This document shows positions 1-64,000 of a stretch of DNA of 64,000 nt, one piece after another; positions within the stretch are counted from its first letter, which is position 1, and every line of letters starts with the position of its first letter. The stretch comes from Neoscytalidium dimidiatum. Taxonomy: Eukaryota; Ascomycota; Dothideomycetes; Botryosphaeriales; Botryosphaeriaceae. The notes beneath the pieces are model-generated. The model was not told the origin of the DNA, did not search any database, and was given only the letters and a program-made list of their open reading frames with translations. The stretch spans positions 62,001 through 126,000 of the forward strand of contig CM074701.1 of the NCBI GenBank assembly GCA_037367355.1, written 5' to 3'. A program made the translations under genes and the position numbers.

Positions 1-337
1 TGAAAGTATGTGGGGCTCGAAATGGACGCAGAGGCTCCTCCGTCAGTGCTGGGCGAGCGACGAAGATGAAGTAAGTAGTAGGGCTGTGGGCGGATGGTGC
101 AGTGCAACAAGCGGGGCTTACACAAGCAAGGGTGGCAGCGCCATGTCGGGGGGGGGATGGCACTTCCATTCGGAGACACCGCTTGAGCTCCGGCGAAACT
201 GAGGGGCACCATCGCGCCACCAATCGCCGGGTTGCTTCTACGAGAGACCACATGGCCGCACCTGATATTTACCGCAATTACATACGTCATGCTTTTAGTA
301 CCATAATTGGTAAAAGTGCGTTTTCCAATGACTCTGG
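1..337. other. intergenic, no gene seen
   Basis: Sequence downstream of the dioxygenase-like gene. I see no exon with coding character and no RNA gene; the short open frames here lack recognisable protein features. Confidence 0.5.
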
Positions 338-1387
338 TCAATAATCCTTGGGCCGCGCACCTTCCTTCAGCTCCGGCCTCAGCGCGTATATGGGGTCCAT
401 CTGCTCGACCCAGCCGCCTGCAGGATCGCTCAATGAATAGCCCATGAATTCTTGCACATCGCGGTCGTATGATCTCGCGATCTCCTGGGGAACAGCCAGG
501 AATTGGTTCTCCTCCTGCCTTAGATAGCCCCTGGTAGAGAATGTAGAAAAGACAAGGCGCTTCTCATCTTTGGTGGTATTATTACCGCCGCCGTGAAAGG
601 CTGAAGCGAGCATGATGAACGCGTCTCCCTTCTCCATCTCAGCAAAAATGCATTGATCAACACTTGGAGGAGTTTTGCGGTCATTTCCCCTACAAGTTCA
701 AATCAGAAGGTGCTTCGGCAGGTAAGCGGTTTTTTTTTTTTTTTTTTCCTTACCAAAGATGGCTGCGCGGAATGAACTGCGTGCCTCCGTTTTCCTTGGT
801 CACGCGCGACCCTGCGACGAACATGCCGACCGACGTCTCACGGTTTCTGTCTCGCCCATCGTCCCAGGCGTCGATCTCATCGTGAATGTTGTGGCCGATG
901 TAGTCGTCTCTGTGCAGCGGCTGCGCCTTACCTCCGGGCCCTATCCTCATCGCCACGCACGAGTGCACTTGAGGCTTCGAGACAGATTCCTTCCTCTCAT
1001 CGCCCCACCAGAACCAGCTTCGAGTGGTCAGGAAGTGGTCGATGACCTGGTGGTAAAGAGGGTTCATCAATTGCGTTTTGACATAGGTTGGACTCCGCAT
1101 GATCAGCGAAGAGGCACGCTGGGTCTCCTCTGCCGGGAGTTCGTTAGAGCTCTGCCTGCAAAGAGCGATATGGAAAGCTTACTGGGGAAGAAGTTGCCCT
1201 CCCACTCAACATCATTGTCAAGGGTGTCGCGAACCTCATCGTAAGCTTTGTCGATGTCCCCAGGAGAAATTAGTCCCTTGATGAAAACTCCCCCATCGCG
1301 CTTCAGCAGGTACAAGATGTCGTCAAGCGGGGTATCTGCGGGGACCCTCTGGACTTCGGGACCGTACTCTTTGGTGGCAGAAGGCAT
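338..1387 (-). CDS. phytanoyl-CoA dioxygenase (PhyH) family protein
   Basis: Three exons: 1387-1183, 1129-754 and 689-338. The introns have GTAAGC and GTAAGG donors, and the exons total 933 nt, giving 310 residues. The product looks like a fungal Fe(II)/2-oxoglutarate-dependent oxygenase of the PhyH family. The likely metal ligands are H141-x-D143 in the segment LHRDD and H226 in ASAFHGGG. The N-terminal FIKGLISPGDI and the FIPRSHLW segment ahead of the second intron also fit the family. Such enzymes hydroxylate lipids or specialised metabolites, but the substrate cannot be read from the sequence. The first intron's acceptor was chosen because only the site at 1130 keeps the frame and gives the typical NFFPKET junction. 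The gene diverges from the DUF1349 gene to the right. Confidence 0.87.
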
Positions 1388-2076
1388 CCTGAGAGGCGCT
1401 CGAGCGGCTGGGTGAGCTACGAGTGACTCAAACAGCTAATGGTGCTGGTAATTTATTTCCGCCGTGTCCGACACATGTCAGCGGCAGTGGAGATGCTCCG
1501 GGACAGCTTCATACCCAAAGCGGAACAAGAGTCAACTCGCCGCGCTAAGCCGGAGGCGGAAGAGCAGCGAGCGGGGTCTGGGGCCCAGCCGGAGATTCGC
1601 CGCCCGCATCACAAGCGGCAGTGGCGCCACAGGCCGAGCTTTTGCCTAACGAGGCATTACTCTTTGCGGTAATCGTGCCAGCAGCTGGCCGATGATAATA
1701 GACCCATCCCATCTCCTACACTCCGTAACACCTGTCACGACACCGTGCCTGCTCGCTTCGTGTCTCCACCCGTCGTGACTTTCGGTCTTCGCGCTAACAA
1801 TGACAGGACAGGCTTCCTACCCGGATACAGCTCAACTCCCAACTCCACAGACCGTGATCAGCTCGAGCCACAGTTCAGCAGGCTTCTCAATCCTTCACGG
1901 AAACCACAGCACATAAGTAGCGAATCTCTCCACCATACCGCCCACCTCACCGCAGTCACGCTCGCACCAGACACCGCCTCCTCATCTCAACCCGCAGTCC
2001 CTGCGAACGCGACAGGACCACAACCACAACAACCACCCAAGAGAAGAAAAAGAGAAAAGGAGAAGGAAAAGACGAC
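1388..2076. promoter_or_regulatory. shared divergent promoter region
   Basis: About 690 bp between the divergent dioxygenase-like (-) and DUF1349 (+) genes, so it must hold both promoters. A purine-rich run lies just before the ATG at 2077. I see no clear TATA box or named operator. Confidence 0.4.
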
Positions 2077-2700
2077 ATGTCCTTCACCATAACTGCCGCC
2101 CCCAACACCGACATCTGGCGCGCGCCCCCCTCCACCTCGCGCGCCAACGTCCCGACCGCCCGCACCGCCCGCGGGCGCCTCCGCTCCTTCCGCCGCGCCG
2201 CCCTCACCGCCGCGCTCCCGCCCCTCGCCCGCCTCAACCTGTACGACCAGGCCGGCCTGCTGCTCGCCGTCACCCGGCCCGGCGCGCCGGCCGAGCCGGC
2301 CGACGACGAGGAGGCGAGGTGGCTCAAGGCGGGCGTCGAGGTCATGGAGGGCGCTGCGTGGGTCAGCACGGTCGTGTGCGAGCGGTGGTGCGATGCTAGC
2401 CTGTTGCCGTTGGGCTCGGTGGGAGGGGTGGGCGGGGAGGAGGAAGATGGGGAGTTGAGGGTGAGGATCGAGGTGGAGAGGGCGGCGGGGGAGGAGAAGA
2501 GCGCGCTGTGGGTGTATCTGGTGGTGGGTGGGAAGAGGGTGCCCGTGAGGGCGGTGACGTGGTGGTTCGAGGGCGAGGAGGACGAGGCGGGGTGGGAGAT
2601 CAGTGTGGGCGCGTTTGCGGCCAGGCCGGGGGTGAAGGAGGGAGAGGAGGGGGAGGGGTTGAGGGCTGAGTTTGAGGGACTGGAGATAGAGTGGGCATGA
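2077..2700 (+). CDS. DUF1349 family protein
   Basis: Intronless 207-residue frame with ATG at 2077 and TGA at 2698. The pattern LYDQAGLLL (about residues 55-63), then WLKAGVEV, STVV and a late AVTWWFEG, matches the DUF1349 family, which has a concanavalin-like beta-sandwich fold and no assigned enzymatic activity. There is no signal peptide or membrane segment, so it is probably cytosolic. An acidic Gly/Glu-rich insert (about residues 113-124) interrupts the middle. The gene is very GC-rich and its N-terminal third is rich in Arg, Ala and Pro. It is transcribed towards the GH39-like gene. Confidence 0.8.
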   Translation: MSFTITAAPNTDIWRAPPSTSRANVPTARTARGRLRSFRRAALTAALPPLARLNLYDQAGLLLAVTRPGAPAEPADDEEARWLKAGVEVMEGAAWVSTVVCERWCDASLLPLGSVGGVGGEEEDGELRVRIEVERAAGEEKSALWVYLVVGGKRVPVRAVTWWFEGEEDEAGWEISVGAFAARPGVKEGEEGEGLRAEFEGLEIEWA

Positions 2701-3176
2701 GTAGGATCGCGGGAAGTGTCTGTGGTCTGTCAAAGAGTTTGCATGGGATTGTGAGTAGAACGCGGCTATAAATCTAAGTACATTTGGCTGACTTGGAGCG
2801 GGGGAAATAGAGTTGCCATTACACATTCGATTGCAATTTGATGACCACGTCCACATCTCTCACCTACATCGCTCTATGAAAACGTATTTAGGCCAGCTCA
2901 AAATTTGCTAGCGTGCAATGGCTCTCCCAGGAATCAACTATTTAACTTCCTTTTCTGGTCCTCGAACTTTACTTATTGAGTGGATTCGGACCTCGCCGGG
3001 TTATTGCGGCGTGCGGGGGTTCTGATTGGCTACAGCCACCAAACCCAATTCACGACCAGCTCTGCAAATATTATTCGTCCAGTGCAGGTTTGTACACATT
3101 GATGGAGGATGGTGTTGCTTAGATAGCCGAGCATGATAGGCATGACGGATGACAAAGCGAGAAGTACTAGCAGCAG
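2701..3176. other. convergent intergenic region
   Basis: Space between the 3' ends of the DUF1349 (+) and GH39-like (-) genes. It should hold both 3' untranslated regions. No further gene seen. Confidence 0.4.
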
Positions 3177-5011
3177 CTACAGATTCTCCAATACAAGAAG
3201 AGAAAGGGCTCGGATCGGCAACAAGAAGGATATACTGAAGTCGCCATCCACTGCAATGGGTGGCTCCAGCGTCTCGAGCTTTCCAGCTTCCACCAATCGA
3301 TCATATTCTTCCGGCATTGGCGCCGTTGGAGAACCCATAGCCAACCACACCGCATAAGAGTTGCTATGCTCCTCGTCCAGGCGAAAATGCGTAACCTTCG
3401 CCGATCCGCGTCCAGTCAGCCCTTGAACATCCAACTCGACCCGCGCATCCGCGAAGCTGGTGTCGTTATCGTGGTAATGCCAAACCAAAATGAAGACCCG
3501 CTCCGCATCTGCGCTCGCGAGCACCCCGACATCAGTGTCCCCTCTAACACTCCCAGCCACCGCCTCGTCCAACGCCACCTGCCCATCGCTCTCCGCACTC
3601 ACCCGCTCCCCCGCCATCATCCCCAGCATCCGATGCGCGTTGAGCACAGGCTTGTCCACGCCCTGCGTCGCCAGCACGCGGAACCCATCGAACAGCGCCG
3701 TCTCATCGAACAGCTCCGACCGCTCGTACTCAAACGCCCACGTCAGCGCGCCCTGCAGATTCACGCCCCGCCGCTCCGCCAGGTCCATCGCGCGCACGAA
3801 CGTCGCGACCGTGTACGCCGGGTACAGCAGCCCGTTCCGGTACCCGTACTGCGGCGTCTGGCACGCGGCGCAGCCGTCCGGGTCGAACTCGCCCAGCACG
3901 ATCGGCGTCGACGCGCGCAGCTGCCGGTCGTAGCCCGCGACGACGCCGAACGCTTGGTCGATCTGCTGCAGCTGCGTCGATAGGTTCATCTGCACGAAGC
4001 CGCCGCCGCCGCCGCCGGCCGTCGCGGAGCTGGTGATGTACGACGGCGCGCCCTTCGCGTGGAAGGAGATGAAGTCGAGCGGCGTGCCGGTCTGTCCCGT
4101 CGCGTGGTTCTGGCCGTGCAGGCTGTGGTTCAGGAAGGCGGCGAGGTAGTCGCCTGCGGCGCCGCCGGCTAGCTCGCAGCCGCCGACGCGGGCGGTCGGC
4201 AGGGCGCGGTGGATGCCGGCGATGGCGTGGTCGTGGAGGGTGAGGAATTCGTCGAGCGTGCCGTTCCAGTCTGGGAGGGTGGTGTTAGCCAGGGGTACAC
4301 GGGGCACCTGGTTTGGTCAATATGCGTACAGTCGATATTTGGCTCGTCTGCTTGCTGGTTAGCTGAGGGTCTTTGTAGTCAAGGGTGGAGACGGGCCGCA
4401 CTCCAGACTTCCCAATACCAGGACTCCACCTCTGCTTGCCCGTACTTCTCGACGCTGTGCTTTGTCCACTGGTAAACCAGTTCCTCCCACTTCTCGTAGC
4501 TGGTGGGGGTGCTGGACCATCCGGTGTAAATGACATCGTAGGGTGAAGTTGGAGTAAAAGTGAAAAAGTACGGGTCTGGGTGGGATGATAGCGCCCGGGG
4601 CATGAAGCCGACTTGAACGTATGGCTTCACATTTGCGGCTAGGCACGTGTCGAAGATGCGGTCCACGATGGTCCAGTTGTAGACCGGATTGCCCTCAGCA
4701 TCTTCAGTATAAGCGTTGGTGCTGCCCCATTTAAGCGCGGGGACGCCGACAGTGCTTGCATTTCCACTTGTCAAGAGATTATGAGTGCGGAAGTATGTTT
4801 GCGCTGGGCCAAGGGCACCCAATTCTGATAGCAACTTTTGGCCGTTCGGATAGTAAGCAAAGTTTGGCTCATCACAACCGAAGAAACGGTTGATTGCAGT
4901 TAATGGGCCAAGCTTAGCTGCGGCGTCGACTGTGATCTTTACAGGCTTTTGAGCAAACGTGGTCGGAGCCAGGAAGGTCAGCACCACGAGTAAAATGAAC
5001 GCAGCGAGCAT
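3177..5011 (-). CDS. secreted GH39-like glycoside hydrolase
   Basis: Three exons: 5011-4402, an 18-nt micro-exon 4347-4330, and 4270-3177, giving 573 residues. The start is the ATG at 5011, which opens a signal peptide (MLAAFILLVVLTFLAPTTFA). The protein is a TIM-barrel glycosidase resembling GH39 beta-xylosidase-like enzymes. The acid/base motif WNEPN has its Glu at residue 205, and a probable nucleophile is E337 in VLGEFDPD. The micro-exon supplies the end of the N-E-P motif. Both flanking introns have a GCTAAC branch site, and the frame is restored exactly. A likely role is extracellular breakdown of plant cell-wall xylan-type glycans; the exact substrate is unknown. Several N-glycosylation sequons are present. 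A stretch of six glycines (about residues 295-300) is an odd loop. Confidence 0.85.
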
Positions 5012-5555
5012 GATGGTTGACTGGAAGGAGTCGAATATGCACGTGGCGCTGCTGCCTGCTGAGGGGAAAAACAACACCAACAAGCATGTGTGTCCAACAG
5101 GCCTGTCAAGATTCAAATAGATTTTCGGCAGCTTCAAACCCGCTCTGCATGGCCACATGGGCAAAATCATGAGCGGAATTCCGCCAATGGAACACGTCGG
5201 GGAAGAAAGTTTAAGTTTACCCCGCGCATGCGCGGCGTACTGTCTCGTGGCACTTGCAAACAATATTGTGGCACAGCAAAACTTAAGGCATCATAAATGG
5301 CTCTCCATGAAGGAAGATACTCGACACGTCTCTAGCTTCTATAAATAGCTGCCAGGACGATGCTCAGCATTGCACCGCGTGGTAGCAATTGTGCAACATT
5401 TGCTGAAAATCTCCTGACCCCGCATTCGCACGGTATGCCTCGCCGCTGTGCTGCTTCGCTGTTGTCGCAACAAACACGTCGTGGCGCAGCAGGAGCTAAA
5501 TAAATAAGGCCTGCTGTGCCGCAGAGCAGAGGGAGTCGCAGCCGTGCGATCGTAA
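5012..5555. promoter_or_regulatory. upstream region of the GH39-like gene
   Basis: Promoter side of the minus-strand GH39-like gene. A second, unassigned plus-strand frame starts to its right. No specific element can be named. Confidence 0.3.
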
Positions 5556-5914
5556 CAGCTTAGAGTTCCACGTCGCCTCACCACCGCAACGACTTCTACC
5601 TCTCCTTCCATTCTATCATCAGAATATTCATCTAGTAACCCATCACAAACAGAAAAAAGGATAGCCGAGCATGAAGCTATTAGCTGCTCCAGCCTACGAT
5701 TGGAGCTATCCGACCTTGAAGAACCCACCACAAATGCGAAGGACTCATTCCGGTATGACGAAGAAGGCAATTGGATCAGGCAGCCCGCGCCAGCCGTCCC
5801 AGCCACATCTTTCGTCCGTTTGGTATTCGGCGAGAAGGTTCTACCACGCAATAACCACGAATTGGACAACATCTTAATATATATCTCCTCCGAGAAGGCT
5901 GGTCCCGCATGAAA
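5556..5914 (+). pseudogene. unassigned open frame, possibly a gene fragment
   Basis: A plus-strand frame is open from 5556 to the stop ending at 5914. Its last 80 residues have protein-like composition: an acidic stretch with LELSDLEEP, then FRYDEEGNWIRQP, then an Asn/Glu-containing tail ending EKAGPA. I find no ATG in frame, so it would need an upstream exon or be a relic. I recognise no family. The overlapping minus-strand frame looks random. Confidence 0.25.
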
Positions 5915-6248
5915 GTTGGCACAGTAGTGGGATAGCCTCACATTATGGTTTTGGCTATACGTGAGATATTCTCATCACCAAATCATGGACAAGGAAGCAG
6001 ACATATCTTGAGAAGTGTGGAAGGATGAAGCACCCAGCGTCATCAGGGATCATTGCGTTCCGGATGAACCATCAGTATTTTCATTTGCAGGAATCCGCCA
6101 TCTTCTCAGACCAGACCCTGACTTGCTTTCCGTTGTATCCGTGTCTTCAACACTCGGTTACAAGAATTATCTTATCTTTGTGCGCTGACCACCACATCCC
6201 CTCATTCCCGATGCAATCTCCGAAACTTTCAATCCCTCGTTCCTCAGA

Positions 6249-6578
6249 ATGCCAGCCCCTCATGGTTCCTTCGAAGACTATTTTGGTGGGTTCCGCAATT
6301 GGGCGTTGAACAAAGAGCCGGCGGCAGAGCGCAGGCAGGCAATTATACTGTCATGGGTCGACCGCCAGAAGGAATGTAAATTCAAAACATCCATGTACGG
6401 TTCCGGAAAGGAATTGGTCAATGTCTACGACGAATACATCAGGAACGTGCTGGCGGAGATGCAGAGGAACAGTGGCACAGTGGATCAAATGGATGTAGGT
6501 TTCGAAGAGTGGTCCCCACCCCGGACAAAGCATAAGACGCTGGAAAAATCATATTGCAACAGCTGCAATGTTCAATGA
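6249..6578 (+). CDS. small hypothetical protein, 109 aa
   Basis: ATG-initiated frame of 109 residues. It begins MPAPHGSFEDYFGGFRNWAL and continues with a charged, helix-prone stretch containing ELVNVYDEYIRNVLAEMQR. Its composition is more protein-like than the neighbouring frames. No signal peptide, membrane segment or known motif is visible. It sits in the lower-GC island beside other broken frames, so it may be the surviving part of a larger decayed gene. Function unknown. Confidence 0.35.
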   Translation: MPAPHGSFEDYFGGFRNWALNKEPAAERRQAIILSWVDRQKECKFKTSMYGSGKELVNVYDEYIRNVLAEMQRNSGTVDQMDVGFEEWSPPRTKHKTLEKSYCNSCNVQ

Positions 6579-7090
6579 AGTAGAGAGAATACATGAGAAA
6601 TTTGCGGAAAGGACAGGCTATCAATACCAGGAAAATTCCTAATGAAGCATCGTTTTACCGCTCAGCACACTCGTACTCAATCCCAAAGCAAATCTGATAC
6701 AGATAAAAGAGACTGCTAATACTGCACTGACATCAGTAGCACAACGCTAGACCTCCTGCGCAATTTCTAAGAAAACAGTGCATGACCATTGGCAAAACCT
6801 CCTGACCAAATACCTATCGGTTCTGCCAGACATTGCCTCACTCTTGGGGTCCGTAATGTACTCACGCTGCTAACGCGACATTTGGGTAGGCATCAGCACA
6901 CAGTCGAGCGAGAACCGGGTGGACTCTAGCAAGACTCATAACAAGACCAACACCGTATATCTTTACTCCATCCAGAGCTTAACCACTCTCGTCATATGCT
7001 GGCTGATCAGCTATGAACACATTATTAAAGGCATCGGCCTGCAATCATGCATATTTCTGTTGGACCACTGAGGAGTTCCCATTATGAATT

Positions 7091-7740
7091 TTACTGATGC
7101 GCCATAGAAGTGAGATCTATCCCGATTAGCTTCCCTCCTGTAAGGGAACGAATTGACTTACAGTTCGTGAATCCAGGTAGCCGACCGGCCTTCAGCGACT
7201 CGTCGCTCAGCTTCGTGTCCAAATTCTTGATAGAATGGATGAATGGATTGACAGTATCTGGTTGAGAGGTGAAAGTTGCGTCGCACCAGACTATAAGATC
7301 CGAACCGGCGTATGTCACTGCACTGACTGGCTTATCTTTCCCTTCCACGTTTTGACCATTATTCTCTTCTTTCTCAACCCTTCTAGATTTTGGTTGTTTC
7401 CCTCTCTTTTTGTTTTTGCTTCGTTTCCGTTGTGATTTTTCTCAGGTGCGTACTTGCACATCGCGATGTGGCTTCGCTTCCTTGTGCCGAACGTATATAT
7501 CCAGTGTCCAAGAGATGGCTGACAATACGCACGTTGATATATCGTTGAACTTAGGCTCTTAACTTCTTGCAGTGTCTTGCCATTCAGTTCCGGGACTGGG
7601 TCATCTGGTGCATAATACCTCCATACCTTAAAATTGCAGCCATTACAGACAGCATCAATGAGCGGCTGAGCCCGCCTACCCTCGTCCCTAAACACAAGTA
7701 CTACTCCAACATTTGCTGTTATAGCACCTTCCAACCTCAT
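7091..7740 (-). CDS. unassigned two-exon gene, possibly metallopeptidase-like fragment
   Basis: A minus-strand frame from the ATG at 7740 has protein-like composition (KVWRYYAPDDPVPEL, then GHWIYTFGTRKRSH). It joins a second frame (LIVWCDATFTSQPD) through an intron with a GTACGC donor near 7456, using the acceptor just after CCAGTCAG. A TATAAAT-like box lies about 100 bp upstream. The layout (YYAPDD, then a Cys-bearing segment, then LIVWCDATF) is loosely reminiscent of fungal secreted zincin-like peptidases, but no HExxH motif is present, so this would be an N-terminal part at most. A competing plus-strand intron (GTATGT to CTCAG, 7311-7445) overlaps it. Confidence 0.3.
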
Positions 7741-9302
7741 TCCTGCATTTACAGATCAATTTGTTGTTACTACCATTAATCTGCCTGTTACATTCACTGT
7801 TTCCACTGTCTCCGATATGGAAAGATATGTCTCTATCCATTTATACTATGAAGTATCATCTACGATGGTCTTATATGGATGCCTGCAACATCGAGGAGCA
7901 TATTTCTTCAAACTGCCAGAGTCCGAATCAACGTTATCCCTATAGCATCCTCAACCTGCTCAAAGCAAAAGGCATCTACCAAAAGCCGAGATTCTTCCAC
8001 GAAAGGTTCCCTTTCAGGAGGAACACCGCGCTCTACTATTCAGCCAGGAAAGACTTCGATGAATGAACCGAGTATCATTGCAACAACAACAACAGGTAAT
8101 GATTGATCTGCATAATCTTTGTGGTACTCTACATACATGTCTTCTGCATGTCTTGTGTGCCTTTTGTAATAAATTATTGATGGCTGCTTTCAGGGAATCG
8201 TTCTGTGGTCACCTTCTCAGCATCAAAGAATGAAGTGTACTTGTCCGTGACCGCACGAACCACAGTCCAGCACTACCGTATATCCTGGTGGATGGATATG
8301 GGCACCTCCAAGACCACCAAGGATACAAATTCCCCCAATACTACCGCTTGTATCGGAGCACATAGCTCCACCAGGATCGAACTCAGGAGATTATGCCGAT
8401 GACGGTGAGGGAAATGAAGACAGTGATGATGGCAGTGGTAACGGGGGAGGCGGAGGTAGTGGTGGTGGAAGTAAGAATGAAACCGATGATAATTCGGCTA
8501 AAAGCAAAAGCTCCGAAGAAAGTTTGAAATCAGAATCCGAGGAATATTCGAAGATGACGATGACCTATACATGAAATCTCCTTCGCCATGGATTCTTCCT
8601 CAAATACTCTCACCAGGACTATCAGTACCATATCACCAAGGTGAGAATAAGACTTTGCGAACTTCTCTCAAACTCGTTAACCTAACTTCACTTTTAGTCA
8701 GAAAGCAGTTCCAAAGAGCTGCGTAGTCTATGTCTATGAGACGGAAACGACGGCTCTCCCAGCTCCTTCGCAGTCATTCCTCGCCGATGACTTCTCGTAC
8801 AATTTTATAGAGCCTGAAGTACTACCAGCGCCAGACATCGAGACCCAGGAGTACTTTTTCAACTTGTTCAGTGAACTCGGTTACGGTTTCGAGGATGATA
8901 AGCTGAGCACGACCCTCTTTACAGCAGCTACATCAACAATATCTACTGATTCAATGTCGGCTAAACCCACAGGAGCGTGTATAGGTGCCAAATACGCTAA
9001 TACAGTCCATAACGCCGCTCACTCCAACATTCTGCCGTGATCTTGTCGAACACAACAACGCGGAGCAACAGTTCACAAAGGTATACACCACGGATATCAA
9101 ACAGTCCTTCAAGCGCTCATCGGCCCTCTGGAGATCACTCCAACCGTCTCATCTTACGCCTGGTTCAAATCCTGGAAGGAAGTTTCAGTTTGAGTGGAAA
9201 CCAAGGGAATCCGCTGATGCCAATTGCCTGAGTAATGACGTCTGCATGAAAGCGTTTGGGGGAACTACTGACGCACTGCATAGGATGGGCCCCCCACCAT
9301 GA
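7690..9302 (+). pseudogene. decayed secreted-protein gene with Ser/Thr and Asp/Gly-rich tail
   Basis: Several plus-strand stretches are clearly coding-like but lie in different frames. A Ser/Thr-rich piece (about 7690-7930) is followed by a basic Ser/Thr-rich piece ending in ATTTT at a GTAATG donor (about 8095). An Asp/Gly/Ser-rich piece (about 8270-8575) comes next. A well-formed intron (about 8641-8697, GTGAGA donor, TAAC branch site, TTTTAG acceptor) leads into YVYETETTALPAP and NLFSELGYGFEDD, then a stop near 9040. Further fragments (VYTTDIK, SADANCLSNDVC) continue to 9302. At least three frame changes are needed. The FSELGY...TTLFT and TTDIK patterns resemble C-terminal tails I associate with ascomycete class V chitinase-like secreted proteins. 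That assignment is weak. Confidence 0.35.
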
Positions 9303-11188
9303 TATAAGATAGCGTGAGATCACTAATTCGATAGCAGTTATGACCTCAATGCTGCCTATATAAGTGGGGAATATTCGGATGCTTGCGGCACATAAGGCAC
9401 ATTCCGAAATCAGCCCTTTGAGAACAGAACTTGACATGATTTACAGATACTCTTACTCGATCTCCGGCCATTACACAACCCCGCAGAGACTCTATACTTG
9501 ATAGGTTCATTGATAATTGTGAGCTGAAATCATTTTTTTCCGATTGGTAAATTGTGCTGGTAGAACATAGGTATGCCGATGGACGGGGAGGTGATCTCAG
9601 GTGTGACAAAGGAGAGTACCACAAGAGGATGCTATGATTATTGGCTCATTGGTATTGAACTGAATTGAGCGTATGTGTTGGGAGTTTGACGGATTTGTCC
9701 CTCTGTACGCTAAAGTTTCCATATCTAAGAGAATGCGATTCGAGAAGCATGACCTCTTCGCGCCGATGTAACATCAAAGATCTACTGCGCATGCTGAAAA
9801 ATGCATCGTAATATCACTTTGTAAGACTAATAGCAGGTGGTTCGAACATATACCAATTAAATGGCAGATAAACCCCCCTTCTCCCCCTTCTCGGTCTTGT
9901 GGTCATTGCTTAGGTAGAGATGTATGGACTCTTGAGCATATTCATTTTCATCAGTTAAAGAAAATAATTTGCTGCAAGACAGACGTTAGTATTTGCATGT
10001 CATAATTGCAGATGAACGTAAGCTATGAGCAAATAAGCTTATGATTAGTGTTTGTCTTACTGAGATCTATTCACGTAATCCAGAGAAGAATGGATCGGAG
10101 GCGTTCTCAATCCCCGCAAGGCGGTCACGGTTGATTATTACCACATGTTGAATTAGGCGCCCACTTGTACCCTATCATGTACTACACAGTCTTCAAAACC
10201 GAAATGAGCAGATAGTTATGGCATGATTGCCCGTGCACAGATACATAGCATATAGGCCAAGCATGCGCCCCGCCTGGGCATACGCAGGACACGTGATCGA
10301 ATACGTGTAATGATTGGCGGATGAAAGAAAGGGAAGACGGCGAGACAGGCCGGCAAGCTGAACCTTTGAAATCGAAGATACAACAAGGTCTGCACATGGA
10401 CGGCCTGTCTCGTACAGCCTGACAGAGCGGCGGGCAAAGTACCGATATGGTTTGCGTCTTTTAGTCGCTTCTCATATCCTTACCAATTCCATATTGTAAT
10501 GGAGCCGAGCGAGTACAGACCTGGTACTTACCCCATTCTTTCGTCGCTGGTAGGTACAATGAGGAAGCAAATTGTACGGAAAATCAGTGCCGGAAAACCA
10601 TTAGGTCTAATACATTTCTCCTGCACGCTCCGCTTATCTCCACCATACCCATTGTCTTATAGGACAAGCTCGATTCCGTCGAGTATATAGTTAAATTCGA
10701 ATCTTTGTACTACACTAAAGATATGCATTTACGGTACAGACAAATGCTGTATGGTTGAGGACCCGCCTCCTTAATTTTCAAAACTCCACAAGAACACTCA
10801 AAGCTGTATTGAGAACCAAAAGAACGTGCGGAGTTATCTCGAATAGGTCTTGATATATCTATACAGCCTTGTTCTCAAGCATTTATCTCATACCAAGACG
10901 CCCCAACAAGTTTCACATTGCCTTTCCGAGCCACAAAGCTGCTGTAAGTTGGACGCCTGGCCAGACACGCACAATCGCTGATCAGGCCAGACACCACTTG
11001 CTTACCCGAGCAAGTTGGTCAGATCCCCATTCGTATTCGTTTGAACTTATCAGCAGAGCAACGCAGAGGCTACGCTATAAATCTGCGCGTCACCCATTCG
11101 AATACAGATCCTTTAATCTCAGAGTATTCAAAGCATCATTTGTTTTCAGGCAACAACGCCCTCATTCAAATACAATCGAACAGTAAAA
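9303..11188. other. gene-poor stretch and upstream region of small secreted protein
   Basis: About 1.9 kb of lower-GC sequence with no supported exon. Its last few hundred bases are the likely promoter and 5' leader of the cysteine-rich protein at 11189. Open frames over 10869-11186 look non-coding. Confidence 0.4.
11076..11082 (+). promoter_or_regulatory. TATA-like box of the small secreted protein gene
   Basis: TATAAAT about 107 bp before the ATG at 11189. The spacing suits a TATA box with a short 5' leader. Assignment rests on position only. Confidence 0.4.
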
Positions 11189-11350
11189 ATGCATTTCAAC
11201 GCCTTCTTCATCGCCGCCCTCGCTTCTCTTACGGCTTTACCTGCCTCCGTCTTTGCCCAATGCCCAGACGACTGCTGCGAGGGCTACTCGTTGGGAAACC
11301 AGACCATCCATGCCGAATGCTGTGCGAACCCTGCGGACTTTGCTTGCTAA
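11189..11350 (+). CDS. small cysteine-rich secreted protein, 53 aa
   Basis: Intronless ATG-to-TAA frame of 53 residues. Residues 1-23 form a good signal peptide (hydrophobic FFIAALASLTALPA core, cleavage after VFA). The mature part is only about 30 residues and contains six cysteines in the pattern C-x3-CC-x13-CC-x7-C, ending on the last Cys. It has one N-glycosylation sequon (NQT). This organisation suggests a disulfide-knotted extracellular peptide such as a candidate effector, but I recognise no family. A TATA-like box lies about 107 bp upstream, and a GTAAGAGG donor-like string after the stop is irrelevant because the frame is already closed. The gene stands alone in a gene-poor, lower-GC island, which is a common setting for such genes. 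Confidence 0.65.
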   Translation: MHFNAFFIAALASLTALPASVFAQCPDDCCEGYSLGNQTIHAECCANPADFAC

Positions 11351-11927
11351 GCCAGAGCAAGGGAAAATGTAAGAGGACAGCATCCACGTACATTAACCTC
11401 GGATCCGTTGTTTGACGATATACTTACCACCAGGATAGGAAGTTGGAAGTTCCAGAGGGGAATAGATGGGTGGACATTCCGGTGATTTGATCATTGCGGG
11501 AGTAGAACTTCATCAGAAAATGTAACAGCGGCTGCATAATTGTCATCGATATATGTCCAAAAATCAAAATGTGTCTCAATCTACCACTTTAGTATGTGTA
11601 CTTTTACGATTTTACGCGCTCAACTGGTAGTAGTCGACATTCACCCCCCCTCTCTAAGCTAAATAGAGACCCATCAAATTTCCTCTCGCAATCCGCTGGG
11701 TTGGTCGAGCTTTTATGTGCACTGGTATCCTCCCACATAACTCCTTGAAACCTTACTGCCCGATTATTGCTCCTTAACAGTATTCGGACGTTTTTCCGTT
11801 CCCTGCTACTCCGAAGTACTGGCGTCTAAGCCGGGTATTCGTACCACTTCCTGTTCAATAGCTTTCATGTCTCGAGCTGAAGATTTCTCTCCTGAAAGAA
11901 TCCACCATCTAGCATTTGGCACCGGTC
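11351..11927. other. convergent intergenic region
   Basis: Between the 3' ends of the small secreted protein (+) and the Myb gene (-). No gene seen. Confidence 0.4.
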
Positions 11928-12972
11928 CTATTGATAGCTGAATGGTTGTGTCATCGGCGATGGGAGTTCTTCTGGCAGCTGACCGAGCTCGAATGGACTC
12001 TTCATCAGCTCGTCGAGATAGGGGTCAAGCCACCCTACTCCAGGCCCATAACTCCTTGCAACTGAACCAAGCCTATGCATGATGTCGTATGGAGGAGGTG
12101 ACTGGGTTGAGTCTGTACTTTGCATCCACGTGTCCTCACTTATCTGTGTTGGTTGCCATGGCTGAGGGGTAGACAGACTACCAATGCTTGACGGCGTGCT
12201 GCTGAGCCGACCATCAAAGTATGGATATTCGAGGTCTTCGATAGTGTTTGGAGTGTTTGGAGTTTCAGCATCGTGGAATTGCTGACGAAATGGTGGTGTC
12301 AATGGGACGAGCGGCGACTTCCTTCTTCTCCCAGTAATGATGATATGTCTGCCGAGTAAGTAATTAAGATGATAATGGTTATGCTGATCTTCCGTACCTG
12401 TTCTTGATATCTGTTGTGGCCCGATTAGGAAAATATTGATCGGATATCAGCCTCCACGATGGTCCGTGGCTTGAAACCGCCAACATAAGCACCTCATCCT
12501 CCCCCGGTTTCCATGGGCTTCGGTCGATAGATGGATTGACTGCGTAGTGCCATCGCTTTGCACACTGATCGGAGTTACGTGATCCTACGTCGCGAGACAC
12601 CTCTATCCACCTTCTCCCCTGTCAGCTGATGCTTCCACGTTGACCAACAGGGCCGTTACCTGAAACCATGTTTGCCCACTGCTTTTCTCAGCCGGTCGTC
12701 CTCTGACTCGTCCCAGGGACCCTTTGTGATAGAGGTCTGAATTTTATGCCAGCGCTTGCGACAATCCTTGTTTGTGCGTCCTGGTATGCTTTTAGATATA
12801 GCTTTCCAACTGCATACTCCCCCGAAACGCGCTATGAGTGGATCAGTGAAACTTCATCATCGATTCTGGGACCTAAAAGAGACCCACATTGCACACCCAC
12901 TTCTTGGAGAAGCTTCTCGTCCTCTTCTTTGGTCCATCTTCGCCGTGTCCAGGGTGCAGAGCTGTTTCTCAT
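11928..12972 (-). CDS. three-repeat Myb-like DNA-binding protein
   Basis: Four exons: 12972-12888, 12831-12660, 12610-12398 and 12348-11928 (891 nt, 296 residues). The start is the ATG at 12972, giving MRNSSAPWTRRRWTKEEDEK. Three Myb/SANT repeats fill the N-terminal part. Repeat 1 runs from WTKEEDEKLLQEV to KDCRKRWHKIQ, repeat 2 from GPWDESEDDRLRKAV to DQCAKRWHYAV, and repeat 3 from SPWKPGEDEVLMLAV to TDIKNRH. Each repeat keeps its spaced Trp or aromatic residues, so this is a probable nuclear sequence-specific DNA-binding regulator. The remaining half is Ser/Thr/Pro-rich and likely disordered. Introns are 56, 49 and 49 nt. The first intron's splice sites were chosen because they restore a normal recognition helix (CSWKAISKSIPGRT). 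Its targets are unknown. Confidence 0.87.
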
Positions 12973-14590
12973 AGTTGTTGTACGCGATTTTGAGGCCGGC
13001 CTTGAAGATTAAATTCGCGGACACAAGGTGCTGTGCGAGCTTTAATGCATTCTACAGTAATGGAACCGCCCTGCCGACACGTGGAATTGTATCACAGCCT
13101 TATCGAGTCAAGGTCGAAGGCAGCGGGTGTGTATAGCGGATCCGCACCGGACCTTAATTCTTATGAGTCTATATCGGGTGGAACTACTTGTAGAGGTAAG
13201 TGAGGCTGTCAGTCCGACCAATGTCTGGGTATGTCGGAAAGTAACGGTAATAGATCTTTTATCATAGGCTGCAAAGCAGCGTGATCGTACTTGTTTATTC
13301 AGTCAAGCGTATCAGTTCCTCGCACGTCTTCTTGTTGATCTTCACACTGTACCACTGAGGCTTGCGAGGTGGAGGTTAGAGAATAGTGGCCTGTTTTCAG
13401 GTCATGCAAGCTAGTGAATTCAGCCAATGACTGGAAAGCTATAGGTAACACAGCCAAGAAATGCTACTCGATCAGGTGAGATTGCTTTGAGTAAGCTTTG
13501 CCACAGAGGCCGCACCGGGGAAAAAGACCGAGCCCTACATACCACAGCCACGTGCAATGCCCCAGAACTTGTCTATCTAGAGTGCCTTTCAGCAAAGTTT
13601 ATGCCCATAACCTTTATTTTTAGTCTTTTACTCTATCTTAAAGCCAGGATTCGGTCTGAAATATGGTGAAGTTCCGTCAAAACCGCGTATCATCAGAATC
13701 GGCTGATGTTTTCGGCCGAGCTCTTCTTGCGTGAGGCGAGGGACTGTCCGAAAAATTTACGATCCGAACTTCGCTCACCTAGAGTTGAGGCTCTTTCTTC
13801 TGACGTGAGCCACTCAGACTGAAGCGGTATATTAATCGCTCTCGGGGAGGTCCGAGCAATACGAGAACGAGGTATGCGAGGATATATGAGTCCGTATTTT
13901 ACACAATGTCACGTCCAATAAAAAGGAATCTAGCCCTCGAGATCCCACTATCAAGTCCAGACTTTAGCATAATTCTCATTGCATCTTTCACTTTCACTAA
14001 GGCTACTTGATGATTTGTCGCTAAATGGGGAATGTTGTGGTTGGCGCGCGGTATGAAGACCGGTTTCACCGTGTTAGGCACCCATGCTGCGTTCTGCAAG
14101 AGTGTGGTACGAACGCCACACAAGCCCCACGCGGGATGGTACGGCTTGCGGGTTGCACAAACAGCCAGCCGTGTTCGCAGCACGTAGCCGTTCCAAGCGC
14201 ATAGGTTGTGCTTTCACACGTATTCTGGAGCCTCAGCTGAACTGATGTGCTCGAGTTCAGCCTTGGCAACCACCACCACGTCTTGCATTATCAAAACTGT
14301 TGCATCGGCGTTCGGGCACCGGAGGTTCCGTTGAAAGCCCGATTACGGGTCACAGATATAGAACGCGTCGCTGGCCGTCGTACTGCGGTGAGAAACAGCT
14401 GCGGTCTTTCCTCCGATGCCGCCTCGGACGGTCAGCTCGAGATAAGGAACACTTGCAGGTAAGACGTTCTGCAGTCATGTCCTGAAGAGACGAACTGCAG
14501 AGATGAATTGCGAACGAAGGAGCTGATTTTGGGTATCAACTTATCGTCACACCAGGGACCTTTCGGCTACCAGAGGAGCATCGGCGCTGA
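12973..14590. other. gene-poor intergenic stretch
   Basis: About 1.6 kb holding the Myb gene promoter at its left end and the hydrolase 3' region at its right end. No exon or RNA gene could be supported. Confidence 0.4.
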
Positions 14591-15336
14591 CTACAATCTC
14601 CTCGGATCCTTCGAAAGTCTTTCCAGCCAGTCAAGTATGTCCGAAAGCATCGAACCCTTCCCAGTCACTCCCGCCAAACAGTCTGCCACGGCTCCATCGT
14701 GCGCCTCTCCCGGAGACTTGACCAACAGCACGCTGCCATCATCCTGCAAGCCCCCATCACTTGCATCCTCCATCCCACCTGCACCTTTCTCCACCGCTCC
14801 AGCCAACCGCGCGAACGACACGACATCATCCAAGAGCATCTCCTCCTCCCCAACCGTCACAAGAGCCCTGTCCACGACCCTGCCTTCCCCATGAAACACC
14901 CCCTTCCAGAATCCTTCCGCATCGGTCCCACCCGCACTCCCCCGCTGCGCCATCCCACCCAGCATATCCGCCCACACGTCCTCGGCCTTCGGCCTCCACG
15001 CATCCCGAGCGCTCTCCATCCCCCGAACACCGATCGCGTCGACCTCCGCATTCGCCTCGTAACTGCCGCCCGCGAACGCCATGCCCACCCACGGGCTCAC
15101 CAGCACCGCCGCCCCCAACCGCTGCCTCGTCCCGGTCCCCGACCCCGACCCCGTCCTCGCGCTCGCGCTCGCATCGTCGCCGAACCCCGCGAACGGCGCC
15201 GCGTACGCGCTCGGGCTGGCCAGGTGCGCCAGCACCCCGGCCGCCAGGTTCCCGCCGGCCGAGTCGCCCGCGAGCACGACGTCGTGGGCCCGCGTGGCCG
15301 GCCGCCCCCATGCCGCCCTTCTCCCTTCGCCCTCGC

Positions 15337-15367
<31 letters not shown>

Positions 15368-15942
15368 CTCTCCCACTTTCCCTTCTCTCCCACTCACTTC
15401 GCTTTCGGACCCGGCCTTCGCGCGCAGCAGGTACCGCAGCGCTTCCAGTGCCTGGACCAGCTGTCCTGGGTAGGGCACCCGCGGCGCGAGGCTGTACTCG
15501 AGCAGCGCGAGGGTCGGGGCGCGGGCGGCCGCGGCGAGGCGGGTGGCGAAGGGGAGGAGGGAGGGGCCGAAGAGCGGGGTGGTGTAGCCGCCGCCGTGGA
15601 AGAAGAGGAGGGTGCGGTTGGGGGCTGTTGTGGTGTAGGCAGTGGGTGGGTTGAGGAGGTGCAGGGTTGCTGGGGGGATATCTGGTGGAGTGGAGGGAGT
15701 CTGGGGAATAGGAATGGGGATGGCACGGGGGGGATCTTCTTGTTCGAGGCGTATTGTTTGATGGCTTCGCTGGTGGAGGGGAAAATGTGGGTGTAGGGAG
15801 CTGTAACCGGCGCGATGGTGAGGGCGCTGGCGCGGCCGAGGGCGATCGCGAGGGTGCGCTTGAGTGGCCGGGAGGGGCGGGACGAGAGGGTGATTGTGAG
15901 GATGTATTTGAGTGCTCGGAAGACTAAGTGGGCTTTTAGCAT
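14591..15942 (-). CDS. alpha/beta-hydrolase (HSL-like esterase), frame-broken
   Basis: Hormone-sensitive-lipase-like alpha/beta-hydrolase. The oxyanion motif HGGGY and nucleophile motif GDSAGGN are both present. A late VGEEEMLLDD segment sits where the catalytic acid is expected, followed by a possible catalytic His in GEAHDG. The N-terminal part (from the ATG at 15942, ALKYILTITL) is in a different frame from the catalytic part. The switch coincides with a run of seven G at 15727-15733 (C on the coding strand) and no intron fits. It is either a homopolymer sequencing error or a recent inactivating indel. A short upstream exon starting at an ATG at 16037 and spliced at a GTAAGA donor (15988) is possible. 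A Glu-Gly dipeptide repeat (15322-15372) is inserted ahead of the nucleophile. Substrate unknown. Confidence 0.7.
15322..15372. repeat. hexanucleotide repeat coding for Glu-Gly dipeptides
   Basis: About eight imperfect copies of CCCTCG (plus strand) within the hydrolase gene, read on the minus strand as (Glu-Gly)n. It lies between HGGGY and GDSAGGN, where a flexible surface loop would be expected. Confidence 0.8.
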
Positions 15943-16037
15943 GACGCCCGTGATAGTAGAATGGATATTGTGAAAGAATTGGTCTTACTTAAAACAGTAA
16001 TGAGAGCGATGAGTTTAAGTTTCACCCCGAGAGGCAT

Positions 16038-16377
16038 CTCAGCTTTGTCAACCATTGCGAATCTCTAACGTAAGTGTGTAGATATAACGAATCACCAAAC
16101 ACAGCATAGATCGAGTCGAGCTGTACTTTGTGAGAGTGGCCATATCCGGTTGGTCGTTGTAGATATATGTTTATCTGCTCTAGGAGTCCCGATGGTGACA
16201 TGTTGTTGATGGACCGGAGCCGGATACGACAGTACCCGAACACTGCTATCTCGCAACTACTGCCTAACCGGGTTTGACTTTTCTTGCTTAATATTTCAGA
16301 AGCCGGAAAAAACCCACGCATGGTCTCCAAATGCTAGGTTCGTGGTGATGGAACGTGTTTTCTAAATTTTCGTCGAC
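16038..16377. other. intergenic region
   Basis: Between the hydrolase promoter side and the 3' end of the ATPase gene. No gene seen. Confidence 0.4.
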
Positions 16378-18172
16378 CTAAGATTCCTCCGCTGGCTTTA
16401 CTTTCATTGAGATAGTCTCAATATCATATCCCTTCCCATTTTTCACCGCTAACTGATATTCTCCATTACCCACGAGGTCTTTCAGCACCAATTCGCGCGT
16501 CCTACCCAGGCTCTCAATAGCACTGATTCGGTCGATAGTACGCTCAAGATGCTCTTTAAATCCGGGCTGCTTGCAAACCTCGCGGAACGCGTTTTGCATC
16601 GGAACGGAATCGGCTCTCACCATCGCGTTCGAATCAATGGCAATGATGTTGATGTGGTCCATTTGCTGAAGGAAATCGGCTCGAGTCATAACCTCCCGCG
16701 CCTTGTGCACCTCCACTTGAGGTAGTCTTGTCGGATCAGTAACCCCCGCCTCGTCTTCCTGTTCTACTAACGCAGATGCAAGCACCATTGCTGCAGCCTG
16801 CATAAGGATTAGTCTCTGTCACATCCTTAATATCTGACAAGCTAGACGTACGCAGAATTTTTGCTGGTCCATAACGTCATCGTCCATCTCCTCACTGCAA
16901 GCTGTCAGTGAATTAAGGCTCTTCGGCAATTGAACGGGACAACTCACCCTAAGATCCAGCATTGGTTGAGCAGCCAGATCTTCTCTTTCTTGCAAATGGC
17001 GTCGCACGTTTCTAACATGTCCGGCGCTCTCGCAACTTGATTCAAGAATCTCAACCTCCCACCAACCTTGGTGTAAACCTGGTCCAAAACAGATATCGGC
17101 ACCTCCTCGTCCATGAACTTGAACCTGAAGTTCTTCAACGCATTTACCGCCACATCTCTCGGCACGTCCGGAATGTTCAGCACTTGCATCCTAGTAGCCT
17201 GCTGGATCAGGCGCTCGGAGATCCAGTAATCGTCGCTGCTCAACACCAGCGTAATCAGCCCGCTCGCGCTCCACAGCTCCGCCCTCTGCTGAATCAACTC
17301 CAGCATATCTTTGCCATCATCATCGTCCCTCAGCAAATGGATCCCGTTGATGACCAGCACGAGCGGCCTCTTGGCGCGCTCCTGCCGCCGCAACGCCACC
17401 TTCTCCAGCTTGTTGAACGCGCGCTCGATGTCCAGCAGGGCGGTCGTGTCGCGCGGGCCCTTGAAGCTGAACAAGCTGCCGATGTAATCCTCGTGGAACT
17501 CAAAGTCCAGGGCCTTGCCCAGGCGCACGCGGAAGATCTCGGGGTCGCCGTGGGCCTCGAGCAGGGCGACGCCCTCGCCGTTGGCCTTGCGCATGCCCTC
17601 CAGCAGCATGCTCGTCTTGCCGGTGCCCTTCTCGCCGGTGATGAGGTAGTAGTGGCCCTGGGAGCGGCCGGCCAGGATGTCGTCGATGATGCGCTGCTCG
17701 TCGCGCATGATCCACCACGCGGCCTCGGGGATCTCCTTGGACGGGTCGAGGGCCTTGCCGTCCGAGTGGCGCGCCAGCGCCGCCATCTCGAGCGACGAGA
17801 AGCCCGCGTTGAAGGCGTTCTCGATCTTCGACAGCACCTGCGCCTTGTAGTAGCGCTGGTAGGCGAAGCCGACGCCGCCGAGGATCACGACCGAGGCCAG
17901 CGTCGTGATGGACGATTCGAGGAGCTTGGATTTCCAGTCATCGCCGCCGCCGCCGCTGTCGTTGGATGATGACCCCGTGCTCTTTCTGCCATGCAGCTCC
18001 TCGAGGTCCTCCCGCCAGAATGGATGGCCCGGAAACAGGCGGTAACGGGGAACGTGGCGCGGGTAGCGGAGATAGCCTTGTTGATGGTGGTGTTCAGTGG
18101 TGGATTTGTTTGCGGAGGCGTGTCGTGCTTGTTACCGTATCTGGCTGAGCGTCGAAGAGCTTGAGCCCTCAT
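16378..18172 (-). CDS. membrane-anchored P-loop (AAA-type) ATPase, probably mitochondrial
   Basis: Four exons: 18172-18136, 18076-16948, 16894-16852 and 16797-16378 (1629 nt, 542 residues). The N-terminus is rich in Arg and poor in acidic residues (MRAQALRRSARYGY), as in mitochondrial presequences. A short Ser/Gly-rich region and one hydrophobic segment (about residues 66-85) follow. The Walker A motif GEKGTGKTS is at 160-168, and the hydrophobic strand RPLVLVING with a following acidic cluster fits Walker B. The C-terminal half looks like the helical part of AAA/ORC-type NTPases. This resembles a conserved ascomycete family of AAA-domain proteins with no settled function. Mitochondrial membrane placement is an inference from the N-terminus. 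Exon 3 is only 43 nt. Confidence 0.8.
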
Positions 18173-20413
18173 GATGATGTGCAGTCCAATCTATGAATCC
18201 CTGTGCTCTATTCCCAGATCTATCGTAACACCAACGCGACCCAGATGACGTAGGACGCGGGAAAAGCGGAATGTGGAAACGGAAATGAGAATGGGCGTCA
18301 ATTGATCCAATGACACGCCACCAAAGCCGATGTGCCTGACACAAACGGCCCGCAAATGCAGAATGGACGAAAATGAAAAGATGGAAGGAGGAAATTGAGG
18401 ATGACTAGACGCGTGCGGGCGGAGACGCGTCCACACGAAAGGTCTACTTGGCTGCTCGAGTCAGTGTCTGAACACGTCATTTCTTCTACACGTGATCGCC
18501 TATCGCCCGTGAATCAATTTATTTGAAAATACCCCAAGGCTCAATTCTCTGGACTCTCTGAACTCCACGCTAGATGTTGGAGATGCCCGTTCTGGACACC
18601 GCCTTGCGGTAATGCCGTGCGACGATGACTGCTCCGACTGTTGGGATCTCGACCGCCACAGCCACCTCCGCCTTTCATGCTTTGAATCGGACGCCGCCAT
18701 GTGTCCCCCGCTTACTTGTATGCAAGATGATGCAGAAGGCAGATCACCTCTAAGGTTGCCTTATAGGCAGCAATCTGGCATGCCTTCCAATCCTAATGCT
18801 CCTCATCCCTTTTTTCATGCATCCCCGTTCCGCAGTCCCACCTGCTGACCAGAAATAAGCTTCGGCATTTCCGAACTGAATCTTACTCACCACTACTCCA
18901 CCAACCACTCAATTTTCAGCCTCGTCATCCTCCCCACCATCCTGTCCACTGCCTTCACCACCCTCGTCTCCCTTCTCGCCTTAATGCCAGCAACGCATCA
19001 CACGCCTCGAAGAACCCCGATCTCGGAGTTGTCCAGCGGCCTATGGCGCCGCCCCAGCCCTACCCACCCACCATTAACACACCGCATCAGAAAGAAAGCC
19101 CATCCCCACGCCAAAGAGCAAAGGATGAGGGGGGAAAAAGAGAAAGGAGAAGATATTCCTAGTATAGCATCCAACCCTTCCCGCACGGTCAGCCACCACG
19201 TCGCTGCGGGCGTCGCCGCGTATCATTATCACCGCCGTTCCTCCTTTTGCCGGCCCGCCCACCCGCCGCAGAATCTTTACTCAGGCCAGTAACCCCTACC
19301 TCATCCTCTCCCTCCCTTCCACGCCTCCCAGCACCATCACGTTTGCGCGGGTGACATCGTCAAGGAAGGCGATCGAGTCTGCTGCAAGACGTGGTTTAGT
19401 ATTGGGTTGCGGTGGCGAAGGGCATGTATAGATATGCTGGCAGGCGATATTGCTAGTTTCAAGGAGAGTGCGAGATTCATTGGTGTTTGTAAGTGTTTCT
19501 GCTGAGGTGGACGTACTTTGGAGTTGACGTGTAAAGGCGGATGTTGGTGGTCTGTTGGCGAAATCAGTTACAAAGTGACCGCGAGAAAGCACTCGAAGAG
19601 CGAGGTGCAATTTTCGGGTGTTAAGCTCCTTCTACCTGACGCCACTCAATATTTGCTATGTTTGGTAAATACATTGCGCGTTACTATGTTCTTGAGTTTC
19701 AGGAAATGAATTGACCATCGTGCATATTCCCATTTTCCAGCCTCCGAGCTCTATGGGATAAACCTACTCTATCATATTTAGATAGGCGTTTCGCTCTTGA
19801 TTGACCTTTTCATTAGTATAAAGGTTTAGCAATAGTAAGTCTACCATTTTCTTCCGCTGGCTTAGGGGTAAATGATTTCCATGAATGCTGCGTTTGTGCG
19901 TGCTCACCTCTCTATCATTCATAAGATTCTCCGCCCTATCATTCCTTTTAGAATCAACTCTTAAGAGCACACACTGCTCCGAATTGTAATTTCGCTTCGC
20001 ATTAGCCACCGGCGAGATGATTCTTCCTTCCTACCCTGACAATGGTGGACCGTTTTAACACGAAGTGCTAGCTGATGTCAGTTTATCTTCACCGGCAGAC
20101 AATACCTGAACACACCAATGACGTCTTCGCCTTCCCTTCAGCTGCGCTGCTCTTTCTTCTTTAGTCAAAGCCTTCAGCCATGCCACTGCGGTAGCGCGAA
20201 GCTACCCATGCTGGGATGCCGGGAAAGGAAAGTCCGGCTCAGCTCTGGACTGTGAGCAACTCCATCAGGTGTAGATGAGCTCTCTAGCGCATCCCTCTCG
20301 GAAGCCTCTCTGCCTTGCTTGGGTGATAGAGTGTTGCCAGTTTATTAAAGAGGCAACCCATGCGGCGGGTGCCAGATAAGCTCACACCTTTTCTTGGAGT
20401 CATCTCACCGGAA
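18173..20413. other. gene-poor intergenic stretch
   Basis: About 2.2 kb between the ATPase promoter (left) and a decayed regulator (right). A minus-strand frame near 19900-20010 has protein-like composition and ends at a GTGAGC donor-like site, but I could not connect it to anything. No other supported feature. Confidence 0.4.
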
Positions 20414-22140
20414 ATGGTCAACACTGGAAAGCCTTCAGGCGCGTGTTACGCCTGTCTCAAGAAGCGCGTTAGGGTGAGTGGAATGATTGGCACTACGTAG
20501 CCTACAATGTTCATACCACCTCTTAACTTTTCAAAGTGCTCCAACATTAGCAAAGTACTTATCAACTCTCCACGTGATGCGACGGGAGCAAACATCAATG
20601 CAATAAATGCATCAGAGCCACAGGGGCTACCGCTCTACCACAGACCTCACCTTCCGTGACCAGAATGCCTATGCCGCCGCTAAAGTCCTTGCCCGCCGCG
20701 GAGCCCCGCAACCCTCATCGAAGCCACCACCACAGCAGCAGCACCAAGACTCACGAACCGACATCCACATCTACCTTCCCGCACCGACCTACGCGCCCTC
20801 ACCCACCCATCTCATCGCCACCTCAGCCATTGCGCACTTCTCCCACGGTCCGTCTCCTCTCCTCTTCTCTCCTCCCCCCACCACCACCTCTTCCATGACC
20901 CAGCTGACCAATACGCCGCCCACCAGACTTCCATCTCTCCTCCCAGCCCAGCCCGCTCTTCTCGACCCTTCCCCACGCCTACACCCAGCACGCGCTGCAC
21001 CCAGCCCTCCTCGCCGCCCTCCCCGCCGTCTCCCTCGCCAACGCCCACATCCGCACACCGACTCGCCCGCCCGCCCTCCTCGCTCACCCCCGCCACTGCT
21101 ACGGCGTCCGCGCACCTCCTCGCCGCGCTCGTCCTGCTCAACCTCTTCGAGATGCTCGTCGGCGACAATAGCAAGCGGGCGGGCGGAGAAAAAGGAGGGG
21201 GAGGAGGGGGAGGAGCAGGAGGAAAGGAAGAGGACAAGCGCTACGCGGGCAAAGCGGCGCTGCTACGACGGCCGCGTGCTATTCCGGATGGTGTTCGCGC
21301 AGGTGTGCGTGGCGGATTTGGCGGCCCGGCGGCGGCTGGCGGGCAGGATGCTGGCGGAGGGCGGGCGGTGGTGCGACGAGCTGTGGCGGCCTGGGGGAGG
21401 TTATGTGGCGGATAAGGTGGTGAGGTTGGAGCGGGAGTGTGCGGGGTTTTGTGGGACGGGGGACGAGGTGGTTGCGGAGGAAAGGGATGGGGGAAGGTGA
21501 GGAGGGCGTGGACGGGAAGAGGCTGCAGGGGATGATGGTGGAGGGGGAGGAGCTGTTCGGGAGGTTGGAGGGGTGGACAGAGGGCGAGGCGGAGTGTTGG
21601 CAGTGGGAGAGGAGAGAGGTGTTGGCGCCGAGGAGGCGGGTGGGCGGTGATGGGGAGAGGGAGAGGAAGACGGTGCGTGTGTACGACAACGTCATCGCGG
21701 CGACGAACTGGATTTTCAGCCGCGCGCTGCGGATTCATCTGGCGAGGTGCCTTGGGATGCTAGCAACGAAGATGCAGACGGTTGATCCGGTGCTTAGACT
21801 GCTCACGGGCGTGCGGCAGGCGCGCTGGCAGCGGGCTGCGCTGGAGCTCGTTGACGAGGTTGGCGACAGCATGCCGACCATCTTGGGGGACTGTGACCAG
21901 AGCCGCAGATCTCGTCAAAGACCAGACACGGCGGTCTTGGGATATCAATGCAACTGGCCACTGCGAGTGGCGCTGATGGTGGAGGGAGTCGGTGAAGAGC
22001 GCAGAGCTTCACTGCTGGGCTGGATGCGATACGTCGGCCATGAGCTTGGATTTGGGCCGGTGGCTGCATGAGGCGTTGCATGAGGCGCAACGAGGCGCTG
22101 CGGCAGAGGCGCAACGAATCCTTGCCGATGCCAGCATCTG
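20414..22140 (+). pseudogene. decayed Zn(II)2Cys6 transcription factor
   Basis: The first exon (20414-20473) starts MVNTGKPSGACYACLKKRVR and ends at a perfect GTGAGT donor. This is the usual start of a fungal C6 zinc-cluster protein. The rest of the cluster (CDGSKHQCNKC) lies at about 20575-20610, but no AG acceptor precedes it and its frame carries an upstream stop. The frame then changes before GYRSTTDLTFRDQN. It changes again in the middle region (about 20850-20950), at about 21110 (LVLLNLFEMLVGD) and near 22050. C-terminal pieces such as WIFSRALRIHLARCLGML match a fungal-specific regulator's helical region. With five or more breaks this is best called a pseudogene. In location it could once have controlled the acyltransferase and transporter to its right. 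Confidence 0.7.
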
Positions 22141-23142
22141 ATTCCTACCCGCCCGTCTGGATGCTGCATGTGCATATGTGGAAACCCCCGGTTCAATATG
22201 TATCCATCCTGAGGGTTTCGAGGCGGCCCGTCTTCATGCCAGCCGTGGCTGGAACTTGGGACCTCGAGAGCCATCACAACGTTAGAGGATCGCAATCCTA
22301 GGAATCCATTACCAGCAATGCGCAAAATTTGCAGTGTACAGGGACAAGGTTCTCGGATATTTTTCACTCCTTGTCGACTTTTCAGCTCCACAGCTAGAGA
22401 GGTTCGGCTGGAATTACTCCGACTGCGTGGCGCTTCTGGCGGTCATTTTTCAGATAAATGTTGCCTGAGGTGTTCTCTAATTCCATGCCCAGAGAAATAC
22501 TAGCTGCAGCCTCGGGGTGAAGGGGACATGGGAGCTCAGAGCGGGCAAAAGAGCGCGATCAGTCCTGCAAGGCACTATCTTCACACACATATCAGGCACG
22601 AAAACCGCGGCAACCCTGTCAAGAGTCCGCTCGCCTCGCACCGGGTTGCTAACTTGCGCACCTGCAATTCGGCTCACGAGTCAAACTCCATGTATATCAG
22701 CCAATTGGTCGGGCCAACGAGAGCGCTGAAACGGCGAAGGAGGTGAGCAAGGCGGTCAAAGCAGATGTCGGCCCGCTGAGATGAAAGGGGGAATTCTGGC
22801 CGCTGGTGGCTGACTCGCCCCCGCGATGATCACCTACCCTGACCATCAGTCGACGCACGGAGCATCTGCCCGTGAACATCTCCGACACAGTACGAGGTCC
22901 TTGGGATAATGGTGTCCGGCCCACGCTCCTCTTGTGCACGCCTCACTGCCGCAGCTTTGTGCATTGGCGCGTGCTGCGTGCCTGACAGAGACACGCGGCG
23001 AAGGTGGGGTCTCCCTACATGTAGTATCCAGGGTGGCCCCACCATAGCTCGACGAGCTTGCTTAAGGCTGGGAGCTCCCAGCTTGAGCTATGGTCTTTGA
23101 CGAGCAACCTGTTGCTGCTTCAACCCTTCAAGGAACTTCAGT
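22141..23142. promoter_or_regulatory. upstream region of the acyltransferase gene
   Basis: About 1 kb between the regulator relic and the acyltransferase start. Presumably it holds that gene's promoter. No specific element recognised. Confidence 0.3.
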
Positions 23143-24789
23143 ATGGGCAAAAAAGAAGTCATTCACATCCGGTCCCGCGGCTGGGAGAACGACCCGGAAG
23201 TGGAAGCTTTCGAGCTCAGCGAAATCGACCACGCTCTTCCCAAGATTTATACCTTGTTGACCGTAAAGATCTCTTGTCCCCTTCAGCTTTGAAACGGAGC
23301 TGATGAGCAAACAGTTGACCTATGAGCTTGATGCCGGCGCCGACAAGGAGAAAATCGTTCAGAACCTCAAGGAGGGCCTCGAGATCACCCTCAGCCAATA
23401 CCGCTCCCTCGCCGGCGAGCTGGAGACCGACCCGTCCAATGGCAGGGTGTGGGTTAAGAGAAAGAAGGGCAAGACGGTCCAGTACATCGTGAACGACATG
23501 TCCGACGACGACACTTTCCCCTCTTACGAAGCCCTCGAACGCGAGGACTTTCCCGCCGGCAAGATGGACGGTGATCTGCTCCTTCCCATCGCCGTCACTC
23601 AAAAGCAACCCTTGACCCCGCTTGGCGAGGATAAAGACGACGAAACGCCAATCCTCGTGACACAGGTCAACTTCATCCGCGGCGGTATCATCCTGGCCGC
23701 CGCGGTCCACCATTGCTGCTCTGACGGTACGTCCAACACATAGTACCCATCGCGAGCTCGAGACCCAACCCAATTCTAACGCTCAGCAATAGGCCCCGGC
23801 ACCGACGGCTTCCTTTCCCAATGGGCCGCCAACAGCCGCGCAATAGCAACCTCCAGTCCGCTTCCGCCTTTCGACAGCAGCTGCCTCGACCGCACGCCGC
23901 TGATATCGCACGCCAAGCCATCCCCCGAGTGGATGGCAGCGACGCAGAAGAAGATCCGCTCGCTCGACCATGTCAAGGAGCCGCCCGCGCCGCCGCCGGC
24001 AGACTTCAAGATGCCGCCGTTGTCGCAGGTGATGTTCCACTTCTCGACGAGCGGGCAGGCAGCGCTGAAGGAGGCGACGAAGCAAGCGGACGAGAACAGC
24101 TGGGTCAGCACCTACGACTCGATCATGGCGGTATTGTGGCGCGCGATGACGCGGGCGCGGCTGGAGATGTTCAAGCCGGACCTGGAGAGCGACAGCCACC
24201 TGCTGCACGCCGTACGTCTCCTTCCCCCCTCCTCTCTCCCTTTCCGAGAGCACCTCTTCCGCCCACTGACCGACGCGCGATCCAGGTCGGCATCCGCAAG
24301 GCCGTCACCCCGCCCCTGCCCCCTCACTACCTGGGCAACGCGCTCCTGCTGCCCAAGCCCGGGATCCCGATCGGCAAGCTGGTCGCGCCGGAGACGCTGC
24401 CTTTCGTCGCGGCGACGGTGCGGCAGTCCATCAAGGACTACACGGACCCGCAGATGATCCGCGACACGCTGGACTGGCTGGCGGGCACGGAGGACAAGTC
24501 GTGGATCGCGATCCGCGTCAACGGCTTCCTCGGCATGGACGTGTGCGGCACCTCGTGGGGCACCATGACGCTGTACGCCACCGGCGACTTCGGCTTCGGC
24601 CGCCCTCGCGCGCTGCGCCGGCCGAAGCCGACCGTCGACGGGTACATCTTCATGTATCCGCGCCGGCCGAAGAAGGTCGACGACGCGGAGGAGGGGACCG
24701 AGGTGTGCGTTTGTCTGGAGAGCAGCTGCATGGAGAGGCTGTTGAAGGACGAGGAGCTGGCGAGGTTCGCGACGCCCCGCGGACTGTAG
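23143..24789 (+). CDS. BAHD/trichothecene acetyltransferase-like acyltransferase
   Basis: Four exons: 23143-23262, 23315-23726, 23793-24211 and 24286-24789 (1455 nt, 484 residues). The start is the ATG at 23143, giving MGKKEVIHIRSRGWENDPE. The catalytic motif HxxxD is H173-C-C-S-D177 and is followed by G. The structural motif DFGxG is DFGFG at 418-422. Both spacings fit the BAHD-like acyl-CoA-dependent O/N-acyltransferase superfamily, which in fungi includes trichothecene 3-O-acetyltransferase-type enzymes. It probably transfers an acyl group from acyl-CoA to a hydroxyl or amine on a small molecule in the cytosol. The acceptor is unknown. The neighbours (regulator relic to the left, MFS transporter to the right, tail to tail) suggest a metabolite-modification or detoxification role. 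Both catalytic motifs are intact. Confidence 0.88.
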
Positions 24790-25214
24790 ATTGTTTGTGT
24801 TCGAGATTAGATGTGTGACGATATTCCACTGTGCAGACAATATGACTGAGGTTGTCCTGAAATTTCCGGTGCTCGTGGGAAACGGACGTGTGGAGTTCCC
24901 CGGTGTGCGGGACCGGGAAACTACCCGGAGACTCGTCTCCCGATGACGCTCCGTCCCCGCCGCCTACCGACCTGATAGGACGTATCACTGTTGTGCATGT
25001 AGGAACTGGAAGTTGAGTATAGCGAGTGAATTTAAACATTAAATATCTACAGCTTTGTACAGCTTGCACTCTCGTCTGGTATCTCCAACGTCATCATCCG
25101 CGTAAGTGATCTTATAAGATTCTCATAGTAGCAGAGGTCTCCCACCGCTGAAAGCGTGACTACATGGCACGCCTCGCGGAGGCGGCTACCCGTATCTACG
25201 CCACCTCGGCCAGA
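24790..25214. other. convergent intergenic region
   Basis: Shared 3' region of the acyltransferase (+) and transporter (-) genes. No gene seen. Confidence 0.4.
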
Positions 25215-27171
25215 TCAAGCATTCTGCTTGGAGTCCGGGCGCACCTCCACCGACTGCGTGGTCGACGAGTCGCCCAGATCCGCGTGCAGCGCGTCCTCGA
25301 ACCTCACCTGAACGTCGTCGCCGAACAGGGGGCCGATCTCCTCGAGGGTGAGACCGGTAGTCTGCGCAAGCGAGTTAGCGATTCCGAATCCACATCCCCG
25401 AAGGCACGCTGCTCATCCGTGCTTACCTCAGGCAGGAGGAACCAGATAGCGATGCAGCACGGCACCGTCAGCGCCACGAAAACCATGTAATACTTCCAGC
25501 CGATCGTGGCGAACGCGGTCGTCGCGGGATACGTGTACGCCAGAGCGGGGCCGAAGAAGCCGATGTAGTTCAGGGTGGCGCCCTTGCTGCGCAGGTGGGT
25601 GGGCCAGATCTCGGCGCCGTAGACGTAGCCGGTGCACTCGATGGTCGACGTGAACCAGACGCCGAAGATGAAGTACATGGCGACGGCGGCGTTGAGGCCC
25701 GGCGCGTAGGTGGTGGCGAGGTAGAACTTCTGCAGCACGCCCTCGATGACGAGCAGGACGACGCAGCCGAAGCCGCCGATGACCAGCATGTTGACGCGGC
25801 CCAGCCGGTCCATCAGGAAGACGTTGACGAAGCAGCCGATCAGCACGCACGCGTCCCACGCCACGCCCAGCCCGAGCTGCATCACCGCGTCGAAGCCGAG
25901 GTTGCCCATGAGGGTGCTGTCAGGCACTGTCAGCTCTTCCCATTTTCTCTTGAAGGAGTTCGGACGATCGGCGGCCCGGGGGGGGGAGGAGGAGAAGATG
26001 GAGGACTCACGCAATCAGGTTCGCAATCACGGTGATGCCGGTGCTCTGGCCCATCGTCCACACCAGCAGCGTGCACACAGCGCGCTTGCGCATGCTCGGC
26101 GTCGTGAAGATGTACCAGTAGCTGCTCGGCAGGCTGCGCTCCGCCGCGATCTGCGCCCGGATCTGGATGAACTCGGCCTTGGCAACCGTCGCGTCCGGGT
26201 CCGCCTGGTCACGGTGCAGGCGCTGGAGGATCGCGCGCGCCTCGTCCTCGCGCCCTTGCTCGATGAGCCAGCGCGGGGATTCGGGAAGCGCGAAGAGCGA
26301 GCCCAGGAAGATGATGGAGAGGCCGGTGAGGACGATGAAGTTGAGGCGCCAGGCGTAGTCCTGGGTAAGGTTGTCAGCAAGATCGTCCTCTCACTGCTCA
26401 TTCCACGGATGGCTGGAGCAGACTGACCTTCTCGACGAAGTAGAACGCGAAACCCAACAGCGCAGACACGATGTATGAGCCAACAACGCACAGGCCTTGC
26501 GAGCCGACCAGCATGCCGCGGTTGTGTGGGGTCGCCAGCTCAGCCGTATATGTTGGTGTGTTGGAGAAGCACATGGCGGCGCCGAAGCCGGAGATGGTGC
26601 GGCCCGCGAGAAACATGGCGATGTTGATGGAGCCGGCTTGCAACGCGCTGGAGAAGATTAAGAGGAGCGCGGCGACACCGTTGGCGGCACGGCGGCCAAA
26701 TCTGTTGGCAATGGGAGCTTGCACTATGACACCGAGGAGAGCACCACCGAAGAAGCTGCGAGGGAATCAGTGGAAGCCCTTTGCTTTCTTGGTTGTATAG
26801 ATGTTGCGAAAGGAGCAGATAAGTTCTTGTAGAATCCTCGGCGAAGCAGAGACATCGGTGCCTCATTCTTGGCCAGAGAATTGCTGTAGCAAAGTGCTAA
26901 AGATGAACTTACCCTCCAACCATGCCATTGGTGCGTTCAATGGCATCAGGAGTTGACAGAAACTTGGCAAGGAAGGTTGGCTGAGCCAATGTGCCGGTCA
27001 GAATGTTGGCAGCATATCCGTAGATAAACCCTCCCAGTCCTGCAAGGGCAATGGTCTGAAGATTATCAGCTTGTAGTTCGAACAAGTCACAGTGTGTAGA
27101 CATACGGCATAGCTCATGGGACTGGTGTGTCCTCGCACAACGGCAGTCTCTGCAGGAACTTCTTTGCCCAT
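25215..27171 (-). CDS. MFS sugar-porter family transporter
   Basis: Six exons: 27171-27106, 27055-26913, 26755-26428, 26360-26011, 25916-25427 and 25361-25215 (1524 nt, 507 residues). The start is the ATG at 27171 (MGKEVPAETAVVRGHTSPMS). Sugar-porter signatures appear in order: RFGRRAA after the second helix, PESPRWLIEQGR in the central loop, DRLGR after a later helix, and PETTGLTLEEI at the end of helix 12. Alternating hydrophobic segments fit 12 membrane helices, so this is a plasma-membrane proton-coupled or facilitative transporter for a sugar or related polyol. The substrate cannot be inferred. All introns have canonical ends (for example a GTATGT donor in intron 1 and CTGAT branch sites). 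Confidence 0.9.
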
Positions 27172-29715
27172 ATTGACGAAATCCAGGTGCAATTCCACGC
27201 AGACAGCTGTCAATCAAGCTCAAGACTGTCGCCGAGCCAACCCTAAGGAAGATGGAGAAGGAGGAGAGATGGGAGCTCAACCGACAAGATCTGTGAATCT
27301 GGCGAGGAAGCCTATAAGATATCGACCATGCCTGTCTGGAACCACGCGAGCGGAGCGAACACCTCACCACCAACACGTGGCTCTGCCGATGCCTTACTCG
27401 CGAAGGAAGAAGCCGTCAATTGCAATTGCACATCTGATATCCAGCGATGGCCGCAAACGGTTAACGTTCAGCAATTCCCTCGCTTAGGCTGAGCGCAACA
27501 GTGGGCGGCGAGCGGGCGTTGCCCCCACCGCATCTGCGGTTTTGTCCCCCATTCGGCGAAGTCGGCGGTAATTTCTGCCTGGTTACTTCGGGGAACCCGC
27601 TTGTCGAAGCGCTTCCGGGCGGCTGCAGAAAAAAAGAAAGGATGGAGCCAGGGTGATTTTCTGCATCTGTGCCGCTACAGGTCTTTGACGCCTGAGGGTT
27701 GCATATGCAAGTAGCCAACACGAAAGCCGGACGCATGGGTGGAGTAAGTGGTTTGATAGTTTGGCTTGGCAGGCATTCAGGGCCCCGGCGAACGCGTACA
27801 ACGATGGTTCCAAATGCCGTTAAACCGTTGGCCCGCGGGTTTCACGTATAGGCATCCCGTGCCGATCCCAAGCGGACGGAAGGGCGAACCCATGTCTAGC
27901 CTGGAGGTCCCTGCACCAAAGGGCCAGAACTCCAGGGATCTTGTGCTGTCTGCGTTGTGCGGCGCAGTGGAAGTTTGTCCGATTTTCTGATCTTTGCCGC
28001 TTTTTGTTGCCTTCTTCATGCCTGTCCGTCCCTTCACTTCCTTTCCTTTTCTTCTGGACGCTTGCAAGCGGCGGTGTGCCTGCTGTATGACTCGATCACG
28101 ATGCAGAAACGCCGCATCTTTCGGAGATTCGTTCAGGCCGCCCTTGCCAGATACCATTCCTCCCCTTGCATCGCCAGAAGGGATTGCGCTGCGCGGCTCT
28201 TTAAACACCCTCGTGCTGCAAACGTCGAACTTATGAAAAACTGAATCAGATCCACCGAGAAATTTTTCTCGAATCTTTGCCGAGAAGGCTTGATGAGATT
28301 ACCTGAGTAGAGATCAGGGGACGACGAATGCTGTGAAGGACGGGCATGTCATGCCCTCTCGCCCAGAGACGCCCTACCTATGCATAAAAAGCCACGGTCA
28401 CTCTCCCGCTCTTCCCCGTATTATTCACGAAGGTCTCCTGAGTGCCACAAGCCACCGCACCCGAGATCGACCTGACCGTTGCCGGCTAATCGGAGAAAAG
28501 GCACGACTCGTGCAGGAGTAGCCGACACCGCCTTGCATGACGGCGCTCGAGGTATCCTGGACAGTGTGACAGCAGCGTGTATCACAGGACGTGTGGAAAA
28601 GACGCTCCAACTGTGCGGAATAAGCTCAAGCAAGCACTCCGGTACTTGGAACAGTACTCATCCAGCTGCTACAGACCAGGACTCTACGCCGTGCACCGGG
28701 TTGCTGGCCGTGCCATATCGTTACCCATCAATCAACACCCTCGCTTGCCCATGCCTAGTGGGTGGCGTTGGAGGCTAGCCGATGCCTGTGCCTGGACTGT
28801 GGCACACGGGCCGACCGACTGCGAAGCGCATCGAACACGGTATGCCGATGCACTGGACCAAGGTACTTGCGGTCAAAAGAGCCGTAATCAGCAATGGCTC
28901 AGCGACTGTAACCGATGTTGATCGCATTGTTGATCACCGGATTACGTTTATGATGTTGCGGGGATGATTGGGAAGAGCGCAGTTTCAGACCGCTGATCTT
29001 TTGCGCGTCTCACAGGATGTTCACGATTGACAACGTTGATCTGAGGAATATCTTACGAGGCCTACATGACTGCTTCTATTGACTGCAGTTAGCTCGGTTG
29101 ACAGACCCTTCGCTGGCTCGACAGGCACAGACCCTACGCGTGTACGAGATTGGTTTGAAGCTCTGTCCGGATGGGTCTCCCAAAGGAAGTGCAAGGCCGT
29201 ATGAAAGTAGACTGTCGGTGGAGTACCACTTATGCTGGTAATGCGTACAAAGCGAGTTCTGTGACTTCTTCGGCTCCAGGCTGAAATGCATGAAGAGTAT
29301 GCCAAATCTTTGTTCAGACTGTCATCTGATTGGTGGATTAGTCCTTATCTACTAACAAGATCATCACTGCGCCTTTTTCGCCCGGGATTCTATGTGCTTG
29401 GAATCGTTCAGGACACCCACTTATGACCGGCTGGAACGTCGTGAACAAATATTTCCGTGCATGTCCATCGAGCGGCCCTTGATGAGAGCCCAGGTGAATC
29501 TGTGCGTTATGAATGACACCTTCTCAACCGAAACGTTCTTTGCCGAGGTCACGATGTAGAAGACGTTGAAGATTCTATACAATGTATTTGAGATCTGTTG
29601 CTGGGTATAAAGTAGTTTTTCGAGAAAGACCAATAATTCAGTGAAGCCGCCAAACAAAGGAAAAATCATTAATTATGGGCCTCGAGATCCAAGGCTTTTC
29701 CGCTTCTGCGACTCG
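27172..29715. other. gene-poor intergenic stretch
   Basis: About 2.5 kb. The left end carries the transporter promoter and the right end lies beyond the 3' end of the rhodopsin-like gene. Open frames here overlap one another on both strands and none shows splice or domain support. Confidence 0.4.
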
Positions 29716-31070
29716 CTATCTCGCGTGCGGAGCGCCTGGTCGTCCGTAGTCATCGCTGATGCTGTTGTCCGATACGTTGTCATAAGTGACTGTCACCTCT
29801 TGTACCCTTTGGATAGCCTCGCCGCGACCCTTCTGGTCTCCCAGGATGCTCCTGTCACTATTTCCATCCGAGTGTACAGACGCTTTGCCTGCTTGCGTGG
29901 TATACATGGGATCTGAAGCCTTTTTCGCGGCTCCTGGCATGTAGTCGAGGTTGATGGCGCCGCCCTCTGCCCTGGAGGGAAATCCACCCTTGGATTGGGA
30001 ATGCTTGTAGTAGTTTCCATATCCGGACGAGCTCTGTCCGGTGACACGTTTCCACAGAGGCCGAAGCGCGGGCATGGTGACGCAGACAATCGTTACGGTC
30101 AGCTCCGAGAACGTCCAGCAAACACTATCCGAGCAGGCATCTGATTTGTCAGCATTGGATTCGAGAGGAACTGGGGAGTGACGCGTCTTACAGAGGTAAT
30201 CGGCCGAGTTGTTTAGGGCGTCCAGAGTAGTTGTCCGAACGATACCGCAGATGCCTGCAAATATACCCAATGACAGGGAAACACAGATAGTGATCTTTTC
30301 CTTCTTTCTCATGTTTAATTGCCAGAGAACAAGCCACGGAAACAGGGCGAGGAAGAAATCCATGGCGGCCGACCACACTTCGGTGTCAGAATTAGCAAAT
30401 GCAGTGCTTCTAGTGAGCACATTTCGTGACTTACCGCATGTAAGAGTGGCGATCACGGAGAGCTTCAGCTTAGGGGTTCCCTTCACTGAGGGATCCCAGA
30501 GAGCTTCTACTGGATCCATCTGCGCAAACACTGAGATGCAAAGCAGCAAGCTTACTGCCATCATCGTGATGATCCAGAACCAGAGCACGATGTAATGCCT
30601 TTGATTTTTTGTCAGTGAAATGAGAACAGACTGAGGCGCCGGGAAACCCACCAGGTCTTATTCAAAATGCGAATCAAGAACACAGCAACAGCGCATTTAC
30701 TTGTTCCCATTGCAATTGAAATGACGGACTGGCCAATAAGGAAGGTCTTCATGGCCATGGACCACTCGGACGCTGGCACGATATCCTTCACATGGATTCC
30801 CAGCCCGTGTTGCGCGGAAACAGTGCATATTATGGAGAATGCCAGCATCAAGAACTTCGGACACAGTCAGAATACGTTCGGGCCGAGGGATTAGGAGGCT
30901 TCAGGAAGACATACCCAGGTCACGAAGAGCAGCCAGTCATCCCAGCCAACCTGGCCACCAATCTTGCTTCTTGTGTAGTACCGCAGCGAAATCACAGTCA
31001 AGGCCAGCATCGTCTCGACCCACAAGACGGCCATCAGCTGGGGACCCTTCTGCTGGATTGCTAGCGGCAT
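29716..31070 (-). CDS. PTH11/rhodopsin-like integral membrane protein
   Basis: Five exons: 31070-30915, 30854-30652, 30598-30435, 30377-30192 and 30140-29716 (1134 nt, 377 residues). The start is the ATG at 31070. The first two thirds hold about seven hydrophobic helices. They include the family-typical GWDDWLLF after helix 1-2, a helix rich in small residues (SVISIAMGTSKCAVAVFLIRI), and ELTVTIVCVTMPALRPLWK closing the membrane domain. This is the fungal rhodopsin-like/PTH11-like domain, found in large families of plasma-membrane receptors thought to sense surface or chemical cues. The remaining hydrophilic tail is rich in Ser and Gly and probably cytoplasmic. No CFEM domain precedes helix 1 in this model, although a CTTGCAG acceptor-like site just upstream leaves room for another 5' exon. 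Confidence 0.85.
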
Positions 31071-34000
31071 GTTGTCGGATGGGATAAGGTTCTGCAAGAC
31101 CCGTCAAGCCCTGTTCCACTTTACAAGCGTCGACGGGAGGGCTGTAGGAATATATTCAAGCGCACCGTTTGCTTGGGAAGCATATGATACTTAATCTGAG
31201 GCACGACGCATCTGCGGGCTCAGCTACGCCTCTGATCTCCGGGCTAGTGGGACCCGTGCTTTTCGAACCTGAGGGCCGGGACGAGGTGCGCATTTCCGTC
31301 GCACATCCTAGGCAAAAGGCCCTTTCGCGAGACGGCGAGGGGTGCTTTACGATATCACAGGCGGACGATCTTCGATGGACGGGGGCCTGGTCGGCTACCT
31401 GCACTTTATGGCTAGCTACTTAACGCGCACGTTATTCCTATTTCCACGCTCCACTCCCTTTACGCGCGTGCTCATCAGGAGACGAGCGGATTGGAATAGT
31501 CAGACATAGTCTGTGGAGAATATGGATACGGGAGCGACGCCGCCATCCCGAAAGGACCGATTGTCTTGCCGCTGCCATGTGTGCCTGGGGAATCCACGTG
31601 CTGTAAGCTCTATTTAGTGCCAGCAGCACAATCCTCTGCCGCGATTGCATTGAATTCCAGCCGTGTGAGCAGTCAGTCTAGAGCGGCGTTTGAAGCACAA
31701 GAGCAGATTTCAGTTGCGGCGGTAGCGGGCTGCGTCAGTCAACGCGCAGCCGCCATCGGCGAATGTGACGAGTAATGGCACAGCTACCATGGCGTGAAGA
31801 CAAACAGGGCCTGAAACCTCGCTTGGCTGCAGGTCGGGGCTTTTCTTGGCCACGGCCCTGCCGTTCACCCACCGCGCCGCTGGCGGGAAGGGCGCCGACG
31901 TCTCTGAACGGCTCGTCGGAGGTTGCTCCAAAGTCTGTGCGGAAGAAGAAGCAAGTAGTTGCCCCTGTCTGCAGCGCTCATCCCTGTCTGCGACGGCAAC
32001 TACATTCTCGCACGCTCCCATTGTCAGGCCTCGAGCACGGACAAAATGGCGGGACAGGGGGCCCTGCCCTTCGTCACAGCCGCTGCTGTTCCCCAGGAGG
32101 CAGGGGATCTGCAACGGTACGATGCTACTGTTCAGCCTCACCCGGAGCTGCCGTCGCTGCGACCAACCACCTCTGCAGGCCGAGCGGAAGACCAAGTACC
32201 AAAATCAGCCACCTTCGAGCCTCGACCTGCGGACCAGGTCACGGGGCAGGGCTTCATTTGGAAGCAATTTTGAATCGCGGGCCGAAGAATGCCTGTCGGA
32301 ACCCGCGCCCAACCCGCAGATTTGGGCTCGCAGCTCGACCGTACTACGTGCAATACACTCTCATCTTTCCCAGCAATCGGGCTGCACAGACGAGAGGTCG
32401 GCTTACGAGCAAGGCTTACGAGGCCAGAACGCAAACTGGGAGTGCCCTGTCCTTATCCTGTCGGCCGACACCCCCTAGCATTCCCCGAGCATGCAAGTTT
32501 TGCTCACTCGCGGCCAAAACGTGACATCCACGCATACGCCCTGGGACCCCCTGTCGGGAACCGGCATCAAGCCTCCTACCTGATTCATTACGAAGGTAAA
32601 AAGAAAATATGCGAAGCTGTGGAGCCATTCCGCCTCGCGACGCTTGTGATATCTCCAGAAGTGTTACTGATTGGTGGAGTGCATCAGGAGTTTAATGAAG
32701 GCACGCTATTTGGATATATAACGGTGATGATGCTATGCACGTCTCTACGCTGCACTTTCAAGTCCAGACGCTGAGACTTGAAAGACGCTCAAAGGGGCAC
32801 TTTTGCCAAGGATTTGCGACGTTGAAGATCTTATGACGCCTACGCTCTGGCCAGACAGACCTCTCAGAAGACTCACGGACTTAAGATGCTCTCTAAGGTC
32901 TTTGACGATCTTCTCCTTCCTTAAGGCTGTATGACGGGCAGCGTGAGTTGCAATCACTTGCAGAATTGTGAAAGTCCCGTGAAGTAGCATGCAGCAGCCC
33001 GGAACTCCTCCGAGGTGTTCAGGAATTGATTACGCAGCTCACTGCTCTCAAGTTCCACGTCTGCGGGATGAGAGCTGATACCTTAAAGCTTATCTGCTAC
33101 ATGATATTTTCAAGGCTTGCAACCCAACAGAGAGGATATACGGCCCGAACTGCCATTATCCGTGCTCGTAATGCGTGAAAAGCGCATGTGAATCCACTCT
33201 GAGATCCCCTTCGGCTAGAAATCAAGGGAAGGTGCCTTGTAGGATGGCAGGATCGTATATCTTACTCGTCTGAGACTCAACATCTCCTACATTGTAGATT
33301 GGAATTGAATAAATGTAGTGTTCTACTGGCGTCATGTCTACAATCGCGTTGGCCTTCAATTACTTTTTACCACAATGACTGAGCCCTGTACGGCCTGGAA
33401 CATTTTAGCAAACCCACACTTGGCTAACTTGCAGGCTATGATACATGCAATAAGTCAGAGTTGACAGGTTCATAATCTTGGAGAAGGATATACCGTGTCG
33501 GCCTGACTCTGGGTTCACGAGTCCGGCAAAACGCAGAAAAGTTGTAGCAAACGCTTGCGCAGTGCGCTCACAAAAGCCGAGAAGCATGATCATACGTGAG
33601 CAGCGTAAGATAAAGAACGTGAAGGTAAGACTGAGCTACTGCTACGATCAGGTACTGGATGCGGTTCCACCGAGATCGTTTGCCCATAAACCCGACATGG
33701 CCTAAGTTTGGGTGCCGTCGCGACAGTTTCTTACCGTTCCGTACCGTCATGATGCATACTTCAACAGTGGCTGTGATATCAGGAACGGTATTTGCGATTG
33801 CTTCCCAGCACAGAAACAGCCAGGCACTTATCCAACATGTTCACTGCAGCTCCAGAACTGAAAATTGCACCGAATGGTGTAGATCCCGTCGTCGGGAGAA
33901 TTGACCAAATCCAGATTCACATGTTTGCCTAGAAAATAAGTTCTCGTCTATGGGGCGATCCCCTTAGAATTTCTCGTTTGTTGACGGTGAGGAACGCGTT

Positions 34001-35608
34001 CAATTTGACGGGAAGGGTGGCCCGCAAGGGACGGTTCATTCTCCCCCCGGAAAACGGCATCCCAATCTGCTTACGGAATGCGGAGTTTAGCAGGTACCTT
34101 ACATCCCGCAACTACCATCCATAGGAACATGATTTCCAGAATGAAGATATATCAACACCGCAGAGCTTCCTTTTCGATGAGTTTGGATGCTGTGCTCATT
34201 TGGTAGGCCCTGCGTCATCCGATGACTAATCCCACCTCTCACTCCGATATTCTTGACACAAATCGAGACATTCCAATAGCACTGCTCTCGATGAACAAAA
34301 AGTGGGCTTTCGGAAAGTCGGCAGCGCTATGGTGGCAAAGTGGGCTTGTAAAAAGTGAGGAGTGAGGCCGAATACTCCTGCGCAAATCTGATAAATTCTT
34401 CCCTTTCAGCCCAACCAGAGCCTCCTGCGTAGCTCATGAGCTTGCCACGAACTTTTTGCATCGGTTCTGCTCATTGCTTTTGAGTCCACGGCAAATCTCA
34501 AGATATGGAGTAGGTAATGGCTATTCAGCAGGGCGTCCTAGAATTTTCAGAAGCACGTAGAAAGCGCTTGTGTAATTCTAAATTGTATCAAAGAGGGGGA
34601 AAAAAAGGAATAGGAAAATATTCAGATGGAGGTCTAGATTACTAGCTCTGACATGTTTAGTAGTATCTGAGTAGCTGCGCCATGAAAAGTAAGAAGAATA
34701 GGAACGGCTCACCTACCATTGTCACAACAAAAGAGGAAATTGCCATGTGCTTGGGCGCACAGCCTCGGTCTCTTGAAATTGCTTGGCCTGCTTTCTCCGA
34801 CGTCACAGTATCTTTAGGTCGTCATGCTGTTGTTTACAATCGTAAGTTATCGCTAAGAGCTCGTTCGCCCTTCCTAAATCTTAATCATCGACGGCTTACT
34901 CGAGAATCCAAGCTGCGCAAAGCGATATGACTTTTTGGAGCGGCTTAGATTGACGCTAGCCGAAAGGCGACGCGGTCGGGAGAGAAAAACAAGCCTCGCC
35001 AAGGTCGAAACGTCTTATCCTCCCCGCCCACAACAACTTTGAACCTCCAAACATCGTCCCATCTGCATTCAACGCCTTCCCTCATCTGATGTTAGATGTT
35101 GCAAGGCGTGGATTCCGCAGGTGCCCCCCCCTCGGGAGGTAGCCCTGGCACGGGTTGGCCCACGTTCCTGGACTGACTGAGGTAATATTACGAGCACATC
35201 AACGACGAGATCAAATCACAGGCCGTCAATGGGGTGGCAATGCTCGGGGAGGGATCAGGCTTCCTCCACGTTCTATTGTGCTAGTGCCTCCCTTACTTTG
35301 CGGCGATCGAAGCGCGCGAGAAACCCAGGCCAGAATGTCCCTGTTTTGCTCTCTCATTCTTTGCCTTCTCATCTAGCCCATTCTCCGGATCGCATATTAT
35401 CTAGAGCTTCCAAGGCAACCTCTCATTTCTACGTCGACTACTGTCACTTTGTTCAGTCCATCGTTCCGTGCGTTTCTTCGTTCATTTTGCGTTGATTTGG
35501 AGACGCTGTTCCCGAACGCGATCGTCTCGAATCTCTGATCTCCCAATTGGTCCAGTTTTGACGATAATCACGAAAATAGTAAGTAATACCGCTTGTGGAT
35601 AGATTGAC
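31071..35608. other. 4.5 kb gene-poor region before the giant adhesin
   Basis: No exon with convincing coding character. Overlapping frames at 31775-32524 are open in all three phases on one strand, which points to composition rather than coding. The last few hundred bases, pyrimidine-rich around 35200-35500, are the probable promoter of the adhesin. I see no transposon terminal repeats or transposase motifs. Confidence 0.4.
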
Positions 35609-38600
35609 ATGATTTTACGCAGCCTCGGCCTGGTGGCCGGCCTCTTGCTGCCGCACAGTGCTACCGGTGGCATCTTGGGACGCCGCCAGGTTGTCCGCCT
35701 TCATGATCCCGATTGCGTTGTCGAGATTGATGTCGGTGCAACTGTTTACGAGCAGCCCGTGACCGTGAAGACCCCGATCAGCAAGCCCACAACCCTCACT
35801 GTTGGCCCCGGTGCAACAATCACGGTTGGGGATGCTCCGACGTACATCAATACGCTCGTTACTATTACAACTACCATCATTGGCACTCGTACGCACACGT
35901 ACACTATTAATAGATCTGGCTCTGGAATTACTTCAACAACTACTCGTAGGACCCGCCCAGGAAAACCTCGTCCGACTGTATATTCTTCCGCATCTGTAAC
36001 TCTCACAAGCACTTCTTTCGGTCCTTCGTACGGCCCCTCATCGGTTTCACAAAGCTCGGCCTACCCGCCTGGGACTTCCGAGAGTGTGGTACGTACAAGT
36101 GCGCAGTCGTTCCTCGGTGTTCAGAACACTGCAGTTATTACCTGCTACCTACACCTTTGCATGGAGACGGACACTGAAGCTCCCTTTTTGAGATACACTA
36201 ATATCTTTACCACGAAAATTTAAAACAGCAACTCTGGCATGACTGCGTCTGACGAACCTTCTAGTACCCCGCCCCATCTTCAACGATAGCCTACCCTCCA
36301 GGCGGCACTTCCACGTTTAGTAGCTATGGTCCTGGGCAATCGGGAACTCCAAACTACTCGCTCCCCGGGGGTTCTTCAACTTGGAGCGAATATGAGTTGA
36401 GCTCTTCGGCGTACGCCGTTTCTTCATGGAGCTCATCTGGCTATTTTCCTCAGACAAGTGTCATTACACTCCCTTATCTTGGCTCCTCCCAGACGTCTCT
36501 GATAGTCACTTCCGGCTCCGAGTCCTATCCCGTTGTGCTTACTCCCGCAACAATATCTACGTTTACGGGGCCGACAGGGTCTCTAACATACACCGCTGGA
36601 TATGACGGTGTAACGACCACCACCCTCGTGGTCGTCCCGACTGGAACCAATACTGATGCTACTTTAATTCTCGAAACGCCAACGAGGAGCCTCTCGCCGG
36701 CTGACATACTCACGCTCACCTATTTTGGTCCTTCTTCAACAACTGTGGTAGCAACCATTGGCAGCAGCATTCGTACCTTGTTCTTGGTCCCAGCGACTGA
36801 AGCCAACACGTTCCATCCAAGAGCCACGGTCACTATCTCCGCTGGCTACGGTGGGCCGACACCGACCACCTTAACTGTCAAACCTTCGGATGAAATTGGA
36901 ACGGTAATCGTTGAGACCCCAACCGGACCGCTAGGCCCGTCTTATACTGGATCCTACGTTCCTAGCTCATCGGTCATTTATGGTGGCGTAACTACTCGCA
37001 CGGTAGTCGGGTTACCGGGTCCTACCTCCCTGATAGCCACTGGAGGTAGCTCGCTGACGTCGCTTGACCTGGTTCCTGCAACAGTCACTACGTATACAGG
37101 TCCTTTGGCCACATTTACCCTGACTGCTGGATATCCCGGGCAGACTTCGACCACTCTGGTCATCCTGCCTTCTGGGACCGAGCCAGGAACCCCGCTAGTT
37201 CTGTCGCCCACGGTCAACGGTCTCACAACCTACGGCCCGCCCACCTCACCTGGACCCTATGGTAGCACTATTTCGACCTATCCATACATAACAGGAACTG
37301 TCGTTACCACTGTCACTCTTCCAGTCAATGGACAACCATCTACATTCGTCCTGACGCCCACCCAGGTGACATTCACCGGTAGTCTTGCCCCAACTACTTA
37401 CACGATTGGCTACGATGGTCCAACAACAACAACGCTAACAATTCTTAACTCTGGACCAGCCCAGGAGGGCATTATCGTGGTGGAGACCCCCACAGCATAT
37501 CAGAGCTCTTCTCCCGCCGCGACATCCTCTGGGAATCCCGGCACTTTCAACACCTTGCCATATGTTGGCGCAGAGACGACTGCAACCTTGACGGCTACAA
37601 GAAGCGGAACGCTTACGACATTTGTCATCACTCCCGTTGCCACAACATACACGGGAGCTATCGACCCTTACAACACCATCACTGCCGGCTACCCGGGCAC
37701 TACGACAGCTTCGCTAACCATTCTGCCAACGGTACCATCTGGCTTCGCTACAATTCTACTAGAGACCCCGACCGCTTATGCTGCATACTCAACTTCCTCA
37801 GCTTCGTCATTTGCGAGTGGACGCTCCTATGTTGGTGGAACGACAACCATTGATGCAGTCGCTACTCGTAGTGGAACGCTGACGAGGTTGTCCCTGACTC
37901 CAGCGACCACGGTGTTTACCGGTGCCATTGATCCTATAACGACACTGAGGATTGGATACAATGATTATACCACAAATACTGTCACAATTCTCCCAACTGA
38001 TCCTAACGGCCTCGGAACTCTCTTGGTAGAGACACCTACAGCATCGATTACGGCTCCGCCATCATCGTCACCAGCTATCCCGACCAATATTATCACACAA
38101 TACTATGTCGGGGGGACAACGACACGAACCTTGTACCCGATTATAAGTGGCGTGCCACGGACCATGTATGTCATCCCACTGCCTGGTACGGCGGCTACCT
38201 TTGCTGTCGCTCCGACAACATTGACGGCCAATTACCCTGGCTCGACACCGAATACCATTACACTTGTCCCAACTTCGCCCGGAGGTCTCGGAACTGTCTT
38301 GGTTGAGCAGCCGTACCCGTCTTCTGCCAGCATCACGGCGAACCCGTTCACGCGGCCATACATTGGGGCAACCGGTACGCAGGTCATCACGCCTGGTATT
38401 AGTGGTCTCCCAGGGAGCATTGCTATCACAATCACGCCGGCCACAAGTGCTTTCACAGGCGCTGTGAACCCCTCAATCACACTGACAGCTGGCTGGCCTG
38501 CAAGCAGCGTCCAGACAATCACCCTGCTCCCCACTGGCTATGACACGACCGGAACAGTGGCCATTCTGACACCAACGTATTCGCCTCCAGTTTCTGCTAC

Positions 38601-41600
38601 GGCTTCGATCGGGGCTGGTCTGCCCTATGTGGGCGGAACTGCAACATTGACAGTATCTCCCTCCATCAGCGGTCTTCCCGTTGGCTTAGGGGTTACCCTC
38701 TATCCTGTTTCAGTCTACTTCACAGGCCCTGTTGGCCCGATAACTTGGACTGCACCAGTTCTCACACCTGGCGCCAGTCCAACAACAATTACAATTTTGC
38801 CCCAGGGATCCAACTCCTACGGAACAGTTGTGATTGAGACTGGTCTGGCCAGCGCAACCGGTTCTCCAAGTGCAATAAGTGCTGGGCCCATCACCAAGCC
38901 TTACCTAGGCGGCTCCCTGCCTACAATCATTACGCCTTTGATTGGTGGTGTGCCTTCGACGCTTTTTCTCAGCCCCACAACCGGGTCATTCTCTGGTCCG
39001 TATGCAACAAGCGCGCTCACCGTTGGCTATCCTGGTTATACAACATCCACCATCACAATCCTCCCTGCAGGCACGGATACTTTGGGCACATATGTAGTCC
39101 AAGTCCCAACTGGAGGAGTTTCCTCCGCGCCGTCTGTGACCACTGGTCTGAGGACGCAAGCCTATCTAGGAGGCAATGGATTGGTGACTATCACGCCAAT
39201 CATCAGCGGCTCTCCCGTCCCTCTCTACATTACACCGACGCAAGCTACGTTCAGCGGCCCGTACGTCACGTATACCCCGACAATTGGATATGACGGTCCT
39301 ACGATCAACACAATAACTCTGTTGCCTATCGGTTCAGAGACAGCAGGTACGATTGTTGTGGAAACTCCTACCGTTTCTTACGGTAGATCGGCCACTCCCC
39401 AATCTTTGACATCGAGTTACCCCCCCGGAATGACGAGCTTTGGCCCGCTATCTACATCCGCAGCAGGCCTCAACCTCCCATATTTGACAGGAACTTCGAC
39501 CGTCGAGCTGCCAGTGTCCATTAGTGGCTATCAGGTTGTCCTTACCCTCACCCCTGCAACTCAGTCAACTTTCACTGGTGGGATTGATCCGAGCACAACT
39601 TTTACTGTTGGCTATGGCGGCGCTACCCGAACTACTCTTACAATTTTGCCGACAGGGCCGTACGGCAGTGGGACTCTCGTGATTCAGACGCCGCTTGGTA
39701 TGACCACTAGCTTCGCATCGCTTACAACCCCCAGTGGCGGTCTCGTCCCGTATGTGACTGGCAGCGATATCCTGACCATCTCAACGACGGTTGCAGGGAT
39801 CCCGGTCACCTACACCTTGACCCCTGCACCTTACCAGTCCTTTGGAGGTGCCCTTGATCCGAGCACTACATTCACTCTTCCAGGATGGACTGGGACGGCA
39901 CCGACGACTTTCACGATTCTTCCCACCGGTTCTGGTCTATATGGTACCCAAGTAGTTGCAACTCCAGGACCGTATCCTAGTGCATTAACATCTGGAAGCC
40001 TTGTTGCTTCAATAACTTCTGCACGTCCATATTTCGGCGGCACTGCAGCTCAGACAATCACGCCCTCGGTCTCTGGTGTCGGCTTGCCAGGTCTTGTGAT
40101 AACTCCCACTTACGCGCCGTTCACTGGAAGCCTCGATCCTAGCATCACACTCACGATTGGATACACTGGATACGCCACCACGACTTTCACGCTTTTCCCG
40201 ACTGCTAGCGGTGGTTATGGCACTCTCTGCGTTGTAACTCCACTCAACACAGGCTCGATAACGTCTGTGCCGCCTTCTGCTACTGTTGGTGCTGGACGGC
40301 CGTACATTGGGGATACAACAACTGCAGTTATCACGGCAACTGGGCTGAGCGGCCAACCCACATCCCTTTCACTTGTTCCGGCTTCAGGAATTACGACATT
40401 CACAGGCCCTACATTCCCCGTCACATACACGGCAACCTGGACTGGCCTATCAACCAAGACCCTTACCGTCCTCCCTCTCCCCTCTGAGTCATATGCAACC
40501 ATCGTCGTTGAAGTTCCTGCCTACGCCACGTCATCGCCGTTGCTAACTTCGTCCGCCGCGTTCGGTCCTCGCCCCTACATCGGTGATGTGTCAACGCAGA
40601 CGCTGACTGTATCCGTTGGAAATCTGCCCGTGACTACGTTGACCATAACCCCTGCTACTTCCCTGCTGACCAATGTCATTAATCCTACCGTAACATACTC
40701 TGTTCCCTGGACTGGGAGCACGACTAGGACACTTCTTCTGTACCCAACGCTTGGAGAGAATTTCGGAACTTTACTTCTGGAGATTCCGTCGGCCACTTCC
40801 GGTCCCGGGATCTCATCTACTCCATCTGCGACATACTCAGCTCCGTCTGGATGGCCGTACGCTGGGGACACCACAACTGCAACAATCACTGCCGCCATCG
40901 GTGCCACGGGTATACCTACTGGTCTTATTCTGGTACCAGCCACTGCTCCATTCATTTTCCCAATCGACCCTTCCAATACATTTATAGCACCTTATACTGG
41001 AGTGTCAATTAGGACTCTGACATTGTACCCGACTGGCACTCAAACTGCAGGCACATACCTGGTCCAGTATCCTGCAAGCACAACGCCTGCGGGCATCCCT
41101 ACAGGTCGACCGTATGCTGGCGATACCATCACTACCACCATTACTGCGGCAATTGGGTCTACGGGTGTCCCCATTGGCCTAACGTTGGTGCCAGCCACTG
41201 CTTCTTTCACGTACCCGGTCAATTCTTACAACACATTCACCGCGCCTTATACCGGAGCATCAATCAGGACTTTGACGCTGTACCCCACAGGGACTCAGAC
41301 CGCGGGCACTTACCTTGTTCAATATCCGGCATCAGCAATTTCGGGTGTCCCTACTGGCCGACCTTATGCAGGCGACACTACAGTGGCTACCATCACCGCT
41401 ACTTTGGGCGCCACAGGCCTCCCAACCGGCCTTACTCTTACACCGGCTACTGTGTCTTTTACCTATCCTGTTGATCCGTATAACACTTTTACCGCACCAT
41501 ATACAGGAACCTCCATTAGGACTCTGACACTGTGGCCGACCGGGACCGAAACTGCGGGAACTTATCTTGTGCAGTATCCGGCGTCTTCGGCTACTTCATC

Positions 41601-44600
41601 GGGCATCTCCTCGGGCCTCACTGGGCTTCCTACTCTTGGCCGCCCGTACTATGGTGACACTACAACGGGAACAGTGACTGCCTCCACTGGCCCTGGGGCA
41701 GTTCCCACGAACTTTTTCTTAACGCCCACACCGGTTCCATTTTCTGGTCCTCTGGATCCCCTCGTCACCTATACTGCACTTTGGTCAGGTCTCTCCACAA
41801 AGTCCTTGACTGTTTATCCGACCTTAGGCGCCACCTACGCTACTTTGCTGCTCGAGATCCCCGCTATCACTAGTTTACCCTCGGCCAGCTCCACCATCGC
41901 GATTGGCAGACCGTATTATGGTGACACCACGACTGCAATTTTGCCTTCAGCCTCTACAGGAATCTCCGCAGTACCAACAAGCCTTTACCTGGTGCCCACC
42001 ACAACTTTCACTGGCCCGATTGACTCCTCGGTCACTTACACCGCGCCCTGGGATGGCATCTCAACAAAGACGTACACGCTGTATCCCACGGGCGGCGAGA
42101 TTTCCGGCACTCTCCTCTTGGAAACTCCAGCTAGCCTTGCCTCTGCTAGTGTCCCAACCAACTTGGCTTCCATTACGTCTGGTCCGATTGTTAGTAGCTC
42201 GCGTCGACTGTATGTCGGGGACACCACTACTGGCACAATCACGGCACAGTCTGGCGTGAGTGGCGTTCCCACGACGATTCCGCTGGAGCCGTACACTGCC
42301 GGCATTTTCACAGGGCCGTTTGATCCATCGGTCACACTGACCGCACCATACGATGGTACCACTCTGAAGCTGATCACCTTGCTTCCAGAGTCTTCGGGCG
42401 GATACGGCACAGTGGTCGTTGAAACCCCGCGCTTCGCATCTGCAACAGCTACCCCGTCTCCATACCCGTCGTCCATTGGCGGTCCTCGTTCATATGCAGG
42501 CGACACAACTGTCGGCGTCATTACTGCATCGGCTTTCGTTCTAAGCACTCCTCTCGTCATCTCAGTGACTCCTGCTAGTGCCACCTCATCATTTGCGATC
42601 GATCCTATCACGACTTTGACGACCGGCTACCCGGGCCCAAGCATTCGTACTTTGACACTATTCCCCAGCGGTACTCTAAGCTATGGCACCATTGTCCTCG
42701 AGACGCCCAGCTATGCGTCGTCCTCCGGGGTGCCGACGTCATCTGCTGCCCTTGGTATTCGGCCGTATCTTGGTGGCTCAACCGTCGCAACGGTCACAGC
42801 CACTGGTCCTCTTCTGACTGCACCTACTGTTTTGACACTGACTCCGGCGACAAACACATACCTGACGTACGCCATCGATTCTCTCACGACGCTGACAACT
42901 TTCTACTCTGGTACTGCTGTTAGTACTTTGACGTTGCTCCCAACAGGCACGGAGAGTTTAGCTACGTACTTGGTTGAGTCTCCGTCCGGTATTTCCTCTA
43001 CGCCCTATCCATCTGCCTTTACTACACTTGGTAGGCTATATGACGGTGATACGACTGCTGGTACGTTCACGGCAACTCCCGTGGTTGGCGGACAGACTGT
43101 TGGCCCTCCTACTGTCTTGACTCTTTTCCCTGCACCAACCCCTTGGACCGGCCTTATTAATCCGCTTGGTGGTTTCACAACTCCCTACTCTGGTAGCACA
43201 GTCCGGACGCTTACGATTCACCCCACCGGCACCGAGAGCTACGCTACGCTGCTGGTTGAGGTTCCAACCGCCACACCCTCCGCCACTTTGCCTTCTTCCT
43301 CCGCCTATGGCCCCTTGTACGATGGTGGCGACGGAGTTGTTGCAACGTTTACAGCAACGCCCCCTCTCACTGCCCAAGCCGGCAGCCCGCCGACTGTTTT
43401 GACGCTCTACCCAGCACCTACGCCGTGGACTGGCCCTGTGAACTCCTTCGCAGTGTTCACCACCCCGTGGACCGGTATTTCATCCCGAACCCTGACAATT
43501 CACCCCACGGGTACCAATAGCTACGCTACGCTGCTGGTCGAGGTCCCCGGCGCCACCTCAACTCCTCCGGTTCCGACTTCATCATCGCCGCTCGGTCAGC
43601 TGTATGACGGTGGAGATGGCACCATTGCTACTTTCACAGTCATGCCTGGCCCCGGTGGCTTGACCGCTACCACACCTTTGGTCCTGACTCTCACGCCGGC
43701 TACAGTATCCTGGACTGGGCCCGTCAACTCCGCCGCGGCATTGACCACGCCATGGACTGGAATAAGTTCGCGTACACTGATCCTTCATCCGACGGGTACC
43801 GACGTTGCAGCTACACCACTTGTTGAGGTGCCTGGAGCGAGGTCGGCCTCCTCCACACCCTCAGTGAGTCCGGCTCTGGGTGGAAGACCGTACTTGGGAG
43901 ATAGTACGTCAGGCACCATCACTGCCACTCCTGTCACTTCCGTCTTGGGTCCCGTCTTCTCCTCTTTCAACACAATCGTCGGATCCCCAACTGCCCTAAC
44001 TTTAACTCCTGCGACGACCCCGTTCACCGGCGGAGTCAACATCGTGCTGACTTTCACTGCCCCATACCCCGGCCTTTCAACTAAGACGCTCACTCTGTTA
44101 CCGACTGGCTCTGAGACAACAGGCACCCTCCTGATTGAGACGCCTGTGGGAGTTACATCTTCCGGTCTTCCTTCATCGCTGCCTTTCGGTCAGCCTTACG
44201 ATGGCGACTCTACTGTAGCAACAGTAACGGCAACGCCTGGCAACAGCCTTGGTGCTGTTCCAACTGCGCCTATCACGCTCGTGCTTACACCGGCAACCTC
44301 ACGATTTACAGGCTACGTTGATCCGAATACCGTCCTTACTGCGCCGTGGACCGGAACCAGCACCCGGACCTTGACGCTCCACACGACAGGCTCGCAATCA
44401 GCTGGCACCCTGCTCGTCGAGACACCGATTGCCACAGGTACTCCGTCTTCGCTTCCGTATGGGCGGCCTTACGACGGTGATTCCACCCCGGCTACAGTTA
44501 CGGCGACGCCCGGAAATAGCCTTGGTGCAATTCCAACAGCAGCGCCTGTCACGCTCCAACTCACACCCGCTACCTCCCCCTTCACTGGATATGTAGACCC

Positions 44601-47600
44601 TAACACAATCCTCACCGCTCCTTGGACAGGCACTAGCACGCGTACTCTGACACTTCATCCTACTGGATCAAATTCAGCCGGTACATATCTCGTAGAAACA
44701 CCGCTCATCACTGCGACTCCCTCCTCGCTTCCATCAGGCCAGCCTTATGACGGCGATTTTACCCCCACAACGGTCATAGCTACTCTTGGCAACAGCCTTG
44801 GAGGTCTTCCTACGGCGGCGCCTATCACGCTCTCCCTTACGCCTGCTACATCGCCTTTTGCAGGTTATGTAGACCCGAACAGAGTCCTCACTGCGCCATG
44901 GACAGGCACGACTACACGCACGCTCACGCTGCACCCAACTGGCACGGAAACGGCTGGCACGTATCTTGTGGAAACACCGCTCGTCACGGCAGCATCTGTT
45001 CCTGTACCATCAGGCTCACCATCGGCTTCACCATTTGCGGGCCGCCTCTATGACGGTGACACCACCGTTGGCACGCTGACTGCCACCCCGGGCAACAACG
45101 TCGGACCCTTCGCAACTGCTTTGCCCACCACCATCCCGCTCTACCCAGCCCCAACATCCTTCTCCGGCCCCATTGACCCGTCAACCACGTTGTTCTTTCC
45201 CTACTCTGGCGCTACCACACGCACTTTGACGCTACACCCCATCACACCCAGCGGGTTCGGTACCGTCGTTCTCGAGACGCCATACCTCGCCTCCCCAAGT
45301 GTAATTTCGCCTCTGATCGTACCCCGTCCCTACGATGGCGGAGACCGGACGGTCGAGACGATCACCGCCGTCGCAGGCGGCGCGTCCGGGTCCCTCGCCA
45401 GCGCGATCCCAAGCACCTTGGTCATCACGCCCGCCCCCACGTCATTCAGTGGTGCTGTCGATCCCACGTACAGCTTGACGGCGCCATGGACCGGCACTAC
45501 GACGCGGACGCTCACGCTACACCCGCTGAGCGGGCAAACGACTGGCACAGCGTTGATCGAGATCCCGACAGCGGGTGTGAGCGGTTTGCCGACGAGTACG
45601 ACCGCGAGCACACCCACGGGCATCCTCAGCAGCATAAGCAACTACCTCTTCGGGTCGACCACGACAACAACGCCTGCGCTGGTACCAACTGTACCCACTG
45701 AGCTTGGCACCGGTGTGTCTAGCAGTAGTGTTTCTCCAGTGTCTAGCAGCAATGTTTCTCCAGTGTCCAGCGGTAGTGTTTTTTCTGTGTCCAGCGGTAG
45801 TGTTTCCTCTGTACCCAGCGCAAGCCCAGCATTGCCGACAACCGGTCTTCCCACTGGTTCTACGGTGGCATCCCCGAGCGCTTCTTCTCCTACGTCTGGC
45901 CTCCCCAGCGGTCTATCTACCAACCCTGCACTCGTGTCTTCCGTCATCTCGTCCTTGGCGTCGGAGCTGAGCAACCTGCCGAACGTCGAGTCCTCTCTCG
46001 CGAGCTCTCTCTCCTCCGAGATCAGCAGCCTCGCTTCGTACCTTCCGACCACCTCGGGCCAGCCCTCCGGTGTCCCTAGTGTTAGCGTCCCTAGCGGATC
46101 GTCTGCCTCCGTGTCCCCTGAAGTCAGTACCCCTTCAGCGGCCAATGCGCCCACCGGAGTCAGCGCTCCTTCAAGTCCCAGTGTGCCATCAGCGAGCGTG
46201 CCAACCGGAGCCAACGTTCCATCTGCCAGCTTGCCAACCGGAGCCAGCGTTCCATCTGCCAGCTTGTCATCCGGATCCAGCCCGCCGTCCGCTCCCTCGG
46301 GGTCTCTCAGCGGTCCTTCTAGCCTCAGCGCCTCATCTGGTAGCCTTGCACCCTCTGCCCCAACAAATCTCGCTCCCAGCGGCGCATCCAGCAGTGGTCT
46401 TCCATCGAGCGTGCCTTCAGTGAGCTACGTCTCTACTCCCACAGGCTCTTCAACGTCCGCGCCTACCGGTGTTAGTGCATCTCCCAACGTCCTGTCTACT
46501 GGATCTGGCCTTCCATCCAGTCTGTCAGGCTCCAGCGGCTCTGAGACCTCCCTGCCATCTGGAACTCCCTTAGGCTTGCCGAGTCAATCTGCATCTGCCC
46601 CGACCCCAAGTGGTAGCGCATCTGCTCCATCTTCTCTGCCGAGCGGCTCTGCGACTGGCCCCAATGCTTCAGTCCCTTCTGCCAACAGCGTCACACCGTT
46701 GGGATCTTCTTCAGTGCCCGCCAGCGCTTCCCCAGGCCCGTCCGGCGTTTCTTCTGGCTCGGGAGCATTTGGCCCATCCGCATCTGCTCCGATAGGCTCA
46801 GTTCCTTCTGGAAGCGGCTCTGGCGCGCCGAGTGGTCCGTCAGGCTCAGGCCTACCAAGTAGTTCTTCTGGCTCTACTATACCGAGTGGCCTATCAGGCT
46901 CAGGCCTGCCAATTAGTTCTTCTGGCTCCGCCGTGCCGAGTAGTCCGTCAGGCTCAGTTCCTTCTGGAAGCAGCTCTGCCTTGCCAAGTAGTCCGTCAGG
47001 CTCAGGCCTGCCAAGCAGTTCCTTTGGCTCTGCCGTGCCGAGTGGATCCCCAACGGCTCCATCAGCAAGCCTTTCGTCTGGCCCTTCGTCCAGTCCGGGA
47101 ACTAATGGCCCTGCCGCGTCTCTTCCGTCAAGTACTGTACCCTCTGGCACTGGTGTAGGGCTTCCAAGCAGTGCTTCTGGCTCTGGTCCGCCCAGTGGAT
47201 CTTCGCTGGTGCCATCGGCAAACGTTATATCTGGTAGCTCTACTGAACTGTCCCCGTCAACTCCAGCTTCGTCAACTCCAGGGCTTAGCGGTCTTCAGTC
47301 GTCCGAGATAACTTCAAACTCTGGCCTGCCGTCCGGATCCTTGGCTGGACCTTCAGGTAGCTCCGCCAGCCTCCCTACTGACACTAGCCGTCCTTCCTCT
47401 CAAGGCGGGCTCGTTCCTTCCGGGAACTCCAACCTGGGCCCCGGACCGTCCAGCTCAGCACCCTACTCCCAGTCAAGCACGCCTGGTGCGCCCTCTGGTC
47501 CGTCGCTTCCCAGCGGCTCGTCGACGCCTGGGGTCAGCCCCAGTCAGCCTGAAGCAAGCGGATACATCACAACCATCTCCAGAACTTCGGGCAACGCGTT

Positions 47601-50600
47601 CTACACAGCGACGGTCGTTGCCACTCCGACGAGTGGAACAGTTGCAATTACTCAAGTTATCATCAATTACCCCGAGAGCTATTCATCAACTGCAGGCTTC
47701 CCAACTGACTCCGGCGTGGCCACACCATCTCTACCTTCCGGACAATCTCCTGTTCCAGCGGGACCTCTTTCGACTTTCTACCAGACCTCCGGCACGGCTG
47801 GCTACACATCAACTCGTACGCAGTCTCTCAGCAACGGCCCTTACACCGACGTTGTGGTCAATGTGGTGCAAAGTTCCCCTGGACCTCTGAGCTCTACACC
47901 TGGTGCGGAGAGCCTGCCGACCATCACTTCGACGTACTTCACCGGTTCTCTGACTTACACGAATACGGGATTGGCTCTCCTCCCTGGATCCACCGGGTCA
48001 GTTTTGGCTTCTGCGGTCATCATCAATGTTCCTGGAACGTACGGACCCTCGAGCGTCACCACCCCGTCATTGCCAAGTGGTAGTTCTCCGACTCCAGCCG
48101 TCCTTCCAACTATCACGGCAACCTACTTTACAGGCCTGTCGACGTATACGACGACTGCTTTGACGTACTTGACTGGCTCAGTTGGCACGGCTCCCGTCTC
48201 TGCGGTTATTGTCTATCTTCCAGGCAGCCTTGGACCTTCCTCCACTCCATCTCTGCCATCTGGTGGTTCTTCCGTTCCTGAGAATCTTCCAACCTTCACG
48301 AGAACCTACTTGAGCGGGTATTCGACATTTACGACGACTGAATTGACCTACTTGCCTGGCGCTACTGGCAGTGCTCCCGTTTCTGCTGTGATTGTCAATG
48401 TCCCTGGCAGCGTCGAGCCGTCTTCCGTGTCGTCTTTACCTTCTGGTGTCTCCTCTGCTCCCGAAAGCCTCTCAACTATCACGAGTACCTATTCTACCGG
48501 CTACTCAACCTTCACCACGACCCTGGCCCTACCCGGCGCCCCAGGAATCCCCCTCACATCTGTGGTTGTGGTCAATGTCCCTGGAGGCCTGCTGTCATCG
48601 CCGTCCTCTCCTGCTGTCTCATCGCCGTCATTACCGTCCATTGGTTCTTCTACACCCGAGCCTCTAGCAACAATTACGCGAACCTACGCTACTGGGTACT
48701 CGACTTTCACGACAACTGAGGTGACATTCCTTTCCAGTCCATCTGGCATTTCTCCTTCATCTGTAATTGTAGTCAATGTACCTGGAGGCTTCTCATCTTC
48801 GGCTGCACCTGTAGAGAATCTACCTACGATCACGGAGACATACTTCAGCGGCACTAGTGTCTACACAACTACGGCTGTGGCATACTTGCCTGGCTCTACT
48901 GGAACTGCGCCCGTCACTGCGGTGATCGTCAATGTGCCAGGATACAGCTCTTCGCCAATCGCCCCTGCAAACCTCCCTACTATTACTCAGACATACTTTA
49001 CTGGCACAAATATTTTCACGACTACGGCATTGACGTATTTGGGTGGATCGACCGGTACTGCTCCTGTCTCCGCCGTCATAATCAACGTCCCCGGCTACTC
49101 TTCCTCCCCAGCTGTGAGCCTGCCCACGATCACGCAAACGTCTGGCACAGCGGGATTCACCAGCACGATCCCCACCTACTTGTCCGGTCCCCTCGGGTCT
49201 GGACCTGCTACGATAGTGCTCGTCAACGTGCCACAGAGCACCGGCGCCATATTGCCTACTGGAGGCATCCCGACGAACTTGGTCCCCGGCGTATCGATTC
49301 CCGGCAGCCTTTCGACCATTTACACTACCGGTGGCACAGCCGGTTACACGTCGACAACTCTCTGGACCCCGACTAACTCTGCTGGTATTGCTACTGCTGC
49401 GCCATCGTCGGTTGTTCTCATCAATATTCCGCAGAGCTACTCCGCAACTAGCGCTCCGACGGTCACTTATACCCCTGGAAGCGCCAGCCTTCTGACAATT
49501 TCCACAACTGGTGGCACAGCCGGTTACACGTCTACGATCCTCTGGACCCCTACCAATGCTGCTGGCCTTCCTACCGGTACACCATCTTCGGTCGTTGTCG
49601 TTAATGTTCCGCAGAGCTACCCTACAACTAGTGTTCCAACTGTCACTTTCAGCTCTGGAAACGTCAACCTTCAAACAATTTATACTACTAGCGGCATAGC
49701 CGGTTACACTTCGACTATTCTATGGACCCCTACTAACGCTGCTGGCATCCCTACTGCTTCGCCGTCGTTGGTTGTTGTCGTCAATGTTCCGCAGAGCTAC
49801 CCTCCAGTCAGCGTCCCGACGGTCACTTATACCTCTGGAAGCGTCAGCCTCACGACCACTGCTGTTGTCACACCTACTTCCCCTGGTCAACTACCCTACA
49901 CCCAGGTTCAGGTCTACGAACCAACACCAACTACGCTCACGACAACCATCACGTTCGGGGCTGTAGCCTCGACGTTCACGACTGTTGCTACCATTGGCAC
50001 CTCTGTGGTTCCTGAGGTCGTTGTATATGTGCCAACGCTGCTGACCATCTCGCAAACGAGCGGTGCTGTGCCTTTCACCTCCACTGTCTCTACCCTCATC
50101 AATAGTTCGCCGACCGCTTTTGTGATCGTCAATGTGCCTACGTCTTTCGGGCCAATTACTACGACGCAAACTTCTGGGCTTCTTCCATTCACCACAACGT
50201 TCACGACAGCCAACCCAACTGTCAATGGTGGACAACCTTACGCCGAGGTCCTTGTCAACGTGCCAAGCACGCCCAGTCCATTTGCATCTGTCCCTACAAT
50301 AACCCAGACTAGCGGGGCCGTTGCTTTCACGACCACAGTGACCACCATCATCAACGGATCACCGGGCCCAGAAGTAATTGTCAACGTGCCTACGCCATTC
50401 GGACCCGTCACATTGACGCAGACATCCGGCTATGTCCCCTTCACGACCACGTTCGTGACATCGAATCCACTGATCAACACCGGCCAGCCTTACACGGAGG
50501 TTCTGGTCAATGTGCCTTCGCCATTTGGACCCGTCACTTCGACACAGACCTCCGGCTTCCTCCCCTTCACAACTACATTCATCACAGCTAATCCTACCGT

Positions 50601-53600
50601 CAATGGTGGCCAGCCTTATACGGAGGTGCTCGTCAATGTGCCTACCCCATTCGGCTTCACGACAACGCAGACATCCGGTGCTATCCCGTTCACGACGTCG
50701 TTCGTGACCTCTGATCCAGCCATTAACGGTGGTCAGCCGTTCACAGAGGTGCTTGTCAATGTGCCTACGCCTTTTGTTTTCACGACCACGCAAACGTCAG
50801 GATACCTTTCTTTTACGACTACATTCTTGACGGCTAACTCAGCCGTGAACGGCGGTCAACCTTACACAGAAGTTCTTGTTAATGTCCCCACACCATTCGC
50901 TCTGACAACGACACAAACATTAGGATACTTACCATTCACTACAACTTTCCTGACGTCTGGTTCTGCTATCAATGGCGGGCAGCCTTACACGGAAGTGCTA
51001 GTCAATGTACCAACACCGTTTGCGGTGACGGCGACACAGACGTCAGGGTACTTGGCTTTCACCACAACTTTTCTAACATCCAACCCAGCCATCAATGGTG
51101 GACAGCCTTATACCGAAGTACTGGTCAATGTGCCTACACCATTTGGACTTACTTCGACGCGAACCTCTGGCAATCTTCCGGCGTATACCACAACGTTCGT
51201 GACAGTGGATTTAACTGCCAACGGTGGACAGCCATACACGGAGGTTCTGGTGGTCGTACCAACGCCTTTCGGGCCTCTTACTGCCACTCAAACATCAGGG
51301 AATGCACCAGCTTACACGACGACTTTCGTCACGGCTAATCCTGGCGTAAACGGCGGTCAGCCTTATACGGAAGTCTTGGTGGTTCAGCCTACCCCATTTG
51401 GGCCCCTCACCAGGACCACAACCTCGGGACTCTTGCCAGTGTACACAACAACTTTCGTGACACAGGACCCCAATATCAATGGCGGTTCACCGTACACTCA
51501 GGTTCTCGAAGTCGATCCCGTTCCTTTTGGACCCGTTACCAGTACTACAACTTCAGGATACCGGCCTGTTTACACGACAACTGTTCTGACGCAGAACTCT
51601 GCGGTGAATGGCGGCTTACCGTACACTTTGGTTCTAGAAGTGGACCCAACTCCTTACGGGCCTGTCACGACCACCGTCACTTCTGGCGCCTCAAGCTTCG
51701 TCACCACTGTGGTCACTTCCGGTCTGTCGGTCAACGGCGGTTATCCGTACACGGAAGTGGTGTATGTGGTGCCCACTCCCGCCTCGAGCCCCGCAATCCT
51801 GCCAAGCAATCCGGGCGGAAATTCCAACCTTGCCCCTGCAGCAAGTACCCCCGGCTACTTGTTCACCAGTACCCAGTATTCTGGGACAGTTGCCTTCACA
51901 TCCACCATTCCAACCACGTGGACGGATGGAAGTTCGGCGACTGAGGTCCTCATTAATTTACCGACTACCGCCGCCGCCTCGCCAAGCGCCTCAGGAAATG
52001 TGTGCTTGCCTGCTGCGGGAAATAACTCTCCACAGTGTTTAAACTCTCTTCCAAGCATCTGCACGACCCCTGGCGGCGGTTTCTTTGGTGCCATCACTGG
52101 TACCATTGACTATGTCGGATGCTCGGCCGCTCTAGGCGGCATGGGCATAGTACAAGCTGCTGCTTGCTTCGTCGACCAAGGTATCAGCGCAATTGGCAGT
52201 GCATTCACGAATGATGCTGATTTTGTGTCCTGTTTGAACAACAACTTGCCCACCTGTGGCAACTGCTCACCCGGCCTCCCGCCGTCTTGTTCAGCTCTGC
52301 AGTCAGTCTCCGGCAGCCTCGTGGGCAACGCCGCATTATCTACATGCCAGCTGGCACTTGGCCTGTTCAGCAGTACCGGTGCTGCTCCGTGCTTTCTTTC
52401 AAGTCTCACAAGCGGAAACACCTTCTTCTCGTGCTTGACAAACTCCGTTCCCGTCTGCAACAGCAACGGTGCAACACCCACATCCCTCATGGCATCAACA
52501 ACGGCAACCCTCTGTGGAACACCAGTGGCAACTTCATGTGTAACAAGCCTCCCCCCGGCGTGTAATAGCTTGTCCACCAGCGGCGGTCTCGCCAGTGGCC
52601 TGATAGACCCCATCGCTGCTCTTGCTTGCCAGAGTGCCCTGGGAGTGCTAGGATCGGTCAACGCTGCTGCATGTTTCGTGAGCAGTGTTATAAGCAGCTT
52701 CACCCCTCTTGACCTTCTATCTTGCGTCGAGGCCAACACTCAGACCTGTCAGAACTGTCTTCATAACGGTGTCCCTCCATCTTGCGCCGGACTTAGCACC
52801 CTGAGCGTCGGCCCTATCGACCTCACGAATCCTGTCGTCGCCGCCTGCCGAACCGCTCTTGGTCTGTTTGCGCAGGTTAACGCCGCAAGCTGTTTTGTCT
52901 CGAATACCCTCAGTCTGGGCGGCTCTAGCCTGCTGAACTGCATCGGTTCAAATGTTCCTTCGTGCTCAGGTGGCACCACTTCCGCTCCTGCGCCCGTCTT
53001 GAGCACGATCACGATCCCTTCCGGCGTAAGCAGCCACACAACGGTGGGACCGATGCCTTTCGCCAGCCCTATCTCCAACTTCAACCCCCCGTCCGGTCCT
53101 TCGACATCCCACGTTCTCGCGGGTAGTGCAACCTCTGCGGTGACGCTGTCAACTAGCTACCAGACAGGAGGTGCATTGGTAAGATCCCTTTGTAACCTTC
53201 TCCACAAAAGCGCAGAGCTAACGTGACGTGATTACCTTCCAGGCATATACCAGCACGATCACGAGTACCTTTTTTCCGATCGGATTCCCGCCGCAACCAC
53301 CGGTAACGACAACGTACGTTGTCGTTAATTACCCTCAAGCCCTCGTCAACCCCGGCGGCAATAGCAATCTCGCACGGACATACAGCACATTTACCCTGAC
53401 ATCAGGCGCAATCGCCTACACGAGCACATTGTTTACGCACCCGCCTGGCGCCGCGCTTACTGGAACCTATGTCGTTATCAACGTGCCGACTCCTACCTAT
53501 TCGACATACACGCAGACATCAGGTGCGGTGGCATTCACAAGTACTTTGTACACAGATCCTCCTGGACTGGCCCCACCTGGAACGTACGTCGTTGTCAATG

Positions 53601-55602
53601 TACCGACTCCAACGTATCCGACGATAACCCAAACTTCGGGTGCTGTGGCATACACTAGCACGCTCTACACTGACCCACCTGGAATTGCTGGCCCTGGGAC
53701 CTATGTAGTTGTGAACGTCCCTGCACCCACGTATCCAACAATAACTCAAACATCCGGCCCAGTAGCGTTTGTGACCACATTATACACCGATCCTCCGGGA
53801 ACTGCTGGCCCCGGCACCTATGTCGTCGTTAATGTGCCAACTCCGACTTATCCGACAATCACGGTGGCCGCTCCTTCAGCCTACACCTCCACTATTGCTA
53901 CACATCCTGCTGGGGCTCTTTCAAGTGGCACGTATGTGGTTGTTGGTACACCTTATCCCACCATTACGCAGACAGGAGGGCTCAGTGAATACACCTCTAC
54001 CGTCCTGACTTCTCCCGTGGGCGCTCCCGCTGGAACTTATGTCGTCATCAACCATACTCCCTTGCATACTATTACCGAGTTCTCTGGAGTTTCATCCTTT
54101 ACGACAACAGCGTACACGGACCCTGCAGGCACTCTCCCACCAGCCACGTATGTCATCATCAATCATCCAGCTCTGCCCACAGTTACAATTACGAGCGGCA
54201 ATGTTTTGTATACGACGACGGGAGCGAGCACGGTTACGGTAGTTCAACCAACCCCGGCCCTGACAATCACTCGTACCTCTGGAAGCGCAACGATCCTCTC
54301 TACCTCCGTAACCACAGCCGGCGGAACAAGCAGCAACGTGGCTGTGATCATAGTCCCAACACAGGCCCCGTTCAAAGTCGCTGTCACTGACTTCTCTAAC
54401 AACTTCTTCGGATACCTGGACGTGTCAGACACGCCGATCAGCGGCGAAACAGCGCATCAGTGCGGCTTCACACCCACATTTTCGAGCGCCTCCCTCTTCT
54501 ACATCGACCCCATATCGACTAGGCTCGTCTGTTCTTCAGGCGCCGGAACGAGCACCCCTCTTCACTCCTGCCAAAAGCACGGCCAGCGTGACTCGCCGTT
54601 CCTCTTCGACCTCCCCGCAGCATCGGGCAACGACAACATCGACACGACCTTCTGGGACGACAATACGCTACACGTCACGAACCCAGTGACGACTCAGTTC
54701 CTCGCGTCGATGTGCAATGGCCTTCTCTACCTCACTGGCGGCGTACCCACCGGTTGCCATCAAGTTGTGCTATCGCCCTGCCGTTCGGCCCTCTCCTTCA
54801 CCACGAGAACAATCACGTCGGGCACGGGGCTGCCGTACACAACGACCAGCGCTCCCGCGGGCTCGGCCGTCACAGGCACCGGCGTGATCGAGGTCGTGGT
54901 GCCGTCTTCCTGCGCATCTCCGGGCATCGAGTACACAAACCGGCCGAACCCGGCCACGGCTGGCTCCACAACGACCGACGTCTATTACCACAACTTCCTG
55001 CCGGCCGTCTACAACAACCCCAGCGGCACCTTCAGCACCATCAACTTCCAGGGCGTGACGGACAACATTGCGTTAGCCATTCCCTCGAATCCGGGCTATG
55101 GCACCGTTTACAATTCGGGCACGCATAATCTGGCGCAGACAGCGTTGATCTTCCGCGGCTAGTAAGTTTCCCCCTCTCCCTCTCTTCTTCCGCCTTCGGC
55201 TCGATAAAAATGATGAGGCGAAAAGAACAAAAAAAAATAAAAAAGGGAAGACCAAAAGCTGACATGACTGTTCCTCGCAGCTTCTACGCCTCCGTCGGCG
55301 GCTCGTGGACCTTCCAGATCTCTCAGCCCGACGACATCATGTACCTCTGGATAGGCCAGAAGGCGGTGTCGGGCTGGACCAACACAAACTACGACATGGT
55401 CGCCGCGCTGAACGGAGCCACGAAAACTTTCACCATCACGCTGGCCGCGGGCTCGTTGACGCCCATCCGCATGGTGTACGCCGATGGCGGCGGCGCCGTC
55501 AGCTTCTACCTGCAGACGACCGATCCGAACGGCGTCGTGCGCGGAAGCACGGCCGGCCTGTTCAGGCGGCCTGAATGCGGTCCCGATGTTGGGTGGACAT
55601 GA
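35609..55602 (+). CDS. giant repeat-rich GLEYA-type cell-surface adhesin, about 6,544 aa
   Basis: Four exons: 35609-36088, 36265-53178, 53243-55161 and 55281-55602 (19,635 nt, 6,544 residues), with GTACGT, GTAAGA and GTAAGT donors. The frame is continuous through a 16.9 kb exon. The signal peptide is within MILRSLGLVAGLLLPHSATG. Residues about 220-3265 are about 33 diverged Thr-rich repeats of about 90 residues. A Ser/Pro/Gly linker (about 3270-3925) follows, then a second repeat family (about 3927-5399), a fourfold cysteine-rich module (about 5400-5730), more of the second family (about 5840-6170), an unassigned globular domain (about 6170-6313) and a GLEYA-like C-terminal domain (about 6357-6544, starting GIEYTNRP). 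GLEYA domains are calcium-dependent lectin-like ligand binders of fungal adhesins. I see no C-terminal GPI signal, so wall attachment is unclear. The Thr/Ser content implies heavy O-mannosylation. It is probably an extended stalk presenting a binding tip. Confidence 0.88.
36445..45590 (+). repeat. array of about 33 Thr-rich ~90-residue repeats in the adhesin
   Basis: Each unit reads roughly: PYxGxTT-x-TIT, then LTLTPAT-x-FTGPIDP, then T-x-APYTG-x-STRTLTL-x-PTG, and ends LLVETP or similar. I counted 33 unit ends by the xVExP signature. Most units are strongly diverged. Two subsets are close copies: about 40860-41590 (three units ending YLVQYPAS) and about 44180-45000 (three units with TPGNSLG or TLGNSLG). 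Confidence 0.85.
45721..45815 (+). repeat. Ser/Val minisatellite in the adhesin linker
   Basis: About three to four copies of a 30-33 nt unit coding for (S/V)SSxSVSPV-like peptides at the start of the low-complexity linker. Copies are near identical, suggesting length instability. Confidence 0.75.
46780..47045 (+). repeat. imperfect tandem repeat coding SGLPSSSSGSxxPS
   Basis: Repeated units containing GGCTCAGGCCTGCCAAG- and TCTTCTGGCTCT-like strings, encoding Ser/Gly/Pro peptides such as GSGLPSSSSGS. A related 42-nt duplication (LPTGASVPSAS-type) lies at about 46195-46270. Confidence 0.7.
47566..51980 (+). repeat. second adhesin repeat family, 35-60 residues per unit
   Basis: Units read TI(T/S)QTSG-x-xxFTTT, then a variable loop, then a strand ending (E/A)VLVNVP. 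Early units carry a longer loop (TYLPGSTGTAPVSAVI). Later units (from about 50150) are shorter and more uniform, with NGGQPYTEVLVNVPTPF. About 30 units in all. Pairs of Thr/Val-rich strands joined by loops suggest short beta-hairpin or Ig-like modules. Confidence 0.8.
51990..52980 (+). repeat. fourfold cysteine-rich module in the adhesin
   Basis: Four tandem copies of about 80 residues, each with the pattern (L/V)PxxC, then x(A/G)CxxALG, then AAxCFVS or similar, then xxSCxxxNxPxC. About six cysteines occur per copy if the linking CxxC-like cysteines are counted. It lies between two blocks of the Thr-rich repeats, just before intron 2 of the gene. I recognise no named domain. Confidence 0.75.
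53370..54350 (+). repeat. third block of adhesin repeats (TYVVVNVPTP type)
   Basis: Nine units of about 30-40 residues: TITQTSGAVAYTSTLYTDPPG followed by GTYVVVNVPTPTY. The first four are nearly identical and later ones diverge. They clearly belong to the same family as the block before the cysteine-rich module. Confidence 0.8.
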
Positions 55603-56274
55603 TGAATTGATGGTCGCACGTCTCTCTGTGTTTATTCTCTTTTGGTCCTTTTCTTGTCTCATGCGGACGAAACTGTCTTATGATTTGATTTTCTCCCAAG
55701 TAGTACTTTCGTAATCATCTCCAGGCTTCGATTTCTTTCTCTATGTAATCAGAATTATGTGTCATTAAAATAAATCTTTCGTACACCCTCAGCACATACC
55801 TCGCCGACGTGGGTCTCTCCGGATGCTTGAACATTCGGTCGGGCGTGTGTCAACAAGCAGCTTCTTGCCCTTGTTTTCCATGGCCATGCCTTGTTTTAAT
55901 TTGCATGTAGCGATGCTCGTGATCTTTCCACCTTTCCCCACTATTGGATACTTGCTGCAGCGAATCAACACTCCACCAGGTCCAGACTCTCGCTGTTCGA
56001 AAAGACTGAAAGAGCAGGATCACCCCTGATCGCCGCTCGCAGGAAGTGGAAATGGCCCACCAAACTCTCGCCACGAGCCTCAGAGCGCCCCACATTCTGT
56101 GCGGATATCAACGACTACTGCTGCAGTCTCGGTAGAAACTGCACCCCACGCGAAAGACCGCGCGTCTATCTACTAAGGCTCACTTGATAGCAGGGCGTAA
56201 TAGGGCGTTTATGAGCCTCTTCAGATATTCCCGGCATATGTCGTGGTCTGTAAAAAGTCTAAGATAGAAGGCAG
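55603..56274. other. 3' region of the adhesin gene
   Basis: Contains the 3' untranslated region (an AATAAA-like ATTAAAATAAATC string near 55765 may serve as a poly(A) signal). No gene seen. Confidence 0.4.
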
Positions 56275-56969
56275 TTGCTGTATAAGATCGTTTCTGACGT
56301 CTTGCAGGATGACTGTTGCGCAGAGGAGGATTGGACCAAGCCGGCGCCGGCTGAAAATGCACTACCATATGTCAAAGACTGGACACCCTTTCTGACAGAG
56401 CTGATCAAAGCTATAGACCTAATGGTGTATGCACCAACTGGAAGCCGATGTGACGTAACCCATCGCCAGAATGGGTCTTCCTAAAAGGTCGTATCATCCA
56501 GATCGATAACCCCCGTCCACGACTTCCTGCCTACCTCTGTCAGTGGCGCTGCAATGGCTATGGAAGATGCCTACCACCCCTGGCCTCCTGCCTACAAATC
56601 ACGTGCCAGAGCGCTGAAGAGTAAAACGGCCAAGAAGAAGTCAACGTGCCCCTTGCTCTGCACCCTTTCAACAATGTCCTCATCCTCCTCCTCTTCGAGC
56701 GCGTCGCCTGGGCTCAAAGACTCGGATTCAGTAATCGAGAAGTCCTCCATAGGAACTAATTCGACGCGGTGGAAAAGATCTTAGCACAAGTCCAAATCTT
56801 ATCTGGAAATGTTTGGCGGAAACACGGCCCGGAGCACTATGTCCGCAATATGTATGATGCCGTTGCCAGCCATTTGGTCAATGTAAAGCCTTTTCGCGCT
56901 TATGAACACGCGACCTGGCTACAGACAATAGCCCTGGAGGATCCAAGACCTGCTTGCTATAGCAAATAG
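56275..56969 (+). pseudogene. coding-like fragments of an unassigned decayed gene
   Basis: Two plus-strand pieces look protein-like. One (56275-56484) contains EEDWTKPAPAENALPYVKDW. The other (about 56760-56969) has no ATG and contains EKILAQVQILSGNVW and EHATWLQTIALEDP. They lie in different frames, with a low-complexity Ser-rich frame between them. No family is recognised. They may be remains of one gene. Confidence 0.25.
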
Positions 56970-57005
56970 ATGGATAAGGTCGAGGACGAGTGAGATTGGT
57001 CCTGA

Positions 57006-57066
<61 letters not shown>

Positions 57067-58131
57067 CGTGTATGCAGATGAGTCATGCGCGATTCCGGAA
57101 AGGACTGGTTAGACCTTTAGTAGCACGCAAAAATTGCTCCGGCCGGTGATGGAAGTGTACGACCGGCGAATTGTGTTTGACAGCAGTCTCTACCCTGCCT
57201 TCTCATTTCAAAGTCCGTTTAAATTTCGTCATCATTGTCTTCCTAACCTGGCTGCGGATTCGTACCGAGCTTCTCTAGAGACAGTCCGCCGACGGCTGTG
57301 AGCAGGGAACATCTGTTGTAGTGAGTTACCATAGCGAAGGAGCCTAGAAAGCAGTAAGATTAGTAACATACGAAGTATGTCTCTAATTAAATATCTCCAA
57401 GCATCATCCAAGCCTATCGCTACTTATGTACAGTAGATGACGTGGTGCTCGCAATTGTCGTTAGAAACTCGAAAATGCATTAAAGAGTTCTATTGAGCTG
57501 GGTCAATCCGCAAGTGCCCCATTTAGGCTGGAGCCTGCGCACTTACTGGTTCCTTGGCGTTTGCCCGTTTACGAACTGCGCCTTACGAGTTCCACGTATA
57601 AGAGGGGCAGTAAAAGCCTGGTCCGTTAAACCGCATACATGACTTCTTCCTTCCTTTCTTCCCTCCTTTCTCAATAATCTGCAACACCAACGAGCAATGG
57701 CGTTGTGCGTTGCTTGTGACTGCTTCGCTGAAGAAATTATCCAACCACCGCCATATTTCCGGATCCCTCCCCACTTTATACAATGTAATTCATCTCTATT
57801 TTCCTAAAGTTACTTCGTCAGCACGAGATTGCCGCTTCTGCAGCCTTATACGAGCCTCGTTTGCGTGAGAGTTCGGCTTCAACATGGCCATGGCCTAGAC
57901 ACAGAATGCGACGAACATCTGCTTCAGCCTTCTCGCACCCGTCACTATGAGGGGTGTCTTGAGCTTACGTTTTCAACGGCATACTCTCTAATCAACCCAA
58001 CCAAGCGAATTCTTTCGGTTCCACCTTCATCTCGTAAAACAAAGAAGGGGCAACGACGTGTCTAGCGTGTTGCACCGACCTTGGAAATTTTTGGCAGATA
58101 AAGGTCCGTGCCTTTTCTTCTTTTACAAGCT
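56970..58131. other. gene-poor stretch with microsatellite
   Basis: No supported gene. The CA/CT compound microsatellite at 57008-57063 is the only clear feature. Confidence 0.4.
57008..57063. repeat. compound (CA)n(CT)n microsatellite
   Basis: About 12 uninterrupted CA dinucleotides followed directly by about 15 CT dinucleotides. Confidence 0.97.
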
Positions 58132-59217
58132 ATGAGCTACGTTGTTGAAGCGTCTGAGGCCGCTAAAGTTGGCTTTACCTCTGACATTCCACCGCTGCGC
58201 GAGGGCGACTCCGAAAAGAGTTTCAAAACGATACGTACTGGACTCTCGGCTTGTCTCCGACACTGCGCGGGCTGCGAAACAGCTCCATTCAGAAGAACAT
58301 GGGAAAATGCAGAACCAGGCCTTCCCACTCGCGTTATCGACGTTGGTGATGCTGATCAAGAGTTCGTTCGCGCCGTGGAGTCGAATGGCATGTCTAGCCA
58401 ATATGTGACACTCAGCCACTACTAGGACCCAAGGAGGATTAGGGCTTACGAACAACAAGAGAGACGCTCCAACAATACCTCGACGGTATGTCTCTTTCAA
58501 GATGACCCAAGACTTTCCAAGATGCTGTCAAGATCACACGCAAATTCGGAATCCGCCAACCTCTGGGTAGATTCTCTCCGCGTCGCCCAAGACGACAAAG
58601 AAGATTGGAAAAATGAGTCATACCGTATGGGAAACGTCTTCGAGGGTGCCTCCTTCACTATAGCGGCCATTTCTGCGCGAGATCCTTCGGAAGGACTATT
58701 TCTTACGGGGCGCCGGCAAGAGGGCCTCATCATGACCCCGCCTTACATGCCTGATGGCAAGGCCCAGTTTTGCATTTATCATCATTCTCCTTGGGGTTGG
58801 TTTCTGGGTCCTATCACCAAACGCCTCTACTTGGCCGAGCATGGGTTTTCCCAGAATATCAGCTCTCACGTAAACAGGGGATTCAGTTGGTTATGATATG
58901 CCAGGTCGGCTTCCAAGTTTGGACTGGGAAGTCCGGAGACTGAACGACAGTGTCATGTGCACCGTAAGCAGACACGCAAGTTTCAAAAAAAAAAAAAAAA
59001 AAAAAGGACCGATGTAATGAAAGTGTACTCCATTCGAAAAATCATGTACGAGAGTGGTCGCCTGATCGCCGTAGAGGGGCTGGCAAGGGACATCCAGAAA
59101 ACGCGAACAGACAGCTACTTCACGGAATCTGGACCGCTGAACTCCCGCATGGTCTATGCTGGATTCAATAGGTCACGTGATTCGACCGGCAGAGACCGAT
59201 CAGTAGACATCCCCTAG
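58132..59217 (+). pseudogene. broken HET-domain (heterokaryon incompatibility) gene
   Basis: The frame starting at the ATG at 58132 reads through TRVIDVGD and YVTLSHY and then hits TAG at 58423-58425. HET proteins normally have SHCWG at that point. Here the Cys and Trp codons appear as TAC and TAG, two TpG-to-TpA changes. The gene continues in another frame with LWVDSLRVAQDDKEDWKNES and YRMGNVFEGASFTIAAISA, which are the central HET motifs, to a stop near 58896. A run of about 20 A (58985-59006) follows, then the C-terminal piece GRLIAVEGLARDIQ. HET proteins trigger cell death after fusion of unlike strains; this copy cannot encode an intact one. Confidence 0.8.
58985..59006. repeat. poly(A) tract within the HET relic
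   Basis: About 21 consecutive A residues between two pieces of the HET reading frame. It may be slippage-derived or mark a retro-insertion end. Confidence 0.85.
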
Positions 59218-59524
59218 CTGGTCTTTGGCTTCCCTGGGAAGTCCCATCTCACTCCCGCGCGAGAGTGCATTCGAATATTTCTCAGAGCGGACAACTCCGA
59301 AGTTAACGCTCACATACATGCACGATTCATTATTCAAAGCTGTTGCAGATATTTCTCCTGGACAAGGGCTTGCTATGATCGCCAACAGCGTGCTCAAAGC
59401 AGTTTACTCGTTAGGAATTTCTAGAAACCTGAGGTATCGGATATCTTCCGGCGCGTTAAGCGTTGTGGTCTTAGATTCAACAGCACAGAGCGTTGCTGGG
59501 TCAGAGGTGAGAGATCAGAGATAG

Positions 59525-60290
59525 CTGGATACGCTGCTTTTGATAGAGGCAGTACGAGTCCCTTATTTTGTCCTTACCTGGAACGCTGTAATCGATGCAA
59601 TAGAGGAGATACGCATTGCTTTGTAATGCTTCTCGAAAAGACAGCAGAACCGGGCACATACCGACGTGTAGGGCTCGGTGCAATCTTTTCTAAATCATGG
59701 TTCGGCGGAGAGGCGGTTCAGCAAGTGCGATTGATTTGATGGGACGACCGTTCACTCGCCGGGGGAATGGGGAGGAGCTACGGACAAAACCCAATTTATC
59801 AACCGTTTATTCTTCGGGCGAACCCCAATTTAAGGTCTCATGCAAATCTCCAAAATTCATTCAATCTGAGAAGAGACGCAAAAAAAAAAAAAAAAACAAT
59901 GAGGGGCAGTGATCCTGGTATACAAAAGCCGCGAAACTCCGCTGTCCGCAACATCCCCTCCGCGAACCGAAGCCACCGCCGCCCGGCCGGCCTCCCTCCC
60001 TACCAAGCCTCGGCTCCAGCGCCCGGATGCTTAATCTACGCGAACAAGCATAATAAATTAAGCCGGCGCCCCCGTCGTACCGCGCGTGTAAGAGGACGTC
60101 ACACCAAGCAGCTCATGCACACGCACATCGCAACCGTTTCGCAATCGCGGGAAAACACCGCTCAATATGTACTTCAGATAAAACTACTTTGTACAACAAA
60201 TATATGTAATTTTTTTTAAAAATTTTTTTTTTTTTTCAGCAGCGCGGATCGGCACCGCCCGGGCAACCGCAGCTCACGCACAACCCACGC
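59525..60290. other. intergenic region with A- and T-runs
   Basis: Between the HET relic and the 3' end of the GH12 gene. It contains an A-run near 59880-59896 and a long T-rich run near 60210-60237. No gene supported. Confidence 0.4.
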
Positions 60291-61266
60291 CTATGAAAGC
60301 GAGACCGAGTACGCGGAGGTGGTGAACTTCGCATCCGTGCCGGTGAACGGCTCGGTGCCGGCGCCGATGCTCTTGATGTACTGGCTGGTCGACAGGCCCT
60401 GGTTGGCGGTCAAATAGTCGATGAAATCCTTCAGGTCGGCCTGGAAGCTCTGGGCCTCGGAGCTGGCGACGAAGGAGAAGACGGTCATGCTGCCGTTGGG
60501 CCCCTTGTACAGGTCGAAGCTGACGCCGCCGACGGTGGTGGTCGCGATCTTGCTGCCGGTGCTCGAGATGGGGCCCGCGCCGCCCAGCGCCGCCAGCCAG
60601 ACCATGATCTCGTACTCCTCGGAGCCGCCGGGCGTCGAGGAGGTGAAGAGGTCGTACGCGACGTCCGCGACCAGCGACGAGCCGTCGTACGTCCACTTCC
60701 AGGTCGTCGGGATCGACGAGATGGCCGAGAGCTGCTTTTGCGAGATGTCGGTCAGGACGACGTTGGCGAAGGACTTGACCTGGCCTTGGCTGTAGGTGGT
60801 GATGGTGATCGCAATTAGTATACTTTGCTATTCTGCTGCTGGCGGTGGATGGCGGGATGCGTTGGTGGAGGCCTAAACTTGGCGTGCGGGCGAAGCCGGA
60901 GATGGCCGGGAGAGGGGAGGGGCCAAGAGGAGGGAGAGGAGGAGGCTTACCCGCCGGTCCACGACCAGCTGGTGTGCCAGGAGAGGGTGGAGCCGCTCAA
61001 GCTGTCGACGCCGGTGCACTGGGAGCCACTGTCGGCATTGGCCTGGCCTGCAGGGGGAGGCTGATCAGTATCGTAGCTCCATAAAACAAGCACATGGAAA
61101 CAGAGATGGGGAGCTTACCCCAGAGGTTGTTGTAGACGGTGTAGGAGCCGGTCTCAACGCTGCCCCACTGGTCGCAGAAGTCGGCGCGGCGGTTGAGGGT
61201 CTTGCTAGGGGCAGCAGAGGCAACGGCGGCTGCGCCAGCGCAGAGAACGGCGGTGGAGAACTTCAT
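60291..61266 (-). CDS. secreted GH12 endoglucanase/xyloglucanase
   Basis: Three exons: 61266-61119, 61047-60951 and 60789-60291 (744 nt, 247 residues, a typical GH12 length). It has a signal peptide ([19 protein letters not shown]) and a possible KEX2-type Arg-Arg at 26-27. The mature start [21 protein letters not shown] is close to the fungal GH12 N-terminus. The nucleophile Glu is in EYEIMVWLA (E142) and the acid/base Glu in GTEPFTG (E228). Both are intact, so it should be an active retaining beta-1,4-glucanase acting on cellulose or xyloglucan outside the cell. Two cysteines near the start (FC and QC) probably form the conserved disulfide. There is no carbohydrate-binding module. Confidence 0.92.
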
Positions 61267-62063
61267 GTTGACGGTGTATAGGTTTCTCAAAGAAAAGTAT
61301 TTGCAAGAAGGCAAAGATTGGCACCAGGTCAAAGAAGGACGTTCAAGTGATCAGCGAAGGAGGGATGGTTTGTTGTAGAACGAAACACAGCTACTGGAGC
61401 AGCGGCGGGACTTGTATTTAAAGTAGCTACAGGGAATAGGGAGACAGCGGAGTTTCTCGACAGAAACAGCAGGCGAATGATGGGCTGGATTTGGAAACAT
61501 GGGCGTGGTTGACGTAAGTCGGGCGAGCCAGGCACACCTCCGTGCGGCGGGGAATTTTTGAGAGGCGTTTAGCCGGGACATGGCGGACGAGAAGGAGGCG
61601 TCCGCCGAGGAGGTGTGCCAAGTAGAGAGAAGCTTTGGCTGCTAGTGTGGTGGTGTTTCGAGATGTGCGGACGGAGTGTCGGGAAGAAGGCGCATGGCTG
61701 GTGGAATTGGGGCCGAGATTCTCCTGAACCCCACACTCTCGCCCTTCGCTTAAGTGCTTGTTTCACCCGGCTTGTCGCACCTTCGGTCGGCTGTCAAACG
61801 CAGCTTTCCTGCTCTGGAAGCGCGTCCGCGGGCAGGGCGCAACGCCGCGTGTTTCTCTTGCCAGCGGCAGCCAGGTCACGGCCTGTCGGGCGACTCGCAC
61901 GTGCGACCGCCGTCCGAAGACGGCGTGTCGTCAGCTCCGGCATGGCCTGGTTTGGGCGTGAGGGCGGATCATCGCAATCTTGCTCGACTAAAACAGGCAG
62001 CTCCGTCATGCGCGTCAGTCCAAGGGTCGGCGACAGCTGTCGCGGCGGGTCGCGGAAGGCAAG
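61267..62063. promoter_or_regulatory. GH12 promoter region
   Basis: About 800 bp upstream of the GH12 start and downstream of the small membrane protein gene. It presumably holds the GH12 promoter. No carbon-catabolite or XlnR-type site was rigorously identified. Confidence 0.3.
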
Positions 62064-62408
62064 TCAATCGGACGGCGGCTCCGGCTTCTTGTAGGCGAGG
62101 CCCAGGCCGACGCCGAGGGAGATGGCCAGGATACAAAGCACCGCCCACGCCCACAGCAAGATCCTCTTGTCCTGCTGCACCGGACCGAGAATCTGCATGC
62201 GCTCGCGGCGCCATGCCATCCACGCCGGCTCCATGCGCACCTCGCCCACGACGACGTTGGGTGTGCCGATGGCCTTGCTCTTCACCGGCTCGACGGTGAC
62301 GCTGGCTGCCTCGAGGTCATGGTGGGTGGCTCCGTACGACGGCGGCGGGTACTTGGGCGGAGAGCTGTCGCGCGACGACGGTGACGAGTCGCGGGTGAAG
62401 GAGGGCAT
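62064..62408 (-). CDS. small single-pass membrane protein, 114 aa
   Basis: Frame from the ATG at 62408 to TGA at 62064-62066, 114 residues. The N-terminal part is Ser/Pro-rich and likely disordered (SSPSSRDSSPPKYPPPSYG). One strong membrane segment near the C-terminus (about residues 85-105: ILLWAWAVLCILAISLGVGL) is followed by a short basic/acidic tail. The order suggests a tail-anchored or single-pass protein with its N-terminus in the cytosol. The frame stays open upstream without an ATG, across a GA microsatellite, so 62408 is the most likely start unless an upstream exon exists. No family is recognised. Confidence 0.6.
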   Translation of the reverse strand: MPSFTRDSSPSSRDSSPPKYPPPSYGATHHDLEAASVTVEPVKSKAIGTPNVVVGEVRMEPAWMAWRRERMQILGPVQQDKRILLWAWAVLCILAISLGVGLGLAYKKPEPPSD

Positions 62409-62502
62409 GGCGGGAGCTGGCGCGGGCCTGACGGGGGGAGTTGGAGTGGGGAGAGCTCGCTTGTTGCTATTAATAGGTGTGCTCTGAGCGTCGCATGCGG
62501 GG

Positions 62503-62522
62503 AGAGAGAGAGAGAGAGAGAG
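62503..62522. repeat. (GA)n microsatellite
   Basis: About ten GA dinucleotides just upstream of the small membrane protein start. Confidence 0.9.
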
Positions 62523-63395
62523 AGGAGGGGGAACCTCACTCACAGGCAATGCGGTAACGGTCAAAGGCAATCTCGAATAGCAGGAGCAGATGGCTCATGA
62601 ACGATGAGGCTGAGGCTCAACAGAGGTATCGAAGCTTGGCCCGGGAGTTTATATATGTGCTCACTCGCAGGTGGATCTGGCAATGCAGGGCGCGGATCTC
62701 GGCAAGCTATATAAAGGCAGCAGCAGCAGCGGCGGCAGGCAGGTGTGCTACGCACGGCATCAGTCGCGTCGCTGCAGCGCTCGGGCCGGGGCTCCACGCG
62801 CGCATGACCAGCCATTCAGAGGGGTGCAGGTCGGCATGCCGTGGTGTTTGGGACGAAAGTCACAGCGAGCGAGAGTCACGGCGACAGCGACAGACAGCGT
62901 TGATTCGGGCCGACTCCGCGCTGTTCTTCCAGCGCGCCATGGCGAATTTCCACCATCTTCTCTCCAGCCTTATGCCGATACCCGTTCTCGGCGAGGAAGG
63001 TCGCCGGATAGCCGGCAACGCTGCGCGGTCGAATTGGCTGGACGGCCCTTGGCGGTGGCGGAAGAGCTGTGCCGAGAGCGTGCCGTCTGGGGATCGCTTG
63101 CGCGTCCGCACAGGAACGTACCATGTAGAACCCGTCACGCTACTATCTATTATTGCTGTCGCCGGACCTGTGTCTGGTGTGTCTGGTGTGTCCTGAATGA
63201 CGGGGTCACAGTACAAAGTACCCGCCGTCCCTGCATGCGCGCGCCGTGGTACTTCTGCACCGCTGTCCACTTTTCGACGCGGTCGCTTGACAGCAGAGCC
63301 TAGGGTGGGTGGAAAGGGTCACAGGGACAAGAATCTTCTGACCACGACAATCTACAGAGCTGCCCTCCGTCTCTTCGTTTGATTCCACCGATGGT

Positions 63396-63668
63396 GCTGT
63401 CGCTGTTGCTGTCGCTGTTGCTGTCTGTCAAACGCCGGCCCGTAGATAGATAGGTAGCCAGAGACTAACGTAGGGAGGAGGCCACCGGCGGAAGCCTGGC
63501 GGCCGGGCGGAGGGTAAAACCCCAACCGAGGCCAGCCAACCGAAACCTCCTCCCTATCGAATCGTCTGTTTACGAATGCAAGCCCTTCGTCCCTCTGTCG
63601 ACTCCCTGTCTACCACACGGTCCTCACACTGTCACTGTAGCTGTCACTGTAGCTGTCACTGTAGCTGT
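63396..63668. repeat. two related 12-bp tandem repeat patches
   Basis: Two to three copies of TGTCGCTGTTGC at about 63400-63428 and about 3.5 copies of TGTCACTGTAGC at about 63627-63668. Both share a TGTCxCTGTxGC core. About 200 bp of unique sequence separates them. Confidence 0.8.
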
Positions 63669-64000
63669 TGCACCTCGAGAGCGCAGTGCACGCCCGGGCC
63701 GGGCCCCTACCCCCGCGCTATCTCCGCTCCACACCGTCACCGTCCACTGCATTTCCTTCCGGATGCAGCTATTCCTCAAGAATCAGCACTCTATCGCACG
63801 CACCATGCAGAACCCACTTTTCCCATGTTAAAATGTCTTTTTAAGTTTTTTTTTTTTTTTTTTAAGCATCTATTTTTCCCGCAAAAAGGCGATGAGATCC
63901 GTCTCGTTTCTATTTACGGACGAGCCTGCGCCCTGCTGCTCGCATCCTTCGTGGCTTGGCCGCGCTTATAGCCGCACCCACGCCGCCGCTCTGTCATACT

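Follow-up and report, generated by a model that had tools for sequence, protein, structure and literature searches.

The region from 35609 to 55602 (+) of the window (the whole 64,000-nucleotide stretch of DNA that was analysed, C7:62001-126000 of a genome of 43.76 Mb in 40 contigs) is confirmed, as read from the genomic sequence, to be a single four-exon gene, having a CDS of 19,635 nt and encoding a predicted protein of 6,544 residues (653 kDa before modification). This protein is probably a giant secreted cell-wall adhesin, in which an N-terminal domain (N-domain) would be held in the wall, the repeats would form a stalk and a GLEYA domain would be at the tip. From the modules described below we infer wall anchoring by the N-domain, an extended stalk, calcium and sugar binding, and adhesion.

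Structure of the gene

The exons and introns of the gene are as follows.
35609..36088 (+), exon 1, aa 1-160, predicted secretion signal and N-domain
36089..36264 (+), intron 1, 176 nt, GTACGT...AG; the exon 1 frame runs into a stop here
36265..53178 (+), exon 2, 16,914 nt, 5,638 stop-free codons, aa 161-5798
53179..53242 (+), intron 2, 64 nt, GTAAGA, located within a B unit
53243..55161 (+), exon 3
55162..55280 (+), intron 3, 119 nt, GTAAGT, interrupts the GLEYA domain
55281..55602 (+), exon 4, remainder of GLEYA (core to 55524), stop codon

The gene starts with an ATG at 35609, and the terminal stop codon (55600-55602) is the only one in the CDS. The three introns are all of the GT-AG type, and each has a CTRAC branch-like motif, which starts 16, 25 or 22 nt before the 3' end. 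Exon 2 has no in-frame stop, whereas the other five frames have 193, 141, 174, 156 and 472 stops, and a chance origin of this open frame is therefore ruled out.

The joins between the exons are spanned by recognizable domains. When exons 3 and 4 are spliced, the GLEYA score increases from 91.1 bits (exon 4 alone) to 103.4 bits. At the exon 2-exon 3 join, the B repeat across intron 2 scores 10.6 bits when spliced, as compared with 4.6 and -1.3 bits for its halves, which lends modest support to this join. Exon 1 is tied to exon 2 by a relative on contig C5, in which the N-domain, A units, linker, Cys module and B unit are found in the same order. It is very unlikely that two or more adjacent genes have been misjoined here, with exon 1, exon 2 and exons 3-4 being on separate transcripts. 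Such an explanation would fit with the low score of the B unit across intron 2 and with a gene model that is derived from sequence alone, but it is contradicted by the gain in GLEYA coverage and score on joining exons 3 and 4, by the B units that flank intron 2, one of which spans it, by the module order kept in the C5 relative and by the canonical introns. The initial annotation had proposed one gene of about 20 kb for 6,544 residues, and this is borne out, with the exons being exact to the base, exon 2 being free of stops and domains spanning the joins.

In the gene, no exact 25-mer occurs twice (ten 20-mers do), the best identity of any ungapped 200-bp window to another place is 79.5%, and the window is free of N bases; it is therefore unlikely that the assembly has been collapsed or falsely expanded across the gene.

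Modules of the predicted protein

The modules are arranged in the order predicted secretion signal, N-domain, 33 A units, Ser/Pro/Gly-rich linker, 29 B units, a Cys module of four units, 9 B units, orphan domain and GLEYA domain.
aa ~29-110 in exon 1 (+), N-domain, common to three other loci (identity 59, 44 and 44%)
36442..45567 (+), A array, 33 units, aa 220-3261, core of 78 positions, spacing 80-108 aa
45568..47559 (+), Ser/Pro/Gly-rich linker, 664 aa, aa 3262-3925, 34% Ser
47560..51969 (+), first B array, aa 3926-5395, made of 29 units (~40 aa each) and linkers
52003..52989 (+), Cys module, aa 5407-5735, with four units and 26 of the 36 Cys of the protein
53143..54358 (+), second B array, in which the B profile recognizes 9 units (aa 5787-6130), with one more seen by eye as far as aa 6170
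54359..54898 (+), orphan domain, aa 6171-6350, six Cys
54899..55161 (+), first part of the GLEYA region, with the Pfam core starting near 55142

Ser and Thr together account for 32% of the residues, and there are 94 Lys and Arg in all, with one stretch of more than 800 residues having neither. A hydrophobic run at aa ~1-23, judged by eye, agrees with the signal-peptide exon of the earlier annotation and is followed by LGRRQ, a possible Kex2-type site, also judged by eye. Several repeat families and a cysteine-rich module had likewise been described, and these are now resolved as 33 A and 38 B units and the four-unit Cys module; the A profile derives from all 33 A units and the B profile from 35 B units, so that these units match their profiles by construction. 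In the second B array the first unit (across intron 2) and the last unit are weak (7.7 and 3.1 bits).

The AlphaFold2 model of a stretch of two A units is all-beta, with six strands per unit (pLDDT 86.4, pTM 0.53), and it has no significant match when compared with the PDB. The Cys module is predicted to be helical with low confidence (pLDDT 62) and has only a chance-level match in Pfam (E 3.2). Exon 1 matches no Pfam family at E <= 0.1. In the stretch 54362-54916, covering the orphan domain, no Pfam family is found at E <= 10, and a genome search with this domain returns just one place at E <= 0.001.

Similarity to the Candida_ALS repeat (E <= 1) is seen in 12 of the 33 A units (best E 2.7e-5), where it is located in the second half of the unit, and in five of 35 B units. 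In the genome search with this profile, 13 of the 15 places at E <= 10 fall in the open frame of the giant gene, and one place is over the cut-off (26.8 bits); Pfam scans of protein pieces give 19.7 and 15.5 bits, below the cut-off of 25.

None of the 47 Asn of the A array (3,042 residues) is part of an NxS/T sequon, when compared with a mean of 13.3 sequons in shuffled sequences, although the units share positions and are not independent. This absence may reflect the shared repeat positions or avoidance of N-glycosylation. Beta-aggregation-like runs number 30 in the A array (shuffled mean 24.3, maximum 36), 11 in the first B array (shuffled 12.5) and 9 in the second B array (shuffled 3.4, maximum 8). 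Amyloid-type clustering thus has little support, since these runs exceed the shuffled range in the second B array only.

According to the proposed mechanism, the secretion signal would export the chain, and the 33 A and 38 B beta-rich modules, together with the O-glycosylatable Ser/Pro/Gly-rich linker, would form a long stalk. A beta-sandwich is about 4 nm long, and from this value the A array alone is estimated to span more than 100 nm. The GLEYA domain, at the far end, would bind sugar on another cell, the host or a surface, with calcium.

The GLEYA domain and its putative calcium site

The GLEYA region covers aa 6351-6544, with the Pfam core being at aa 6432-6519 of 6544, and is therefore C-terminal. 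For the spliced piece, the match with PF10528 covers profile positions 2-91, as compared with 9-91 for exon 4 alone, and its score of 103.4 bits is over the cut-off of 26.2 bits, so that the earlier description as a C-terminal GLEYA-like domain was too cautious.

A profile made from the two GLEYA domains of this genome reaches lectin domains in the PDB, being those of Cea1 (E 7e-5), Flo1 (E 0.0017) and Epa1 (E 0.002), and these best-matching solved proteins are adhesion lectins. The spliced GLEYA piece alone reaches Cea1 at E 0.0028, and exon 4 alone reaches no adhesin at E <= 1. In the sequence alignments to Flo1 and Cea1, Asp6455-Asp6456 fall on the Asp pair of these proteins, and Asp6506 occupies the place of their Asn. 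The calcium ligands of Flo1/Flo5 are D160, D161 and N224, plus V226 and W228 (in excerpts of PMC6308950); the aligned residues are taken as these ligands from the N-x-V-x-W spacing, not from a structure. Of the three side chains named, this putative calcium site keeps two, and the third is replaced conservatively. It is plausible that the GLEYA domain binds sugar and calcium, and the change of Asn into Asp means that the binding of either may differ from that in Flo1. The genome search found just one further GLEYA domain (C5:3124381-3124653, 66.6 bits), which belongs to a short gene and has Asp-Asn at the position of the Asp pair and Asn at the third calcium-ligand position.

A hydrophobic GPI-type C-terminal tail is not found by hydropathy analysis, the best 19-residue value among the last 20 windows being -0.04.

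Relatives sharing the N-domain

Three different queries in the genome search return the same four N-domain loci at E <= 0.01.
window 35609-55602 (+), the giant gene, intact, 6,544 aa
C5:~2796929-2801272, shorter relative with an internal stop
C3:660673-670080 (-), unbroken frame of 3,136 aa
C11:~2544688 (~2.545 Mb) (+), frame of 1,086 aa

The C5 relative has the N-domain, A units, a Ser/Thr-rich linker, the Cys module and one B unit, in the order seen in the giant protein. Two of its A units are clear (43.5 and 58.4 bits), one is partial (11.9 bits) and one is doubtful (4.9 bits, with shuffled sequences reaching 4.3 bits); the genome-wide A-repeat search with a single protein piece did not recover them. 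Its B unit scores 20.1 bits, and its Cys module is 41% identical to that of the giant protein (E 4e-54) and has an in-frame TGA within it. The C5 relative is apparently decayed, which means that frames can be lost in the N-domain family, whereas the frame of the giant gene is intact. In the C3 relative, the N-domain is followed by low-complexity Ser/Pro/Leu-rich sequence, and this relative is a second giant protein, one that is probably secreted. The body of the C11 relative is Ser/Thr-rich by eye. Profile searches find no A or B units in the C3 and C11 relatives, and the genome search finds no GLEYA domain in any of the three, so that the N-domain is the sole part found at all four loci.

The N-domain, being present at four loci in otherwise different large secreted proteins, would in the proposed mechanism hold the chain in or on the wall. 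This anchoring role is a guess, since the N-domain has no known relative and one of the four loci is broken. For adhesins with a C-terminal GLEYA domain, the N-domain is a candidate, open to testing, for a means of wall attachment that needs no GPI anchor.

A less probable explanation is that the protein is a structural or mucin-like wall protein, in which the GLEYA domain would bind the glycans of its own wall and retain the protein there, with the repeats being a coat or spacer. The lack of a GPI-type tail is in agreement with this, as is the C-terminal place of the domain, which for such domains has been interpreted as pointing to a different mode of attachment to the wall (in excerpts of PMC6308950), and also the C3 relative, where the N-domain is combined with low-complexity sequence and the genome search finds no GLEYA domain. 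However, the solved proteins that are best matched by the GLEYA profile are adhesion lectins, and the C5 relative, in which the N-domain, A units and Cys module are not accompanied by a GLEYA domain, would need another part for its retention in the wall. Adhesion by a stalked GLEYA tip is the preferred reading.

A wider proposal can be made only tentatively, as it may well not hold: these loci may represent a distinct class of very large surface proteins of filamentous fungi, in which the unnamed N-domain attaches differing stalks and tips to the wall. The longest member would be a rod of 71 modules, largely made from a beta module of so far unsolved fold, with repeats that are kept as protein and have diverged as DNA, so that the gene is huge and repetitive yet stable.

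Evolution of the repeats

The codon comparisons include all 33 A units and 32 B-type units, being 14 of group B (the main 42-aa run), 11 of group C (the units before it) and 7 of group E (the units in exon 3); the rest of the 38 B units are short or irregular. For adjacent units, the pooled pS/pN values are 0.749/0.358 (A, 32 pairs), 0.745/0.204 (B, 13 pairs), 0.648/0.225 (C, 10 pairs) and 0.779/0.232 (E, 6 pairs), and in the pair A29-A30 87% of the residues are kept at a pS of 0.77. The pS between most neighbouring repeats is similar to that between the paralogous N-domains (0.69-0.75). Where residues agree, the codon agreement is near that of independent draws from the same pool or slightly above it: the same-codon frequency of neighbours is 0.331 versus 0.294 for independent draws in A (z 2.9), 0.375 versus 0.343 in B (z 1.3), 0.417 versus 0.329 in C (z 2.9; 0.429 versus 0.323 two units apart) and 0.313 versus 0.306 in E (z 0.2). 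Together with the pS/pN values, this means that most synonymous sites have come close to saturation, whereas the protein sequence of the repeats is maintained. The initial annotation had taken the unbroken frame to imply selection; selection on the protein is indeed indicated by the low pN against a near-saturated pS, but the unbroken frame alone is no proof of it.

The conservation at the protein level, the near-saturation of synonymous sites and the lack of recurring 25-mers argue against a young, slippage-prone array. It is accordingly quite unlikely that this is an ordinary variable repeat gene of the FLO/ALS type, of which a recent expansion has generated an unusually long allele. Such a gene would also be repeat-rich and Ser/Thr-rich, would agree with the Candida_ALS signal in the A units and at the one genome place over the cut-off, and would account for the younger neighbour pairs (pS 0.36 for C2-C3, 0.43 for C9-C10, 0.47 for B4-B5 and 0.51 for C10-C11) and for the excess of shared codons in A and C neighbours. 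Against it are the pooled pS of adjacent units in A, B and E (0.75, 0.745 and 0.78), the near-independent codon choice in B and E, and the sequence itself, in which the 200-bp identity is at most 79.5% when ungapped. The FLO genes of yeast (FLO1) have tandem repeats that slip and recombine (in excerpts of PMC3537727). The giant gene looks like the opposite, encoding an old modular protein in which the amino acid sequences of the repeats are conserved and their codons have diverged widely, and if strains share the number of modules, it is a test case for the genome upkeep of a repetitive gene of 20 kb.

Repeat-induced point mutation (RIP) was considered as a cause of the synonymous divergence and is not supported. 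The indices of the gene are 1.02 (TA/AT) and 0.99 ((CA+TG)/(AC+GT)), as compared with 0.57-0.75 and 1.18-1.30 for the flanks, and these values lie on the RIP side of the usual thresholds. When the same protein is back-translated using the codon frequencies of eight open-frame fragments from the neighbourhood, the indices are more extreme (1.21 and 0.81), and the RIP-side values are thus explained by the amino-acid make-up. In addition, T is rarer before A at fourfold sites, with an odds ratio of 0.51 in the gene and 0.61 in the eight fragments.

Compared with the eight neighbouring fragments, the giant gene and its C3 and C11 relatives have a much weaker C bias at fourfold sites, with T/(C+T), by next base, being 0.37-0.56 in the giant gene and relatives and 0.21-0.36 in the fragments. 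The codon usage of these three genes is relaxed.

Comparison with known adhesins

Linder and Gustafsson reportedly described fission-yeast flocculins with a C-terminal GLEYA domain in 2008. The flocculins of S. pombe have a signal peptide, beta-sheet repeats, a C-terminal GLEYA domain and no GPI signal (in excerpts of PMC13147542 and PMC6308950); a figure legend in the fission-yeast flocculin literature includes Candida_ALS repeats in the domains that are depicted together with GLEYA. The giant protein shares with them the C-terminal GLEYA domain, the tandem repeats (33 A and 38 B units, with the beta model covering two A units), and the absence of a GPI-type tail by hydropathy; a hydrophobic run that may be a signal peptide is seen by eye. 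It is set apart, when compared by description, by its 6,544 residues, its 71 repeat units of two kinds, its Cys module, its orphan domain and its family N-domain. Since beta repeats and a C-terminal GLEYA domain without GPI have already been described in fission yeast, the predicted adhesin is of a known kind, and it is its size and module set that are unusual. What is new is the conservation of the repeats as protein when compared with their codon divergence, the N-domain at four loci and the A-repeat model without a significant PDB match.

The Flo and Epa proteins have their PA14-GLEYA domain at the N-terminus and a GPI anchor at the other end (in excerpts of PMC8621652). The Flo1/Flo5 and Epa/Cea1 lectins share with the giant protein the GLEYA domain, by profile, and the Asp pair of the calcium site, and they differ from it by the N-terminal place of the domain, the GPI anchor and the calcium-site Asn, which is Asp in the giant protein. 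When the Flo family is defined as in these excerpts of PMC8621652, the giant protein falls outside it: its GLEYA domain is C-terminal, its exon 1 has no Pfam family at the cut-off given above, and hydropathy shows no C-terminal GPI signal. Flocculin (PF00624) and Flocculin_t3 (PF13928) are absent at E <= 10 in four exon 2 pieces, at E <= 0.1 in exon 3 and at E <= 1 in the 33 A and 35 B units taken singly, where it should be considered that the HMMER filters discard most matches above E 0.1. The Candida ALS tandem repeat (PF05792) resembles the second half of the A units, but the 33 positions of the profile amount to less than half of an A unit, and the protein-scan scores are under the cut-off, which one place in the genome search passes.

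As a working analogy, the giant bacterial rod adhesins, such as MpAFP, also have a long tandem beta-sandwich extender, which keeps a binding domain far from the cell. The repeats of MpAFP, about 120 in number, are identical and are stabilised by calcium (in excerpts of PMC4083281), whereas the repeats of the giant protein are unlike one another, and no homology is shown. GLEYA proteins are present in filamentous fungi (in excerpts of PMC3828140 and PMC9026816). The initial annotation called such a protein exceptional among fungal adhesins; searches with the giant protein gave no match in a protein database whose fungal content is of unspecified size. In the literature, mostly titles and abstracts with subscription journals outside the scope, no C-terminal-GLEYA protein of such size was found, which does not prove its absence.

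Genomic neighbourhood

Between 3177 and 32521 of the window, three of the 10 neighbouring frames scanned have no Pfam match, and the Pfam matches include the following.
3177-5290 (-), GH39, in two pieces
14594-15988 (-), alpha/beta hydrolase
16947-18131 (-), AAA_16
23725-24786 (+), Transferase family
25307-26014 (-), sugar transporter
29719-30657 (-), fungal rhodopsin

Elsewhere in the genome, TTAGGG arrays are seen at C3:4262850, C4:4195774 and C9:3428349, with 47 forward and 0 reverse matches; the array of C3 is located about 18 kb short of the end of this contig (4,280,880).
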